Shown here: piece by piece, positions 1 through 59,147 of the stretch
How the letters are laid out: each line of letters begins with the position of its first letter
Numbering within the stretch: position 1 is the first letter of the stretch
From: Bacteroidota bacterium
Lineage (GTDB): Bacteria; Bacteroidota; Bacteroidia; M30B66
DNA: 59,147 bases
Assembly (NCBI GenBank): GCA_027483445.1
Contig: JAIXUS010000006.1
Span: 1 to 59,147, forward strand
Direction: 5' to 3'
Position numbers and translations under genes: made by a program
Notes under the pieces: model-generated
Told to the model about the DNA's origin: nothing
The model's input: the letters and a program-made list of their open reading frames with translations, nothing else
Databases searched by the model: none

Positions 1-309
1 CTGAAACGCAAAAGGCACCGCATGGAGCAAGTCATCGAAATGCTAGACTATCGTGTAAAAGAACAAGAGGAGCGTTATGCATACGACGTTCGTTTCTTGG
101 CGCTTTGCCACTGGTACGAGGCGAATAGCCAAACCGATGACCCAATCATGAAACAGCAATTCGAGTTGGCGCGGCGGGTGCTCCAGCGCGACTTGAGTTC
201 GAAACGCTTTTTACTGTTGTACCGCAAAATGCTCCAAAAGCACTATCTCGAAGCAGAAAAACGCTGCATCGACGAAGTGCTGGCAATGATTAAACACGAC
301 GAACAATAA
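1..309 (+). CDS. Hypothetical protein, probably 5'-truncated by the window edge
   Basis: The frame ends at a TAA at 307-309. The first ATG is at 22, but the frame has no stop between base 1 and 22 (it reads a basic L-K-R-K-R-H-R), so this may be the C-terminal part of a longer protein. The visible roughly 95 residues are charged and predicted helical, with many E, K, R and Q and several aromatic residues; there is no signal peptide or membrane segment. I recognise no family. It is followed by a repeat-filled intergenic region and the convergent giant surface gene, so the context does not suggest a function. Confidence 0.55.
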   Translation: MKRKRHRMEQVIEMLDYRVKEQEERYAYDVRFLALCHWYEANSQTDDPIMKQQFELARRVLQRDLSSKRFLLLYRKMLQKHYLEAEKRCIDEVLAMIKHDEQ

Positions 310-453
310 GCTAAACCTCGCGAGTCGCAGTATAAATTCGCTGCGGCTCCAATCGGGAATACCATTTCCGCTTAACCCTGTAATTTACAAAACCTCTCTC
401 CCGCGGAGAGAGCAACGTTCGTCTCATTTCACCCCCAATCCCCGTTGTACCGT

Positions 454-824
454 AAAGTGTCGTCTCTCTCCCGCTGAAGGTCAGAGTGAGAGTGTAGAGT
501 GAGAGCGATTCTCAGTTACTGATGACAGCTTCCTTTTACTTAAAAACCCCGTTTTACCATAAAGTATCATCTCTCTCCCGCTGAAGGTCAGAGTGAGAGT
601 GCAGAGCGAGAGCGATTCTCAGTAATTGATGACAGCTTCCTTTTACTTAAAAACCCCGTTTTACCGCGAAGCATCATCTCTCGCCCGCGGAGAGAGACAG
701 GAGAGAGAGGTAAATTCAGAGCGAGTTTGAGTTTGAGAGCGATTTCCCTTTCACCCCCAATCTCCGTTTTACCGCGAAGTATCATCTCTCTCCCGCGGAG
801 AGAGACAGGAGAGAGAGGTAAACA
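454..824. repeat. 107-bp tandem intergenic repeat with CTCTCCCGCGGAGAG palindromes
   Basis: Three and a half head-to-tail units are visible: 454-560, 561-667, 668-775 and a partial unit 776-824. Units 1 and 2 differ at only a few bases. Unit 3 keeps the start (AAG-ATCATCTCTC) and the end (CCGTTTTACCGC) but diverges in the middle. Units 3 and 4 contain the palindrome CTCTC-CCGCGG-GAGAG followed by ACAGGAGAGAG; units 1 and 2 have a decayed version (CCGCTGAAGG). A related fragment with the palindrome lies just upstream near 392-410. The region has no supported gene; ORFs overlapping it are low-complexity shadows. It resembles extragenic palindromic repeats common in Bacteroidota. Confidence 0.75.
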
Positions 825-857
825 AAACGGGCCTCCCCAAACGTTTGAAGAGGCCCG
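818..857 (-). terminator. Intrinsic terminator of the giant surface gene
   Basis: On the minus strand, an 8-bp perfect stem CGGGCCTC (857-850) pairs with GAGGCCCG (835-828) across a 14-nt loop. It is followed by a T-rich run (TTTTGTTT, 827-820). It begins about 20 bases past the stop codon of the 879-14222 gene. Confidence 0.75.
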
Positions 858-878
858 CTCAAATAACTTTCTGGGTGC

Positions 879-3800
879 TTACTGCTTGATCAACGGTAGG
901 TTGTACAATTTACCATCGGCGGTTTCTACGCTCACCATGTACTGGCCTGGAGCCAGATCAGAGGTCTGAAGCGTGAACGGTGTAACACCCTTCTCCATCA
1001 CAATTTGATAATTGGCTACAAGGCGTCCGGCGATATCAGTAACACGCACCCAGCCTTTACCGCTATGGTTTGCGTTAATCATCACATGACTGAACTCATT
1101 GGCAGGGTTCGGGAAAAGAGCAACTCCTGTTAAACTGCTTCCGCTAAAGTTTACGGCAACCGGACCAAACAGCTCGAAGTCGCCGTTGAAGTCGGTCTGA
1201 CGCAAACGGTAGTATGAAACACCCGGAAGCGGATTGGCATCAATCAATTGGTAGTTGCGGGTAAGCGACGAGTTTCCGGCACCGTCAACAGTTCCAATCG
1301 GCGCGAAATTCAAGGCATCAACCGAACGCTCAACCGTAAAGTAATCGTTGTTGATTTCCGATGCCGTAGTCCAATTCAATACCACAGTGTTTCCTGCCAC
1401 ATCCGCACTAAAGTCGAGCAGCTCTACCGGCAACGGTGAGCCATCGCCGGCGGCGGTAAACTCAGAGAAGGTAGTGAGGTTTTCCCAAGTGAAGGTCTTC
1501 GTAGGCAAGTCGAAGTTGGCCGCAGTACCATCGATTGCATTCGCACCTGAACCTGGAGCACTAATCCAGCCTGGCGAAGGTGTAGAGCTGGTGTATTTCA
1601 CCGGACGATAAGTTGTTTCCGTTCCTACAATATCGGCTGCAGCATAAGTAAACTCAACATCATACACCGGACTTGCAGCGAGGCCAGTTGGCTCCACTCT
1701 CCAGTAACGGTTCAAATAATGGGTTGAACCCACAGCGTTTGGATGCGAAATGGTGAAGAGCGTGGTGGTAATGAACGACCCGGCTTGTGCACCATTGTCG
1801 AGGGTTACCGTAAACGGAGAGTAATTGGTCGCATCACCAACCGGGAACAGATAATCTACTGCGTTAAGGTTGGTAAACTGACGAACACTTCCGCTTCCTC
1901 CGGTTGAGATGATATAGCGGCTTGGCGTAACACCTGTAATGCTACCGTTCAAAGTGCTGGTTCCGATAGTAAGCTGATTGGCTCCAATATCGAAACGACC
2001 GGTAATAAAGTTCAATGTGCCTCTTACAGTAAGAGCGGTTCCTGTTCCTAAGAGCAGGTCTCCGCCGACCGGCGAAACCTCAAGGTCGAAGAAGGTTTCT
2101 CCTCCACCAATAACACCGCTGGTGGTAATGGTTTGGTTGCCTCCTGTTTGACGGTCAAACGAAACCTCTTTATTGTTGTGTACAAACGTACTTGTTGCGC
2201 CGGTGCGCGTCCAGTTTCCACCAATGTTAAACGACCCCGTATAGGCTGGTGCAAGCGTAAAGCTACCATTGGTGATGGTTAAGTTACCTCGCAATGCACG
2301 GGTATCCTGTAAAGTAAGGTCGGTACCTACGTCGTTTACTTCAACATTAAACGGAATGCCGGGCAAGCCGGATGCAATAGAACCGGTAGCCCAGGTTTTA
2401 TCGTTAGGACCTACCTGATAGTCTACTGTATTGGCAAAGCGAAGGATTGAACCCGGAGCGTACACGCATGGATTAAGCACCTGTCCAACCGAACCACCCA
2501 ATAGCACTTGAAGAACACCATTGATGGTGGTTGGACTGCCCACACCGAAGTCAACGGCTCCATCGCCAATCGCTACCAATACGTTGCTGCCGAAGCTCAA
2601 CTGCGTTCCACCGAATGTGCTCACTGTTTTGGTGTAATCGAGAGGAGAATTGGTACCCAGACCTGTAATGTTGAAGCGCGAACCTGCAGGGCCATTAACA
2701 CTACGTGTACCACCACCGGTAACGGTAATGCTTCCTGAGAAGGCCGGTGCTGCTGTTCTTCCACGGGCAGTCATGGTAAATCCACCGAGGTCTAAGTTGC
2801 CACCCGCCAACTCGAGGTTGCGGTTAAATGTGCGATCTGCACCGAGGGTAACTGTAACACCAGAAGAAACAATCAGGTCGCGGATTGCCGTAGCGCTGAC
2901 CAGGTATTCCACACTGGTTGTTACTGAGGCATCATAGCGCATGTCGTATTGGTCGGCTCCAACCACAGTTGGCGATGCAGTCATCACGCCGTTGGCGCGT
3001 AAAACCATCGAATTATTCGCCATGGTTGTAGTAAACCCGTTCAGATTGAAGGTTCCGCTAGCTAAACGCAAACGTTCGGAAATTGAGGTGTTGTTGTTTA
3101 TTCGAACTGGCGCAACACTATTGTTGATGGCCAACAAGCTGAACGAGGCGAAGTTGAAGATATCTTGAGTAACTGTACCATTCATCTCTACCTCTCGGCT
3201 AAACTGGGTGAATGAGCCTCCTGCATTCCGAGTTAGGTTTCCACCAACCTGAAGGTCTCCTCCAATGGCAGTGCTAAGTGTAAGTGAGCCGCTAAGAGCC
3301 CCACCAACGGCTACAGAGCCGCGCACATTGAGTGGAATGCCCATGTTGCCCATGTTTACTGATGCACCATTGTTAATGGTGAGGTTGCCGGCAATCTGAC
3401 AAACTCCGGAGCCCGGCTGAAGATTCACCGTTGTTACTGTACCATTCTGGTCAACCACTACATTGAACGGATAACCAGGGCCGCTATTGGTACTCCACTC
3501 CGGACCACGGTTAAAGGCATTTCCTGTGAAGTAGCGGAGGGTTGAACCGCTGGCATAGGTCGGGGCATTGGTTTGAACAAAACCACCTAAAGCGATTTGC
3601 AATGTACCGTTAACGGTAGAGGTACTTGGACCAAAGTTAAGTCCGCTGTTTAAAGCCACCGTAACATTGGAGCCAAAGCTAAGCGTTGCTCCCGCATTAG
3701 GGGTTACAGTTTTCGTGCCTCCGCTAATGCTCAGCAATGAACCCGCACCACCAATGATGTTAGATGTTCCGCCCAATAAGTTGATGTTTCCACCAGTGCC

Positions 3801-6800
3801 GCTGAGAATGAGCGTTCGTCCGTTAAGGTCGATTGTGTTGTTTGAAGCCAACTGAAGTACGTTGCCTACTGAAGCATTTACGGTAACATTCGTAGCTGGA
3901 CTAGAACTTATCACCAAATTTCCTGACGGTTTGCTGCTGAGCAGGAAGGCAAAAGTTTCAGTTCCACCACCCGTTACAGCAATGCTTTGGTTCGCAGAAC
4001 CGTTGAACACTACAGCACGGTTATTCGGGTTGAAAACAGAAGCCGCTGCTCTGGTCCAGTTGCCCGCAATAAACAGGTCGCCGGATGTACCATTCAAATT
4101 CAGGGTACCGTTGCTGATGAGCAGGTTGCCAGCCAAACCGCGGTTGCTGTTAGGCATGTTGAGCACTGTTCCCGTGCTGATTTCAACATCATGTGGAATT
4201 CCACTTCCGGCAGTTGTGCCATTTCCGCTCCATTCTAAAGTTGGCGTAAATGCTCCAGCCGTAGAGTAACGAAGAGTAGAGTTTGTAGCATAAACCGGAC
4301 TGCTGCCCGACACTGCACTACCATTATTCATGTGGAGAGTTCCATTAATGGTTGGTGCTGTTGTGAGTGTAGTTGCTCCACTGAGGAACAGGCTGGTAAA
4401 CTGCATGGCGTTAGACCCTCCAATGCTTCCACTTCCAAGAAGGCTAACAGATCCAGCACCGAGATTAAGCACCGAGCCACTGTTATTATCGAATACCCCA
4501 CCAACCACAAAGTTCAGGTTACGTGTTCCTGCGAGAGTGAGGCTTCCACCAGGATTGATCGTAACTCCATTCATATCGTTTGGATCTGCAGTGGTAACGG
4601 TTACCGGATGTGTAATACAAGCGTTGCTTCCTGTTGGTGGAATAATTCCGCTGGTCCAAGTGCCAGGGGTAGTCCATTCGCCTCCGGTTGCAGTGGTTAT
4701 ACAAGGCAAAATCCCGATGAGATTACCCAATACAAAGTTTCTGTTGCTGATGCTTCCCGTGTAACCAACTGCAGTAGACACATAAGGGTTACTTCCTGTT
4801 GTGGCAGAGGCAACACGAATCTGGTAAGTTGTTCCGGTCCAGTCGCCATGATATACTGAATTACTGCGAACAAAGCTACCTGCTTCGAGGCTTGCAGGCC
4901 ACTGGAAGGTAGTGGTCAGGTTGTTCCCTCCAGGTGTTGTTTCATTGAAATTGTATTCCAAATTTACCATGAAGGCATCGTCGTTTACGGCATTGGTGAA
5001 CGGAGGCGCAGTGCTTACACGAATACCAATGTTATCGTTAGTTCCATTTTGAGTAAGTGTGGCGGGTGAATAATCGGAAGCGTTCGGACCAATAGGGAAC
5101 AATGTAGCCCCATTTACTGTGTTAAAGTTACGGATGAAGCGCCCGGTTCCATTGGTAACAATGTAACGGGTAGCCGATGCTCCTGTTACTGCTGCATTAA
5201 GGTTGTTCATGCGCAGATCAGTGTTGCCCAGGGTGATTAATCCATTGGTGAACGTGAGTTGATTATTCACCTCAACCAGGGTCGTGCTTAAAGTTAAACC
5301 AGCACTATTGTTTACAATTAAGAATGCAAATGGATTTGATGCGGTGTTAGTACCCGAGAGCACTTGAGCAGCTGTACCATCGAAGAATACCGCCCGACCG
5401 TTGTTGAAGAAGTTGGCAGCGGTACCGCTGTTATTCCAGTTTCCACGGATAAAGATATCAGAGCCGGAAGCCTGTGAACCCGAAAGACTTCCGCTGAGCT
5501 CGAGATTTCCCCCAATGATAAAGTCTGCGGTCATATTGAATCCACTCCAATCCTTAAAGATCGCTGAGCCCGCAGTAATGGTCACGTCTCCACCTGTTTG
5601 GAACACGACACCTGCATTTGCTCCGCTACCACCTGCTGGATTGAGGTTGGTGTTGTTATCTATACGCACATGGTGCGGGAAGCCTCTTCCGCTGGCTGCG
5701 CTCCACTCTAAGCCGCGACCATAAGCAGAAGATGGAGCTCCACCACTGAAATACTCCAATGTAGAACCTACCGCGTAGAAAGGAGCATTAGTGGCCACAA
5801 ATCCACCGGCATTGATTCTGAAACGTCCATTGTTTTGAATGGTAACTGTACCCGAGCCGAAGTTTACACCGCCAGCTGCAAATACATTAAACGGATTACA
5901 GTTGCCGCTAAATGTGCCTGAACCCGGGAAGTTTAATGTTCCGCCATCCACACCCAATGCAAAGTCTCCACCGCTGGCCGCAACTGTTCCACCGGAAGCG
6001 ATATTGTAAGTTTGGCCGCTGCCGATGGCAAAAAGACCTGCTGCCAATTGCAGGGTAGAGCCTGTAGAACCCGTGGTAGTAAGTGTTACAGTATTATTTG
6101 AGGCTGCTCCTGTATTCTCGATGCGGAGGATTCCGGTATGCGACGTTGGCAACCCAGTGCCTGTTACCTGGTTAGAAGTAGTGCTGGCATAGGTATAATT
6201 AGCGGCTGTATTGAAAACTCTATTTGCAGCTATGTTACCGGTGCGGATGCTACCCGTTGTGTTTCCAAATGTGGTGATACCATCCGGAGAACCAATAACC
6301 AGTGTTCCACCCGACTCCAAAGTAAAGGCTCCATTGCCCGAGGTTGCCGCATTTACAGCGAAGTTGTCGGCGCAAACAAGGGTTCCATTCGTGCGAACAG
6401 TTAAACGAGAATTGTTGTTGATGATGAAATTGGATCCCAAAACGACATCAGGTGATGTGGTTCCATTACCCACCATGTAATCAATGTCGGCTGGGAATGA
6501 AGCGGCCAAACCGGTGAGTGTTTGTGTTCCTGAAGCACTGTTGAATCGGAACAAACCTCTGTTGGTCAGGTTGGTCGTTCTTTGGATTGTTCCAGTTCCA
6601 CTTACGGCCAGGTTTCCGGATAAGTTTACAGTCATCACCCCAATAATGGAAGGAGAACCTCCAGCAGAAGTATTAAAGTCGAGGCGACCCGACGAAATAG
6701 TAAGATTTCCGCCAATATTCAATGTAGAGTTTGCGGCATTGGGTTGTCCTGCGCCTGAAAGGCTAAGCACACCTCCGTTGATAAGCACATTTCCAGTAAC

Positions 6801-9800
6801 ATTCAGCGTAACAAATACGCCCGCATTTGCCGTGCCACCATTAGCCATGGCCAAAGTACCACCTGAAACGGTTAAGTTACCTCCAATATTGGTTGTTCCC
6901 GTTGCAGAAGCTGTAAACAAACGTAGGTCGAAAGAACCCGTGTTAAGAATGGTTAAGTTGTTAGCAATGGTCGTGAAATTTTGTGCCGACGACAGATTCA
7001 CGTTTGCCGTGTGGGTAGCGTTCCACTCCACATCGTAGAAATTTTGATTCAATAGTCCTGGAGGAGCTGTAACGTTGGTTCCCTGAACCCTGAGTAAAGA
7101 ACCAGTTTGCCATGTGGCCACTAAACAGCTACCACCTCCGCCAGTAACGTTGTGCGTGTATATTGCTCCATTGGAAACTGTAGCGGTACCCAAACCATTG
7201 TTGCTGAAAGACAAAGTTGTATTGGTGGCCGTTCCATTAATAACGGTGTTACTTCCAAGCTGAAATACAGTAGTACTGTTAATGTTCAGCGCTCCGTCAA
7301 CCACTAAATCGTTCGCCGCGGGTCCATTAGACAAGGTGAAATTCCCCAATGCTCCAACGGTTAGTGTTCCTCCCGACTGGACCGTAATGTCATCCGCCCA
7401 AACAGTGCTACCTATAGTAATTACGTGCGGACTTCTAATTAAAATACCCTGACTATTCGCGTTGTTTGGCGCTACGCCGGCTGGAACCGGAGCAGGTGAA
7501 ACAAAAGCAGGGTCGGTAGAAACCTCCCAGTTAGAAGCAGTAGCCCAAGGCCCTGTGCTCACTGAGCGATAATAGGTTGCCACGTTGGTTCGTCCCGCAA
7601 TATCAGTGTTGTTCAATGTACCAGTGCCTGGACCTGAAGTTACAGTTAGCACGTTTGCAGAAGCAGAACTAGCAGGGAATTCAGTCCATCCACTGGAAGG
7701 TGGATTAGGGTCAAATATATTCAGTCGAATAGCCGACTCCACGCCAACGATGTCGGAAGCGGTATAAGTAAAGCTACCTGTCCAGTTGTAGGACGGGAAA
7801 GTGGTTGTTGAATTCCAGTAACGATTGAGATAATTGGTAGCCAGTCCCATTTGTGGATGTACCACGTCATCAACCACCCTAAAACCAACTCCACCATTAG
7901 GATTACCGGTAAAGCTTATGGTAACAGGGCTATACTCTGTTGTACCGGTTTCTTCGCCGATTGGATAGGTGATAGAAAGGCTTGAAGGGTTACTCGAGTT
8001 GATTATCAAATAGCCTGTCCCGTTGGTAACAAACATCTTGTTCACGCCAAATGGAGCTCCATTGATGCTTCCAGGAACAGAAATGGTCAAGTTGTTATTT
8101 CCAAGACGGAACAAGCCGTTATTGGTGAAGTTAAATTGGGAAGTTACCGCAACACTCCGATCTAAATCAATTGCAGTATTACCTAACCAAGTAATACTAT
8201 TTACAGTACTAATCAATGGTGTTGTTGTAAACCCGGTAGATTGATTGGTTCCGGTGAACACATAATTAGCGCCAGTATTATAGGTGGCGGTAGCTCCTCC
8301 CAATAAAGAAATTGTGCCGGCTACTCCACCCACCCTTGCTGTTCGGAGGGTTGAATTATTGTTCAAATTGAAGGTACGCGTGCCGGAAGACCTGCTCACT
8401 GTGACCGTAAAGTTCTGAGCATCGAGCGTTGCATTTACGCCAACAGCCATGTTTCCGTCTTGAACTGTTAAATTGCTCAGTAACTGAAGATTTGAAGCTG
8501 TTGCAGAGTTAATGGTAACATTTACAAATACAAAACCTCCAGCACTTCGTGAGTATGTTTGAGGTGCAGTTCCGTTAAAAACGAAAACTCCATTCGGTGC
8601 ATTTGGAGAAGCTGTGTTAATTATCCCTCCTGTAGCGGTATGATTTCCAGCCAAATAGGCAAATCCAGAACCTGTTCCTGTTCCTACTGCAAAATCAAAT
8701 CTCCCTGCAGATTGAATAAAGTTGCCTAGAATAAATGTATTATTTGTACTCAGACTCCCTGTATGTTGGGTGAATCTGGCATTTGAATTAGCAATTTCCA
8801 AATCTCCGTTTATGGTAAATGTCACTCCACCACCAGTTGTAGTTTGCTGAAAATCACCACCATTCAAAGTCATTTTGCCAGTAATTCCATTAGAACCTCC
8901 TGTCCATGCCCTTGTTGGAGTGTAAAGGCCTGTTCCTTCAATAGTGAGGTTGTGATAGCTTCGTCCCGCAACGGCTGTGGTGAAACTTGGAATTGTCTGA
9001 GCTCCAGTTCCGTTATATACAACTGTACTTCCGGTTGTGGTATAAACGCCGGTTCCCGGAGTGAATATACCCGCAATACCAATATTTCCGCTGTTCGACA
9101 ACACGCGGTTGTTATTCGTCGAACTCAAGTTGTTGTAATTGAATGGAACTATAATTTGCCCATTTGGACCATTGTATTGGATGGTATTTCCGGTGGTAAT
9201 GTAATTTCCGGAAGTAAATGCGGCAGCAGGACTAAACACTCCTGCAACGTTAACAACCGCAGCCGAAAGCGTAACATTGTTTGTGGTTCTTACTCCGCTG
9301 ATGGTTAAGTTTTCAAAGCTGAAAGCAGGCACTGTTTGAATGCCGGTTCCGTTGAAATCTACAGTCGAACCGGCAATGGTAAACGGCCCTGAACCAGGAG
9401 TAAAAGTTCCGCAAATTCCGATGGTGCCTGATCCGGCAAGAACCCGCGCACCACCTGAGATATTCAGATTACCGTAGTTAAAGGCCGGTACGTTTTGAGA
9501 ACCGGTGCCACTAATCGCCAAAGTACTGGTGCAATTAAAGGTAGAAGTTGCTGAACTTGAGTAGGTGAAACCTCCATTAATGGTGAGGCTTGAGCCTGCA
9601 CTCATATTAAACTCACCTGTGTTAATCACCGATAAATCGAGTATGGAACGCGTACCGGTAATATCTAACTCGTTGGTGTAAACGATATCTCCAACAATCA
9701 CATTGTCTACTGAACCTGGCGTAAGTCCTGTAAATGGAGTCCAATTGTCTGGATCGCCCCAGTCGCTGCTGGCTGATCCATCCCAACTATAAGTGATCGT

Positions 9801-12800
9801 AGGTGGGTTTATGCGGATGGCAAACTCGTTTACTGTGGCATTCGAAAGGCTGGTTTGGTCGAGTGCTGCGGTGGTGCTGTAGTTTGGTGTGCTGAATGTT
9901 GTGCTGGGTGTACTGTTAAATTCTGTCCACAATGTTCCGTTCCAGCGATTGATGCGCATATTTGAAAAGGAACCTGCACCTAAGTCGCCGGGATCGTTAA
10001 TGGTAAATGTGGGAGTGAAGGTAAATGAGCCAGCAAGAGAATTGCTGATGGTCCAGTAACGGTTTGCAAACTCAGGAGCGGGCGAATTGTTCGGGTGAGC
10101 AGTAGCGATTACCCGTACACCTAAGTTACGTGGTGTAAGGTTTCCGGTGATGTTCAAGGCTACCGGCGAATACGCTCCACCTGCGCCCACAGGGAAAACG
10201 AAGTTGCCTGAGCCCGCATTTACCTGACGCAACAAAGTTCCGGTACCGTTTACTAAAACATACGCTGTAGAGGAACCGCCACTGATGGCACCTGCAGTTC
10301 CGGCCGATACCGTAAGGTTGTTGTTACCGATACTTACGATACCGGCGCTGAGATTCAGCAAGGTGCTTACTGTCGCAGCAGAGGTAAGCGTAACGCCCGC
10401 AGTATTGTTGAAGGTTACAGTAGCACCTCCAGTAAATCCAGTTCCGGTATTCTGTGCTGTTGTTCCATTAAAGGTATAGTTTGCCCCAGTGTTAAAGGTT
10501 CGGATACCCGATGATCGAACCCCACCGGTAGCTCCTGTTGCCGCTATACCATCGGCCTGGCTTGTAGTTAAGGAGGCCCCGGTATTTAAGGTAAATGTAC
10601 CGTTGTTATTCAAAAAGCCAGTACCTGAAAATACAATGGCTCCACCTGTGGCAACATTTATATTGGTGGTATTTGCCGCAATGTTGTTTGTACCACTTAA
10701 GGTTAAGGTTCCCCCTGAGTTTACGTTAAGGGGAGCAGTGATCGAAAATGGACTTGCATTGATATTCAGTGTACCGCCATCCACCTCAACAGAGGTTAGG
10801 GACACCGTTGTTGTTGCTGAGTAGTTTTTGATGCCTGCGTTAATGAAGCGTAGGCGGCTGATTGCAGATCCACCGCCGCCGCTTAAACCACCAGATGTTA
10901 CCGTAAAATCTCCACCAACTCTGAATATCGCATTTTGCCCAGCACCACCGGACGTCCATACTATGGCTGTACCAGAAGCCGCATTTACAAGAACGTTCAC
11001 CAGTACAGTAAACGTTGTTGTAGGGGATGCAGAGGAATTGTTATTAATAAACAAAGAGTTAGTTGTGGTTGGAACCGCCGTGGTGGTGAAGTTATTGACC
11101 GTAATTGTGGAAGTCGCAGCTACTGCCCCCCTGTTCCATGACAATCTAGAGTTACCAGAAAGGACGAGATCGCAATTGTAGGTTCGGTTAATTCCGGTAA
11201 AATCTAAGATTATGTTGTTGGTACCGGAAATTGTCCAGGTACCGTTGATTTGCGTAGGATTGTTGGTTCCTGTAAGTAAGGTTCCGGAAGTCAAACCTGG
11301 AGTATTCCAGGTCCAGTTCCCTAAAGTTTGGCCATTAAATCCGGTAGGAGCTGTTGCTACGGTTCCGGTGATTAAACAGGTGGAAGTAGTATTCCAGGTT
11401 GCTGTAGGAATCACTCCGCCATCGCGGTTATGGTCGTATGTACCGCCGGCCGCAAAAATCAGGTTGGCGGCTGTACCTGTTACCACACCACTAGCGCTGG
11501 CGCGGAGTGTACCGCTTACGGTTGTAGCTACAGCATTGGCTGCAAAGGTTCCGGCAGTTTGAGCAAAAATTGCCGAAGCATTGATTGTACCAACACCATT
11601 CACAGTAACATTTACACCCGAACTCACTGCAGCAGAAGTATTGCTAATGGTGAGATTGTTAAACACTACTGCATTGGTTAATATGCTCTGAGCAGTAGTT
11701 CCGTTAAAGTTTACCGAACTTCCGGTCGTTGTTAACACACCAGCAGTAGAAGTGTAATTTCCGCAAATGCCAATTACACCACTACCGGCCAGAACTCTAG
11801 GTCCGCCGGCTAAATTTAGATTTCCATAGTTGGCTGCAGGAATTGTCGAAGAGGCCGTTCCCGAAATGGTAAGCGTACTTGTACAATTAAATGTTGCTGC
11901 AACGCTACTACTGTATGTGTAAATACCACTAACAGTTAGCGACGAACCCGCAGCCATACTGTAGGTTCCATTACCGTTTACAGTAAAGTCGACACAAGCC
12001 CTTGCACCAGATATCGACAATGCATTGGTGTAGGAAGCCGATGTAGGAATGATGACTAAATCGCTTGCACCGGGAACAGCGGGTGGACCGAAGCTGGGGG
12101 TCCAGTTGGCGCTATTTGCCCAATCGTTGCTCGCACTACCGTTCCAAGTGAACGTGATGATTTGTACCGGTGGCACAAGCTCGCCGCTCGGTAAAAGAAT
12201 CGGCGTTCCGAAATAACCGGCGAAAGTAATTCTCGACAGTTGCGCCGGCAAAAGAGTGCCTGTTGTATTGCCAAAAAAGATACGACCTGCGGTACCAGAT
12301 GCCCCTCCAGTACCAGTCCAACCATTAATAGTTAGCGTTGTTCCGGCCCAGCTTACTGCACTCGAGTTGGCGAATGTTAATGTATGCACACCGGTTCCGA
12401 GTGCAATGGTTGAATTTGCATTGAGATTTAAGGTACCTACGGTTTCAGAAAAACCGGCGGCTGCTCCTGTGCTTAATGTACCACCATTAAGCGTGATATT
12501 GCTGGCATCGGCAATAACGTTGGCCGCGCCTAAACGCAAAATTCCACCAGTAATGGTGGTTGCCCCGGTGTAGGTATTGGTGCCAGAAAGAACCTGTGTT
12601 CCGGTGTTGCTTTTGGTGAGCCCGCCTGTACCTGAAATTACCCCGGCATAAGTATCAGTGCCCGCATTATTGATATCTAAGGTGGCGGTTCCTAACGTTA
12701 CTGATGCAGTGGCACTAGCACTCGCCAATGCTATTCGCTGGTTGTTATTGTTTAGATTTAAAACACCATTCCCGTTAATAGTCACCAAGGGTGGTGTGCC

Positions 12801-14222
12801 TGTTCCCCATTGGTTTGCCGCATCGGTGCGGAGGGTAGCACCCGAAGCAATTGTGGTGTTGGTTGGAATGGCAATTACCCCTGCAGTTTTATTGAGTACC
12901 AACGTTCCGGCATTTAAAGAGGTTGCTCCTGTGTACGTGTTGGCTGAGGTGCCTGAAAAAATTGAAGTACCCGAACCTGAAACGATATAGGCTCCAGCAC
13001 CCGACAATACGCCACTGTAATTAACAGTACCTCCTGCGTTTACAGTTGAAACTAAAAGTCCTCCTGTAGTGCTATTGTTGGTAATATTACCCGAAAATAA
13101 ATGCGTTCCGCTGGTATTTAAACCCCCAATTTCGCGGGTGGTAAGGTTACCATTGTTAATGGTAAAGCTGTTGGTAAAGGTCGTTCCACCGCTAGCATTG
13201 GCCAACCATAGTTTGGCCACATTGGCAAGCTGCCCTCCGTTCCCCACAAAAATCCCACTTCCTGCGGCAATGCTACCTCCGGTGGCAATCCAGAGTTCTC
13301 CGTTATTGATTTGTGTTTGCCCCAAATACGTATTGGCGGCACTTAGGGTAACGTTGCCGGTACCGTTTTTTTGGAAGGTATTGTTTAAGGTGTTGGCAGT
13401 GGTGGAATTGGCATTTAGGCCGTTATTCATAACCCCGGCAATAGTGTACGAGCCATTGCTTTGTCCATGATTGAGTGAGCCTGCATTGGTTACCGTATGT
13501 TGGTTACCTACAGCGCCTAATCCCCAGAAAATATTGCGGTTAGCACCGCCGTCCCAATCGTCGTCTAAGAAAATGCTGTAATCGGTAATTGGGTTAGCCG
13601 AATTCAGGGGAATGTCGTTTAATGTACTTGTGGTTGTTCCGTCGGTCCAGGTGGCATTCATCCGATCGGGCGCCGTAAGGGTAAGGGTAAACGTAAAGTT
13701 TTTGTAGGCGGTTTGTTGCCCGTTCACGTTAGCCGAACCCGTTGAAGTGGTTCCGCCACTGTATTTGGCATACCAAGTATATCCACCACCAGTTCCAGGG
13801 CCATCCATGTTAAACGAAATGGCGTAGTTGTTTTCTCTATCGGCCCAACTGGCGGTAGCGGTTGGATTGGCCAAGAGGGCAAAACCCATTCTTCCGTTGG
13901 CTCGTGTGGCCGAAATGGTTACCACAAACTGATCGCCTACCTGTAATGAGCGGTCGCTGGTTGAGGCCCCCGATCCATCGGTACGAAACTTCCGCCAACG
14001 AACCACTTGTTTGGTTCCTGCGCCATTGGCGAACATTCCCACTTGGTTGGCTCCTTGGTTAAATGAACCTGCTGTACCGGTAGTCCAAGTAGCATAATAG
14101 TTAGCAACTTGTTGAGTGTAGGTCACTGTGGTCTGTCCAAACAGCTTGAGACAACCAAAAAAACAAAAAATCGTTAGCCATAAAACAGGCTGAAAAAGCA
14201 TGCGAGTAGAAAGAGTTTTCAT
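879..14222 (-). CDS. Giant T9SS type A-sorted secreted repeat protein (about 4,447 aa)
   Basis: The frame is open from 14372, but the ATG at 14222 begins a proper signal peptide (MKTLSTRML, a hydrophobic core rich in W, L, F and C, then FGQ), so I start there. Near the N-terminus are autotransporter-type repeats of the form NTYxGxTxIxxGxL. Most of the remainder consists of beta-solenoid-like strands rich in G, T, N and S. W-rich modules (xWNGSASNDWANxxNW) occur near residues 690 and 1480. Four modules with F/YP-V/I-G...YSP, each followed by NRYW or similar, lie near 1345, 2090, 3045 and 4125. A module starting LPVELLDFSA near 4262 precedes the last 85 residues, which form a type A Por sorting domain (FPNPAN, DIAGR, LAPGQYMVSVET). 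Such proteins cross the outer membrane through T9SS and are usually attached or released at the surface; an adhesin or matrix role is inference. Confidence 0.9.
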   Translation of the reverse strand: MKTLSTRMLFQPVLWLTIFCFFGCLKLFGQTTVTYTQQVANYYATWTTGTAGSFNQGANQVGMFANGAGTKQVVRWRKFRTDGSGASTSDRSLQVGDQFVVTISATRANGRMGFALLANPTATASWADRENNYAISFNMDGPGTGGGYTWYAKYSGGTTSTGSANVNGQQTAYKNFTFTLTLTAPDRMNATWTDGTTTSTLNDIPLNSANPITDYSIFLDDDWDGGANRNIFWGLGAVGNQHTVTNAGSLNHGQSNGSYTIAGVMNNGLNANSTTANTLNNTFQKNGTGNVTLSAANTYLGQTQINNGELWIATGGSIAAGSGIFVGNGGQLANVAKLWLANASGGTTFTNSFTINNGNLTTREIGGLNTSGTHLFSGNITNNSTTGGLLVSTVNAGGTVNYSGVLSGAGAYIVSGSGTSIFSGTSANTYTGATSLNAGTLVLNKTAGVIAIPTNTTIASGATLRTDAANQWGTGTPPLVTINGNGVLNLNNNNQRIALASASATASVTLGTATLDINNAGTDTYAGVISGTGGLTKSNTGTQVLSGTNTYTGATTITGGILRLGAANVIADASNITLNGGTLSTGAAAGFSETVGTLNLNANSTIALGTGVHTLTFANSSAVSWAGTTLTINGWTGTGGASGTAGRIFFGNTTGTLLPAQLSRITFAGYFGTPILLPSGELVPPVQIITFTWNGSASNDWANSANWTPSFGPPAVPGASDLVIIPTSASYTNALSISGARACVDFTVNGNGTYSMAAGSSLTVSGIYTYSSSVAATFNCTSTLTISGTASSTIPAANYGNLNLAGGPRVLAGSGVIGICGNYTSTAGVLTTTGSSVNFNGTTAQSILTNAVVFNNLTISNTSAAVSSGVNVTVNGVGTINASAIFAQTAGTFAANAVATTVSGTLRASASGVVTGTAANLIFAAGGTYDHNRDGGVIPTATWNTTSTCLITGTVATAPTGFNGQTLGNWTWNTPGLTSGTLLTGTNNPTQINGTWTISGTNNIILDFTGINRTYNCDLVLSGNSRLSWNRGAVAATSTITVNNFTTTAVPTTTNSLFINNNSSASPTTTFTVLVNVLVNAASGTAIVWTSGGAGQNAIFRVGGDFTVTSGGLSGGGGSAISRLRFINAGIKNYSATTTVSLTSVEVDGGTLNINASPFSITAPLNVNSGGTLTLSGTNNIAANTTNINVATGGAIVFSGTGFLNNNGTFTLNTGASLTTSQADGIAATGATGGVRSSGIRTFNTGANYTFNGTTAQNTGTGFTGGATVTFNNTAGVTLTSAATVSTLLNLSAGIVSIGNNNLTVSAGTAGAISGGSSTAYVLVNGTGTLLRQVNAGSGNFVFPVGAGGAYSPVALNITGNLTPRNLGVRVIATAHPNNSPAPEFANRYWTISNSLAGSFTFTPTFTINDPGDLGAGSFSNMRINRWNGTLWTEFNSTPSTTFSTPNYSTTAALDQTSLSNATVNEFAIRINPPTITYSWDGSASSDWGDPDNWTPFTGLTPGSVDNVIVGDIVYTNELDITGTRSILDLSVINTGEFNMSAGSSLTINGGFTYSSSATSTFNCTSTLAISGTGSQNVPAFNYGNLNISGGARVLAGSGTIGICGTFTPGSGPFTIAGSTVDFNGTGIQTVPAFSFENLTISGVRTTNNVTLSAAVVNVAGVFSPAAAFTSGNYITTGNTIQYNGPNGQIIVPFNYNNLSSTNNNRVLSNSGNIGIAGIFTPGTGVYTTTGSTVVYNGTGAQTIPSFTTAVAGRSYHNLTIEGTGLYTPTRAWTGGSNGITGKMTLNGGDFQQTTTGGGVTFTINGDLEIANSNARFTQHTGSLSTNNTFILGNFIQSAGRFDFAVGTGTGSGFAYLAGNHTATGGIINTASPNAPNGVFVFNGTAPQTYSRSAGGFVFVNVTINSATASNLQLLSNLTVQDGNMAVGVNATLDAQNFTVTVSRSSGTRTFNLNNNSTLRTARVGGVAGTISLLGGATATYNTGANYVFTGTNQSTGFTTTPLISTVNSITWLGNTAIDLDRSVAVTSQFNFTNNGLFRLGNNNLTISVPGSINGAPFGVNKMFVTNGTGYLIINSSNPSSLSITYPIGEETGTTEYSPVTISFTGNPNGGVGFRVVDDVVHPQMGLATNYLNRYWNSTTTFPSYNWTGSFTYTASDIVGVESAIRLNIFDPNPPSSGWTEFPASSASANVLTVTSGPGTGTLNNTDIAGRTNVATYYRSVSTGPWATASNWEVSTDPAFVSPAPVPAGVAPNNANSQGILIRSPHVITIGSTVWADDITVQSGGTLTVGALGNFTLSNGPAANDLVVDGALNINSTTVFQLGSNTVINGTATNTTLSFSNNGLGTATVSNGAIYTHNVTGGGGSCLVATWQTGSLLRVQGTNVTAPPGLLNQNFYDVEWNATHTANVNLSSAQNFTTIANNLTILNTGSFDLRLFTASATGTTNIGGNLTVSGGTLAMANGGTANAGVFVTLNVTGNVLINGGVLSLSGAGQPNAANSTLNIGGNLTISSGRLDFNTSAGGSPSIIGVMTVNLSGNLAVSGTGTIQRTTNLTNRGLFRFNSASGTQTLTGLAASFPADIDYMVGNGTTSPDVVLGSNFIINNNSRLTVRTNGTLVCADNFAVNAATSGNGAFTLESGGTLVIGSPDGITTFGNTTGSIRTGNIAANRVFNTAANYTYASTTSNQVTGTGLPTSHTGILRIENTGAASNNTVTLTTTGSTGSTLQLAAGLFAIGSGQTYNIASGGTVAASGGDFALGVDGGTLNFPGSGTFSGNCNPFNVFAAGGVNFGSGTVTIQNNGRFRINAGGFVATNAPFYAVGSTLEYFSGGAPSSAYGRGLEWSAASGRGFPHHVRIDNNTNLNPAGGSGANAGVVFQTGGDVTITAGSAIFKDWSGFNMTADFIIGGNLELSGSLSGSQASGSDIFIRGNWNNSGTAANFFNNGRAVFFDGTAAQVLSGTNTASNPFAFLIVNNSAGLTLSTTLVEVNNQLTFTNGLITLGNTDLRMNNLNAAVTGASATRYIVTNGTGRFIRNFNTVNGATLFPIGPNASDYSPATLTQNGTNDNIGIRVSTAPPFTNAVNDDAFMVNLEYNFNETTPGGNNLTTTFQWPASLEAGSFVRSNSVYHGDWTGTTYQIRVASATTGSNPYVSTAVGYTGSISNRNFVLGNLIGILPCITTATGGEWTTPGTWTSGIIPPTGSNACITHPVTVTTADPNDMNGVTINPGGSLTLAGTRNLNFVVGGVFDNNSGSVLNLGAGSVSLLGSGSIGGSNAMQFTSLFLSGATTLTTAPTINGTLHMNNGSAVSGSSPVYATNSTLRYSTAGAFTPTLEWSGNGTTAGSGIPHDVEISTGTVLNMPNSNRGLAGNLLISNGTLNLNGTSGDLFIAGNWTRAAASVFNPNNRAVVFNGSANQSIAVTGGGTETFAFLLSSKPSGNLVISSSPATNVTVNASVGNVLQLASNNTIDLNGRTLILSGTGGNINLLGGTSNIIGGAGSLLSISGGTKTVTPNAGATLSFGSNVTVALNSGLNFGPSTSTVNGTLQIALGGFVQTNAPTYASGSTLRYFTGNAFNRGPEWSTNSGPGYPFNVVVDQNGTVTTVNLQPGSGVCQIAGNLTINNGASVNMGNMGIPLNVRGSVAVGGALSGSLTLSTAIGGDLQVGGNLTRNAGGSFTQFSREVEMNGTVTQDIFNFASFSLLAINNSVAPVRINNNTSISERLRLASGTFNLNGFTTTMANNSMVLRANGVMTASPTVVGADQYDMRYDASVTTSVEYLVSATAIRDLIVSSGVTVTLGADRTFNRNLELAGGNLDLGGFTMTARGRTAAPAFSGSITVTGGGTRSVNGPAGSRFNITGLGTNSPLDYTKTVSTFGGTQLSFGSNVLVAIGDGAVDFGVGSPTTINGVLQVLLGGSVGQVLNPCVYAPGSILRFANTVDYQVGPNDKTWATGSIASGLPGIPFNVEVNDVGTDLTLQDTRALRGNLTITNGSFTLAPAYTGSFNIGGNWTRTGATSTFVHNNKEVSFDRQTGGNQTITTSGVIGGGETFFDLEVSPVGGDLLLGTGTALTVRGTLNFITGRFDIGANQLTIGTSTLNGSITGVTPSRYIISTGGSGSVRQFTNLNAVDYLFPVGDATNYSPFTVTLDNGAQAGSFITTTLFTISHPNAVGSTHYLNRYWRVEPTGLAASPVYDVEFTYAAADIVGTETTYRPVKYTSSTPSPGWISAPGSGANAIDGTAANFDLPTKTFTWENLTTFSEFTAAGDGSPLPVELLDFSADVAGNTVVLNWTTASEINNDYFTVERSVDALNFAPIGTVDGAGNSSLTRNYQLIDANPLPGVSYYRLRQTDFNGDFELFGPVAVNFSGSSLTGVALFPNPANEFSHVMINANHSGKGWVRVTDIAGRLVANYQIVMEKGVTPFTLQTSDLAPGQYMVSVETADGKLYNLPLIKQ

Positions 14223-14758
14223 CGATGCAAAAATTGGGGTGGGGATTAAATCAGAGAAATTACGCAGAGAAAAACAGGAATGTTTCAGATTTAGTAAAAA
14301 TCTTACATGAGACGACAATGCTTTAGCCGCCAAATGCATTCCAGTATTGAGATGAACGTATAGTTGTTTCAAAATCAGCGTTGTGTTAAAGGTACAACAA
14401 GGGAAGATTGAAGGAGTTTAAAAGTACACCAATAAGTTATAAGTTCCAAATGAACAAGTAGGTTGATTTTCAACAGTATAGCCATCACCAAATACCTATA
14501 CCGGCTCGAAAAAAAGCATAAATGGTGTCAATCCGACACATAACCTGTTCATAACTTATTGGGTGCTTAGGCTCCTATGGTTTCGGCTGTCGCCTTGATG
14601 ACCGTAATCGTTTCGTAAACAGGGCGTTAAATCAACAAGAGCCCTCAGAACTGCACCCTAAAGCATTCGAACATTACATCTGTAAGTTGAGTATTCATAG
14701 GGGTTTCGCACTAGTTGCGTACCTACCCACCTTTGATGCTGAACTTTAAACCCATTCC
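14223..14758. other. Intergenic region between divergent surface and exported-protein genes
   Basis: There is no gene in these 536 bases. An 11-bp inverted repeat, CAATAAGTTAT (14429-14439) and ATAACTTATTG (14551-14561), brackets about 110 bases. The second arm overlaps the 14-mer ACCTGTTCATAACT (14543-14556), which occurs again in inverse orientation at 43449-43462, upstream of the helical repeat gene. No convincing full promoter was found on either strand. Confidence 0.5.
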
Positions 14759-15163
14759 ATGGTAAAACAATTACTCCTTACAATCGGCTTCATTCCTACT
14801 TTGCTCGCAGCCCAAGATATGGCGCGACTTGAAACTGAAGCCCTGGCTTACCTCAACGAAAACACCGGGACGGTGATTTCTGCTAAAGCCTACGCGCCGG
14901 CCTCCATTAACAGCCGCATCGAACAAGGCCGCTCAGAGGCCGATGTGATGCTGATTGTGACATGCAGCCAGCCAAGCCCCATGATTATGCAGGTGCTCGA
15001 TGAATCAGGTCGACCAACCAACGTGTTCCGTCAGATTAACCTGCTTGAAGGGGAACAGGAAATTCCGGTGAACCTCACCGGACTGAAACCCGGTGGCTAT
15101 CTCATCAGCCTGCAAGCGCCCAATCAACGCTCGGCGGTTGTACACAAGGTTTATAAGCCTTAA
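14759..15163 (+). CDS. Small exported protein resembling an isolated T9SS sorting-type domain
   Basis: The product has 134 residues, with a signal peptide (MVKQLLLTIGFIPTLLAAQ) and then a region with no recognisable enzyme motif. The last 75 residues read like the beta-sandwich of T9SS type A C-terminal domains: alternating strands, then LKPGGYLISLQAPN and a terminal VVHKVYKP, which resembles the usual 'L.pG.Y.v.v......v.K.vk.' ending. A full-length T9SS cargo would carry a functional domain in front of this; here only about 40 residues precede it. It could be a stand-alone surface or periplasmic protein, or a remnant of a larger cargo protein. It is followed by a clear intrinsic terminator. 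Function unknown. Confidence 0.75.
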   Translation: MVKQLLLTIGFIPTLLAAQDMARLETEALAYLNENTGTVISAKAYAPASINSRIEQGRSEADVMLIVTCSQPSPMIMQVLDESGRPTNVFRQINLLEGEQEIPVNLTGLKPGGYLISLQAPNQRSAVVHKVYKP

Positions 15164-15188
15164 GACCACCCGAAATGTCATCCCGAAG

Positions 15189-15213
15189 GGCAGCCCCAAA
15201 AGCTGCCTTTTTT
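15189..15213 (+). terminator. Intrinsic terminator after the small exported protein gene
   Basis: The stem GGCAGC (15189-15194) pairs with GCTGCC (15202-15207) across a 7-nt loop and is followed by six T (15208-15213). It lies 26 bases past the stop at 15163. Confidence 0.8.
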
Positions 15214-15251
15214 CATTTCCGCTGTAGCCCACTTCGCCCTAAATTGCAGGC

Positions 15252-16877
15252 ATGTTTCAACGCCTGTTTCTTTCCATAGCGGCCATAGCCATCGCGGCCC
15301 ACGCCGCTGCCCAAACACCGCCACCCAAACTGGTAATCGGCATTGTGGTTGACCAAATGCGCTACGATTACCTGTACAAATACGCCAACGACTACGGCAA
15401 TGGGGGTTTTAAACGCCTCCTCGACGAAGGACAGCTCTACAGCAACGCCCACTACAGCTATGTGCCCACCTACACCGCACCGGGGCACGCTAGCATCTAC
15501 ACCGGAACCACTCCGGCCCGGCATGGCATCGTAGGCAACGATTGGTACCAGAGGCAATACAGCAAATCTACCTATTGCGTGAGCGACAGTTCGGTGAAAA
15601 CCATCGGTGCCAATACGGTAAAAACCGGACAGATGTCGCCCCGAACCCTCTTGGCCACCACGGTGGGCGATGAACTCCGCGTGGCCTCCAACCGGCGATC
15701 CAAGGTAATTGGTATTGCTTTGAAGGACCGTGCAGCCATCCTCCCGGCAGGGGCCATCGCCAACGGCGCCTACTGGTTCGACGGAGAAAGTGGAAACTTT
15801 ATCACCTCCAGCTTTTACGCCGACAGCCTTCCGCGCTGGCTCAAGGATTTCAACGCCAAACAACGCGGTGCGGCACTGCTCAGCCAAGCCTGGACCCGAC
15901 TGCTGCCTGAAGAAAATTACGATGAAAGTTTGCCCGACGTTAACCCGTATGAAGGACCATTCAAAGGCAACAGTTCGGTGGCTTTCCCTTACGATTTGCC
16001 GAAACTGATGGGCACCAACGGCGGACAAAATCTCATCCGCGCCACGCCCTTTGGCAACACCCTCACCCGCGAAATGGCTGAAGCCGCCATTGTGGGGGAG
16101 CAGCTGGGCAAAGATGCCTTCCCCGATCTGCTCTGTGTGAGCTTCTCCTCGCCCGACTATATCGGCCACCAATTTGGCACCGACGCCCAGGAGCTTCAAG
16201 ACTGCTACCTGCGGCTCGATCGTGAACTGGAAAAACTCATCAGCTTTGCTGAAAACCAGGCAGGAAAAGGAAATGTGTTGATTTTCCTCACCGCCGACCA
16301 TGGTGGAGCTACCGTGCCCGCCTACCTGATGGAGCTCAATGCCCAGGGCGGATACATGAACTACAGTCCCATGCGCGACTCAGTAAACCTCTGGCTGAAC
16401 CGCAAATTTCAGGGCGCAGGCTGGCTCGAGACCATCAGCAATGAGCAACTTTACCTGAACGAAAAAGCCATTGAAGCCGCCGGAAAAAACCTGGGCGAAG
16501 TGGAAGATTACTTGGCTTATAAACTCAGCACTTTTCCCGGCGTACTTCAATCCTTTACGGCAACGCAGATGCGCAGCCAGGAATTCACCACCGGTATTGG
16601 CGCCAAAATTCAAAAAGGCTATTACGCCAAGCGCTCGGGTAATGTGATGCTGGCCCTCGAGCCCAACTGGATGGAATACAGCAAAACCGGCACTACCCAT
16701 GGTTCGCCCTGGACCTACGACACCCGCGTGCCGATGCTCTTCTGGGGTTGGAAACTCAAGCCCGGAGAACAATCGCGCTATGCTACCATCGAAGACATCG
16801 CCCCTACCCTTTCGCACTGGCTGAATATTCCTTTCCCGAATGCCTGCAGCGGCTTTATTTTGCAGCCCCGACCATGA
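15252..16877 (+). CDS. pafA: PafA-type alkaline phosphatase
   Basis: A 541-residue exported phosphomonoesterase of the alkaline phosphatase superfamily. A signal peptide covers residues 1-21 (ending AHAAAQ). Active-site features can be seen in family order: the metal-binding Asp34 in GIVVDQMR, nucleophile Thr75 in YTAPGHASIYTG, Asn96 in GNDW, the K-D-R triplet in IALKDRAAILP (the Lys-x-Arg that distinguishes PafA), DYIGHQFG, TADHGGATVP and GTTHGSPW. This set matches the zinc ligands and phosphate contacts known for Elizabethkingia PafA, with Thr rather than Ser as nucleophile. It probably releases phosphate from organic phosphate esters in the periplasm. A TAAATTGC near-match to the -7 consensus sits 4 bases before the ATG. 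Its TGA overlaps the next gene's ATG (ATGA), so the two are translationally coupled. Confidence 0.93.
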   Translation: MFQRLFLSIAAIAIAAHAAAQTPPPKLVIGIVVDQMRYDYLYKYANDYGNGGFKRLLDEGQLYSNAHYSYVPTYTAPGHASIYTGTTPARHGIVGNDWYQRQYSKSTYCVSDSSVKTIGANTVKTGQMSPRTLLATTVGDELRVASNRRSKVIGIALKDRAAILPAGAIANGAYWFDGESGNFITSSFYADSLPRWLKDFNAKQRGAALLSQAWTRLLPEENYDESLPDVNPYEGPFKGNSSVAFPYDLPKLMGTNGGQNLIRATPFGNTLTREMAEAAIVGEQLGKDAFPDLLCVSFSSPDYIGHQFGTDAQELQDCYLRLDRELEKLISFAENQAGKGNVLIFLTADHGGATVPAYLMELNAQGGYMNYSPMRDSVNLWLNRKFQGAGWLETISNEQLYLNEKAIEAAGKNLGEVEDYLAYKLSTFPGVLQSFTATQMRSQEFTTGIGAKIQKGYYAKRSGNVMLALEPNWMEYSKTGTTHGSPWTYDTRVPMLFWGWKLKPGEQSRYATIEDIAPTLSHWLNIPFPNACSGFILQPRP

Positions 16878-18598
16878 ACCACTTACACTACGATTTTAGC
16901 TGGCAGCGCGCCAATACGCAACTCATCGACATTTGCTTTACCGTGCAGCAGAACACCGAAGCATTGGTGGAGCTCTGCCTGCCAGCATGGCGTCCGGGGC
17001 GCTACGAACTGGGCAACTTTGCCAAAAATATCCGCAGCTTTAAGGTTGAAAACCTGCGAGGTGAAGCACTGAGCTACCAAAAGCTGAGTAAAGACCGCTG
17101 GCAGATTGAGGCCGCCGACAATACAGCCTTTCGGGTGCGCTACCAATACTACGCCGCCGATCTCAATGCCGGCTCCAGCTTTCTCGACACCGAGCAGCTT
17201 TATGTAAATCCGGTGAACTGCTGCGTTTATCTACCGGATCGTATGGAGGAGCCTTGTAGCGTAAAGTTAAACATCCCCGAAAACTGGCAGGTGGCCTCCG
17301 ACCTTCCCCGCGGAGCGGAACCCACCCTACTGCTGGCCGACACTTTCGACCGCCTGGCCGATGCCCCGTGGATTGCCTCCCCCAGCCTTCAGCACCGAAG
17401 CTTTAGCACCCGTAACCATACCTTTCACCTTTGGTTTCAAGGCATCAGCAATCCGCCCTGGGAAAAACTTCTGCGCGACTTTGAGCCCTTTTGTGCCGCT
17501 CAACTCGAGGCCATGGGACCACTGCCCGCTCCAGAGTTCCACTTCCTCTTCCAGATTCTGCCCAATTTCTTTTACCATGGCGTGGAGCATACCCAATCGA
17601 CCGTTTGCGCACTGGGACCGGGTATGGCCGTGTTTGAAGGCAGCGGTTACGACGACCTCCTCGGCGTAAGCAGCCATGAGCTTTACCACGCCTGGAACGT
17701 TAAAACCCTTCGTCCGGCCGATATGCAACCCTACCGCTTCGACCGCGAGAATTACAGCAGGCTCGGCTGGGTGTACGAGGGCATCACCACCTATTATGGC
17801 GACCAATACCTCATCCGTTCGGGCGTTTTTTCGGCAGAGCAATATTTTGAAACCCTCAACGAGAAGCTGCACAAGCACTTCGTGAATTACGGCCGCTTTA
17901 ACCAAAGTGTGGCTGAGGCCAGTTTCGACACCTGGCTCGATGGCTATGTGCCGGGCATTCCACACCGAAAAACCTCCATTTACACCGAAGGCAGCCTGAT
18001 TGCCCTGATGCTTGATGTTGAGCTGCGCAAGTCATCCAACAACCAAAAAAGCCTCGACGATGTAATGCGCTACCTACTTGGCAATCACCTGCATTACACA
18101 CGCGAACACCTCATCGAAGCGCTGGAGAATTGCGGTCTTGCCCAGGCCGAAAGCCATTACCGCAGTTTGGTAGAAAACGTTCCGCTGCCCGAAGAACGCT
18201 TGCAGGCGGCCCTCGCCTACCTCGGACTAGAGCTTTACGAGCACAAGCACCTCAGCGAACATGAACACCGATTTGGCATGCAGCTCATCGATCAGGGCGG
18301 TTGGTACAATGTGGGCTGGATTGCGCCCGACAGTCCGGCTGAAAAGGCAGGCCTTCAAACCGGCGATTTGTTTCTGGCCCTCAACGGACAGCGGCTGGGC
18401 AAATCGGCCAAAGCCCAATGGGCAGAAGCCATGCAACGCGACGAGTGCCTAATCCACTTCTTCCACGAAGGTAAGCTGCGCGAAAAAGTGATGCAGTTCG
18501 ATAGCCGCAACTATTTCGTAAGCCGAAAAGCCCGCATACAGGCCAATGCCGGTGCGGCCGAAGTCGAAGCCCGAAAAGCCTGGGCCGTAAATCTCTAA
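16874..18598 (+). CDS. M61-family metallopeptidase with PDZ domain
   Basis: I start at the ATG at 16874, which overlaps the pafA stop by four bases (ATGA); the frame is open further upstream, but that part would lie inside pafA. The 574-residue product has the M61 beta-domain at the N-terminus, the zinc site HELYH at 268-272 followed by AWNVKTLRP (the family pattern is HExxHxWNxKxxRP), and the third ligand in GWVYEGITTYYGDQ around Glu302. The C-terminal roughly 100 residues form a PDZ domain (GWIAPDSPAEKAGLQTGD). No signal peptide is visible, so a cytoplasmic location is likely. M61 enzymes include glycyl aminopeptidases; the substrate here is not known. It is probably co-transcribed with pafA. 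Confidence 0.92.
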   Translation: MNHLHYDFSWQRANTQLIDICFTVQQNTEALVELCLPAWRPGRYELGNFAKNIRSFKVENLRGEALSYQKLSKDRWQIEAADNTAFRVRYQYYAADLNAGSSFLDTEQLYVNPVNCCVYLPDRMEEPCSVKLNIPENWQVASDLPRGAEPTLLLADTFDRLADAPWIASPSLQHRSFSTRNHTFHLWFQGISNPPWEKLLRDFEPFCAAQLEAMGPLPAPEFHFLFQILPNFFYHGVEHTQSTVCALGPGMAVFEGSGYDDLLGVSSHELYHAWNVKTLRPADMQPYRFDRENYSRLGWVYEGITTYYGDQYLIRSGVFSAEQYFETLNEKLHKHFVNYGRFNQSVAEASFDTWLDGYVPGIPHRKTSIYTEGSLIALMLDVELRKSSNNQKSLDDVMRYLLGNHLHYTREHLIEALENCGLAQAESHYRSLVENVPLPEERLQAALAYLGLELYEHKHLSEHEHRFGMQLIDQGGWYNVGWIAPDSPAEKAGLQTGDLFLALNGQRLGKSAKAQWAEAMQRDECLIHFFHEGKLREKVMQFDSRNYFVSRKARIQANAGAAEVEARKAWAVNL

Positions 18599-18605
18599 GC
18601 ATTCT

Positions 18606-18613
18606 TACTTTTG
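18606..18613 (+). promoter_or_regulatory. Putative -7 element TACTTTTG
   Basis: This is an exact match to the Bacteroidota -7 consensus TAnnTTTG, 17 bases before the ATG at 18631, in the short gap after the M61 gene. No TTG is seen at the expected -33 position, so the promoter call rests on one element. Confidence 0.35.
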
Positions 18614-18630
18614 CCTCATCTTCAGCCGGT

Positions 18631-19650
18631 ATGAAACTCTATCTCGAATCGAACCTCCACAGCGAAATTGCGCAGGCTGCCGAAACACGGCTGTTTAGCG
18701 GACTCAATGCCCGCCTTAACACATTGCGGCGGCCCGGTGAGGCCCTCGAGACCCTGGCGCTTGAGCTTTCAGGGCGCTTTCCGAGCCTGCATGTAGAGGC
18801 CTTGGGCGCTCTGGCCCACGAGATTGTGCACGAGGCGCACCGATTGCAACATGCCGGACTGGAGGCGCAATCGACCCTTTTTCGGTTTCCGGTATCGTTC
18901 GAAGCCATTAAGGCCTGTCGCGAGCTTGAAGACAGCGGGCTGCACTGCCACCTTGAGTTTGTGGGCAGCCAGCAACAGGGCTGGATGGCCATGGAAGCCG
19001 GGGCAAGCCTGATTAGCATTCCACTCGATGGCCTTCAACAGCAAGGTATGGATTACCTGCGCACGGCCGAAGCCTGCATGAACATTGCCTCACGCTACAG
19101 CTACCCAACACAGGTTATGCTAAGCGGCGTGCAGCAAAGTGCCCAGTTTCGCGAGGCCCTCAGCCTGGGTGTCGATGCCGTTTCGGCGCCCCTCAGCCTC
19201 TGCATACAAGCGCCCGAAAGCCCTTGGGCCAGCAACAATGCCCGCGAGCTGCTGGGCCAATCGCGACTCAACACCTTGCGGGTGGCCGACGTGTTGCGCA
19301 AAGTAAACCCAACCGTGAACCTCAATGAGAAGATAGTAGAGGCTGTTGTCCAAATGAGCAGGGGCGGCATGGGCGCAGTAGCCATTGTAGATGCCGATGG
19401 CAACATTGCCGGGGTATTTACCGATGGCGATTTACGCCGACAACTCGAACGCCACGGGGCCGATGTTTTGCAAGTGCAGCTAAGCACACTACCCCTAAAA
19501 ACGCCCGCCTCCATTGAGGCCGATGCCTTTTTGGCCGAAGCCGCCAGCCTCTTTGCCGAGCGCCGCATCGACAACGTACTGGTAACCGACAATGGCCGCC
19601 TGGTAGGCATGCTCGACATTCAGGATTTAAATACAAACAAACTCTGGTAA
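18631..19650 (+). CDS. Transaldolase/FSA-like barrel fused to a CBS pair; catalytic residues replaced
   Basis: A 339-residue fusion. Residues 1-215 follow the fructose-6-phosphate aldolase (small transaldolase) fold: MKLYLES at the start, LHVEALGALAHEIVHEA, FRFPVSFEAIKAC and GWMAMEAGASLIS line up with the family's LYLDT, AEV.A....MV.EA, VKIPVT.EGL.A and QALLAA.AGA. Compared with E. coli FSA recalled from memory, Asp6 is Glu6, the TTNPS loop is gone (NARLN, 26-30), and Schiff-base Lys85 is Arg85, so aldolase activity is unlikely. Residues 225-339 are two CBS domains (VAIVDADGNIAGVFTDGDLRR and VLVTDNGRLVGMLDIQDL) that resemble those of arabinose-5-phosphate isomerase KdsD. A ligand-sensing or regulatory role is inference. 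Confidence 0.75.
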   Translation: MKLYLESNLHSEIAQAAETRLFSGLNARLNTLRRPGEALETLALELSGRFPSLHVEALGALAHEIVHEAHRLQHAGLEAQSTLFRFPVSFEAIKACRELEDSGLHCHLEFVGSQQQGWMAMEAGASLISIPLDGLQQQGMDYLRTAEACMNIASRYSYPTQVMLSGVQQSAQFREALSLGVDAVSAPLSLCIQAPESPWASNNARELLGQSRLNTLRVADVLRKVNPTVNLNEKIVEAVVQMSRGGMGAVAIVDADGNIAGVFTDGDLRRQLERHGADVLQVQLSTLPLKTPASIEADAFLAEAASLFAERRIDNVLVTDNGRLVGMLDIQDLNTNKLW

Positions 19651-20286
19651 ACGCCCGTCAGTAGTAGCGGCGGAGGCAAAATGCAAGGCCGTGTTTGGCG
19701 AAGCACGTATCAAACTCCCGCGAATGGGTAATACTTCGAAATTGGAGCACAGCAACACTTAACTAGTGCACGAATTTCGTCTGATGCCCTTGTTTTTTTT
19801 TGGGCGTTGCCGCACCCTAAGTTCCTCTTTCATTGGGCCCACTCAGCGGCGGCCGCGTTTTCCGCTACAAGTCCTCAGCCGCTCCGCCCCCTTCGGCTAC
19901 GCTCAGGGCGCAACTCCGCGGCCTCCGGGCTTTTCGCTGCAACCGCTAACGCGGGCAAACATTAACCATTAGAGAATGACGTGCAAACGAGCCAGCCGAA
20001 TATTTATGAAAAACCGGCCAATAAAAGCAACTCAATTTAGCTTTTGCATGCTTACTGCAGACCATTGAATCAATTCACAATAGCTTAAACACATCCAAAA
20101 TGGAGTGATTAGCAAACAACAATGCCCCTACCCAAATAACACTATTGTTCATAGAGTACTAACATTCAATCCAATAAAACCAGAAACCTGATAGAAGTTT
20201 GTTTGTATAATCTCCAAAACTGTCATATCTTGCGCATATCCACCTAAAAGGAAAGAATAAGTGAATAAAGTGGCGTGAATAAATAA
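19651..20286. other. Gene-free region at the border of the AT-rich island
   Basis: No supported gene. The first 300 bases are GC-rich and include the extragenic repeat at about 19788-19970. From about 19980 the composition turns AT-rich, marking the left edge of the island. An ACTAAC at 20158-20163 lies 130 bases before GTTAGCA at 20287-20293, but no complementary arms connect them. Confidence 0.55.
19788..19970. repeat. Extragenic repeat element (TTTTGGGCGTTGCC ... CGCTGCAACCGCTAACGCGG)
   Basis: It begins with a T-run and GGGCGTTGCCGC and ends with CGGGCTTTTCGCTGCAACCGCTAACGCG. Inside, the phrase TTTTCCGCTACAAGTCCTCA (19858-19877) and the closing TTTTCGCTGCAACCGCTAAC are degenerate copies of each other. 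Elements of this build occur in intergenic regions of many Flavobacteriia from my recollection. A 68-codon ORF through it is not credible as a gene. A decayed relative lies at about 39360-39480. Confidence 0.55.
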
Positions 20287-20293
20287 GTTAGCA
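20287..20293 (+). other. Possible left boundary core (GTTAGCA) of the cassette array
   Basis: GTTAGCA here is identical to the right-hand core of the attC-like site at 20794-20800. It lies 7 bases before the first cassette gene, where the upstream cassette junction would be expected. There is no paired hairpin to its left, so it would be an attI-like or degraded junction; a 7-mer can also occur by chance. Confidence 0.3.
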
Positions 20294-20300
20294 GTTATTT

Positions 20301-20663
20301 ATGAGAAACACCGGAACACACGATCCAATATCAGTAGTTACAATTTTTGCATCCATCTTCTATCTTTTTGGATTACTAATAGTTGCAAATATTAGATATT
20401 CCAAGTTCATCCGTACTATAAGAAAGACACAACCAAACTTTTCAGAAGACTTAGATGGACTTTATGTAGGGGACGGTGGAAAGTTTTTATTGGGAAATGG
20501 CGAATACTGGTTTAGGACACCTTTACCAATCAATGCTAAAACAAACGATCTTGAGACTTTGATAGCAATAAAACGACATGATAAAATCATAAAGGTTTTC
20601 TGGATTTCTGTCTTAACAATCATACCAGGAGTAATTATATTTTTGAATATCAGAGGTAAATAA
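20301..20663 (+). CDS. Small membrane protein, unknown function (cassette 1 cargo)
   Basis: A 120-residue product with two hydrophobic segments: residues about 11-32 (VVTIFASIFYLFGLLIVANI) and about 97-115 (VFWISVLTIIPGVIIFLNI). A polar central part of about 65 residues lies between them, so it probably forms a two-helix inner-membrane hairpin. I recognise no family. The codon use is AT-rich, unlike the GC-rich genes to the left. It starts 7 bases after a GTTAGCA motif and its stop is followed within 6 bases by the attC-like site, as for a gene in an integron cassette. No promoter is seen. Confidence 0.6.
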   Translation: MRNTGTHDPISVVTIFASIFYLFGLLIVANIRYSKFIRTIRKTQPNFSEDLDGLYVGDGGKFLLGNGEYWFRTPLPINAKTNDLETLIAIKRHDKIIKVFWISVLTIIPGVIIFLNIRGK

Positions 20664-20668
20664 ACAAC

Positions 20669-20800
20669 TGCTAACAGCAGTTTGGCGAAATGGCGGGTGA
20701 CGTGTTTCTTTGACAGTTTAGTGCTTAACCAAAGTGCAGTTCTTCGATTGAACTTTTGTGCTAAAAATCCGCCACTTCGCCAAGCTGCAAAACGTTAGCA
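20669..20800 (+). repeat. attC-like recombination site 1 (132 bp)
   Basis: Outer cores TGCTAAC (20669-20675) and GTTAGCA (20794-20800) are exact reverse complements. Inside them, arms at 20678-20696 (CAGTTTGGCGAAATGGCGG) and 20769-20787 pair at 17 of 19 positions. The central region is 72 nt and holds a small AGTTC/GAACT hairpin. This is the layout of an integron attC (R'', L'', loop, L', R'), although the core GTTAGCA deviates from GTTRRRY at its last two positions. It directly follows the stop of the 20301 gene and shares length, loop size and arm sequence with the site at 24139-24270. Confidence 0.7.
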
Positions 20801-20970
20801 CTCACTCTAAAAGACCGACACGACCGACAACAAGCGAACAGAAAAATGCCAACGCTTCGCAAAATTAAAAGAGCTGTTTTCCCTTTCACAAGCCGACCCA
20901 AAACAGCACATTTAATTTTGCCCGACACACCCAAGCCCACCCACCACCCAAACATTGTTGAAAACTTCTT
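20801..20970. other. A/C-rich spacer between attC-like site 1 and the restriction module
   Basis: The plus strand is strikingly poor in G and rich in A and C, with repeated GACCGACA-type phrases. No plus-strand gene is present; an 84-codon minus-strand frame here has no family resemblance and is probably a by-product of the composition. A similar A/C-rich stretch precedes site 2 at 24040-24130. Confidence 0.5.
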
Positions 20971-21013
20971 TGGACTTTTTTTGTCCATTAATTTTTTATA
21001 ATTATTTTTGGAC
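20971..21013 (+). promoter_or_regulatory. Promoter and probable operator of the restriction-modification operon
   Basis: TTTG (20980-20983), 19 bases, then TATTTTTG (21003-21010) match the Bacteroidota -33/-7 promoter exactly in sequence and spacing, predicting a start near 21017, about 10 bases before the ATG at 21028. An inverted repeat TGGAC-N7-GTCCA (20971-20987) covers the -33 element. A third half-site TTGGAC (21008-21013) overlaps the end of the -7 element. This arrangement fits autoregulation by the HTH protein encoded immediately downstream. Confidence 0.6.
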
Positions 21014-21027
21014 ATTATTTGACCAAT

Positions 21028-21354
21028 ATGGCAACAGTTAAGAAGACAAAATCATTTGGAGAACATCTTAGACATCTAAGAGAGGAAGCGGGATTGACTT
21101 TGAAATTTGTTTCAGAGCAAATTAGTATTGACACTTCCCTTCTAGCTAAGATTGAACGCAACGAAAGACAGCCGACAAAGCAAATTATTAAGCAATTTGC
21201 TGACTTTTTTAAAGTTGACGAAAAAGAATTGCAGAATGATTTTTTAAGTGATCAAATAGCTTACAAAATTCTTGACGAGGAAGCAGATTTAAGTATCTTA
21301 AAAGTTGCTGAGGAAAAAGTGAAATATCTAAAAACTGTTCACAATGGAAAATGA
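21028..21354 (+). CDS. XRE-family HTH regulator of the restriction-modification operon
   Basis: A TTG three codons upstream could also start the frame, but the ATG at 21028 fits better with the predicted transcription start near 21017. The product is 108 residues. Residues about 8-65 are a classic Cro/CI helix-turn-helix domain (LRHLREEAGLTLKFVSEQ, then IDTSLLAKIERNERQPTKQ), followed by a charged C-terminal helix. Controller-type and solitary HTH proteins of this size often open type II restriction operons and time endonuclease expression. It overlaps the methyltransferase start by 11 bases, so the two are co-translated, and the inverted repeat over its promoter is the likely binding site. 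Confidence 0.88.
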   Translation: MATVKKTKSFGEHLRHLREEAGLTLKFVSEQISIDTSLLAKIERNERQPTKQIIKQFADFFKVDEKELQNDFLSDQIAYKILDEEADLSILKVAEEKVKYLKTVHNGK

Positions 21355-22642
21355 AATTAAAGTCGTAGAATTATTTGCAGGTGTTGGAGGGTTTCGTCTT
21401 GGACTTGAAGGATGGAATGGAAAATCTGCATCATCAGGGTATAATAAATCACTAAAATCGCCTTATAAAGTGGTTTGGAGTAACCAATGGGAACCATCAA
21501 CAAAAACTCAACACGCTTCTTTGGTTTACGAAAATCGTTTTGGAAAAAATGGACATTCAAATGAAGACATTGCACAAGTTGATGTTTCCAATATTCCCGA
21601 CCACGATTTATTAGTAGGCGGTTTTCCTTGCCAAGATTATTCGGTTGCCACAACACTAAAAAATTCCAAAGGACTTATCGGAAAGAAAGGTGTTTTGTGG
21701 TGGAGTATTCAAAAAATAATTTCAGAGAAAAAGAATAAGCCAAAGTATTTATTCTTTGAAAACGTTGACAGACTTCTCATTTCGCCATCAGGACAACGAG
21801 GACGAGACTTTGCAATTATCTTACAAAGTTTAAATGAATTGGGTTATGCTGTTGAGTGGAGGGTTGTAAATGCAGCAGATTTTGGTATGCCACAAAGACG
21901 AAGAAGAGTTTTCATCCTAGCATATTTAGAAGGAACATCAATTCACGAAAGTTTAAAAGAAGTTACTCCAACTGAATGGATTTTAGATGAAGGAACTTTA
22001 GCAGAAGCATTTCCAGTGACTTCTGGAAATTCATTGTTTCCAACTGAATTTAAACTCAAAGGTGATATTGTTTCAATATCAGAAAACTTCAATAAAAACC
22101 GAACAACAGGACTTTTTGAAAACACAGGTTTAATGATAAACGGTTTTGTTACAACTTTAAAGACACAACCAAACTATGATGGAAAGTTCACGATTTTGAG
22201 AGACCTTATTCAAAACGGAGAGGTAACATCAGAGTTTTATATTGACAAAAAAGACCTTGACAAATGGGCGTATTTAAAAGGTCCAAAAAAAGAAATGCGG
22301 ACAAATGCACAAGGCTTTGAATATCATTACAGCGAGGGAGGAATGATTTTTCCAGATCCGTTAGACAAACCTTCAAGAACAATAATAACCGGTGAAGGAG
22401 GAAAATCTCCATCAAGATTTAAACACGTAATCCAAACTCCAAAAGGTTACAGACGACTTTCGCCAGTAGAACTTGAACGATTAAATATGTTTCCTGACGA
22501 CCACACAAAACTTGAAGGAGTTTCAGATACCAAAAGAGCTTTCTTTATGGGTAACGCTTTAGTTGTAGGTGTAATTGAAAAAATTGGAATTGCTTTAAAT
22601 CAAAAAATCACGAATGAAGTTGCCTTACAATCCGAAAGATAA
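21344..22642 (+). CDS. DNA (cytosine-5) methyltransferase of a type II system
   Basis: A 432-residue C5-MTase with its motifs in order: I (VVELFAGVGGFRLGLEG, SAM binding, residues 7-23), IV with catalytic Cys96 (VGGFPCQDYSVA), VI (FENVDRLL), VIII (QRRRRVFILAY), the variable target-recognition region (about 215-340), then IX/X (YRRLSPVELERLNMFPD and FFMGNALVVGVI). It methylates cytosine to protect the host from the adjacent nuclease. Because that nuclease looks Sau3AI-like, the target is predicted to be GATC with the C methylated; this is inference. It overlaps the regulator upstream (11 bases) and the nuclease downstream (29 bases). AT-rich codon use matches the island. Confidence 0.95.
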   Translation: MENEIKVVELFAGVGGFRLGLEGWNGKSASSGYNKSLKSPYKVVWSNQWEPSTKTQHASLVYENRFGKNGHSNEDIAQVDVSNIPDHDLLVGGFPCQDYSVATTLKNSKGLIGKKGVLWWSIQKIISEKKNKPKYLFFENVDRLLISPSGQRGRDFAIILQSLNELGYAVEWRVVNAADFGMPQRRRRVFILAYLEGTSIHESLKEVTPTEWILDEGTLAEAFPVTSGNSLFPTEFKLKGDIVSISENFNKNRTTGLFENTGLMINGFVTTLKTQPNYDGKFTILRDLIQNGEVTSEFYIDKKDLDKWAYLKGPKKEMRTNAQGFEYHYSEGGMIFPDPLDKPSRTIITGEGGKSPSRFKHVIQTPKGYRRLSPVELERLNMFPDDHTKLEGVSDTKRAFFMGNALVVGVIEKIGIALNQKITNEVALQSER

Positions 22643-23999
22643 AAAATCAGTTATTGATTATGCTAAGTTGCTTAAAGGAAAAACTTTAAGACAGATTTGC
22701 GACCCACTAATTTTAGAACACAACTACACAGGTAAAGGAAACTTCGGGCAAATACTTGAGAAGTATTACTTTGGTTATGATCCTAATTCCAAATCAAAAG
22801 CAGACTTCTTTGAGATTGGAATGGAACTCAAATCTTCACCTTTAAAGCAGTTGAAGAACGATGAGTATCGTTCAAAGGAAAGACTAGTATTAAACATAAT
22901 CAATTACCTAGAAGTTGTAAATCAACAATTTGAGGAAAGTGACTTTTGGAAAAAGAATGCAAATATTCTTTTGATTTTTTATTTGCATCAAGCAGGTTAT
23001 GACATTCTAGATTACCTAATAAAACTTGTTGACGAGTGGAATTTTCCAAGCACAGACTTAGAAATAATAAAAAAGGATTGGGAGTTAATCAAACAAAAGA
23101 TTGCTGACGGTAAAGCACACGAACTTTCAGAAGGTGATACGTTTTATTTAGGTGCTTGCACAAAAGGAGCTAACGCTTCATCAGTTCGGAAACAACCTTA
23201 TAGCGAAATACCAGCAAAACAAAGAGCTTACTCGCTAAAACAAGGATATGTAAATCATATCATTGCTTCAATTGCCAATGAAGCAACAGGAGTTTATGGC
23301 AAACTCATTCCATCAGTTGCTGTTGCAAAAAAGCAAACAATTGAAGAAATTGTTGTTTCTAAATTCAAGCCATATTACGGTAAGGCCGTTGACCAAATAA
23401 TTGCTATAACAGGAGTTGAATTAAATACAACTGCAAAAAGTTTTTATGCCAATCTTACAAAAGCAATTTTAGGAATTGAACTTGACAAAGAAATTGAAGA
23501 ATTTGAAAAGGCTGAAATCATTGTAAAGACTGTAAGACTTAAAGAAAACAATTTACCGAAAGAGGACATTTCATTTCCAAATTTCAAATACGAAGAAATC
23601 GTAAATGAAGAATGGGACGACTCCAATTTCAAAGACATTTTAGAACACAAATTTCTGTTCGTGTTTTTTCAATTTGAAAACGACCAATTGATTCTAAAAA
23701 AAGTTAAGTTTTGGAATATGCCTTATGCAGACATTTTGGAAGCAGAGAAAGTTTGGGCAAAGACAAAAGAGATTGTTTCAAAAGGCAAAATTGTAAAGAA
23801 AGTTATTGGAACAACTCGTTACACAAACTTTCCAAACAAATCTTTCAATTCAGTATCACACGTAAGACCACACGCCACAAACGCAGCAGACACCTTTCCT
23901 TTGCCTACAAAAGACAAATTGACGAAAGCAAAAGAATATACGAAACATTGTTTTTGGCTTAATAACACTTATGTAAGAGACGAAATTTATTTAAAATAG
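22614..23999 (+). CDS. Sau3AI/MutH-like type II restriction endonuclease
   Basis: A 461-residue protein starting inside the end of the methyltransferase gene. The N-terminal half has the MutH/Sau3AI nuclease pattern: GNFGQILEKYYFG with Glu49, then Asp64 and Glu71-x-Lys73 in KADFFEIGMELKSS. The Asp-to-Glu spacing of 7 and the ExK match MutH. The C-terminal half is the size of the second, catalytically inactive MutH-like domain of Sau3AI and carries SHVRPHATNAADTFPLPT near its end, a phrase seen in this family. Sau3AI cuts GATC; the same specificity is predicted here. It is the last gene of the module, followed by an A/C-rich spacer and attC-like site 2. Confidence 0.88.
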   Translation: MKLPYNPKDKKSVIDYAKLLKGKTLRQICDPLILEHNYTGKGNFGQILEKYYFGYDPNSKSKADFFEIGMELKSSPLKQLKNDEYRSKERLVLNIINYLEVVNQQFEESDFWKKNANILLIFYLHQAGYDILDYLIKLVDEWNFPSTDLEIIKKDWELIKQKIADGKAHELSEGDTFYLGACTKGANASSVRKQPYSEIPAKQRAYSLKQGYVNHIIASIANEATGVYGKLIPSVAVAKKQTIEEIVVSKFKPYYGKAVDQIIAITGVELNTTAKSFYANLTKAILGIELDKEIEEFEKAEIIVKTVRLKENNLPKEDISFPNFKYEEIVNEEWDDSNFKDILEHKFLFVFFQFENDQLILKKVKFWNMPYADILEAEKVWAKTKEIVSKGKIVKKVIGTTRYTNFPNKSFNSVSHVRPHATNAADTFPLPTKDKLTKAKEYTKHCFWLNNTYVRDEIYLK

Positions 24000-24138
24000 T
24001 CAACGCATTTGGTGGCACATTTGCAGTTTTTCCAACCGCACAATACAAAGAAAAAAACAGCAAAAGAGCCACCAAGCCAACGCACCAAGACAGACACGAA
24101 ATGACAACGAACAACAATGACAGAAAAGAAGGGCGAAG
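24000..24138. other. A/C-rich spacer after the restriction module
   Basis: No gene on either strand is convincing. An 8-bp inverted repeat, TTGGTGGC (24009-24016) and GCCACCAA (24068-24075), is present but lacks a T-run, so it is a weak terminator candidate. The plus strand from 24040 is dominated by A and C (AACAGCAAAAGAGCC, CAACGAACAACAATGACAG), as in the spacer after site 1. Confidence 0.45.
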
Positions 24139-24270
24139 TACTAACACACGTTTGGCGCAATGGGGGCTAACATCGTTAAATGAAACTTTGTGCTTCTATT
24201 GTAAATTTGTGGTGGCAGACAATTTAGTTTTCCAAAATCGCCCACTGCGCCAAGCGTGGGAACGCTAGGT
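24139..24270 (+). repeat. attC-like recombination site 2 (132 bp)
   Basis: Cores TACTAAC (24139-24145) and GCTAGGT (24264-24270, one base from GTTRRRY) flank arms at 24147-24166 (CACGTTTGGCGCAATGGGGG) and 24239-24258, which pair at 17 of 20 positions around a 72-nt centre. The total length (132), the centre length (72), the arm consensus TTTGGCGnAATGG, and the positions of two mismatches (TTTGG against CTTGG; AATGG against AGTGG) are all the same as in site 1. It follows the restriction cassette and precedes the MNT/HEPN pair. Confidence 0.7.
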
Positions 24271-24315
24271 GCAATGCTCGTTTTGCTTCGGCTTCAATAT
24301 TAAAACGAAATAACT

Positions 24316-24323
24316 TACCTTTG
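24316..24323 (+). promoter_or_regulatory. Putative -7 element TACCTTTG of the MNT/HEPN pair
   Basis: An exact TAnnTTTG match 5 bases before the ATG at 24329, implying a leaderless or near-leaderless transcript. No TTG at the -33 spacing was seen. Confidence 0.35.
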
Positions 24324-24328
24324 AAATC

Positions 24329-24640
24329 ATGAAACTGATCGATGACAACAAAGAAAAGCTCATTGAACTTTGTGATAGATACAAGGTCAAAGAGTTATAT
24401 CTATTTGGATCAATTCTAACAGCACGGTTTATAGACTCAAGCGATATTGATGTCTTAGTGCAATTCAGCGATATCGAACTCGAAAAGTACTTTGATAACT
24501 ACATGGATTTCAAAGAACAACTCGAGTTATTATTTGAAAGAGAGATTGATCTTGTTGAAAATCAAGCAATACGAAATCCAATTTTTAGACGTGTTGTTGA
24601 TAGAGAAAAGAAACTTGTATATGAACGAAAGAATTCTTAA
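24329..24640 (+). CDS. mntA: MNT-domain nucleotidyltransferase antitoxin (MntA-like)
   Basis: A 103-residue minimal nucleotidyltransferase. The active-site signature GSX10DXD is exact: Gly27-Ser28, ten residues, Asp39-x-Asp41 (LFGSILTARF then SSDIDVLVQF). A third acidic position follows in EREIDLVE. In the characterised MntA-HepT systems the MNT protein is an antitoxin that transfers AMP groups to a tyrosine of the HEPN toxin. It overlaps the downstream HEPN gene by 20 bases, a standard toxin-antitoxin arrangement. It is carried as the third unit of the cassette island. Confidence 0.92.
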   Translation: MKLIDDNKEKLIELCDRYKVKELYLFGSILTARFIDSSDIDVLVQFSDIELEKYFDNYMDFKEQLELLFEREIDLVENQAIRNPIFRRVVDREKKLVYERKNS

Positions 24641-24956
24641 ATATCTTTTTGATGTAAAAATAGCTATCGATGAAATTGATTCATTTTTTATCGGTTTAGA
24701 TAAACGCTTTGATGCATACAAAGAAAATACACTTTTAAAAAGAGCTATTGAAAGAAACCTTGAAATAATTGGTGAAGCTATTAATAGAATAATTAAAATT
24801 GAACCTGAATTCCCAATAGTTAATGCTAAGAAAATAGTTGGATTAAGAAATCAAATAATCCATTCGTATGATAATATTTCAGATGAAAATATTTGGGGGA
24901 TAATTATCAATCATTTACCAGCGCTCAAATTAGAAATCGAACACCTGATAAAATAA
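24621..24956 (+). CDS. hepT: HEPN-domain toxin (HepT-like RNase)
   Basis: The frame is open back to 24492, but the ATG at 24621 gives a product of normal HepT length (111 residues) starting MNERILKYLFDVKIAID, as in the family. An all-helical HEPN protein. The RNase motif RX4HXY is intact: Arg76-Asn77-x3-His81-Ser-Tyr83 (LRNQIIHSYDN), with Tyr83 the residue AMPylated by MntA in characterised systems. It is the toxic partner of the preceding gene. Downstream, CACTAAC at 24967-24973 resembles the left core of the attC-like sites but no arms follow, so the array appears to end here. Confidence 0.92.
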   Translation: MNERILKYLFDVKIAIDEIDSFFIGLDKRFDAYKENTLLKRAIERNLEIIGEAINRIIKIEPEFPIVNAKKIVGLRNQIIHSYDNISDENIWGIIINHLPALKLEIEHLIK

Positions 24957-25218
24957 AGCACAGGCACTAACACTTCTTCACTCCCACTCAATCCAGGGAT
25001 GAACAATCATCAAAAGTGTAGGTTTGTTTGTACTAGAGCAGTGCAAGCGGAATAATCAACCCGTCGATCAATCCATCCAGCTATGCTATGCTTTTGTGAG
25101 TAGAATGTCAGATAAATGCGAGCGCTGGAAGAAATAACGAATTTGATTTGAGTAGTTGTGTTTGGGTATTCGATGTTACACCCAAAAATTAGCCTTACAT
25201 TTCGTGTGCGTAAAACCG

Positions 25219-26037
25219 ATGATTCGAAATTTAGTTATTTCAGCACTGATTGGTCTATTGGGGCTTTCACTACACGGGTGTAAATGGAGGGTAAATACCA
25301 CCATTCACGATGAGTTTAAGCCGTTTTACACCGAGCAGAATGTGGAAGGTTGCTGTATGATATATGATCCGCAACGCCGCGTGGCTCATGTGTACAACCC
25401 ATCAATGGTAGAGCAGCAATTTACACCGGCTTCGACCTTCAAAATTTTCAATTCGCTCGTAGGCCTCGAAACTGGTATCATTCCCAATATACAATATGTG
25501 ATTCCATGGGACAGTGTGCTGAGGGCTAACCAAGCCTGGAACAGCGACCACGACTTACAAAAGGCCTATAAAAACTCCACCGTTTGGTACTATCAGGAGC
25601 TTGCGAGACGTGTGGGGCCTTTGAAAATGCAGTATTGGTTGCAAAAAGCCAAGTACGGAAATGCCGACACCAGCGGCGGCATTGATCAATTTTGGCTCAA
25701 AGGTGGTTTGCGCATATCGGTAAAAGAGCAGATTCGGTTTTTGCAAAGGCTTCACGATCATGATTTGCCATTTTCAAAAAGGAGCATTGACCTCGTTAAA
25801 ACAATCATGCTAAACCGCGATACACTTGGCGGAAAAATCTATGGAAAAACCGGCTGGGGCATGCAGGATCAAACCGATATTGGATGGTATGTGGGCTTTT
25901 TCGAGAGAGGAAATGAGGTATTTTATTTCGCAAATTGTATTCAAACCAATGACCCCAATCACAACAGCTTTGGGGCTGCCAGAATGCAGATTGTATTTCG
26001 GGCGTTACAGTCTTTAGGAATGGCGTTAAAGAATTAG
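25219..26037 (+). CDS. Class D (OXA-like) beta-lactamase family lipoprotein
   Basis: I start at the ATG at 25219, 21 codons inside the longer frame, because it begins a lipoprotein signal (MIRNLVISALIGLLGL, then LSLHGC with Cys21 as lipidation site). The 272-residue product has the class D motifs: Ser72-x-x-Lys75 in TPASTFKIFNS, S-x-V in KNSTVWYYQ, YGN in KYGNAD, the W/G strip in FWLKGGLRIS, and KTG in YGKTGWG. Class D enzymes hydrolyse penicillins or carbapenems using a carboxylated lysine; related domains also serve as sensors (BlaR/MecR), but no such membrane fusion is present. It is likely periplasmic and membrane-anchored. Whether it confers resistance is not known. Confidence 0.9.
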   Translation: MIRNLVISALIGLLGLSLHGCKWRVNTTIHDEFKPFYTEQNVEGCCMIYDPQRRVAHVYNPSMVEQQFTPASTFKIFNSLVGLETGIIPNIQYVIPWDSVLRANQAWNSDHDLQKAYKNSTVWYYQELARRVGPLKMQYWLQKAKYGNADTSGGIDQFWLKGGLRISVKEQIRFLQRLHDHDLPFSKRSIDLVKTIMLNRDTLGGKIYGKTGWGMQDQTDIGWYVGFFERGNEVFYFANCIQTNDPNHNSFGAARMQIVFRALQSLGMALKN

Positions 26038-26067
26038 TCGAAGGTTGTTGAATATATTAGAACAAAT

Positions 26068-26089
26068 GCCCGGTTCAATTGGGCTTTAT
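26068..26089 (+). terminator. Weak intrinsic terminator after the beta-lactamase gene
   Basis: GCCC (26068-26071) and GGGC (26081-26084) can form a short stem over a 9-nt loop, followed by TTTAT. The stem is short, so the call is tentative. Confidence 0.3.
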
Positions 26090-26217
26090 CCGCATGATAT
26101 AGAATAAAATACTAGCATTCGTAGACTATTACCAGGTTCAATACATCGAGATAAATCGATTCATTCCACGATTAAACGTACTTTCAACTCCAAAGCAAAT
26201 AGGTCGATGAATTTCGA

Positions 26218-26913
26218 TTACTTTCGGGCAAATCCATAAGCGATATAGCGCCAATTTCGGGGAGTTATTTGATTAAGAATAAGTGTATCGAGCCAGGAAA
26301 GCACACGCCTTTGATTTTCCGAACGACCAAAAGTGGCCGAAAATCCGGTTGTATGCAAAGCATAGCTCGAAAAAGAATTCAACCAATGCTCTAACTCTGT
26401 TACGCGGACATATCGCCAACTCTGGCCCCACCGAACAAACCGACGACGAAAAAAACGATGCAAAGGTGAAGCTTCAATATTCTCGGCAAACAGCAGAATG
26501 CCTCCCGGTTTTAGTGCCTTGTAGATCTCCTGCATCACTTTCTCCTGTGCCTCAATATTGTTATTCCGACCAATACCGCCTAATATGGATTTAAATACAA
26601 TCACATCAAAATAATTTTCATATGGAATATTTAATGCATCTACATGGGCATAACCAATCCTTTCCTGCACAGAAAATCGCGTATGCAGTTCTGAAGCACG
26701 TTCCTCCACCCCTTCCAAATCGGTGCACAATACCTTCTGTCCATTTAAGGCCATCCACAACGATAATCCACCTTGATTAGCGCCCAATTCGAGAGCCAAG
26801 CCATCCTTTCGCCATTGAACAACCTGCTCCCAAAAGTGCAATGCCTTAGACCATGAGCGCACATCCCATTGTAAAATGGCACGCTTTAATTCTTCAGTCA
26901 TTAATTCTTTCAA
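26218..26913 (-). CDS. Class I SAM-dependent methyltransferase
   Basis: A 231-residue protein with a Rossmann-type SAM-binding core. Motif I is LALELGANQGGLSLW around residues 38-52, the acidic strand-2 end is VLCTDLEG, and HVDALNIPYENYFDVIVFKS and LKPGGILLFAEN are the later core motifs. The C-terminal part is basic and aromatic (FFRRRFVRWGQSWRYV). A second in-frame ATG four codons in (MTEELKR) is also possible. The substrate cannot be told from the sequence. It lies 84 bases after the acyltransferase gene on the same strand and could be the last gene of that operon. Confidence 0.85.
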   Translation of the reverse strand: MKELMTEELKRAILQWDVRSWSKALHFWEQVVQWRKDGLALELGANQGGLSLWMALNGQKVLCTDLEGVEERASELHTRFSVQERIGYAHVDALNIPYENYFDVIVFKSILGGIGRNNNIEAQEKVMQEIYKALKPGGILLFAENIEASPLHRFFRRRFVRWGQSWRYVRVTELEHWLNSFSSYALHTTGFSATFGRSENQRRVLSWLDTLILNQITPRNWRYIAYGFARK

Positions 26914-26997
26914 ATTTCATGGTAAAAATGGTGATTCAATCAATTTCAACAACCTTTAACAAATTTAGACAAAGCAATATTGAAGATCCATGGGTCA

Positions 26998-28287
26998 TCA
27001 AACAGCCCCTAAACTGCGTAATCGGGCTTCCAATTTTGGCCACAATTCAGGATGCTTTGCAGCAGCGGCGCTATATTGAATACTATACCTTCTCAACTGC
27101 AATTGTTCCCACCACAGTAAAGTAATCCAGGTAATGCGTGGCCAGAGCGGGAGCATCAATAAGAGCCATGGAGTCATCAGCGCAGCAAAAAGAATACTCA
27201 CAATTAAAAAGGCGAAATAACTCAACAAAGCACCCGAACCAAACATTACAGAGGCTTTAAATTGCCGTGCTTTGCGGGTTTTATCGACAGCCTTGTTCAC
27301 CAAAGGCAATACCGGCAAGTGTATTAATGCACAAATAATGGCAGGAATAAACCACGCACACAAAAATGCGGTATTCCAATTGGGTACACGCCTTGGATGA
27401 AAACCGAGAGGAATGCCGGTTTTTTGCCAGGCTTTTTCCAACAATTCTGCTTGTTCAATTTGAGACACATCCACATCTTCATTGAGAATACCGGCAATAA
27501 ATGCCTGCTCGTCGCGAAGCCTTTTTCCTAGATTAAATCTCGCCGCAAAAAATGAAAAACGATAAGGTAAACGGTGAATATTCAGTAAAACTTCAGCGCC
27601 AAAATCCCAGTCTTTCTTTGGAATTATTAATAATTCATTACGCATGGCTTCACTAAGGCGATCGTTAAAAACGCGAACAGCTTTAGCAGGCTCTACTTTC
27701 CAAACCGGCTGTAAATCGTGGGTTTCGATGGCCTTTCCGAACGAAACCATAAGCTCTGAACGAAATTGATAAGGAGCCGTATAATTAATCCCCACCGGAA
27801 TTACAGATAAATTCTGAACCCAATCGGTAGCACCAAAATAAATGCGTGCAGTTCCCTTTTTAAGGGCCCGCAGGCGCTTTTCTACCACGCAATTGCCTTC
27901 TGAAAAAATTAAAATGAGCTCTCCCTTTCGAAGCAAATCATAGCAGCGGGCAAAAGTTTCCTGATTTTTGTCGAGATTTTCGGTGCCCTCCTGCAGACGG
28001 TAAATAGGAATCATGTTCAAGCGGCTCAGGATAAAGCGGGCTGCCGGCTTTCGAAAAACATCAGAGCGCACCAGAAAGTGAATCCTTCGCTTTAAAATCA
28101 AGGCCACCACAATGGCGTCGAGAAAGGAATTGGGATGATTACAGGCCAACAATGCAGGCCCTTTCCTGGGCACATGCGTGAGGCCATCCACAAACACGCG
28201 CCTGAAGTGAATGCGCATCCAATAGCGCATGATCCAATGTAAAAATGCGTACAGCAAGCCGGAGGAGTTTTCGGCAAAGCTAATCAA
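26998..28287 (-). CDS. PlsC/GPAT-like phospholipid acyltransferase with membrane C-terminus
   Basis: A 429-residue acyltransferase. The catalytic His-Asp motif is NHPNSFLD (residues 50-57; one residue longer between His and Asp than the classic HX4D, a spacing seen in GPAT-like members), followed by FSEGNC and VIPVGINY as the later substrate-binding blocks. Two to three hydrophobic segments near residues 335-400 indicate membrane anchoring. It probably transfers acyl chains to glycerol-phosphate or lysophosphatidate in the inner membrane. It begins 11 bases after the LytR-type regulator gene, so it belongs to the same operon. Confidence 0.87.
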   Translation of the reverse strand: MISFAENSSGLLYAFLHWIMRYWMRIHFRRVFVDGLTHVPRKGPALLACNHPNSFLDAIVVALILKRRIHFLVRSDVFRKPAARFILSRLNMIPIYRLQEGTENLDKNQETFARCYDLLRKGELILIFSEGNCVVEKRLRALKKGTARIYFGATDWVQNLSVIPVGINYTAPYQFRSELMVSFGKAIETHDLQPVWKVEPAKAVRVFNDRLSEAMRNELLIIPKKDWDFGAEVLLNIHRLPYRFSFFAARFNLGKRLRDEQAFIAGILNEDVDVSQIEQAELLEKAWQKTGIPLGFHPRRVPNWNTAFLCAWFIPAIICALIHLPVLPLVNKAVDKTRKARQFKASVMFGSGALLSYFAFLIVSILFAALMTPWLLLMLPLWPRITWITLLWWEQLQLRRYSIQYSAAAAKHPELWPKLEARLRSLGAV

Positions 28288-28298
28288 GACAATTGTTT

Positions 28299-29054
28299 TT
28301 AGCTACCCAACCACAACTTGAATTGCACAGCCCGTTCTCGGCTCACAGTTGCAGCAGACTGCTGATCTAGCGGTGGATTAAGCTCAAGCTTGAGTTTTCC
28401 CTGAAAATGAAGGGCTACTTTTCCGATGGCTTCCCGCTGCACCAATAGCGAGCGGCTGCATCGGAAAAACTGGGTCGGATCCAATTCGCGTTGCAATTCA
28501 TCTAGTGATTGACTTAGCCAAAATCGCTTGTTATCAAGGGTGCAGAGTTGTACCATTTTATCTTCGGCCCTAAACCAGGCTAATTCTTCGCAGGCCAGAG
28601 AAATCAATTCATCACCTTTATTCACCAGCAAACGGCGGCGAAAAGTGTTCGGTTGCAGTTGCTCAATCAACGATTGTATAGCCAATTGTGCCGATTGACC
28701 TGAGAAGCGGCGATGTTTCTCTAAGGCGCGGTGAAGATTTTCAGGCTCAATCGGTTTTAACAAATAATCAATGCTGTTTAATTCAAATGCACGTAAAGCA
28801 TGCTCGTGGTAAGCTGTAGTAAAAATTACTGGACTACTCACTGTAACCCGCTCGTAAATGGAAAAGCAGCTTCCATCGGCCAATTCAATATCCTGAAAAA
28901 TTAAATCGGGTGGAGGATTAGAATTAAGCCATTGCACTGTTTCATCAATGCTTTCGGTAAATATCAGTCGTGCCTCACCATAACCGGCCTCCTGCAACAA
29001 GCGGTGCATTCTTCGTGCGGCAAGTGGTTCATCTTCAACAATTAAAATAAGCAT
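28299..29054 (-). CDS. LytTR-family response regulator
   Basis: I choose the ATG at 29054, 4 bases after the sensor kinase stop, rather than the one at 29075 inside it, because MLILIVEDEPLAARR is the natural start of a receiver domain. The product is 251 residues. The receiver has acidic Glu7/Asp8, phospho-acceptor Asp55 (LIFQDIELADG), the Thr of FTTAYHEHA, and the Lys in YLLKPIE. A linker leads to a C-terminal LytTR DNA-binding domain (LLVNKGDELISL, DKMVQLCT, FFRCSRSLLV). It pairs with the upstream LytS-type kinase to control transcription; targets probably include this operon. Confidence 0.93.
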   Translation of the reverse strand: MLILIVEDEPLAARRMHRLLQEAGYGEARLIFTESIDETVQWLNSNPPPDLIFQDIELADGSCFSIYERVTVSSPVIFTTAYHEHALRAFELNSIDYLLKPIEPENLHRALEKHRRFSGQSAQLAIQSLIEQLQPNTFRRRLLVNKGDELISLACEELAWFRAEDKMVQLCTLDNKRFWLSQSLDELQRELDPTQFFRCSRSLLVQREAIGKVALHFQGKLKLELNPPLDQQSAATVSRERAVQFKLWLGS

Positions 29055-29058
29055 ATAT

Positions 29059-30117
29059 TCACGATGATTGAACAATTAATGGAAGGGTTACGCGGAACAA
29101 ATCAGAATTAGCCTCGATTTGAATCGATTGGTGAGCGGCCAAGGCATATCTTTTTTGAATGTTTCCTAAGCCGGTACCGGTTCCCGGCGGAATGTTTTTC
29201 TTCGGTGTTCGGTTATTTTCAACAACAATTCGATTGTGTTCAATTGCAATACGAATTATCAATCTCCGATCAGCAGAAATAGCATTGTGTTTTTCTGCAT
29301 TTTCAACAAGCATTTGCAAGGCCAATGGGGGAATAAAGTTTTTCTCCGCTTCCAGCGGGATGTCGACCTGCAATACAATACGGTTATCGTAGCGCTGGTT
29401 AAGCAGAAAAACATAGTCTTTAACCAATGCCAATTCGATACTTAATGGCACTAATGCTTCCTGATTTACCTGAATTACATATCGGTAATAATTCGAAAGC
29501 TTTTGGACGAAGTTTTTGGCTGTATGAGGCGATTCATCAATCAGCGCAATTAACGTATTGAGGCTATTGAATAAAAAATGAGGCCCTACCTGATTTTTAA
29601 GCGTCTCAAAATGCGAACGTAACGTTTCTTGCTTCAGCCGCTCTTTGTCGATGAGTGTATCGCGATACAATCTAAAAATTGCAATACCCTCCGTAAATGT
29701 ATTAATTAGCAATGAAATGAGAACGGCCAATGCCGTATTGCTGATGAGTTGTTCCCGTGTGACATCGGCTCCCGCAAGGCCAAAGAAAAACAAGGTAAAT
29801 GGAATGGTAGCCGCAACTGCAATGATGAAAATTGCAGGAATTTCAACAAGAATTCTTCGAACCCGATGTGTTTCCCATGGAAGGTATTGATTGAGAACGA
29901 AAAACATAAGGCGAAACAAAACGTACAATAAAATGCTGATGGAAACTGAAAATAAAAGATTCCGAATTAATATACTTTGGAGGCTATCGATTTGATTTAC
30001 CAAGGCATAATACACCGCAATGATGATTCCCAAGCCAACCATAAGCATCAGATCGCTGAGAATACTCAATGGACCTGAGCTGATAATTCCGCGTATTGGA
30101 TCTTTTCTTTCTTCCAT
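29059..30117 (-). CDS. LytS-type membrane sensor histidine kinase
   Basis: A 352-residue kinase with four hydrophobic segments in the first about 160 residues (for example LSDLMLMVGLGIIIAVYYAL). A His_kinase-family phosphorylation box follows, LKNQVGPHFLFNSLNTLIALI, and then an ATPase domain with the N-box LQMLVENAEKHN and the G-box GTGTGLGNIQKRY. There is no large extracytoplasmic sensor, so the signal is likely membrane-derived or passed from a partner. It is encoded 18 bases after the DUF2306-like membrane protein and 4 bases before the cognate regulator. Confidence 0.93.
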   Translation of the reverse strand: MEERKDPIRGIISSGPLSILSDLMLMVGLGIIIAVYYALVNQIDSLQSILIRNLLFSVSISILLYVLFRLMFFVLNQYLPWETHRVRRILVEIPAIFIIAVAATIPFTLFFFGLAGADVTREQLISNTALAVLISLLINTFTEGIAIFRLYRDTLIDKERLKQETLRSHFETLKNQVGPHFLFNSLNTLIALIDESPHTAKNFVQKLSNYYRYVIQVNQEALVPLSIELALVKDYVFLLNQRYDNRIVLQVDIPLEAEKNFIPPLALQMLVENAEKHNAISADRRLIIRIAIEHNRIVVENNRTPKKNIPPGTGTGLGNIQKRYALAAHQSIQIEANSDLFRVTLPLIVQSS

Positions 30118-30135
30118 GGCGAAACAATGTACACA

Positions 30136-30801
30136 TTATTGTTGAATGCTGGCTTTGGGACGGGTGTATTTACGTACCCACCTCGAAATAAGCGGCCCGA
30201 TTATCAATGATGGGCCAAGCCAAACCAACAACGGAGGCAGCAAACCACTGAGATTAACCACTAAAAATGCCGTGAGTGCTGAAATGTAAGAGCCACTCAT
30301 CCGACCAATATGAGTATTTAACCATTGTTTGCGCACTATTAAATCGCCATCGGGCCGAAGGTAAAGTCGGGTGTCGTTAAAGCTAAACACGAGGGAAGCT
30401 GAGCCAAAAATGATTAATACAGGATTAATTACCCATTTATTCTGTTCGAAATCAAAAATGCCTGATAAAATCATAAATACTGAGAGAAATAAAGTGATTA
30501 TCGCAATGGAAAGATCTACAATTTTCATTTTACTTGTTGTTCCTCGCTTCTGTCGGGCCATCCGCCAGCCCGAATAGCAGAGGTAAAAACTGAAAATCCC
30601 AATGAGAAAAAGGAATTGATTGTTGCCCCAAAAGGCCATTCCAATTCCACTTAATGTTGCCAAAGCCATTGAAATTACGTACCCTAATCCAAGATAGCGA
30701 TGGCGCTTATCGCCTTTTTTGATGACGAGTATGAGGCTGCCTAAAAGTAAGCCCGACATTCCTCCAAAAACATGGAGAATAAGTGCAGTTTCCTTGATCA
30801 T
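30136..30801 (-). CDS. DUF2306-like multi-pass membrane protein
   Basis: A 221-residue protein with about six to seven hydrophobic helices. The N-terminal pattern LHVFGGMSGLLLGSLIL, then KKGDKRHRYLGLGYV, is the conserved histidine/glycine arrangement of DUF2306-like proteins, and WLNTHIGRMSGSYISA carries another conserved His. The histidines could bind a metal or haem, which is inference. It sits 15 bases after the TonB receptor gene and 18 bases before the sensor kinase, so it may help couple receptor or membrane state to the kinase. Confidence 0.75.
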   Translation of the reverse strand: MIKETALILHVFGGMSGLLLGSLILVIKKGDKRHRYLGLGYVISMALATLSGIGMAFWGNNQFLFLIGIFSFYLCYSGWRMARQKRGTTSKMKIVDLSIAIITLFLSVFMILSGIFDFEQNKWVINPVLIIFGSASLVFSFNDTRLYLRPDGDLIVRKQWLNTHIGRMSGSYISALTAFLVVNLSGLLPPLLVWLGPSLIIGPLISRWVRKYTRPKASIQQ

Positions 30802-30816
30802 GGTTTTTGGTTTGGG

Positions 30817-33189
30817 TCAAAAGGTTATCCGGTAAAGCGCCATTGGGAAAAACCCAACCTGAAAATTATCTACAATGCTTTCTGATATTGGATTGTAGCT
30901 CCGGGTAAACAGATTTTTCCGATTCAATATATTTTGAAAATCAATCCCGTATTCTTCGGTATATTTCTTTTTGTTCTTCCTGAATCCAAATCGAACATCA
31001 AATCGCCTGTAATCGGGCAATTGTTCCGTGTAAGCGAGATTGTTCAAGCGTACTTCAGTACCTACGGCCCGGCTGGCTTCTAAATCTATTGGGCTCACCC
31101 ACATGCCACCGGTTAGGACGGCCCGGCCACTAAGAATGAACACGTTCTGCTTGTTTTTACCCACCGGAAACTCCTTACCGGCCAACACATTTACCGCATA
31201 TTGATTATTGAAGGCAGTGTTTCTTTCTACACCATCAGAACCTTTGTATTTACTGTCGTAAAGGCTTCCGGTGATGAGAAAATAATAATTATGACTAAAG
31301 AATTTTTCGAGGGTTAATTCAATACCCTTATTTCTGCCTGTGCCGGTGCTTTGAAGGCTGTCGGGACCGATTACATCGCCAAAATCGGCACCAATGTTTA
31401 ACACCGAGGTGCCATCCGGCCGATAGGCCTGAACCCCAACATTGTTAAGTCTTTGGTAATAAACCTCGGCCTTGATTCTAAAATGCTCGGTTGGCATTAT
31501 GTCGTAGCCCAAAACAAAGTGCTCAGCCCTCAAAAAATCGAGTCCTGTGTTGGTGCGCATCAGAGTGCCATCATTCAAGCGGGTTTCGCGGAGGTACACA
31601 TTAATGGGCAATACACGACTGTGTAAACCATACCCGAGCGAAAGACTTTGATTATTGTGCTGAAAACGGGCTGAAAGCCTTGGCTCCAGGGCAAATTTGT
31701 TATTTATATCAAAATGCATGGCATGAAATCCCGCATTGATACTCAGCTCAGGAATGGGCTTGTATTGCAGCTGAGAGTAGCCTTGTAGCAATGTTCCATT
31801 TCCGTTAAAGTCGACCAGTGGCAGATAACCTTGCAGAAATTTCCGATACACATTCACATTTGCCCGATTTTCGGAAATTGTAGTGATGGCACCCGAACGC
31901 ATGCTAAGTTTTGAGTTCCATTTGGCGCTCCAAACCAAGGTTCCAAGCACTTTTTGCTCAGTGATATTCGAACGAAAATCGCGAAATGCCTCGTACTGTG
32001 GCGTGATGCTATCGACTGCAGTTCTGAATCGGTTTCCGGTGGTCGCCAGCGTTAGTCGGAGGCTGTGCTTCGGTCCCGAAAACCATGTTCGGCTTACTCC
32101 CACAACAGCTACGTCGGAGCCATTTTTTAAATCCTCACGGGTGTTGGGCTCATCACTCCATCGGCTGCTGTCTAATTGGGCCACAAAGTGGATGTCGCTC
32201 GTTCCGGCAATTGCAAAAACACTGGTGCTTCCCTTCTTGTGTGGGAAATGTAGCTTTAAGCTGAGGTCCTGATACTTCGGTACTCCGCCTTCGACAAATG
32301 AAATACCCACGGCATCGAATAAGCCTAAAGTGGAATACCGGTAACTGATTAAATAAGAGGCCCCTTTTTTATTGAGTGGCCCCTCGGCACCAAGCTCGAA
32401 TCCGTTGAAACCAACCTGCCCGGTGAATTCGTGTTTTTCGTTGTTTCCATTGCGGAGCTTCACATCGAACACGCCAGAGCTGGCATTTCCGTATTCTGCG
32501 GCAAAAGCCCCCGACCCAAAATCGCTGTTGGCCATTACGTTGGTGTTGAGCACCGAAACAGCACCGCCGGATGTTCCGGAGCCGGAGAAATGGCTTGGGC
32601 TTGGTATGTCGATGCCCTCAAGACGCCAAAGAATGCCCATGGGTGTATTGCCTCGCACCACAATATCGTTGCGTTGGTCGTTACCGGCCACTACTCCGGC
32701 AAAGGAAGTGGCCAAACGGGCAGGATCACCAAAGCTGCCGGCATAGCGCTGGGCCTCATCCACCGAAAAGGTTCGACTGCTCACAACCGACATTTCATTG
32801 AGGGCTTTGTCTTTGTCAGACCGTGCCACAATTTCTACCGCATTGCCCATCACAGCCTGGCTTTCCAAAGAAACATTAACAACCAGTTCTTTGGAAGAAC
32901 TCAACACAAGGTTTCCCAGTTTTACCGGGGCATAGCCAACCATGGAGATGCGCACAACCGGACGACCAATAGCGACATCAGGAATGCGAAATCGTCCGTT
33001 CAAATCGGTCGAAGCCCCTTGCAAAGGCTGTGTTTGCTCTACGATGACTGAAGCACCCGGAATTGGTTGTCCGGTTGCTTTGTCGGTTACCTCACCGCGG
33101 ATCGTTTGGGTGAGCCTTTCGGTTTGTGCAGTTGCCGGCTTCGAACACATGAAGCTGGCGAGCATGAAAAGTAGCAGCGATGTTTTCAT
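30817..33189 (-). CDS. TonB-dependent receptor with carboxypeptidase-like N-terminal domain
   Basis: A 790-residue outer-membrane transporter. Signal peptide residues 1-21 (ending ATAQ). A carboxypeptidase-regulatory-like beta domain spans about 28-110 (GEVTDKATGQPIPGASVIVE), the plug about 125-235 (NDIVVRGNTPMGILWRLEGIDIP), and a beta-barrel extends to the C-terminus, ending in an aromatic residue (ALYRITF). No SusD partner is adjacent, which argues against a polysaccharide locus; metal, peptide or siderophore uptake is possible. It is first in a tight operon with a membrane protein, LytS/LytR and an acyltransferase. Confidence 0.93.
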   Translation of the reverse strand: MKTSLLLFMLASFMCSKPATAQTERLTQTIRGEVTDKATGQPIPGASVIVEQTQPLQGASTDLNGRFRIPDVAIGRPVVRISMVGYAPVKLGNLVLSSSKELVVNVSLESQAVMGNAVEIVARSDKDKALNEMSVVSSRTFSVDEAQRYAGSFGDPARLATSFAGVVAGNDQRNDIVVRGNTPMGILWRLEGIDIPSPSHFSGSGTSGGAVSVLNTNVMANSDFGSGAFAAEYGNASSGVFDVKLRNGNNEKHEFTGQVGFNGFELGAEGPLNKKGASYLISYRYSTLGLFDAVGISFVEGGVPKYQDLSLKLHFPHKKGSTSVFAIAGTSDIHFVAQLDSSRWSDEPNTREDLKNGSDVAVVGVSRTWFSGPKHSLRLTLATTGNRFRTAVDSITPQYEAFRDFRSNITEQKVLGTLVWSAKWNSKLSMRSGAITTISENRANVNVYRKFLQGYLPLVDFNGNGTLLQGYSQLQYKPIPELSINAGFHAMHFDINNKFALEPRLSARFQHNNQSLSLGYGLHSRVLPINVYLRETRLNDGTLMRTNTGLDFLRAEHFVLGYDIMPTEHFRIKAEVYYQRLNNVGVQAYRPDGTSVLNIGADFGDVIGPDSLQSTGTGRNKGIELTLEKFFSHNYYFLITGSLYDSKYKGSDGVERNTAFNNQYAVNVLAGKEFPVGKNKQNVFILSGRAVLTGGMWVSPIDLEASRAVGTEVRLNNLAYTEQLPDYRRFDVRFGFRKNKKKYTEEYGIDFQNILNRKNLFTRSYNPISESIVDNFQVGFFPMALYRITF

Positions 33190-33643
33190 GGGGCAAACAT
33201 CGCACGGAGATCTTCCTGTGAAAACAACTTTCCGACGAATGGTTAAAAATCGACGATGAACCGAACGTACAGCTCAATCACTAGAATTAGGAGCTAACGA
33301 AAACACGCAATAGTTTTATTCATTAGCACTTTAATCCTTTGTTTGAGTAAGACTCGGCGCAAAGTTTTGGGTCTGCTTTTAAAAATCTATGCGCTTCTGA
33401 ATTTTTAAAGCTCAATAATTTGTTAGCCAGAAAACACCCTCTGCTGAGTAGTCCTCGGCTCGCAAAACTCAAAGTGCGGCTTGACCTTGTTGCCTTGCAT
33501 CTGCTGCATTACTGACATTTTTGGTAGACTTTATTCATTGAGTAGAACTGAAGGTCGATCTTACCGTATTGCCATCCAGCGGTAGCGCCCCAAACAACCC
33601 ACAACAGGATAATTGCTCGAAGCTTTTGAGCAAAATACCTGAA
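33190..33643. other. Intergenic region between cdsA and the TonB receptor operon
   Basis: No gene is supported in these 454 bases. GCTAAC (33293-33298) and GTTAGC (33422-33427) are 135 bases apart end to end, similar to the attC-like sites, but there are no internal complementary arms. No riboswitch or promoter match was found upstream of the receptor gene. Confidence 0.5.
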
Positions 33644-34483
33644 TCAGAGCCACTCCGCAATGGTGAGCCCGGCCCAATAAACCGGTGCGGCGAAAAAGGT
33701 TGAGTCGAAACGATCGAGGATTCCACCATGTCCGGGTAGTAGGGTACCGGAATCCTTGATGCCTGCTTGTCGTTTAAACATCGATTCCACCAAGTCGCCA
33801 GCGGTACCGGCAAAGGCCATCAGCACGCCAACAAGCAGCCAAACGGGCAAAGTGTAGGTTCCCAAAACGGCATGTGCAGCAATACCCACGAGGGCCGAGG
33901 CGATTGTGCCTCCGATGAAGCCTTCGATGGTTTTCTTGGGCGACAGGCGCTCAAACAGTTTGCGTTTACCGAAAAAACGACCACTGAAGTACGCTACAGT
34001 GTCGGAGGCCCACATGAAAAAGAAGAAAAACAGCACGTTCCAGGGTTCATAACCGCCGCTTTCTCCGATAGATACGACAAGCAAGCACCCCATTGGAAGT
34101 GCGAGATAAAGCGGCCCTACGAATAGATAGGCCAAATTGCCGAGTGGATTTGGTCGTGCTCTAAACAACTCAACAGCTAAGGCCGCCGAGAACAACAAGG
34201 AAAAGCAAGCCAAGGCGAGTAGAAGGTGGGCCGACTTTACACCGTAACTCCCATCTAAAAGCGGAATACCAATGAACAACAGAAATACAAACAAGCTTAT
34301 GGCAAAGCTAAAGCCCCTGGCCGGCTGCAAACTGATTCCCGGTGCGCTCGCTAAGGCATTTAGTTCACGTTGGCCTTGAACGACAAGGAACAATAATAGC
34401 GCTGCATAACTGTACTCCGACAGTAAAATACTACCAATGAGTACGATTCCGAAAATTACGCCGGTAATGATGCGTGTTTTCAC
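33644..34483 (-). CDS. cdsA: Phosphatidate cytidylyltransferase
   Basis: A 279-residue integral membrane enzyme with about eight hydrophobic helices. The C-terminal CDP-alcohol signature is complete (KDSGTLLPGHGGILDRFDS), preceded by DTVAYFSGRFFGKRKL and SPKKTIEGFIGG. It makes CDP-diacylglycerol from phosphatidate and CTP for phospholipid synthesis. It is the last gene of the rsfS-ftsH-DUF2007-cdsA operon, 10 bases after the DUF2007 gene. A phosphatidylserine decarboxylase gene, often next in Bacteroidota, is not here. Confidence 0.95.
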   Translation of the reverse strand: MKTRIITGVIFGIVLIGSILLSEYSYAALLLFLVVQGQRELNALASAPGISLQPARGFSFAISLFVFLLFIGIPLLDGSYGVKSAHLLLALACFSLLFSAALAVELFRARPNPLGNLAYLFVGPLYLALPMGCLLVVSIGESGGYEPWNVLFFFFFMWASDTVAYFSGRFFGKRKLFERLSPKKTIEGFIGGTIASALVGIAAHAVLGTYTLPVWLLVGVLMAFAGTAGDLVESMFKRQAGIKDSGTLLPGHGGILDRFDSTFFAAPVYWAGLTIAEWL

Positions 34484-34493
34484 CCGCGCTCAC

Positions 34494-34700
34494 TCAGCTT
34501 GAATAGGCGGCTAGAATTTCTTTGGCCTTATCAACAGCATCTGAAGGAACATAAAGCTCCGATTCGGCGCCGGAAGGCAGTTCAGAATCGGTTTTATCGA
34601 TCAGTGAAGCGGCAATCCCTTCTCCTTCAAGCACCGATTGCATCAACCGAAGACGAACGCTGTCGGTGTCAGAAAGGATTAATTTCCATTGGGTTTCCAT
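34494..34700 (-). CDS. DUF2007-type small protein
   Basis: A 68-residue cytoplasmic protein. The pattern WKLILSDTDSVRLRLMQSVLEGEGI, then a short linker with DKTDSELPSG, then LYVPSDAVDKAKEILA fits the DUF2007 'putative signal transducing' family, a ferredoxin-like fold of unknown role. It lies 12 bases after ftsH and 10 before cdsA. Confidence 0.85.
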   Translation of the reverse strand: METQWKLILSDTDSVRLRLMQSVLEGEGIAASLIDKTDSELPSGAESELYVPSDAVDKAKEILAAYSS

Positions 34701-34712
34701 AAGCGTAGTGTG

Positions 34713-36836
34713 TTAGGGTTCTTGAGTAGGCGGTGTAACCGGGTCGGCTTCAACGTTGGACGCGTTTTCGCTTGGTGTGGGTTGAGCCTCTGAGGCTGCG
34801 CCATTCAAAGGCTCAGCAGCTACAACCGCTTTTTCTCCTTGAAGCGCCTGTGAAAGCTCACCGGCGGTCGAATCGTCCTCCTTGTCGAAAGGGCGTCTAC
34901 CAAAGATTTCTTCCAGATCTTCGCGGAAAATCACCTCACGCTCCAACAGTTTTGAAGCAAGGGTTGACAGTTTCTCTTTGTTTTCAGTAAGAATCTTCTT
35001 GGTGCGCTCGTAGGCCATATCAACCAACTTCTTCACCTCTTCATCGATGGTCTGAGCTGTTTTCTCGCTGTATGGCTTTCCGAAGGCATACTCCTGCTGA
35101 CCGGTAGAATCGTAAAAGCTGATGTTTCCGATTTTATCATTCAAACCATAAATGCTCACCATGGCGTATGCCTGCTTGGTGATTTTTTCCAAATCGCTCA
35201 AGGCTCCGGTTGAAACCTTTCCAAACACGATTTCTTCTGATGCACGCCCACCAAGCGCTGCACACATTTCGTCGAGCATTTGGTCGAAAGTTGTAATGCT
35301 CCGCTCTTCGGGTAAATACCAGGCAGCGCCGAGCGACTGACCGCGTGGCACAATAGTCACTTTAACCAGCGGCGAGGCATGCTCAAGCAACCAACTTGTA
35401 GTAGCGTGTCCGGCTTCGTGGTAGGCAATCACTTCTTTTTCGTGGAGAGAAACGATTTTGTTTTTCTTCTCTAAGCCACCAATGATGCGGTCTACAGCAT
35501 CGAGAAAATCTTGTTTTCCAACCGCGTCTTTGTTTTTTCGTGCAGCAATCAATGCGGCTTCATTACACACATTGGCGATATCGGCACCAGAGAAACCCGG
35601 TGTTTGGCGAGCCAAAAATTCGACATCTACCGTTTGATCGGTTTTTACCGGTTTGAGGTGAACTTTGAAAATTTCTTTACGACCGTTTAGGTCGGGCAAT
35701 TCCACATAAATCTGACGGTCGAAGCGGCCAGGGCGAAGCAGGGCTCGATCGAGAATGTCGGCCCGGTTTGTCGCGGCCAAAATGATGACGCCATTGTTGG
35801 TGCCAAAACCGTCCATTTCAGTAAGTAGCTGATTGAGGGTATTTTCACGCTCATCGTTGGCTCCGGCAATGGGGTTTTTTCCGCGGGCGCGGCCAATGGC
35901 ATCAATCTCATCGATGAAAATGATGGCCGGGGCTTTTTCCTTGGCTTGTTTAAAAAGGTCGCGTACGCGGGATGCGCCTACACCAACAAACATTTCTACA
36001 AAGTCGGAGCCCGAAAGAGAGAAGAAAGGTACCTGTGCTTCTCCAGCTACTGCTTTGGCCAGCAAAGTTTTGCCCGTGCCGGGAGGACCAACCAGGAGGG
36101 CACCACGCGGAATTTTACCGCCCAGAGTGGTGTATTTCTTGGGATTTTTAAGGAAGTCGACAATTTCTTTGATTTCCACTTTGGCCTCGTCGAGACCAGC
36201 CACATTGTCGAATGTAATGGAAACACTGGTGTCTTTGTCGAACAGCTGAGCCCGACTTTTTCCAATATTAAAGATTTGTCCACCGCCGGCGCCACCACCC
36301 ATTCGCCGAATGAGCAGCATCCAAAACAGGAAGACAACGCCCAACAGAAGAATCCAACTGATAACTTCGCCACCCCAATTCTTACGGGAGGTGTAATTGG
36401 GCTTCACCTTCAGGGTTGGATCCAATTGAGCCTGAGAAAGTTCAATTTGCTTATTCAGCTCCTCAATCGAACCAATTGTGTAGAGGTAATGTGGACCTTT
36501 TTCGGCCGAAGAACCCGCTGATGGTGATTTCAAGTCGCGATACTGCGGGTCATTCAGTTTTTCTTTACGAATGGTAATTTCAGCAAACTCACGGTTTACC
36601 ACCGTAATTTCTTTCACGTCGCCACGGGTGAGGATCTCCGAAAAGCGGTCGGTACTGATTTCGCGAGATGAGCCACCGGAGTTGTAAAAATAGCTGCCAA
36701 TAAACAGCAAGATGATCACTCCGTAGATCCAATAAAAATTATTTCCGCCACCAACGGGCGCTTTGGGGCGAGATCCGCTGGGAAAAAGCTTTTTGCCTTG
36801 TTTGGGGTCTTTGTTTTCGTTACTCTGGTTAGCCAT
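34713..36836 (-). CDS. ftsH: ATP-dependent zinc metalloprotease FtsH
   Basis: A 707-residue membrane-bound AAA+ protease. Hydrophobic segments at about 36-52 and 158-176 flank the periplasmic domain. Walker A is GPPGTGKT (250-257), followed by [11 protein letters not shown] as Walker B and the second region of homology (RPGRFDRQ). The zinc site is HEAGH (473-477). A Q/E/A/P-rich tail of about 50 residues follows the last conserved helix. It degrades misassembled membrane proteins and short-lived cytosolic ones. It is located between rsfS and the DUF2007/cdsA pair in one operon. Confidence 0.98.
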
Positions 36837-36885
36837 GTTGTTGTGCGTTGGCGCTGCTAAACAACGCCTGAAATGCGGAATAAGT

Positions 36886-37269
36886 TTAAGCCCCTGGATT
36901 TACTGTAGTTACTTCAGCGTCGGCCCAGAGCGATTCAAGGCGATAAAACTCGCGGATTTTTGTTTGGAAAACATGTACAACCACATCCACATAATCAACA
37001 AGGATCCATTCCCTGTTTTCAAATCCTTCGCTTCTCCAGGGAGAAACTCCGGTAGCTTTCTTCACCTCATCTTCCACTGAATAGGCAATGGCATCGACCT
37101 GCGTGCCGGAATCGGCGTTACAAATCACAAAGTAATCGCACACGGCATGACCGGTTGCGCGCAAATCGAAAATCTGAATGTTGCTGCCTTTTTTCTCTTC
37201 AATTCCTTTAACTACGCTTTCTAGCAGCAGTTCGGTTTCGGTAGGAGCAGATGCTGCCTGTTTTTTCAT
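36886..37269 (-). CDS. rsfS: Ribosomal silencing factor RsfS
   Basis: A 127-residue RsfS/Iojap protein. Family blocks: LLESVVKGIEEKKGSNIQIFDLRATG, then CDYFVICNADSGTQVDAIA (the C-D-Y/F-F-V-I-x-x-A/G pattern), and GFENREWILVDYVDVVVHVF. It binds uL14 and blocks subunit joining when nutrients are scarce. First gene of the rsfS-ftsH-DUF2007-cdsA run, divergent from birA with 43 bases between the two starts. Confidence 0.95.
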   Translation of the reverse strand: MKKQAASAPTETELLLESVVKGIEEKKGSNIQIFDLRATGHAVCDYFVICNADSGTQVDAIAYSVEDEVKKATGVSPWRSEGFENREWILVDYVDVVVHVFQTKIREFYRLESLWADAEVTTVNPGA

Positions 37270-37291
37270 GCAATGGCTTAAATGTTTCCGG

Positions 37292-37299
37292 CAAATTTA
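37292..37299 (-). promoter_or_regulatory. Putative -7 element TAAATTTG for rsfS
   Basis: An exact TAnnTTTG match on the minus strand, about 22 bases before the rsfS ATG. No TTG at -33 spacing. The region also holds the start of divergent birA. Confidence 0.35.
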
Positions 37300-37312
37300 G
37301 TATTTCTGCCGT

Positions 37313-38080
37313 GTGGAAACCTTATTTATAGGCAGGAATCGTATTCGGCTGAACGAAATCGACTCGACCAACAACTATGCCGCCCAAATGATGCGACAGG
37401 CTGACATGCCAGAAGGCACACTGATCACTGCCGAACATCAACAGGAAGGCCGCGGTCAACGTAACCGGAAATGGGCCAGTGAACCCAAAGCCAACGTGTT
37501 ATGCACGTATATTCTCAAACCCGGATTCTTGTCCTTAGACCAACAATTTGCACTCAACAAAGCAGTGGCCTTGGCCGTCTTGCGCACTGCTGAAGTCTTT
37601 GTTCCGGGAAGCTTTTTGCGCATTAAATGGCCCAACGATTTACTCATGGAAGGAAAAAAAATGGCCGGAATCCTCATCGAAAACACCCTGGCAGGCCGAC
37701 AGATTGTCAGGTCGCTGGCGGGTATCGGATTCAATGTGAATCAAATCGATTTTGGGGCACTACAGCATGAAGCCACATCGCTCAAAGCCGACCTTCAACA
37801 AAATATTCCGGTGGAACATGTGCAGGATGCGCTAAGCACCTCACTGGAAGCACTCTATCTAAAATTAAGAGCCGGAAAAATCAGCCAGATTTCTGATGAG
37901 TACGACAGCTATTTGTGGGGACTTCACGAATGGCATTGGTTCGGAAAGGCCGGAGAACTGAGCATTGTTGGCTGCGATTCGGCTGGACGACTGATGACAA
38001 CGAACAGAGGTGGCGAAAAACAATACTGGGAACACGGAAGCATTGAATTCCCGCTGCGTAAACAAAGCCTCGGCGATTAA
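37313..38080 (+). CDS. birA: Biotin--[acetyl-CoA-carboxylase] ligase (catalytic domain only)
   Basis: The GTG at 37313 is the only usable start; an in-frame TAG lies at 37298. The 255-residue enzyme has the biotinyl-AMP loop GRGQRNRKW (46-54), LRIKWPNDLLMEGKKMAGIL with the biotin-contact KWPND and catalytic Lys, and a short C-terminal domain. It lacks the N-terminal helix-turn-helix of E. coli BirA, so it is a ligase and not a repressor. It biotinylates carboxylase subunits in the cytoplasm. hutI starts 9 bases after its stop. Confidence 0.94.
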   Translation: METLFIGRNRIRLNEIDSTNNYAAQMMRQADMPEGTLITAEHQQEGRGQRNRKWASEPKANVLCTYILKPGFLSLDQQFALNKAVALAVLRTAEVFVPGSFLRIKWPNDLLMEGKKMAGILIENTLAGRQIVRSLAGIGFNVNQIDFGALQHEATSLKADLQQNIPVEHVQDALSTSLEALYLKLRAGKISQISDEYDSYLWGLHEWHWFGKAGELSIVGCDSAGRLMTTNRGGEKQYWEHGSIEFPLRKQSLGD

Positions 38081-38085
38081 CTTTG
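38078..38085 (+). promoter_or_regulatory. Putative -7 element TAACTTTG for hutI
   Basis: An exact TAnnTTTG match overlapping the birA stop. The ATG of hutI starts 4 bases later, so a transcript from here would be leaderless. No TTG at -33 spacing. Confidence 0.3.
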
Positions 38086-38089
38086 TGCC

Positions 38090-39328
38090 ATGCAAACCTC
38101 TCTTCTGCTCACTCACATTGGCAAACTGGTTCAAACGCGAACAGTAGCTCCGCAAAGGCTCGCCGGTGCCGAAATGGCCGAATTGCCATGTATCGATCAG
38201 GCATGGCTAAAAATCGAACAAGGACGGATCCACAGCTTTGGACTGATGTCGGAGCCATTGCCACCGGCCGACCAAACTGAAAATCTTGGTGGTGCCTGGA
38301 TTTTCCCGGCTTGGGCCGACAGCCACACGCACATTGTGTACGATGGCAGTCGCGAGTTGGAATTTGTCGATAAAATCAAAGGGCTGTCGTACGAAGAAAT
38401 TGCCCAACGCGGCGGAGGAATTTTGAATTCGGCCCGAAGGCTTCACCAAGCCACAGAGGATTCTTTGTTCGATCAGGCCTGGAACCGTTTGGAAGAAATC
38501 ACAAGCTATGGAACAGGGGCCGTTGAAATCAAGAGCGGCTATGGCTTAAGCACGGCCGACGAGCTAAAAATGCTTCGGGTAATTCGCCGGCTGAAGGAAA
38601 AAAGCAATCTCCTCATCAAGGCCTCATTTCTGGGAGCCCATGCGCTACCGCAGGAGTTTAAGCAAAATCGCGAAGGTTATATCAAGCTCATCATCAACGA
38701 GATGCTGCCTCAAGTAGCGGCAGAAGGGCTTGCCGATTATGTGGATGTTTTTTGCGACAAAGGCTTCTTCACAGTCGATGAAACAGCGCGAATTCTTGAG
38801 GCAGCGGCAAGCTTCGGATTGCCGCCGAAAATCCACGCCAATGAGCTCGATTATTCAGGGGGAATTCAGGTGGGCGTGAAATACAATGCCCGAAGTGTCG
38901 ACCATTTGGAATACACCGGTCAGGAAGAAATTGAAACCTTGCTGGCCTCCTCCACCATGCCTACCTTATTGCCATCAACAGCCTTCTTTTTGCGTCTCAA
39001 GCAGCCACCGGCGCGCGAAATGATCAATGCCGGCCTTCCGGTGGCCCTCGCAAGCGATTACAACCCAGGCTCCTCACCTTCCGGGCGCATGCAATTCATC
39101 CTCAGCCTCGCGTGCGTAAACCTGCGAATGCTTCCCGAAGAAGCCATCAATGCGGCCAGCATCAATTCGGCCTATGCCATGGGCGCAGAAACCGAAGTGG
39201 GCTCAATAAGTCCCGGAAAACGCGCCAACCTCTTTCAAACCAGGGCACTCAGCTCAGTGGCCTTCCTGCCGTATGCCTTTGGCGAAAACCTCGTTCAACG
39301 CACCATGATTAGCGGAAAATGGCAATGA
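38090..39328 (+). CDS. hutI: Imidazolonepropionase
   Basis: A 412-residue amidohydrolase of histidine catabolism that converts 4-imidazolone-5-propionate to N-formimino-glutamate. Metal ligands are visible in ADSHTHIVYDGSRELEF, in the SFLGAHALP block, in KIHANELDYSGG and in LASDYNPGSSPSG. The substrate-specificity segment KSGYGLSTADELKMLRVI is typical of HutI. No other hut genes are in the window, so the pathway is scattered in this genome. It follows birA by 9 bases but may also use its own leaderless promoter. Confidence 0.95.
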   Translation: MQTSLLLTHIGKLVQTRTVAPQRLAGAEMAELPCIDQAWLKIEQGRIHSFGLMSEPLPPADQTENLGGAWIFPAWADSHTHIVYDGSRELEFVDKIKGLSYEEIAQRGGGILNSARRLHQATEDSLFDQAWNRLEEITSYGTGAVEIKSGYGLSTADELKMLRVIRRLKEKSNLLIKASFLGAHALPQEFKQNREGYIKLIINEMLPQVAAEGLADYVDVFCDKGFFTVDETARILEAAASFGLPPKIHANELDYSGGIQVGVKYNARSVDHLEYTGQEEIETLLASSTMPTLLPSTAFFLRLKQPPAREMINAGLPVALASDYNPGSSPSGRMQFILSLACVNLRMLPEEAINAASINSAYAMGAETEVGSISPGKRANLFQTRALSSVAFLPYAFGENLVQRTMISGKWQ

Positions 39329-39705
39329 ATCAATCTAATCACTCAACACCGAAATTAAGAAGAGGCACTTTGCATTTTTATTCATTGGGGCGCCTGCCTC
39401 GCTGAGCAGCATCATATACTGAGGCATTATCGCCGGGCACCGCGTGTTTCGCTGCTACTCCTCAAAACAGAGCCGCCTTCGCGCGTTCCCATTTACACTT
39501 AAGCTCGCACGCAACCTTCACTCACTCTCCAGCACTCATACCCTCTCCCGCTCTCACGCCCACACTCACTCTGTTTCGCGGGGTATACGCTGCACCCGCT
39601 GGCGCAATTTTCAGAGGCTTTACGGCTTAACATAAGCCGACAGCACGTTTTGTGCTTGGCTGCCGACTCGTCGGGCACTGGTTGTCAATTCTGGAGGACT
39701 TAAGG
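39329..39705. other. Intergenic region with decayed repeat elements
   Basis: No supported gene. About 39360-39480 resembles a decayed copy of the element at 19788-19970 (a T-rich start, GGGGCGCCTGCC, then TTTCGCTGCTACTCCTCA). About 39520-39590 contains CTCTCCAGC, CCCTCTCCCGCTCTCACG and CACTCACTCTG, reminiscent of the repeat at 454-824. A hairpin AGCAC-GTTTT-GTGCT lies near 39640. None of these is a confident terminator. Confidence 0.4.
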
Positions 39706-42700
39706 CTAATTTGTCGGCTTGTATCGCTTCGCAAATTCGGTGAATTCGTCCTTATTCAGATCGGTTTTCCCTTTTCCATCTCCAAAGTCGATATACCCCC
39801 ATTTTGTTGGAGTTTGTGAAGCCGCAGGGTAGGTTTTCAAACTCACCTGATTGTCGCGAATACCGGCCTTTTCGGCCTCAGCAATACGGTCTTTCACTCG
39901 TTGAATGAGGGCACGGGCTTCCTGGCGGGCTTTCTCGTCGGCATCGGCCTTCGCTTTTGCGGCTGCATCAAGTTTGGCCTTTTCTTCGGCCGATTTAGCA
40001 GCGGCTTCGGCCCTGGCCTTTTCGGTGGCCTCGGCCTTGGCTTTGGCATCGGCTTCAGCCTTCGCCTTATCGGCGGCAGCCTTGGCGGCATCTTCCTGGC
40101 GCTTTTTCGCTTCAGCTTCAGCCTTCGCTTTGGCATCTGATTCAGCCTTGGCTTTTTCGGCAGCGGCTCGGGCTATTTCTTCCTGGCGTTTCTTGGCGTC
40201 AGATTCGGCTTTGGCTTTGGCTTCAGCTTCCTGACGGGCTTTATCTTCTGCAGCTTTGGCGATGGCCTCCTGACGTTGTTTTTCAAACGCTTCACGTGCC
40301 GCCTTTTCGTCGGCTTCCTTCTTCTGTTTAGCGCTGGCTTCAGCCGCTATTCTGGCTTGTTCATCGAGGAGTTTACGTTCGGCAGCGGCCTTGGCTTCGG
40401 CGTCGGCTTTTGCTTTGGCCTCTGCATCGGCTTTGGCCTTTGCTCTGGCGATTTCGTCCTGCCGTTGCTTTTCGGCAAGTGCTTCTGCTTCGGCCTTCGC
40501 TTTTGCTTCGGCTTCGGCTTTGGCTTTCTCTTCCTCGAGCTTTTTTCTCATGGCGGCCTCTTCGGCCTCTTTCTTGGCTTTTTCGGCTGCGGCACGTTCG
40601 GCCAATACTTTGGCTTCAGCCTCAGCTTTTGCTTTGGCCTCGGCTTCTTTCGCTAAACGCTCTGCCTCAGCTTTGGCAGCTGCTTCGCGGGCTAAGCGTT
40701 CTTGTTCCTCGCGACGCGCCTTTTCGGCGGCTTCCTTGGCCAGGCGTTCTTGTTCGGCTTTGGCAAGCGCTTCTTGTCGGGCCTTTTCAGCCTCAGCCTT
40801 AATTCTCGCCTCTTCTTCGGCCTTCGCTTTAGCCTCAGCAGCAGCCTTTGCCAGGGCTTCCTGACGGGCTTTTTCTTCGGCCTCTTTCCGGGCTTTCTCA
40901 GCAGCTTCTTTGGCTAAACGCTCAGCCTCAGCTTTAGCCAGTGCTTCCTGACGGGCTTTTTCCTGCTCAGCCTTAATTCGTGCGGCTTCTTCGGCTTTGG
41001 CCTTGGCTTCGGCCTCGGCTTTGGCAGCCGCTTCTGCTCTGGCTTTTTCTTCTGCCTCTTTTCGGGCTTTATCAGCAGCCTCTTTGGCGAGGCGGTCGGC
41101 TTCTGCTTTGGCTATTGCTTCCTGACGGGCTTTCTCTTCGGCTTCTTTTCTGGCCTTTTCCAAGGCTTCACGCTCGAGACGCTCCTTTTCGGCCTTGGCC
41201 AGCGCATCTTGTCGTGCTTTCTCTTCAGCCTCTTTGCGCGCCTTATCAGCCGCTTCCTTTTCGGCCTGCGCCTTGGCAGCGGCTTCAGCACGGGCTTTTT
41301 CTTCGGCCTCTTTTCGGGCTTTATCGCCGGCCTCTTTTTCTAAACGTTCTTTTTCCGCTTTGGCAAGGGCTTCAGCACGCGCTTTTTCTTCGGCCTCCTT
41401 ACGTGCTTTATCGGCGGCCTCTTTTTCTAAACGTTCTTTTTCGGCTTTGGCAAGGGCTTCAGCACGGGCCTTTTCTTCCGCTTCGCGCTTGGCCTTTTCG
41501 GCTGCTTCCTTTTCGGCTAAGGCTTTGGCTGCTGCTTCGGCTCTGGCCTTTTCTTCGGCCTCCCGGCGGGCCTTTTCAAGGGCTTCACGCTCTTGTTTCT
41601 CCTTTTCGGCCTTGGCTATTGCATCCTGGCGGGCCTTTTCTTCAGCTTCTTTGCGGGCCTTATCTGCCGCTTCTTTCTCTAAACGTTCTTTTTCGGCTTT
41701 GGCCGCGGCCTCAGCACGGGCCTTCTCTTCGGCTTCCTTGCGGGCTTTCTCTGCCGCTTCTTTCTCTAAACGTTCTTTTTCGGCTTTGGCCGCGGCCTCA
41801 GCCCTGGCTTTTTCTTCGGCTTCTTTGCGGGCTTTCTCAGCCGCCTCTTTCTCTAAACGTTCTTTTTCAGCTTTAGCTACAGCCTCTTGACGGGCTTTCT
41901 CCTCGGCCTCCTTACGGGCTTTTTCAGCTGCATCTTTCTCAGCAGCAATTCGGGCTGCGGCCTCTTTTCGGGCCAGCTCTTCGGCTTCCCGACGGGCTTT
42001 GTCGGCGGCTTCTTTCTCTAAGCGTTCCTTTTCTGCCTGAGCTTTGGCTTCGGCTGCGGCTTTTGCGGCCGCTTCTCTCCTCGCCTTCTCTTCGGCTTCT
42101 TTGGCCAATCGGTCTGCCTCGGCTTTGGCTAGTGCCTCCTGACGTGCTTTTTCGTCGGCCTCACGCTTAGCCTTTTCAGCGGCTTCCTGCTCTGCTTTTG
42201 CTTTAGCCGCGGCTTCTAATCGGGCTTTTTCTTCTGCTTCTTTTTGGGCTTTATCGGCGGCTTCTTTGGCCAATCGCTCTTGTTCGGCCTTGGCAAGGGC
42301 GTCTTTTCTGGCTTGTTCGTCAGCTTCGCGTTTGGCTTTTTCGGCAGCTTCTTTGGCTAAACGTTCTTGTTCAGCTTTGGCTAAAGCGTCCTTGCGAGCC
42401 TTTTCGTCGGCTTCCTTCTTGGCTTTTTCGGCGGCTTCGCGCTCCAGACGATCCTTTTCGGCCTGTGCCAACGCCTCCTGCCGCGCCTTCTCTGCCGCCT
42501 CCTTTCTCGCCTTCTCCTCAGCCTCACGGGCCAACCTCTCAGCTTCGGCCTTTGATTTTGCCTCAGCCAAGGCCTTCGCATCTGCTTCTTTTTTAGCCCG
42601 TTCTGCTTCTTCTCGAGCCCGTTTCTCAGCTTCGGCAGCCGCTCTTGCATCGGCCAGGGCTTTCTCCTCAGCCTCTTTCTTGGCCTGTGCCTGAGCCGCC

Positions 42701-43341
42701 GCTTCAGCTCTTGCTTTCTCAGCAGCTACACGTTCTGCTTCAATTTGGGCAGCCCTCGCTGCTTCTTTGGCTTGTTCTTCGGCCTTGCGGGTTGAATCTG
42801 CACGTGCTTGCTCAGCCTGTTTATCGCGATCAGCTTTACGCTTTTCAGCAGCTACCGCAGCTACATACTCCTTCTTCTGACGAGAGGTGGCCTTTTGGAA
42901 ATTCTCGGTGTAATCAAAGGCATCAAGATCAGAATCGAAGGCAATGCGGTAGCTGTACTCAAACTTTACCTCATCGGTTTTTTGTGGTAAATTAATTGTT
43001 CCCAACTCTAACAACTGAGGAACATCTACGCCTACTCTTCCGGCTGCGCCATAGGTAGAAATCACGATTTTGGTAGGTACATTCCCGGGGCTTTCCAAAA
43101 AGGCTTCACATTCTTTGTTGAGCCCCACGCGCATCTGAAATTTCCCGGTGGCGGCATCGAAGCGCAGATATTCGTTCTTGCCCCCACAAACGAGGCGAAT
43201 GGTAGCATCAGGGCTTACGGCTCCGTTAAATCCTCTCAACTCTCCGTTGAAAATGAGAAAATCTTTAGCGTCCTGAGCTTGAAGTGTGGTGGATATGAGG
43301 AAAGCTATCAGCAGGCCGACAAGCAGTTGGAATTGGCGCAT
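39706..43341 (-). CDS. Exported helical-repeat protein rich in Lys/Ala/Glu (29-residue repeats)
   Basis: The ATG at 43341 begins the signal peptide (MRQFQLLVGLLIAFLISTTLQAQ); the longer frame to 43428 adds a poor N-terminus. The mature protein of about 1,190 residues starts with a beta-rich domain (about 24-150), then about 960 residues of charged helix with almost no Gly or Pro. The core unit is about 29 residues, of the form ARAEAAAKAEKERLEKEAAE then KARKEAEEK, with 26-residue variants. The C-terminal 60 residues are a small ordered domain (WGYIDFGDGKGKTDLNKDEF). The helix resembles TolA-type and single-alpha-helix segments; a periplasm-spanning or surface spacer is plausible but inferred. 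A TAGTTTTG -7 element lies about 40 bases upstream. Confidence 0.88.
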   Translation of the reverse strand: MRQFQLLVGLLIAFLISTTLQAQDAKDFLIFNGELRGFNGAVSPDATIRLVCGGKNEYLRFDAATGKFQMRVGLNKECEAFLESPGNVPTKIVISTYGAAGRVGVDVPQLLELGTINLPQKTDEVKFEYSYRIAFDSDLDAFDYTENFQKATSRQKKEYVAAVAAEKRKADRDKQAEQARADSTRKAEEQAKEAARAAQIEAERVAAEKARAEAAAQAQAKKEAEEKALADARAAAEAEKRAREEAERAKKEADAKALAEAKSKAEAERLAREAEEKARKEAAEKARQEALAQAEKDRLEREAAEKAKKEADEKARKDALAKAEQERLAKEAAEKAKREADEQARKDALAKAEQERLAKEAADKAQKEAEEKARLEAAAKAKAEQEAAEKAKREADEKARQEALAKAEADRLAKEAEEKARREAAAKAAAEAKAQAEKERLEKEAADKARREAEELARKEAAARIAAEKDAAEKARKEAEEKARQEAVAKAEKERLEKEAAEKARKEAEEKARAEAAAKAEKERLEKEAAEKARKEAEEKARAEAAAKAEKERLEKEAADKARKEAEEKARQDAIAKAEKEKQEREALEKARREAEEKARAEAAAKALAEKEAAEKAKREAEEKARAEALAKAEKERLEKEAADKARKEAEEKARAEALAKAEKERLEKEAGDKARKEAEEKARAEAAAKAQAEKEAADKARKEAEEKARQDALAKAEKERLEREALEKARKEAEEKARQEAIAKAEADRLAKEAADKARKEAEEKARAEAAAKAEAEAKAKAEEAARIKAEQEKARQEALAKAEAERLAKEAAEKARKEAEEKARQEALAKAAAEAKAKAEEEARIKAEAEKARQEALAKAEQERLAKEAAEKARREEQERLAREAAAKAEAERLAKEAEAKAKAEAEAKVLAERAAAEKAKKEAEEAAMRKKLEEEKAKAEAEAKAKAEAEALAEKQRQDEIARAKAKADAEAKAKADAEAKAAAERKLLDEQARIAAEASAKQKKEADEKAAREAFEKQRQEAIAKAAEDKARQEAEAKAKAESDAKKRQEEIARAAAEKAKAESDAKAKAEAEAKKRQEDAAKAAADKAKAEADAKAKAEATEKARAEAAAKSAEEKAKLDAAAKAKADADEKARQEARALIQRVKDRIAEAEKAGIRDNQVSLKTYPAASQTPTKWGYIDFGDGKGKTDLNKDEFTEFAKRYKPTN
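40600..42600 (-). repeat. 87-bp coding repeats (29 codons) in the helical protein gene
   Basis: The segment GCxAAAGAGGCxGAAGAAAAG and surrounding codons recur at about 87-bp intervals, with some 78-bp variants (26 codons), throughout the helical region. Near-identical neighbours occur around 41330-41480 and 41660-41880. Such arrays expand and contract by recombination; long plus-strand ORFs rich in Ala/Ser/Phe here are artefacts of this composition. Confidence 0.7.
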
Positions 43342-43383
43342 TGAACTTAAAAAGTAGCAGTGTATGTGCATAAATTGGGTAAG

Positions 43384-43391
43384 CAAAACTA
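43384..43391 (-). promoter_or_regulatory. Putative -7 element TAGTTTTG for the helical-repeat gene
   Basis: An exact TAnnTTTG match on the minus strand, about 42 bases before the ATG at 43341. No TTG at the -33 spacing. The 14-mer AGTTATGAACAGGT lies further upstream (43449-43462). Confidence 0.35.
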
Positions 43392-43473
43392 AAAAAATCT
43401 GCCTATCGGCGGATGACCCAACGGCCAATGGCGGATTCAGTTATCCCGAGTTATGAACAGGTCACGAACGGGT

Positions 43474-44679
43474 TCAACCGAGTTGACTAAGGGTTTTTTC
43501 GGCTACTGTGCGACCAATTGAAAGGGAGGAAGTTGCCGCAGGAGAAGGGGCATTGAGCACGTGAACCAGCGAATTTCGTTCGATAATCATGAAATCGTCG
43601 AGTAAACCACCGGTGCGGTCGCAAGCCTGTGCCCGCACACCGGCACCGGCCGGAACGAGGTCTGACTCCTGCACCTCTGGCACCAGTTGTTGAAGGGCTT
43701 TGGTGAAAGCCGATTTAAAAAATGAGCGGTAATATTCACCCAAGCCTGTTTTCCAATATTTGATAGCCACTTTTCTGAAACCGGGCCAGCTCAACGAGCC
43801 CCAAAGCTCTGATAGGTTAACCTGCGACATAGTATAGCCCTCTCGTTTAAAGGCAAATACTGCATTAGGCCCGGCTTCTACTCCACCGCCAATCATTCGA
43901 GTAAAATGTACGCCCAAAAACGGGAAGTTCGGATCAGGTACAGGGTAAATGAGTCCTTTTACGAGGTGTCGGCGGTCTTCGCGCAATTCATAATACTCCC
44001 CTCGAAAAGGAATAATTCGAACATCCACTTTCCCTTCGGAAAACTCGGCCACTTTGTCGGAGTACAATCCGGCGCAATTTACAACCACCCTTGCCTGAAA
44101 GGCTTTATCGTTGGCAATTACTTCGGTAGAGCCTCCACTTTGCCGAATGGCGCTTACCTGATGTTGGGTGAGGACCTGTCCACCAAGGGCTTCGATGTTT
44201 TTCCGGAGCACACGTGAAACCTCTCCATAATCGATAATTCCGGTGTAAGGCACCCGAATTCCTTGGATGCCGGTGCAATGTGGCTCGTATTGTTTAATTT
44301 CTTCGGCGCTTATCAGCTTGATGTCTTTCAGCCCATTTTGCAGGCCCCGTTCAAAGAGCATGTTGAGCTGCGGTATTTCGCTTTGTTGAGTGGCTACGAT
44401 TACCTTGCCGCAGAGGTCGAACGGAATGTTGTTCTCACGGGCAAAAGCAACCATCATGTCGTACCCTCTAATGCAATTGAGTGCTTTGAGGCTTCCCGGT
44501 TTGTAATAAATTCCAGAGTGGATTACACCGCTGTTGTTTCCGGTTTGATGCATGGCCACTTCCTTTTCTTTTTCGAGAACCACAATGCGCAATTGAGGCT
44601 TTTCCTTAAGCAGTTGCCAGGCTGTTGACAATCCAACAATACCTCCACCAATAACCACACAATCGAACGAATTTTCCAT
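43474..44679 (-). CDS. lhgO: L-2-hydroxyglutarate oxidase
   Basis: A 401-residue FAD-dependent oxidoreductase. The N-terminal dinucleotide motif is VVIGGGIVGLSTAWQL, followed by VVLEKEKEVAMHQTGNNSGVIHSGIYYKPGS, a block typical of LhgO, and near the C-terminus ACDRTGGLLDDFMI and HVLNAPSPAATSSLSIG. It oxidises L-2-hydroxyglutarate to 2-oxoglutarate, removing a by-product of central metabolism, probably at the inner membrane face. It is preceded by an exact TACTTTTG -7 element 4 bases before the ATG. Confidence 0.95.
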   Translation of the reverse strand: MENSFDCVVIGGGIVGLSTAWQLLKEKPQLRIVVLEKEKEVAMHQTGNNSGVIHSGIYYKPGSLKALNCIRGYDMMVAFARENNIPFDLCGKVIVATQQSEIPQLNMLFERGLQNGLKDIKLISAEEIKQYEPHCTGIQGIRVPYTGIIDYGEVSRVLRKNIEALGGQVLTQHQVSAIRQSGGSTEVIANDKAFQARVVVNCAGLYSDKVAEFSEGKVDVRIIPFRGEYYELREDRRHLVKGLIYPVPDPNFPFLGVHFTRMIGGGVEAGPNAVFAFKREGYTMSQVNLSELWGSLSWPGFRKVAIKYWKTGLGEYYRSFFKSAFTKALQQLVPEVQESDLVPAGAGVRAQACDRTGGLLDDFMIIERNSLVHVLNAPSPAATSSLSIGRTVAEKTLSQLG

Positions 44680-44683
44680 GGGG

Positions 44684-44691
44684 CAAAAGTA
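44684..44691 (-). promoter_or_regulatory. Putative -7 element TACTTTTG for lhgO
   Basis: An exact TAnnTTTG match, with only CCCC between it and the ATG at 44679, so the transcript would be nearly leaderless. No TTG at -33 spacing. Confidence 0.35.
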
Positions 44692-44765
44692 AGAGGAATG
44701 TTACGATTGTGCTGCTGTAGTGGCGAATATGCAATAACCCGTCAGGTCATCCCCCGTTAGGGAAT

Positions 44766-44789
44766 AAAAAAACCGGCACTAAGGCCGGC
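44766..44789 (-). terminator. Intrinsic terminator of the 53-residue gene
   Basis: On the minus strand, CCGGC (44788-44784) pairs with GCCGG (44777-44773), followed by seven T (44772-44766). It lies 24 bases after the stop of the small gene at 44813-44974. Confidence 0.75.
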
Positions 44790-44812
44790 AAAAGAGGAGG
44801 AGAAAAAGAAAT

Positions 44813-44974
44813 TTAAGGGTAACAATAGCGTGATAAACACCACTGCAAAAGGGCTTCGCGGTCGGGTTCCATTAAGCGCTTTATGGCCTTCATGAGCTCT
44901 TTGCGAAACAGCTGAGCATCGAAACTTACTTTTTCCAAAATTGTTTTGCTGTACTCTAACATTGAAGTTTCCAT
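44813..44974 (-). CDS. Small conserved Bacteroidota protein, 53 residues
   Basis: A short gene read from ATG at 44974 (METSMLEYSKTILEKVSFDA) to TAA at 44813. The product contains FRKELMKAIKRLMEPDREAL and LQWCLSRYCYP. From recollection, proteins of this length starting MET..LEYSKxILEKVSFD..LF.KEL are widespread in Bacteroidota, with unknown function. The helical, charged, conserved pattern and a good terminator just downstream support it as a real gene. An overlapping 80-codon frame (44757-44999) in another phase is a shadow. Confidence 0.8.
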   Translation of the reverse strand: METSMLEYSKTILEKVSFDAQLFRKELMKAIKRLMEPDREALLQWCLSRYCYP

Positions 44975-45108
44975 AAGCCTGCATTTTAATCACACACATC
45001 GTATCAAACGCCGAGACGCAGAATTGTTATTCCATTAGGAATTTTTAACGCATTTGCGGACTATTTGAAAAAAAATGTGAAGTGTAAAATTCAGTGCATA
45101 TAGAAATG

Positions 45109-45963
45109 TTAGTTTGGAACTGAGACCACTACATCTTTGTAAAACCTAAACCTCACTTTTTTAGGGATTAGTCGAGGATGGATGCGGCGGCTGAGCAGCT
45201 CTTTGACTTTAATACGGAGCTCGGCGCGAGAAGTTGCATGAATGGCAAAAGATTCTCCAACGGCGCGCGCAGAAAGGTTTGTTTCGGATTTCTCCTTCAC
45301 CATAAACACCAAGCGGTCAGAAACAGGTTGGTCGGCCCAGCGGTAGATGAGCATCCAGTGAAAACCGGCGCCAATGATTACAAAAACGTGAAATATTTCG
45401 TGGTGACCAACCAAACCCGGAATGAGATCGCCGACCTGCAAAAAATCAATGATAGCGCCCACTGTGTAGGCAATTCCGCCATAAAAGGCTAAGGAAACAT
45501 TGTGATAGCCATACATTCTTGCCGCCTTTAATATTGAGGCTAAAGCCGACCAGCCCATGGCAATGAAGACCGAAAGGATAAGTGCGCCGGGCATCACATC
45601 GAGCAAAATAACGGTAATGAGTAGGCCTGATATGGCAACAATCCACATGAATAACAGCATTCCCCAGCGCCAGCCTCCTCTAAACAGAATAACATGAATT
45701 GGGGTTGCAGTTCCGGCAATCATTGTAAAAATGGCGGCATAGTCGAGTCGGCGAAACACTTCACGCCCTAAACCCGGGGGCAAGGCGTGATAAATCCCGC
45801 TCATCATAAAAACGAACACCACACCAATCATAAAAATCAACAGTGAGGCTACACGAAGGTTATTTCCCCAGCCTTTACGCAGTAAAATATACCCTGTACA
45901 GAGTGTTACCACACCGGCGAGCAGGTGGGTCCAACTGGAAATGGGCTGGTAAAAACCTAACAT
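45109..45963 (-). CDS. PAQR / hemolysin III family membrane protein with C-terminal extension
   Basis: A 284-residue protein with seven predicted membrane helices. The family's metal-site pattern is present: S-x3-H in MSGIYHALPP, the Asp of RRLDYAAIF, and HHEIFHVFV near the last helices. PAQR proteins are membrane hydrolases or lipid-homeostasis factors; the bacterial hemolysin III name is historical. Residues about 215-284 form a basic cytoplasmic extension (LSARAVGESFAIHATSRAEL then KVRFRFYKDVVVSV) not part of the minimal family, of unknown function. Confidence 0.88.
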   Translation of the reverse strand: MLGFYQPISSWTHLLAGVVTLCTGYILLRKGWGNNLRVASLLIFMIGVVFVFMMSGIYHALPPGLGREVFRRLDYAAIFTMIAGTATPIHVILFRGGWRWGMLLFMWIVAISGLLITVILLDVMPGALILSVFIAMGWSALASILKAARMYGYHNVSLAFYGGIAYTVGAIIDFLQVGDLIPGLVGHHEIFHVFVIIGAGFHWMLIYRWADQPVSDRLVFMVKEKSETNLSARAVGESFAIHATSRAELRIKVKELLSRRIHPRLIPKKVRFRFYKDVVVSVPN

Positions 45964-46306
45964 GTGAAAGTATTTATCTCATCAACGAAGAGTCCTTCGG
46001 AAATGTTGGATTAAAAGGAGAAGAATTCCTACATCTCATCTTACAATTCATAGACGGGCGCAATACCGTTTTAGAAAAAAATGGGTGAGGAATTGAACAC
46101 TATGCAATCATTTAATTTCGGCTAAACTGGTTCTAAAGCACCAGATTTTACGGCCTTTTTTGCCAAACATAGCGCTTGTGTTCGGAAACAAACGTTAAGT
46201 TAGGCCTGAAACGGAGCAATGTAAGCCTTAAAAAATGCGCCATTAATGCCAATAAGCTTGCACATGGCAACGATAATTTATGCTTGATTGTGCAGCTTAC
46301 TAAACC
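45964..46306. other. Intergenic region without recognised features
   Basis: No gene, terminator or repeat is convincing in these 343 bases; an 81-codon plus-strand frame crossing into the PAQR gene has no family resemblance. Confidence 0.5.
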
Positions 46307-47992
<1,686 letters not shown>

Positions 47993-48035
47993 TTATGACT
48001 CCTGTAGTAATTTACAGCACGAAAATGATACAACG

Positions 48036-49364
48036 TTGATACGCTATTTACTTCCTGATTTTGTAGTTAAGTTGTGGGCTGATAAACTTCCCAAAACGGG
48101 TAACACAGAGATGGACAGAGACTATGAACTGGCCTTTGTACTCTTATGGGCTGCCTTTATTTTTTCGGGAGTTTTCGGAGTTTTAAGCCTAGCTGTTGCC
48201 AATACCGCACTCGGAATGTTAAGCCTTTCGCTTACAGCGGTTACAACTCTCGCATTTATGCTGGTGCAAAAGGGCTACAGTAATGTTGGAAAAATGTTAG
48301 TCATAAACTACACCTCGCTCATGGTGTTGGCGCAGGATGTTTATTTCGGAGGAACCACATACGTCAATCTCTATTTTTTCCCGATAGCCATTGTTAGTTT
48401 GATTGTTTTTGCGAATTCGCAACCCACTTTAGGACATGTCACAGCGTTGGTCGCCACTGGATTTTTAGTTTCGAGTGCGTTGAATATCCTTCCACGCATG
48501 CAAAATTCCATGAGTGAGAAGCAGGTTCTTTTCGATCAGCTAATAAACGTAAGTGGCTCGGTTTTTTTCTCACTTTTTGCGGTGTTTTATCTTTTACATT
48601 ACGGTAAAAAATATCGGGTTGAATTGGAAGAAAAGAGTGAAGAGACTCGTTTGGCAAACGAAGGGCTATTGGCTGCAAATAATACCAAAACGCGATTGTT
48701 TTCAATTATTGGTCACGATTTAAGAAATCCCTTAATTGCGATTAAAGGAGCGGTTTCGGCATTGAAGGAGCCCGATTTCCCGGAAGAGGAAAGGGGATTT
48801 CTACTTTCGGAGCTTGAGAAAAGAGTGGATTACGCCATGAACCTGATGAACAATCTCCTGATTTGGTCGAAAGCGCAGCTGAATGGCATTGAGTTTAAAC
48901 CTGAGAATTTTGATTTAACAGAGCTTTTCAAAACAGTGATGAGTCAAGTTCAAGGGCAAGCAGGCGACAAACGTATTGATGTACACACCGACTTCCAGCA
49001 TTTGCCATTGCTAGTGTTCGCAGATAAGGGTATGATGGAAATCGTTATTCGGAATCTGATCAGCAATTCACTAAAGTACACCCATCATGGTGGATTTATT
49101 CGAATCAGGGCACGTAAATCCGACGATTGGGTGGTAGTTACCATCGCAGATTCTGGTGTAGGAATGGATTCAGAAGCTTTGCAAAAAGTTCGTAACCAGA
49201 TTTTTTACACCACACCGGGCACACAAAAAGAAAAAGGTAGTGGTTTAGGTTTGATGATTTGTGCTGATTTTCTTCGCTTCCATCATTCGGAATTGCAAAT
49301 CGACTCCGGAAAAGATTCAGGAACGAGGGTTTCTTTTTCCATTGCGCAAATGCTCGATTCTTAA
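48036..49364 (+). CDS. Membrane sensor histidine kinase
   Basis: No ATG precedes the first membrane helix except at 48111, so I keep the TTG at 48036, which reads MIRYLLPDF; the start is uncertain. 442 residues: six hydrophobic segments to about residue 195, a short coiled linker (VELEEKSEETRLANEGL), a HisKA domain with His227 in IIGHDLRNPLIAIKGAV, and an HATPase domain (VIRNLISNSLKYTHHGG, VTIADSGVGMD, GSGLGLMICADFL). No adjacent response regulator, so it is an orphan kinase here; the signal is unknown. Confidence 0.92.
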   Translation: MIRYLLPDFVVKLWADKLPKTGNTEMDRDYELAFVLLWAAFIFSGVFGVLSLAVANTALGMLSLSLTAVTTLAFMLVQKGYSNVGKMLVINYTSLMVLAQDVYFGGTTYVNLYFFPIAIVSLIVFANSQPTLGHVTALVATGFLVSSALNILPRMQNSMSEKQVLFDQLINVSGSVFFSLFAVFYLLHYGKKYRVELEEKSEETRLANEGLLAANNTKTRLFSIIGHDLRNPLIAIKGAVSALKEPDFPEEERGFLLSELEKRVDYAMNLMNNLLIWSKAQLNGIEFKPENFDLTELFKTVMSQVQGQAGDKRIDVHTDFQHLPLLVFADKGMMEIVIRNLISNSLKYTHHGGFIRIRARKSDDWVVVTIADSGVGMDSEALQKVRNQIFYTTPGTQKEKGSGLGLMICADFLRFHHSELQIDSGKDSGTRVSFSIAQMLDS

Positions 49365-49369
49365 CAGGG

Positions 49370-49391
49370 TTATCCACAGCCTTGTGAATAA
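49370..49391. promoter_or_regulatory. Inverted pair of DnaA-box sequences
   Basis: TTATCCACA (49370-49378, the consensus DnaA box) is followed four bases later by TGTGAATAA (49383-49391), which reads TTATTCACA on the other strand. The pair lies in the 94-base gap between the histidine kinase stop and the subtilase start, so it may regulate the latter or titrate DnaA. I saw no further boxes nearby, so an origin is unlikely. Confidence 0.45.
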
Positions 49392-49458
49392 TTGTTCCTC
49401 GCAGCTCGCAACAAGGGGTTGAAGAAGTTCTAACTTCACCTCCATCAAAACACCCTGT

Positions 49459-51003
49459 ATGAAAAAACTACACCTACTTGGCAGCCTTGCGGCGGCTCTG
49501 TTGATGGCCTCCTGTTCGCATAAGGAGAGCCTGGAAACAAACTCAAACATCGGCGATGATCCCATTTTGAAGCGCAAAGCATCGATCGTTGAGGTTCCAT
49601 CAGCGCCTGCGCTTGACAAAAAAGAGCTCGATGATTATGTAGTGAATGAGTTGGAGAAAAAACGAGATTTTCGTTGGACCGAGCAGGACATCCATACCCT
49701 TTGGTCTGCTTTACAAACCTCCGACCCGGTGCTGGCCATTGGCTATAAACCCAGCGGTGTGGCAGATATTAGTCAAACAATACATGAAATTGACCTCAGC
49801 AAGGGGACCTGGAAAGTCACCCATGATGCACTCAAAAACTTTATCATTGAATCGCTTCAAAAAAGTAGCGGAAAGCCTGTAGTTTGGGAAGAAATTTTGG
49901 TGGAAGATGATCCCGTTTTACCCATCCTTACCATTCGCCTGCGCGACAAGCAGTTACTGACCGACTTGTATAACCTTGAAAACGTGAGATATCTTGAGCC
50001 GCTTGATTATTGGCCCAATGGAGTTGAAAAATCATCTTCGGGTTGTAGTGGATCAACAACGGCCATTAACTCAGCCGACTTTACGACCATCACACCCGGA
50101 GCACGCTTGCCATGGAACTACAATTCTGTGGGCATTCCTACTGCATGGAATACGGCGCAGGGACAAGGAATCACCATTGGCGTAATTGATGCCGGCATTA
50201 GTTCTTCTCAGGCTATGTTGGGTTCATTGTTCACTTCAGGTCAATCAGCAGGGCGGTCAATCAGCACCGACTTCACCCTTGGATCGTCGGCCTTCACATC
50301 GTGTACACATGGAACAACTATGAGCGGGCTTGCGGCCGGACCGCGAAACAGCAGCAACGCGACTACCGGGGTGGCTTACCGGTCGAACCTTCATTTTATT
50401 CGCGCCTGCAATGATGTTGTGTTGGATGGCTCTTCGGAACGCACCGGAGTGAAGAATGCATTGGTGCGTATGGGCAATCGCAACGATGTGAGGGTTGTAA
50501 GCATGAGCATAGGAACTCCCTTTTATTCGTCCGTTTTGCTTGATGGCGTATTGTATGCGCACAATCGGGGTAAATTGTTGATGGCCGCGGCGGGTACCTC
50601 CTTCTCCTGGACCAGCTGGTGGGGTGTTGTGTATCCAGCGGCATTTAGCGAATGTGTGGCTGTAACCGGTGTAAATGAAAGCGGTAGTACCTGTAATACT
50701 TGTCACGACGGTGGCGAGGTTGACTTTACCATTCCCATGGAGCGTAATGCAAATAGCGACCGGAACACCCTTTCGTTGGCTCAAAGTGGAAACACACCCA
50801 CTTATGTTGGGGGAAGTTCATCAGCCACAGCCATGGCGGCCGGTATTGCCGCATTGGTGTGGAGTGCTCGCCCTACACTCAGCCGAACACAGGTGTTGAA
50901 CGCTCTTATTATGAGTTCACAGTATTTCCCATCTACGGTGAGCAACCGCGGATATGGGAACATCAATGCGGCCGCAGCTGTTACAGCAGCGATAAACATG
51001 TAG
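49459..51003 (+). CDS. Subtilisin-like (S8) protease lipoprotein
   Basis: A 514-residue protein. Lipoprotein signal MKKLHLLGSLAAALLMASCS, with Cys19 as the lipidation site. An N-terminal propeptide-like part runs to about 200. The S8 catalytic residues are Asp244 (IGVIDAGIS), His284 (CTHGTTMSGLAAG) and Ser454 (GGSSSATAMAAG). The Ser motif departs from GTSMATPHVAG in several positions, and the position of the usual oxyanion-hole Asn (AAGN) is Thr380 (MAAAGTSF), so activity may be altered. It would be anchored in the inner or outer membrane, facing the periplasm or outside. A long hairpin follows the stop. Confidence 0.9.
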   Translation: MKKLHLLGSLAAALLMASCSHKESLETNSNIGDDPILKRKASIVEVPSAPALDKKELDDYVVNELEKKRDFRWTEQDIHTLWSALQTSDPVLAIGYKPSGVADISQTIHEIDLSKGTWKVTHDALKNFIIESLQKSSGKPVVWEEILVEDDPVLPILTIRLRDKQLLTDLYNLENVRYLEPLDYWPNGVEKSSSGCSGSTTAINSADFTTITPGARLPWNYNSVGIPTAWNTAQGQGITIGVIDAGISSSQAMLGSLFTSGQSAGRSISTDFTLGSSAFTSCTHGTTMSGLAAGPRNSSNATTGVAYRSNLHFIRACNDVVLDGSSERTGVKNALVRMGNRNDVRVVSMSIGTPFYSSVLLDGVLYAHNRGKLLMAAAGTSFSWTSWWGVVYPAAFSECVAVTGVNESGSTCNTCHDGGEVDFTIPMERNANSDRNTLSLAQSGNTPTYVGGSSSATAMAAGIAALVWSARPTLSRTQVLNALIMSSQYFPSTVSNRGYGNINAAAAVTAAINM

Positions 51004-51503
51004 TAGCATTCCATTAAAGCCGGAAACCCGTGTTTTAACATCATTGGCTGGACAAATCGCTACCGACCGATGATGCCGACAAAACGTGGGTTTCCGGCCT
51101 TATTTTTGCCCAAATGCCGGAGCTTAGAAAAAACACTTGGGGGTTTTGCATACAGTAAATTAAGCTTTGCTTTTGTGGCGTTTGCCGGATGGCTTTTCGG
51201 TAAGCTTCCTGAAATTCATGCATGCCAGCTTTGCGGAAATTCACAATTTCTCGAGCCTGAAAAACAGCATCAGCGTCGGTGGTCTGAAGCTCGCATTATT
51301 CAATACAGAGCTTCGCAGTTTTACCTAGGAGTCTGTGGCAGAATATCTTCTTCGTATGGCCAGAAATAAACAAAAATGCTTAATGAAAACCATAGAGCAT
51401 CATAGGTTTCAATCAAACCAATAATGCTTAGGCAACATACACCGCGCCGGCTCAACAGGCAAGGTGCTGCAATGCTGCACAATCAAAGTCATCCAGGCTT
51501 GGC
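51004..51503. other. Intergenic region after the subtilase gene
   Basis: Contains the hairpin at 51019-51098. A 99-codon plus-strand frame (51070-51369) starts inside the hairpin, has no recognisable family or signal peptide and is left out. The remainder holds nothing I recognise. Confidence 0.45.
51019..51107 (+). repeat. Long stem-loop, possible terminator of the subtilase gene
   Basis: GCCGGAAACCC...TTTT (51019-51036) pairs with its complement at 51081-51098, at 15 or more of 18 positions, over a 44-nt loop. The loop contains a second inverted pair (CATCATTGG and CCGATGATG). TTATTTTTG follows the right arm, so it could act as a terminator, but the length is more like a small extragenic repeat. 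Confidence 0.55.
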
Positions 51504-52532
51504 CTAACGCCTTTTACTAAGGCTGTAACGTAAAAACACTTCAAAGCCCCCACGATAGGCCGAAATGGTTGACAACCCTGATGTGTTGATGTCGTAACTC
51601 ATGCCAAATGCGTACCGGTCCCATTCGAGAAGAAACCGGCTGATTATGGCATCGCGCCAACGGTGAAAGAGTCCAATTGAGAGCGAAAGAGGCTTCTCGT
51701 AAGCGGTGTATTTGGAGCCCGAATTAAAGCTGTATTTATAATAAGAACCAAAGAGAACTTCGGTGGCAGAGCCTTGCGATTGGTAATACAGGCCAGGCAG
51801 GAAAGAACCAGCAGTGTTCTGAATGCCTATTTCGCTATTCACAAAGCCCACAATGCGCATTGGTAAACGCTCAAGGCCATCACCAACAAAAGAGTGATTA
51901 GGCTGGTTTACATGGTAAAATGAAAGTCCGACATTCCATTTCCGGGTTTTGTTCTGCGAAATGTAGCCGGCATTGCTTCCGTAGGTGTAAAGTAAGCCTA
52001 GTCCGGCATCGAGGTAACTAAAGCTTAAATTGTTAAAGGTTTCGCCACTGGATGCCGAAGCGTTGTATGTGAAGCCATCAAACTGACGCGCCCATCGACC
52101 TGTTGCATCGCCCAAGGCCCTCTGTCCATAACCGGCATAGAGCCCGAGCCCGAAAGTACTCTTGCGCCCCACCACTGCATGATAGGCCAGATTAAGATTC
52201 ACATTAGTCGTAGTAATTCGCGGGTTGCCTGCATTGTCGTTGAAGAAGAAAACACCGGCAGCCAGATAACCCCGGCGGGCGTTTTTTTCTTTCGTAAGTC
52301 GGCCATCAAATGAGGCCGCAGCCGTTTGGAAAGGCTGAACAACCGAAGCCCACTGACTCCGGTAATTGACAATTCCCTGAAAACGGTTGTTCGCGCCTGC
52401 CAATGCGGGATTTATAGCCAGCGGTGTAAATTCAAGCTGGGAGAAATGGATGTCTTGCGCCACCAAAAATCCGGGAAAGAACATACTGGAAATCACAATG
52501 AGGATATACCGGAAAAGGTTATGCTTAATCAT
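51504..52532 (-). CDS. PorP/SprF-family T9SS outer-membrane protein (copy B)
   Basis: A 342-residue beta-barrel protein. Signal peptide to about residue 25 (FFPGFLVAQ). The family's N-terminal block DIHFSQLEFTPLAINPALAG, followed by YRSQWASV, is intact, and aromatic beta-strands run to the C-terminus (FEVFLRYSLSKRR). In F. johnsoniae SprF is needed to export and localise the type B cargo SprB; this gene begins 2 bases after the type B cargo gene 52535-55699, so it is most likely that protein's dedicated partner. About 345 residues is the usual family length. Confidence 0.95.
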   Translation of the reverse strand: MIKHNLFRYILIVISSMFFPGFLVAQDIHFSQLEFTPLAINPALAGANNRFQGIVNYRSQWASVVQPFQTAAASFDGRLTKEKNARRGYLAAGVFFFNDNAGNPRITTTNVNLNLAYHAVVGRKSTFGLGLYAGYGQRALGDATGRWARQFDGFTYNASASSGETFNNLSFSYLDAGLGLLYTYGSNAGYISQNKTRKWNVGLSFYHVNQPNHSFVGDGLERLPMRIVGFVNSEIGIQNTAGSFLPGLYYQSQGSATEVLFGSYYKYSFNSGSKYTAYEKPLSLSIGLFHRWRDAIISRFLLEWDRYAFGMSYDINTSGLSTISAYRGGFEVFLRYSLSKRR

Positions 52533-52534
52533 GT

Positions 52535-55500
52535 TTAGCGAATTAAAGTGAGGGTACCGGATTCTTCGATGGTTTCGTTGGAGAGGAGCGTTACAATAGC
52601 CTTGTAAACATAGGCGCCCGATTCTACCGGCTTTCCGTTAAAGGTGCCGTCCCAGCAAATGGCCGGATCGGTGGTTTGGAATACAACCTGGCCCCAACGA
52701 TTGTAAACATGATAATTCAGCGTTCTGATGCAATTTCCGCGTATGCACAAAGTCTCATTTTCTGGTGGTCCGGTTCCATCGGGCGAAAAGATGGTGGGAA
52801 TAAACACCTCACCACAGCGAATCTCTACGTTCACCTTCACTTGGGCGGTACCCAAACAACCATTGGCATCGAAGCCAGTTACCGTGTAAGTGGTTGTGGA
52901 GCTTGGAGATGCTACCGGATTGGGGCAATCGGTGCAGCTTAAGCCCGCTGCCGGTAACCAAATGTAGTTTAGCGCTCCGGCAGCATTGAGTTGAACAGAA
53001 TCGCCTTCGAAGATGACAGTTTCGGAAGGATCAAGCGAAACATCAGGTCCTTCGGTAGGATCAATGATACCGCTGGTTGTGGCAGTACAGCCCACCGCAT
53101 CGGTAATGGTAATGATGATTTCGCCCGGAGCAAGGTTGTTTACGGTTGGACCAGAGCTTGAGCCGGCCGACCAAGTGTAAGTATAGGTTGGTGTTCCTCC
53201 GGTTACGTTGGCCGAGGCACTTCCGCTTTGATTGTCACAACCTGAGGCAACTGTGAAGAGAATGACGCTGGGTAAAGAGGAAATGGTAAGGTTGAGTGTA
53301 AGAATACTGTCGCAGCCGTTCGCAGCAACAAACGTTTCGGTGAAGGTGCCCGACTGGTTGTAGCTCACTCCTGAATTTGAAACATAAGGTCCGCAGGAAT
53401 TGGTGGTTAAGCTTTGCGTCACCGGCAGACAGTCGCTAGCGCTGAAGAAGCAAATCTGAACGAGTCCGCCTCCACCATCAAGGCTATCGAGTCCGGTTGC
53501 GGTGCCCAGGTAAGACTGAAGCAAAGGATCGTCGACATTGGCTGCTACACCGAAAAAGCCGGCAGTTTCGGTACTTCCACTCAAACCTGGACAGGTAGAA
53601 CAAAGGAAACCGCTTCCTCCCCCGCCGGTTGACCCCACACCAAAACAACCATCATGGCTGCTTCCGCCTCCTCCGCCGAAGTAGCCATCGCCACCGCCAC
53701 CACCACCGGTATTGGGCGATGCCAGATCGGTGGCACCATTGCCGCCTGCGAAGGAGATTCCGGCAGATCCGAGTACTGGAGGTGGGCACAATTCGTTATT
53801 TCCGGGGGCACCTCCGGCTGTTTGTGTGCCTCCAAAACCATTCACATTAAATTGGTTGCTGTTAACGGTGTACTCGGCCTCAAGTCCACCCCCGCCACCG
53901 CCATAGCGGTTGTTTGCAGCTCCACCGCCGCCACCGGCAACCGCCAATAACGCGTTTATAGAACCTGTCATTCGAATTAATGAGCGGCCTCCTCCACCGC
54001 CGCCACCGCCTACATCGGTTGGAATGCCAAACACGGTTTCGTTTCGGTTACCGTCGCCACCATCGCCGCCTGCGGGCCATCCGCCTTGCCCCCCTTGATT
54101 GCCTGTGGAACGAATTCCTCCTGTACCTACTTCAATTTCAAGCACATCACCGGGAACAACAGGTAAAGTGAACTCAGTGTAGCCACCGCCGCCGCCGCCA
54201 TTGTTGGTTGGAGTAGAACCCGCACCACCAGCGGCTCCCCACATCTTTACACTAATGCTATCTACGCCTGCCGGAACTGTCCATGTTTGCAAACTACCCG
54301 TTGGCAAAAAATCTACGCATTCACTCACCACAGAACAAGGCGTTATAACAATGGTATCGGTACCTGAACCGCAGGGGCCATCGACCGTTACCGAGTAAGT
54401 TCCCGGAGCAGTAATGGTAATGGTTTGGCTGTTGGCGCCGGTCGACCATTGATAGGTGGCACCGGGGTTTTGTGCATTGAGGGTGAAGGGAAAGTCATCG
54501 TCGCACAATTGCAAAGATTCAGGACCAAGATTAACGGCTACCGCATCGTCGTTTTCAAAGATCCAGGCCGGGAAATTGGGAAGTCCGTTGAATGTTTCCC
54601 CAGGAAAAGAAAAAACATCTTGCTCAACCGAAGGAGTTTCGGTGTTGGGGCAGTTGATTCGATGTAACACAATTTCACCCAATTTAGTTGCTACAAAGTA
54701 AATTCTCCCATCCGGAGCGAGCTGCATTTGCCCAGCGGCGATGTTAAAATCAATAGGGTTTGTGCCGACAGATTCTTGGGATGCCTGTATATTGCTGGCA
54801 TTCAGGTCGAAACGCTCAACCGAAATATTGAAATTACCAGTGGAAACCTCATAGAGATAGCGGCTGTTGTGCGAAAACTCATAGGCTGTAAAAACTGCAA
54901 AATCGGTACTTAATTGGATTGGATTAGATAGTTGTCCGTTAGAGGGGTTGAACTCAAGCAGATTGGAATTGAACACTACTTTTTCTCCGTCAGGCGAAGC
55001 CTTGATAATTGTCCCACTCGCCCCAATTGCAGAATATACGTTGTTCAGTTGAACTCCAGTGCTTGTAAGGCTATAAACTCCAATTCCATCCGTATGATTG
55101 ATGAGAATCCAATAATCGGTTTTGTTTGTATGGCGAATGGCGCAAAGAGCTTCATAGGTTGGAGAATAAACAGCTTGGTCGGCAAGAACAACACCGCCTA
55201 GCCCACCATTGAGCGACATGTCGACCGTGAAATAGCGGAATCCTCTGCCCAACGGTTGAGCGGCGATGGTTGCTGCAGAAGCTCCAACGTCGAACTCCCC
55301 TTCTTCCATGGTGAAAACATAATACACATTAGGCTGACCGGGTGATTCAACAATAACAGAAGATTGGGCTGAACTAAAACCTCCCCCTTCAATCCCTTGC
55401 ATGTTGTAAATCACGCCATTGTTTCTATTCCAGATATGCCCTGGATCTTGACCACTAAAAGCCGGCTCTCTACCGCCACCATTTGTATACATGAGGAAAT

Positions 55501-55699
55501 TGCCGAGGGAGTCGCAATAAGAGGCACACCCTTCGAAGGTGAAAATCTGACTTCCTGTTTGCAACACAGGACCGCCCGAACTGAAATCGATAGATTTTCC
55601 ATCGCCAAAATGCCAAACATTGGCTTGCTTTTGGGCATGAATGGTTTTTGTTACCAGCAAGAGAAGCAGAAGTAATGAGTGTAGCTTAAAATGTGGCAT
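52535..55699 (-). CDS. T9SS type B-sorted surface protein with glycine-rich domain (copy B)
   Basis: A 1,054-residue secreted protein. Signal peptide 1-22 (LLLLLLLVTKTIHAQ). An N-terminal propeller-like region (about 25-380) begins ANVWHFGDGKSIDFSSG. A gliding-type Ig/PKD strip (YQWSTGANSQTITI) follows. A glycine-rich domain at about 475-770 has GAAGGAG, runs of six or more Gly, and VKMWGAAGG and LLAVAGGGGG, recalling the glycine-rich domain of ALK/LTK receptors. The last about 90 residues are the CHU_C type B sorting domain (IFIPTIFSPDG, NRWGQVVF, CWDGTFNGKPVESGAYVY). It is paired with the PorP/SprF gene 2 bases downstream and is a tandem paralogue of 56902-59147. Confidence 0.93.
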   Translation of the reverse strand: MPHFKLHSLLLLLLLVTKTIHAQKQANVWHFGDGKSIDFSSGGPVLQTGSQIFTFEGCASYCDSLGNFLMYTNGGGREPAFSGQDPGHIWNRNNGVIYNMQGIEGGGFSSAQSSVIVESPGQPNVYYVFTMEEGEFDVGASAATIAAQPLGRGFRYFTVDMSLNGGLGGVVLADQAVYSPTYEALCAIRHTNKTDYWILINHTDGIGVYSLTSTGVQLNNVYSAIGASGTIIKASPDGEKVVFNSNLLEFNPSNGQLSNPIQLSTDFAVFTAYEFSHNSRYLYEVSTGNFNISVERFDLNASNIQASQESVGTNPIDFNIAAGQMQLAPDGRIYFVATKLGEIVLHRINCPNTETPSVEQDVFSFPGETFNGLPNFPAWIFENDDAVAVNLGPESLQLCDDDFPFTLNAQNPGATYQWSTGANSQTITITAPGTYSVTVDGPCGSGTDTIVITPCSVVSECVDFLPTGSLQTWTVPAGVDSISVKMWGAAGGAGSTPTNNGGGGGGYTEFTLPVVPGDVLEIEVGTGGIRSTGNQGGQGGWPAGGDGGDGNRNETVFGIPTDVGGGGGGGGRSLIRMTGSINALLAVAGGGGGAANNRYGGGGGGLEAEYTVNSNQFNVNGFGGTQTAGGAPGNNELCPPPVLGSAGISFAGGNGATDLASPNTGGGGGGDGYFGGGGGSSHDGCFGVGSTGGGGSGFLCSTCPGLSGSTETAGFFGVAANVDDPLLQSYLGTATGLDSLDGGGGLVQICFFSASDCLPVTQSLTTNSCGPYVSNSGVSYNQSGTFTETFVAANGCDSILTLNLTISSLPSVILFTVASGCDNQSGSASANVTGGTPTYTYTWSAGSSSGPTVNNLAPGEIIITITDAVGCTATTSGIIDPTEGPDVSLDPSETVIFEGDSVQLNAAGALNYIWLPAAGLSCTDCPNPVASPSSTTTYTVTGFDANGCLGTAQVKVNVEIRCGEVFIPTIFSPDGTGPPENETLCIRGNCIRTLNYHVYNRWGQVVFQTTDPAICWDGTFNGKPVESGAYVYKAIVTLLSNETIEESGTLTLIR
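54550..54855 (-). repeat. Near-identical paralogous segment (copy B), partner of 58855-59147
   Basis: This stretch inside the type B gene is about 90% identical by eye at nucleotide level to 58855-59147 of the neighbouring copy, with long exact runs such as GGAAAAGAAAAAACATCTTG. The remainder of the two genes has diverged much more. Confidence 0.75.
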
Positions 55700-55861
55700 A
55701 AGTTTGAATGCGAAAATGGTTTATAAAGATAAAATCGGCAAACAACAGCAATTGTTTATTAAACAACATAAGGATTTCAGGGAATAGGAAATTTGAGCAT
55801 AATTCAAATAGGCCAGGGTTAAAAACAAAAGGTTTCAACAGCATGAATAAGCAGAGGTGAA

Positions 55862-56896
55862 TTAATTTCTGTTGTATCGGAACCCTCCTCCATCGCCTAA
55901 ATTAAAACGTAAAAAGATTTCACTTGCTCCGAGTCTGTTAGAGCTTGATGTCAATGATGAGACGGTAAAATCATATGCATAACCAAGCGAAAACTGATCC
56001 CAGTCGATCATTAATTTGGCAATGTATGCATCTTTCAAACGGGTAAATATGCCTAAAGAAACAGCGAAAGGACGCTCATAACCTGTATAATTTGAACCAT
56101 TGTTAAACTTATATTTATAATATGTCCCAAGCAATAATTGGGAGAAGGTTCCTTGACGTTGATAAAACACGCCTGGCAAGATATTACCATCCGTTCCATC
56201 AATTGAAATATCAGCATTTACAAATGCAGTGTAACGGATCGGCAACTTTTCCGATGCAAGTTCAATAAATGAATTATTCGGACGAGTAATGTGGTAAGCT
56301 GCAACACCAACATTCACGCGCTTATTGGCATTTTTAGCCATTGCCTTAACCTTCTTAGCATACGTGTAGAGAATACCTGCACCTGCATCGAAATACCCAA
56401 AATTTTGGTTGTTAAAATCTTCGCCACTTGCCAAACCGGAATTGTAAGCAACTCCATCATATTGCGAAGCCCACATTCCATCAACGTTATCGAATGAGCG
56501 CAACGCATACCCCACATTAATTCCCAAGCTAAGCTGACTTTTCGCATTTAGACGAATATGGTCGGCAATCGCAAGTGCAACATTGTTTGTAACCATACCC
56601 ATATCGCCTATACGGTCGTTGAAAAATGACAGGCCCAAGGCCAGAAAATTACTTTTGCTGGTATTGTCTTGCGTTACACGGGCATCAAACGATGCAGTAG
56701 CTGTACGAAACGAACTTCCTAGCTGCCCCCATTGCGTTCTGTAGGCCATGTTTGCCTGAATTGGGCTATTTGCTCCTGCAAGTGCAGGATTCAAAATAAG
56801 CGGGGCATATTCCGTGTTTGAAAAATGAATATCCTGTGCGTGCATGGTTAGCGTATTCACTGCCAATGCAATGGAAAGGTAAACAGCGTTTTTCAT
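55862..56896 (-). CDS. PorP/SprF-family T9SS outer-membrane protein (copy A)
   Basis: A 344-residue paralogue of the protein at 51504-52532. Signal peptide MKNAVYLSIALAVNTLTMHAQ, then DIHFSNTEYAPLILNPALAG and YRTQWGQLGSS. The barrel is conserved across its length (FDARVTQ, ILYTYAKK, LLGTYYKYKFNNGSNYTGYE). It begins 5 bases after the type B cargo gene 56902-59147, with which it is co-transcribed and probably functions. The 162-base gap downstream to copy B carries a TTG-N17-TATCTTTA candidate promoter for copy B. Confidence 0.95.
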   Translation of the reverse strand: MKNAVYLSIALAVNTLTMHAQDIHFSNTEYAPLILNPALAGANSPIQANMAYRTQWGQLGSSFRTATASFDARVTQDNTSKSNFLALGLSFFNDRIGDMGMVTNNVALAIADHIRLNAKSQLSLGINVGYALRSFDNVDGMWASQYDGVAYNSGLASGEDFNNQNFGYFDAGAGILYTYAKKVKAMAKNANKRVNVGVAAYHITRPNNSFIELASEKLPIRYTAFVNADISIDGTDGNILPGVFYQRQGTFSQLLLGTYYKYKFNNGSNYTGYERPFAVSLGIFTRLKDAYIAKLMIDWDQFSLGYAYDFTVSSLTSSSNRLGASEIFLRFNLGDGGGFRYNRN

Positions 56897-56901
56897 TTGT
56901 G

Positions 56902-59147
56902 TTATTTGACTAAAGTTATTGTTCCTGTTTTATTGATTTGCGAACCATCGATTTGCCTTATAAATAGATTATAGGCATAAGTTCCAGTTGCAGCTTCGCT
57001 TCCTTTGAATGTTCCGTCCCAGCATTGAGAAATATCTTCCGATTCAAAAATCTTTTCGCCCCAGCGGTTGTGAATTACCAGTTTAAATTGTTCCACGCAA
57101 TCGCTAAATACGCAGAATGTTTCGTTAGCTTGAGGGCCTTTGCCGTTGGGTGAAAAAATCGTTGGGATGAAAGGCTCGTTGCAAAGAATGTCCACTTCAA
57201 TGCGTATCGTGTCGCTAATTCTGCAGCCAAAAGAATCGATGGCAGTTACTATGTAAGTGGTTGTTTCTGTTGGATTGGCAAAAGGCGCTGCACAGCTTAA
57301 GCAGCTAAGTTCATCCTCCGGATTCCAGGAGTAGCTCTCGCCTCCTGTGGCGCTAAGTTGAACGGTATCGCCAAGCAAAATAGATGAAGGAGTAGCAGTT
57401 ACCGTAACCGATGCATTAACAAACTGAATACTGATGGTGTCGGTATCCACACATCCATCTAAATTGCTGGCTTGTAGAGTATATATACCGGTAGTTGTTG
57501 GTGTGAATGCAGCATCTTCGCTACCATCTTGCCAGAGGTAATTACTCAAGCCGGGTTGTGAAAGTGTAAATTCAGGCGTATTGCAAAGCAGGGTGTCGTT
57601 TCCTAGGTTTAAGAAATTATCCGACGATAGCACCACATACACATTATCGGTGCAGGAAAATTCTTGAACTTCATTCGCTGCGGGCGCATAGGTAAGTGAG
57701 GTAATAAAATTAAAATTCTCCTGACAAGGCACAGTTGATAAGACACTGCCAGTGTTTTTATCGATTTCATATAGCGTTGCGTCCGAAGCAATAGCCCAAA
57801 GTTTTTGGGTAGATGCATCGTAGGCCAGACCTCGGCAGTCGCTTTGAGTTGGACCAATCAATGTGGTAGTTGCATCGTTAACGTTAATACTGTAAAGATT
57901 GCCATTGAATGTAATTCCGTATAAAACATTGTCTTGGGGATCGTAGGCTAACCCATTTACACCATCGCCAATGCCATAATAAAGTGTTGAAATGGTAAGA
58001 AGATTTAAATTCCCGATAACGGTAAGCGCTCCGGTACTCGTGTTAACGCTATATAATTGTTGCTCTGCAGGATCTCCTAATGGAGAAGGCAAAACACCCA
58101 CCGCATAAAAAATACCATTCGAATTATCGAACTCGCCTGCAAAAATATTTTCTTGATATCCAAATGTAATGGGCGTTTCGGCTCCTGATTGAATATCAAT
58201 ACTTCCAAGTCCTAAGAATGCCGAAATACCATAGAATGTGGATGTGGCGCTTTCAAATCCTGTAGCTATCCAGTCGTCACCGGCATTGTCCTGAATAGTA
58301 TCGATGCTGCCATCGAGCGGCGAAATATAAAATATCAAATCTTCACTTAAATGATCGTATGCGATAAGCTTTCCGTCTTGACCTGCTGAACTATTTGTTC
58401 CGTCAACCTGCAACGATAAATTCACAAAACCCTGTGCTCGCTCTGCCGCTGTAGGCACATAACGCGGTGCAGCAATCGTATTGGACGGGATAAATGTACC
58501 CGAACCACCAGTCCAAGATAAGCCTGTGACATTACTAAAGCTACTTAAATCGGCTTGGAGCTGAACCGTATCAGTACCGCACACGGTGAGTGTATCGCCC
58601 AAATCGAAGGCAGTGCAAGGGTCCTCGGCCGCGGCGCAAGGTAAAACTACAATCTCTGAGCTGCCCGTGCCGCAATCTCCAGTTACTGTAACCGAATAGG
58701 TTCCGGGAGCTGAAACTTCTATAGTCTGGGTGGTTGATCCATTCGACCATAGATACGTTGCTCCCGGATTTTGGGCATCCAATGTATACGGAAAATCAGA
58801 TTCACATAAAACCAAGTTGTCAGGTCCTAATGAAACTGTTACTTCATCATTATTCTCGAATATCCATGCAGGAAAATTGGGAAGACCATTGAATACTTCC
58901 CCAGGAAAAGAAAAAACATCTTGCTCAACCGAAGGAGTTGCGGTGTTAGGGCAGTTGATTCGGTGCAACACAATTTCACCCAATTTAGTTGACACAAAGT
59001 ATATTCTTCCATCCGGAGCGAGCTGCATTTGCCCAGCGGCGATATTTAAATCAATAGGGTTTGTGCCGACTGCTTCTTGGGATGCCAGTATATTGTTGGC
59101 ATTCAAATCGAAACGCTCAACCGAAATATTGAAGTTACCAGTGGAAA
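56902..59147 (-). CDS. T9SS type B-sorted surface protein (copy A), N-terminus beyond the window
   Basis: The frame runs open through the right edge, so the start and signal peptide are not in the window; the TTG at 59106 is an internal leucine, because the upstream codons (STGNFNISVERFD) match the paralogue at 52535-55699. The visible about 748 residues contain the end of the propeller-like region, an Ig-type strip (YLWSNGSTTQTIEV), a second propeller-like section (about residues 180-500 of the visible part), another strip (YLWQDGSEDAAFTP), and the CHU_C sorting domain (FIPTIFSPNGKG, IHNRWGEKIFES, CWDGTFKGSEAATGTYAY). There is no glycine-rich domain. Paired with the PorP/SprF gene 5 bases downstream. 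Confidence 0.93.
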   Translation of the reverse strand, partial: STGNFNISVERFDLNANNILASQEAVGTNPIDLNIAAGQMQLAPDGRIYFVSTKLGEIVLHRINCPNTATPSVEQDVFSFPGEVFNGLPNFPAWIFENNDEVTVSLGPDNLVLCESDFPYTLDAQNPGATYLWSNGSTTQTIEVSAPGTYSVTVTGDCGTGSSEIVVLPCAAAEDPCTAFDLGDTLTVCGTDTVQLQADLSSFSNVTGLSWTGGSGTFIPSNTIAAPRYVPTAAERAQGFVNLSLQVDGTNSSAGQDGKLIAYDHLSEDLIFYISPLDGSIDTIQDNAGDDWIATGFESATSTFYGISAFLGLGSIDIQSGAETPITFGYQENIFAGEFDNSNGIFYAVGVLPSPLGDPAEQQLYSVNTSTGALTVIGNLNLLTISTLYYGIGDGVNGLAYDPQDNVLYGITFNGNLYSINVNDATTTLIGPTQSDCRGLAYDASTQKLWAIASDATLYEIDKNTGSVLSTVPCQENFNFITSLTYAPAANEVQEFSCTDNVYVVLSSDNFLNLGNDTLLCNTPEFTLSQPGLSNYLWQDGSEDAAFTPTTTGIYTLQASNLDGCVDTDTISIQFVNASVTVTATPSSILLGDTVQLSATGGESYSWNPEDELSCLSCAAPFANPTETTTYIVTAIDSFGCRISDTIRIEVDILCNEPFIPTIFSPNGKGPQANETFCVFSDCVEQFKLVIHNRWGEKIFESEDISQCWDGTFKGSEAATGTYAYNLFIRQIDGSQINKTGTITLVK
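58855..59147 (-). repeat. Near-identical paralogous segment (copy A), partner of 54550-54855
   Basis: See the partner entry at 54550. Identity continues to the window edge, so the full length of the shared segment is not visible. Confidence 0.75.

Follow-up and report, generated by a model that had tools for sequence, protein, structure and literature searches.

A transaldolase-type barrel is joined to a KdsD-type CBS pair

What role could remain for an aldolase-like barrel that lacks its catalytic lysine and is joined to the CBS domains of a different enzyme? This question is raised by a gene in the stretch of Bacteroidota DNA analysed here (59,147 nucleotides in full; hereafter, the window). 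The features of this locus are as follows.

15252..16877, + strand: PafA-type alkaline phosphatase (NCBIfam PafA, 3e-210, above cutoff), a conserved neighbour in the window's family
16877..18598, + strand: M61 glycyl-aminopeptidase/PDZ gene (Pfam; synteny), directly upstream of the fusion on the same strand and likewise a conserved neighbour in the window's family
18631..19650, + strand: fusion gene for a transaldolase/FSA-like barrel and a CBS pair, 339 aa (Pfam, NCBIfam), with full-length orthologues in five other genomes of the window's family
18631..19281, + strand: TAL/FSA-type (beta/alpha)8 barrel with linking helix, residues 1-217, judged catalytically dead (AlphaFold model, active-site table)
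19282..19632, + strand: KdsD-type CBS pair, residues 218-334 (Pfam CBS, kpsF/KdsD models, 4o9k, CBS tree)
19420..19440, + strand: TDGDLRR motif of the KdsD CBS pair (CBS alignment), shared by all six proteins of the window's family

The first half of the protein is a transaldolase barrel, as the preliminary description had supposed. Residues 52-200 matched Pfam TAL_FSA (PF00923) above its cutoff (E = 1.1e-9; 38.5 bits versus 27), and the NCBIfam model fsa_talC_mipB (TIGR00875) covered residues 1-194 (9.7e-15) with a score of 54.6 bits, far below its equivalog cutoff of 245.95; a canonical TalC scoring 285.6 bits (NCBIfam) is encoded separately in the same genome (L076). In the AlphaFold model (mean pLDDT 90.5), residues 1-217 superposed on the TalC-type transaldolases 3r8r/3s0c with a Z of 27 (VIA-align), and the modelled barrel superposed on E. 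coli FSA (1l6w) with a Z of 25.3. The alignment of this half with FSA, on which the earlier reading was built, therefore holds for the fold, but the family profile was nearer to the small TalC-type transaldolases (1vpx, 2e-45) than to FSA proper (1l6w, 6e-22).

The second half also proved to be what had been proposed, a KdsD-type CBS pair, and it is conserved in the window's family. It matched Pfam CBS (E = 4.6e-17), and its top solved match was 4o9k, the CBS pair of an arabinose-5-phosphate isomerase (8e-17). The NCBIfam kpsF, GutQ and KdsD models matched the C-terminal half only (kpsF/KdsD, 1.5e-19), the kpsF model just at its positions 145-267, and the SIS catalytic domain is absent. In a CBS tree, the fusions formed one clade (100/99) nested within the KdsD proteins of Bacteroidota (91/81), for which the simplest history would be that the SIS domain of KdsD was swapped for a transaldolase barrel and the CBS pair was kept. 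We take CMP-Kdo, rather than adenine nucleotides, to be the likely ligand of KdsD-type CBS pairs, in view of the 4o9k and 3k2v structures, and CMP-Kdo is by analogy the predicted ligand of the fusion; the literature searched yielded nothing usable on whether CMP-Kdo inhibits KdsD via the CBS pair.

Loss of the active site in the window's protein

Replacement of Asp6, of the TTNPS loop and of Lys85 had been reported at the outset, and all three changes were correct by alignment. A further change, absent from that report, was found at the phosphate-binding arginine.

18646..18648, + strand: codon 6, Glu replacing catalytic Asp6 (alignment, site table)
18706..18720, + strand: codons 26-30, NARLN replacing the TTNPS/TTTPT loop (alignment)
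18883..18885, + strand: codon 85, Arg (cgg) replacing Schiff-base Lys85 (sequence, alignment)
19030..19032, + strand: codon 134, Gly replacing phosphate-binding Arg134 (alignment)

In the site table, the pocket of the window's protein reads E6, N26, E59, R85, G134 and G166. In FSA, the Schiff base forms on Lys85 (PMC13259622). No substitute for it was found in the barrel, whose only lysines, K2 and K94, are neither conserved in the family nor placed at the active site, in agreement with the loss claimed before. Because Lys85 is lost and no conserved lysine occurs elsewhere, the barrel can be regarded securely as dead as a class I aldolase, and the protein as a lysine-less pseudoenzyme with respect to Schiff-base chemistry.

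The six homologues of the window's family carry R,R,R,R,S,R at position 85 (Ser in G007; Lys in 0/6) and G,G,S,D,E,E at position 134 (Arg in 0/6). Conservation of the replacements, which the preliminary description had suggested checking, was partial: Arg85 is present in five and Glu6 in four of these six proteins, but D6 and K85 occur in all 18 relatives outside the family. A repurposed enzyme that acts on another sugar phosphate by a new non-lysine chemistry, using for example Glu6, Glu56 and Arg85, would account for a barrel fold kept with high confidence and under purifying selection, and for the acidic residue at the E59-equivalent position in 6/6 homologues. We nevertheless consider this explanation rather unlikely, given that FSA positions 26, 28, 107, 109, 131 and 134 are all variable among the six homologues, that Arg85 itself gives way to Ser in one of them, and that only 19 barrel columns are invariant, most of them Gly, Ala or structural.

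Intact fusions probably replace KdsD in Kdo synthesis

Kdo, a sugar of the bacterial outer membrane, is required by nearly all Gram-negative bacteria, and the formation of arabinose 5-phosphate (A5P) by KdsD is regarded as the entry step. Homologues of the fusion were collected from 60 relatives, a 395-genome sample of the phylum and the GTDB collection, gene presence being decided by family searches. The full-length architecture was found in 13 of the 60 relatives (the window's genome and 12 others), in five further genomes of the phylum sample and at seven loci from GTDB, of which one lies on the same contig as in G001; G021 has a partial copy, cut by the end of its contig. Fusions outside its genus share 34-41% identity with the window's protein over the full length. 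Two classes could be distinguished, 18 intact-type proteins versus the six of the window's family, and the pocket residues D6, T26, T28, E59, K85, N107, H109, C129, L131, R134 and S166 are invariant in 18/18 of the former. The same architecture, sought in other Bacteroidota at the suggestion of the preliminary description, is thus present there in 18 homologues, but with its catalytic residues intact. The proposal that this architecture is inherently a dead sensor does not hold, since D6, T26, K85, R134 and S166 are kept in every one of these relatives.

The fusions share the fold of TalC/FSA/MipB (Z 25-27), and the intact relatives retain the Schiff-base lysine, Asp6, Arg134 and Ser166. They differ from TalC/FSA/MipB in the added CBS pair and, in the intact type, in a pocket of their own (T28, E59, N107, H109, C129, L131), in which E59 and a non-Tyr residue at 131 are more transaldolase-like than FSA-like; the window's protein is without the lysine, the phosphate-binding Arg and the TTNPS loop. 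In the intact-type fusions L040, L041 and L042 (8001-9011), the CBS motif TDGDLRR reads TDGSLRK beside an intact barrel, a hint of weakened or altered ligand binding.

A frequent gene order around the intact-type fusion was kdnA-kdnB-kdsA-fusion-HAD-kdsB, in which kdsA and kdsB were assigned by NCBIfam above cutoff, kdnA by 5k8b (1.7e-127) and kdnB by 5k8c (4e-123); the HAD-like phosphatase was named from its motif, with no NCBIfam match at the threshold used. KdsA was present, and a KdsD SIS domain was not found, in 19/19 genomes with an intact-type fusion (one fusion being partial). Among the 60 relatives, 37 were KdsA-positive (two of these calls rest on sub-cutoff or partial matches), of which 29 had a KdsD SIS domain and eight had the fusion, with none having both or neither; the probability of such a perfect split by random chance is about 1 in 38.6 million if kinship is ignored. 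The 11 further fusion genomes outside the 60 were all KdsA-positive (one partial) and lacked KdsD.

We regard it as secure that the family's other members look catalytically intact and are tied to Kdo synthesis, and as probable that the intact-type fusion replaces KdsD. Like KdsD/GutQ/KpsF (SIS plus CBS), it has the same CBS pair, it lies in kdsA operons, and it appears to take the place of KdsD in all genomes tested; unlike them, it carries a transaldolase-type barrel instead of the SIS domain, and in the window this barrel is inactive too. For Bacteroidota that have the full Kdo pathway but no KdsD, the fusion family is a candidate answer, with another chemistry and the same CBS sensor. No paper describing the replacement of KdsD by such a fusion was found in the open-access literature of PMC.

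The preliminary description had proposed a sensor or regulator of sugar-phosphate metabolism with a nucleotide-sensing module, which can be read as a general energy- or adenylate-sensing regulator of central sugar-phosphate metabolism. CBS pairs often bind adenine nucleotides, and binding of a sugar phosphate by the barrel is still conceivable. The Kdo context does not suit this idea, however: the CBS pair branches within KdsD and keeps TDGDLRR, the intact relatives reside in Kdo operons of KdsA-positive, KdsD-negative genomes, and none of the six proteins of the window's family retains the phosphate-binding Arg134, which makes a general adenylate sensor very improbable.

Another explanation would make the intact-type fusion a mere regulator, with A5P coming from an unrelated isomerase and the window's protein having no A5P-forming ancestor. 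An A5P source outside the KdsD family is compatible with the searches made, but the 19 genomes without a KdsD-type SIS domain, the signature D6 T26 E59 K85 N107 H109 C129 L131 R134 S166 that is invariant in 18/18, and the greater conservation of the barrel than of the CBS pair in 153/153 intact-type pairs (identities of 0.78 and 0.55) argue for a working enzyme, and we find a purely regulatory fusion fairly improbable.

We propose instead that, in a Bacteroidota ancestor, a TalC-type transaldolase barrel took the place of the SIS domain of KdsD, with the regulatory CBS pair retained. The intact ancestral type would supply A5P for Kdo by lysine/Schiff-base aldol chemistry, and we infer that A5P is the product of today's intact-type fusions; their CBS pair would sense CMP-Kdo, the end product of the pathway. 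A5P might be released in a transaldolase-type reaction from octulose 8-phosphate (for its chemistry, see PMC5854111), or it might be made from glycolaldehyde and glyceraldehyde 3-phosphate, as FSA can do (PMC9947464 and references there). The transaldolase-type release is slightly favoured because the pocket of the intact type is transaldolase-like. PDB entry 3upb, a transaldolase covalently bound to arabinose 5-phosphate, is listed among the structural matches to the barrel.

A second possible precursor route in the window's family

Canonical KdsA was found in 0/10 genomes of the window's family, with no match over the cutoff in the window's genome. KdsB is present in all ten and WaaA in eight, indicating that this family still produces Kdo or something closely similar. 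The possibility that the window's protein still supplies A5P was rejected, as it has no catalytic lysine and its genome has no KdsA.

In the window's family, an RPE-like protein, a protein of the DAHP-synthase subfamily and a KdsC-type phosphatase are encoded in a row. The RPE-like and DAHPS-type genes, usually with a KdsC-like gene, were clustered in 20 KdsA-less relatives (nine of the window's family and 11 others), at loci such as L071:6397-9037 (window's genome, contig C71) and L074:6617-9106. This cluster is possibly a second alternative route to the Kdo precursor.

The RPE-like protein, found here and unnamed in the libraries searched, parallels the fusion in that another sugar-phosphate barrel, of ribulose-phosphate-3-epimerase type, is attached to a KdsD-like CBS pair, and it adjoins a 3-deoxy-ulosonate-type synthase and the KdsC phosphatase; its CBS pair belongs to a separate branch. 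Its barrel models as RPE, with the active-site residues H31, D33, H58 and D160 invariant, and a canonical RPE is encoded separately in most genomes of the window's family. Outside this family, the KdsD-like CBS pair is intact, with the motif in 11/11 proteins; within it, the first CBS domain is without the motif and about a dozen residues are missing, and the CBS pair is broken in the copy of the window's genome (L071:6397-7353).

Other candidates were set aside. The KdsA-like matches in KdsA-less genomes were not ordinary sialate synthases, the one tested falling with the DAHP synthases (NCBIfam), and the kdsB neighbourhoods of these genomes gave no second clue. A lone SIS protein, KdsD-like, on contig C67 of the window's genome (L062, G000:C67:69000-87000) was not accepted as a true KdsD: it lies beside FabF in a stretch of 58.7% GC, versus 45-47% for the assembly, is absent from the family's other genomes and is probably foreign or contaminating.

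Selection on the fusion and its likely role in the window's family

In the window's family, the conservation seen in the intact type is reversed: identity is lower in the barrel (0.36) than in the CBS pair (0.57) in 14 of 15 pairs, and the window's protein keeps 44/92 of the barrel columns, against 18/19 of the CBS columns, in which intact-type proteins do not vary. The dN/dS of the barrel half was 0.05 between G001 and G003, a single genome pair with near-saturated dS; comparisons with the window's protein itself were saturated. This low ratio suggests that the barrel fold is needed without its chemistry, perhaps because it supports the oligomeric assembly that is typical of barrels of this family. 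The reversal, the kept CBS columns, the TDGDLRR motif and the barrel dN/dS together suggest that the protein serves the Kdo route as a CBS sensor without catalytic activity.

Alternatively, the gene could be a functionless relic that lingers after the loss of kdsA and of the aldolase role and will decay. The lack of kdsA in the window's family, the missing catalytic residues, a barrel identity of only about 0.3 between genera and the absence of the fusion from the complete genome G008 are all compatible with decay, but we judge it unlikely, as neither the barrel dN/dS nor the near-complete set of CBS columns is expected of a relic, and the ORF is intact with the same neighbours in six genomes of three genera.

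On balance we lean, with modest confidence, towards a pseudoenzyme that descends from an A5P-supplying, KdsD-derived fusion and is retained for its CBS pair as a predicted sensor or regulator in Kdo synthesis. The dead barrel and the descent from the Kdo pathway are the well-supported parts of this reading. The RPE-like protein, the DAHPS-type condensing enzyme and the KdsC phosphatase would have taken over the steps to the Kdo precursor in the window's family, the barrel chemistry would have been lost and the protein kept for its CBS pair. It would then sense a ligand and, without catalysis of its own, serve the Kdo route as a partner or regulator, presumably acting in trans and perhaps substituting for the broken CBS pair of the RPE-like protein, and would show the fate of a CBS sensor after its enzyme is no longer needed. 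Counting against this explanation, the fusion gene adjoins pafA and the M61 peptidase gene, not the RPE-like cluster. Moreover, the fusion is absent from G008 (100% complete) and from three incomplete genomes of the window's family in which the RPE-like CBS pair is likewise broken, and a CBS pair acting in trans is therefore not obligatory.

A bolder form of this scenario would have KdsD replaced at least twice, by the transaldolase and by the RPE-like barrel, each joined to the CBS sensor of KdsD; both replacements would have co-existed in the window's lineage and degenerated reciprocally, leaving a dead-barrel, CMP-Kdo-sensing protein to regulate the dead-CBS RPE-like protein in trans. We hold this form to be doubtful.

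Three further loci were noted in the window. Just downstream of the fusion, a C5 cytosine methylase and a MutH/Sau3AI-like endonuclease, with an HTH protein upstream, form a restriction-modification island (21019-23999) of about 35% GC, versus 47% for the window. An MNT-like nucleotidyltransferase and a HepT-like ribonuclease at 24329-24956 constitute a HEPN/MNT toxin-antitoxin module. On the minus strand, positions 879-14372 hold a single ORF of 4497 aa for a giant surface protein, rich in autotransporter-like repeats and with a domain of sorting type at its C terminus.

Follow-up and report, generated by a model that had tools for sequence, protein, structure and literature searches.

A small integron-like cassette array in a Bacteroidota genome and a patch-less tyrosine recombinase that may serve it in trans

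The cores of classical integron sites follow the consensus RYYYAAC/GTTRRRY. In one description of attC sites, the extrahelical bases lie on the R''–L'' arm and comprise a conserved G and a T 6–8 nt further on (PMC2727003). Clusters of attC sites without an integrase are called CALIN in the terminology of IntegronFinder, and the IntegronFinder 2.0 survey, where it deals with Bacteroidetes proper, mentions only In0 elements earlier and later one complete integron, in Salinibacter ruber M1 (PMC9024848). The favored account for the use of single-stranded hairpins by integrases is gain of the I2 helix, with missing intermediates named as a limit in PMC7790495. An integron-like subgroup of tyrosine recombinases has also been reported, and the text devoted to it describes no cassette arrays or sites for its patch-less members (PMC8138268). 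We found no description in the literature of a cassette system such as the one presented here.

We analyzed a window of 59,147 nucleotides, the whole of a stretch of DNA from a Bacteroidota bacterium (contig JAIXUS010000006.1), in which an earlier note made from the sequence alone had proposed an integron-like cassette array with Bacteroidota-type attC-like sites. Our comparisons support this proposal and show the phenomenon to be larger than reported. The window array is very likely a short row of cassettes belonging to an integron-like Bacteroidota system, with a patch-less tyrosine recombinase acting in trans as its probable inserter. The same genome contains 37 site matches at E ≤ 0.1, several of them as one-orientation arrays, and in a sample of 395 genomes of the phylum at least 182 had sites; this site count is a lower bound because at most eight candidates were scored per genome and strict filters were applied.

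The window carries two attC-like hairpin sites on the forward strand, site 1 at 20,667–20,802 (R''–L''–loop–L'–R') and site 2 at 24,137–24,272, which correspond to the 132-bp inverted repeats of the earlier note and are 76% identical to each other. A covariance model built on 35 such sites (R1) gave them 119.3 and 103.4 bits, respectively, and they were the only credible matches in the window; the next match reached 11 bits (E 1.5), and there were no others. Both strands of site 1, whose arms pair, folded better as DNA than shuffled versions did (z −2.7 and −3.3), and those of site 2 only weakly so (z −1.9 and −1.5). The right core of site 2 reads GCT instead of GTT. Site 2 and the unit that follows it look partly decayed.

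Across the 35-site alignment, the stems vary in sequence and pairing is kept, with covariation inflated because the seeds were selected partly on arm complementarity and the pattern AACA...CG(T/C)T. The alignment, as well as independent sites, has a constant A.C opposition and no extra unpaired base on the left arm, the constancy of A10/C139 stemming partly from the same choice of seeds. The central spacer is unpaired and asymmetric; in the consensus it has one base (A) on the left and five on the right. When 305 sites pooled from several searches were folded, the bottom strand was better in 183, the top strand in 119, and both were equal in 3 (median −0.9 kcal/mol), a preference that is only suggestive with regard to bottom-strand recombination. 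In Rfam, nothing reached a gathering score; the three matches at E ≤ 1 (E 0.15–0.54) were all far below gathering and were taken as chance. The sites resemble those of integrons, especially sedentary chromosomal integrons with VCR-type sites, in their long hairpins of VCR-like size at the ends of one-orientation cassettes, their AAC/GTT core boxes and their unpaired asymmetric central spacer. Unlike integron sites, they have no extrahelical L'' base, they have constant A.C oppositions, and their core consensus differs: GTTRRRY fits 33 of 292 right cores, in agreement with the deviation seen in the earlier note, and the classical left consensus fits 25 of 302 left cores.

The covariance-model search that the earlier note had suggested returned numerous sites that follow one another in a shared orientation, each located 3' of a different gene, and the cores of successive sites match one another across the intervening gene. 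The six bases that follow GTT in one site were exactly reverse-complementary to the six that precede AAC in the next in 115 of 158 adjacent pairs, a set that pools matches from several searches, leaves out six duplicated loci and may still hold an antisense-echo pair or cassette. In an earlier set (113 of 136 matches, hand-listed, with weak, truncated, antisense and duplicate rows left out), all six bases were complementary in 49 of 81 pairs, and the mean was 4.88, whereas it was 2.67 for comparisons within sites and 2.50 for shuffles. The exchange logic of integron cores, in which a single cassette contains both the R' of a site and the R'' of its successor, is thus found here. Successive cores are complementary, as in integrons, because after insertion the right core and the next left core would share one cassette. 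Among the 161 cassettes of the pooled set with an ORF of 60 aa or longer, which carry the same reservation as to antisense echoes, the longest ORF lay on the site strand in 154. Near-identical cassettes with core-to-core ends also turn up at separate positions whose flanks are unrelated, twice with the same cassette in two genomes (2,729 bp at 99.6% and 993 bp at 91% identity). A third pair, at loci L164 and L176 (91%), was excluded from the core-to-core count because its alignment misses the core ends: on the left it starts 5 and 131 nt inward of the cores, and on the right it falls about 100 nt short of them.

The same logic locates the head of the window array. The lone GTTAGCA at 20,287, which the earlier note took as the array start, is a genuine boundary: here stands GTTAGCAGT, the exact reverse complement of ACTGCTAAC, the left core with which site 1 starts. 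We assign an attI-like site to 20,257–20,289 on the forward strand on the basis of this complementarity and of a matrix built on 37 recombinase-adjacent attI-like sites, with which 20,287 (+) ranked first of 118,250 window positions (score 20.3, runner-up 14.8). A second matrix, derived from five further array starts in this genome, again placed 20,287 first; its second-ranked position, 52,878, falls inside an ORF of 1054 aa that no site follows and was set aside as chance. The exchange point at the array head would be G|TT, between 20,287 and 20,288. Upstream of 20,287, a tblastn search for a recombinase remnant at E ≤ 1 produced only five matches, all short and scattered (best E 0.43), which we took as none.

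All cargo genes of the array lie on the forward strand, in the common orientation that the earlier note had described. Cassette 1, delimited core to core at 20,288–20,794, consists of its site and a gene (20,301–20,663) for an orphan 120-aa protein that is probably membrane-bound and matched nothing in Pfam, PADLOC or NCBIfam. Cassette 2 (20,795–24,264, 3.5 kb) carries, ahead of its site, an HTH regulator (21,019–21,354), a C5-cytosine methyltransferase (21,344–22,642; DNA_methylase, 218 bits) and a Sau3AI-family restriction enzyme (22,614–23,999). With a nuclease score of 549.1 bits against NF040973 (cut-off 300) and the methyltransferase adjoining, cassette 2 encodes a type II restriction–modification system of the Sau3AI family. 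R' of site 1 and R'' of site 2, which bound this cassette, are complementary at 8 of 9 bases. The third unit (24,265–24,957) holds a pair of genes, MntA-like (24,329–24,640) and HepT-like (24,624–24,956), with no site model match after them. The earlier note's assignment of this pair holds in part: the general Pfam domains Polbeta and HepT-like exceed their own thresholds, and the pair resembles type VII MntA/HepT toxin–antitoxins, but it was not filed as a member because its NCBIfam scores (46.9 and 39.1 bits) fall under the cut-offs of 60. The third unit is either a cassette that lost its site or resident DNA.

The lone CACTAAC at 24,967–24,973, in contrast, did not hold up as the end of the array. 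It matches the requirement of the right core of site 2, GCTAGGTGC, at 3 of 6 outer bases by eye, against a chance mean of 2.5, and the site model finds no site following it in the window. With so poor a core match and no site beyond it, the third unit has no supported right-hand boundary. The island is indeed AT-rich relative to its flanks, with a GC content of 0.344 (20,288–24,957) versus 0.562 (17,000–19,650) and 0.433 (25,219–28,300), and DNA conserved with a sister species restarts at 25,177. Among 10 genomes of the order, the left-flank gene was present in 6 and the right-flank gene in 7; outside G000 the two were never on the same contig, which left no syntenic empty site for comparison.

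As the earlier note observed, the window holds no integrase, and all 13 recombinase matches of this genome lie on contigs other than the window's. The array is integrase-less only locally because the same genome encodes a tyrosine recombinase of 593 aa on contig C55 (about 156,382–158,163), directly upstream of a four-site array. The site family that, in the earlier note, might be a distinct one served by an unknown recombinase thus gains a strong candidate enzyme, a patch-less relative of IntI located directly upstream of such arrays. Because the gene lies off the window contig, we infer its tie to the window array. The window array resembles CALIN in having two sites with no recombinase gene beside them or on the contig, and differs in its site type, its attI-like start and the likely recombinase elsewhere in the genome. 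The search for a patch-bearing enzyme proposed in the earlier note found no IntI above the cut-off in this genome: the C55 recombinase scored 218.7 bits against TIGR02249 (cut-off 265; aligned positions 3–181 and 241–313), and the segment of the integron-specific patch (additional domain, I2) is missing from every patch-less row of the alignment shown. In a phylogenetic tree, the patch-less family groups with IntI, apart from XerC/D (100/100). The best fold match of the recombinase was XerA (5hxy). The recombinase is like XerA, XerH and the Xer enzymes of CTX-type hairpin integration in being a tyrosine recombinase without the patch, and unlike them in its grouping with IntI and in the many cassettes per genome.

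The recombinase is associated with the sites across the phylum. It was detected in 104 of 395 sampled genomes, and sites occurred in 92 of these 104 as against 90 of the 291 without it (Fisher p 1.6e-25, genomes treated as unrelated), leaving 12 genomes with the recombinase and no sites and 90 with sites and no recombinase at threshold. Same-strand sites followed the recombinase at 45 of 66 loci, and 139 of 141 sites lay on its strand (60 of about 123 places listed were examined). In the named genomes, 70 of 75 sites lay downstream on the recombinase strand, and 52 of 80 recombinase loci had no downstream site, many of these, not all, being explained by a contig end. An exact attI-like core was present in 41 of the 45 loci with a downstream site, in 37 of the 45 within 130 nt past the stop codon; exact cores far from the stop were seen at L176 (a broken gene, 469 nt) and L201 (2752 nt), L169 has one mismatch, and L171, L172 and L203 have no such core. 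The named genomes gave an exact core in 23 of 28, 15 of them within 150 nt, versus 1 of 752 in a swapped control. Thus, as in integrons, an attI-like entry site lies beside a recombinase of the same clade; unlike in integrons, it lies past the 3' end of the gene, which is co-oriented with the cassettes.

We considered whether this could be an ordinary integron with divergent attC sites, in which a classical IntI has been lost or has escaped detection, with the patch-less recombinase as a bystander. An IntI above the cut-off in 5 of 26 site-bearing genomes and the shared core logic speak for it, and we nevertheless regard it as unlikely, since this genome has 37 sites and no such IntI, the sites have neither classical extrahelical bases nor the classical core consensus, and the near-constant distance to the array-start core holds for the patch-less gene and not for IntI. 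Moreover, no R1 site was found in the five IntI loci examined, three of which are informative because the contigs of L056 and L058 end within 0.6 kb on the classical cassette side. That cassette movement is due to host XerC/XerD or to some other recombinase, with the patch-less gene merely traveling along, is more improbable still: XerC/D are universal, a folded hairpin can serve as a substrate of Xer in the CTX phage according to PMC7790495, and the 90 genomes with sites and no recombinase at threshold would fit, but the near-constant place of the array-start core beside the patch-less gene and the strong enrichment of sites in recombinase-bearing genomes argue against it. A reading of the repeats as terminators, or as a dispersed MITE-like element without any role in recombination, is hardly credible and was already made unlikely by the core-complementarity test, since, even though the sites follow genes and many have similar loops, neither element predicts such complementarity across genes or core-to-core shared cassettes, the stems differ yet pair, and no Rfam family exceeds its gathering score.

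On the preferred reading, that of an integron-like system with a patch-less recombinase, the C55-encoded enzyme would most likely insert circular cassettes, each terminating in a hairpin site of about 132 nt, at attI-like sites, with a folded single strand as the substrate and G|TT as the exchange point. The primary attI-like site would lie just past the recombinase stop codon, with the cassettes downstream on the same strand; recombinase-free attI-like sites, such as that at 20,257–20,289, would head dispersed arrays that are probably served in trans. Here the cargo so acquired would be the restriction–modification system and the orphan gene, followed by the toxin–antitoxin-like pair. The sequences themselves show the site family, the logic of the cores, the sharing of cassettes, the attI-like site and the association of all this with the recombinase. 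Both catalysis by the patch-less recombinase and its service in trans are proposed from sequence comparison, as is the idea that its N-terminal domain may replace the IntI patch. More tentatively, and at somewhat less than an even chance, there might be a second, largely overlooked class of Bacteroidota integrons, in which integrases without the I2 patch read hairpin sites through N-terminal HARP-like modules, a type of module that binds single/double-strand junctions, and one integrase serves many attI-like sites scattered over the chromosome. If so, hairpin-cassette recombination would have been solved twice in one recombinase clade, with the patch-less form possibly the older. Beside the survey's single complete integron in Bacteroidetes proper, the site and recombinase counts given here suggest that a gene-capture system with many defense-type cargo genes would largely have escaped notice across a whole phylum. 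A patch-less group beside IntI with working-looking arrays makes the origin of hairpin recombination directly testable.

The extra N-terminal domain of the recombinase is a further difference from integron integrases. Fold searches with this domain gave nothing significant, and a second aligner returned nothing at Z ≥ 5. The HARP domain (SMARCAL1) ranked first without reaching significance (profile versus PDB, E 0.03; Foldseek, E 0.89), and Pfam HARP matched 2 of 32 members (best E 0.028), while DUF5710 matched 15 of 32 (best E 4.5e-4). ORF scanning covered 144 of the 154 ORFs of the set. Three loci whose recombinases have the N-terminal domain (L160, L168 and L197) showed no site within 8.8–9.0 kb downstream. 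In an automated table, the N-terminal extension was associated with sites (41, 4; 4, 7; Fisher p 3.5e-4), which we give as the reported result. Review by eye showed that the regular expression had missed L167 and L196, that L172 is frame-broken and that L191 had passed on a doubtful start; hand-corrected, the table would read 44, 3; 1, 8.

The two 132-bp inverted repeats proposed in the earlier note were found at 20667-20802 (site 1) and 24137-24272 (site 2) and were 76% identical to each other. An orphan 120-aa gene preceded the first repeat, an operon encoding an HTH protein, a C5-methyltransferase and a Sau3AI-family nuclease preceded the second, and a MntA/HepT-like pair followed it. In integrons, the R' core of one site pairs with the R'' core of the next, both being derived from the same cassette. 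The window array obeyed this core logic: GTTAGCAGT at 20287, already suggested as the array start and now borne out, was the exact complement of ACTGCTAAC, the left core of site 1, and GTTAGCACT of site 1 was complementary to AGTACTAAC of site 2 at 8 of 9 bases. The GC content was 34% in 20288-24957, compared with 56% and 43% in the flanks. The left-flank gene encoded a CBS-domain/transaldolase-like protein, and the right-flank gene (25219-26037) a class D beta-lactamase homologue scoring 247.6 bits, narrowly below the family cut-off of 250. Since a 75% identical copy was present in a same-genus genome with the array absent from the 460 bp upstream on its contig, this homologue looks resident rather than cassette-borne. 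Elsewhere in the window, the AT skew was very strong (to about -0.69) at 54-57% GC in 39500-42500, perhaps representing a single long biased or repetitive gene.

Sites of this type were widespread. Of 395 genomes of the phylum, 30 matched a strict pattern derived from the two window sites, and the reversed control pattern had no hit among the matches listed. In the window's own genome, a covariance model built from 35 such sites (R1) gave 37 matches at E<=0.1; by hand count, 32 reached E<=1e-6, on 18 contigs. Within the order, 9 of the 10 genomes had matches, some with long one-orientation arrays (e.g. contigs C136, C166 and C180 of genome G004), so that the covariance-model check proposed in the earlier note returned many serial sites in one orientation. 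Across the phylum, R1 sites at E<=1e-6 occurred in 182 of 395 genomes. A structural scanner at its lowest threshold gave 68 hits in the loci examined, some places being counted in more than one locus, versus 1 in shuffled sequence. In the 35-site alignment, 22 of 26 stem pairs varied on both sides, and 89.4% of cells paired versus 65.1% in shuffles, both figures being inflated because the sites had been selected beforehand for complementarity. Opposition of A24 and C120 was constant in all 34 sites with letters there, and so was that of A10 and C139 in all 35 sites, in this case partly through selection. Among 75 sites from named genomes, A followed AAC in 73 of 74 scored and C preceded GTT in 70 of 72.

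Core complementarity was also seen in the wider family: all six bases beyond AAC/GTT were complementary in 115 of 158 adjacent site pairs. An earlier set comprised 81 adjacent pairs, of which 49 matched at 6/6 (mean 4.88), compared with a within-site mean of 2.67 and a mean of 2.50 (maximum 2.95) in 5,000 shuffles. The median size of the 169 delimited cassettes was 998 bp. Among the 161 that contained an ORF of 60 aa or more, the longest one ran along the site strand in 154. Cassette ORFs (n = 144) matched 117 Pfam families at 1e-5, no family having more than three members. Defence-type models among these matches included reverse transcriptases, methyltransferases, AriA and mad2; the restriction-modification cassette of the window fits such cargo.

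Near-identical cassettes were detected in different genomes. A 2,729-bp cassette (99.6% identical) adjoined the attI-like site, the inferred entry point, in G293 and was second in an array in G312, and a 993-bp cassette (91% identical) was shared between two classes, in G025 and G203. Both alignments spanned core to core, the 600-bp flanks showing no similarity. A 1.05-kb cassette (97.5% identical) lay at the attI-like site in both G120 and G085 with unrelated right flanks. The fourth pair (G293/G182) was 91% identical over 3.9 kb, with ends close to the cores rather than at them. Adjoining cassettes at 11179-12593 of locus L108, 83% identical over 598 bp, likely represent a tandem duplication.

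A profile search of the window's own genome found no integron integrase (IntI) above the curated cut-off. The best match, on contig C55, was a tyrosine recombinase of 593 aa whose alignment covered only profile positions 3-181 and 241-313; four sites lay in series downstream of it. Within the order, 6 of the 10 genomes had members of this family, scoring 405-473 bits (next best match, 218 bits); four of the six had a same-strand site within 2 kb downstream, and in the remaining two the contig stopped 0.35 and 1.0 kb past the gene. In the phylum, the recombinase was matched at E<=1e-85 in 104 of 395 genomes, and sites were present in 92 of these versus 90 of the 291 without it (Fisher p 1.6e-25, relatedness ignored). 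Downstream sites accompanied 45 of 66 recombinase loci examined, and 10 of the 21 site-less loci had less than 1.5 kb of DNA past the gene; 139 of 141 sites were on the recombinase strand, the two exceptions being weak antisense echoes of strong sites. At 80 loci from named genomes, with flanks taken on both sides as far as the contig allowed, 70 of 75 sites lay downstream on the recombinase strand; the others were upstream, 2 on that strand and 3 on the opposite one. By title, 65 of the 80 recombinases were from Bacteroidota, including all 28 with a downstream site. Five IntI loci, three of which included the classical cassette side, contained no R1 site.

Past the recombinase stop codon, the left core of the first site had an exact complement in 41 of 45 loci (37 within 130 nt), usually preceded by a TATAAA-like stretch, and in 23 of 28 loci of the named set (15 within 150 nt); among 752 trials with cores exchanged between loci of that set, 1 gave a match. 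In the window's own genome, similar sequences also stood at the start of several arrays lacking a recombinase gene. With a matrix from 37 attI-like sites, the window being left out of training, position 20287 ranked first of 118,250 (20.3 versus 14.8 for the next). No recombinase remnant was seen upstream of the window array start.

Alignments showed that the catalytic R-K-H-R-H and Y columns were invariant or nearly so and that the patch, the segment defining IntI, was absent. In a 50-row tree, a 100/100 branch separated the patch-less recombinases together with IntI from XerC/D, and the five IntI formed one 100/100 group; rooted at the midpoint, with five IntI included and some forks open, this tree does not fix the order of events. 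For a member of 347 aa, the AlphaFold2 model (pLDDT 83.6) had its best matches in XerA and the IntI4-VCR complex. In most array-bearing members, the N terminus carried a domain of some 60 aa containing a GxRWS...W motif; the window genome's own enzyme seemed by eye to have three copies. By an automated table, loci with and without sites numbered 41 and 4 with the extension and 4 and 7 without it (p 3.5e-4). Profile and fold searches with this domain gave no significant match, the first-ranked solved relative being the SMARCAL1 HARP domain; in Pfam, DUF5710 matched more members than HARP. We hypothesize that the domain reads hairpins. Related patch-less recombinases without it (L185, L191, L193, L199, L200, L202, L204 and L206) had no site in the 3-9 kb downstream, and moderate support (92/87) placed L202 with IntI in the tree.

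The cassette system appears to work like an integron, and we regard it as a variant of integrons; because the patch, the extrahelical bases and the core consensus, three features defining the IntI/attC family, are lacking, we do not classify it as a standard one. The differing cores had led the earlier note to suggest a possible distinct site family, and their departure from the classical consensus was borne out. In published accounts, IntegronFinder 2.0 reported a single complete integron for Bacteroidetes proper (PMC9024848), an integron-like subgroup was noted in which conservation of the insertion is incomplete (PMC8138268), the I2 helix was tied to hairpin recombination with a lack of intermediates mentioned (PMC7790495), and attC features were described (PMC2727003). 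Literature searches in a library that lacks preprints and most subscription papers listed no title or opening of an abstract describing the system. In L057, a locus whose genome additionally encodes a classical IntI, two longer inverted repeats (7012-7159 and 17361-17513) were of a different sequence type but ended in AAC/GTT; they had no R1 match and look like ordinary attC sites. In L062 (genome G292), inverted repeats of one sequence type at 783-915, 3305-3437 and 6835-6988 lay upstream of a classical IntI (10428-11279) and may be its attC sites.
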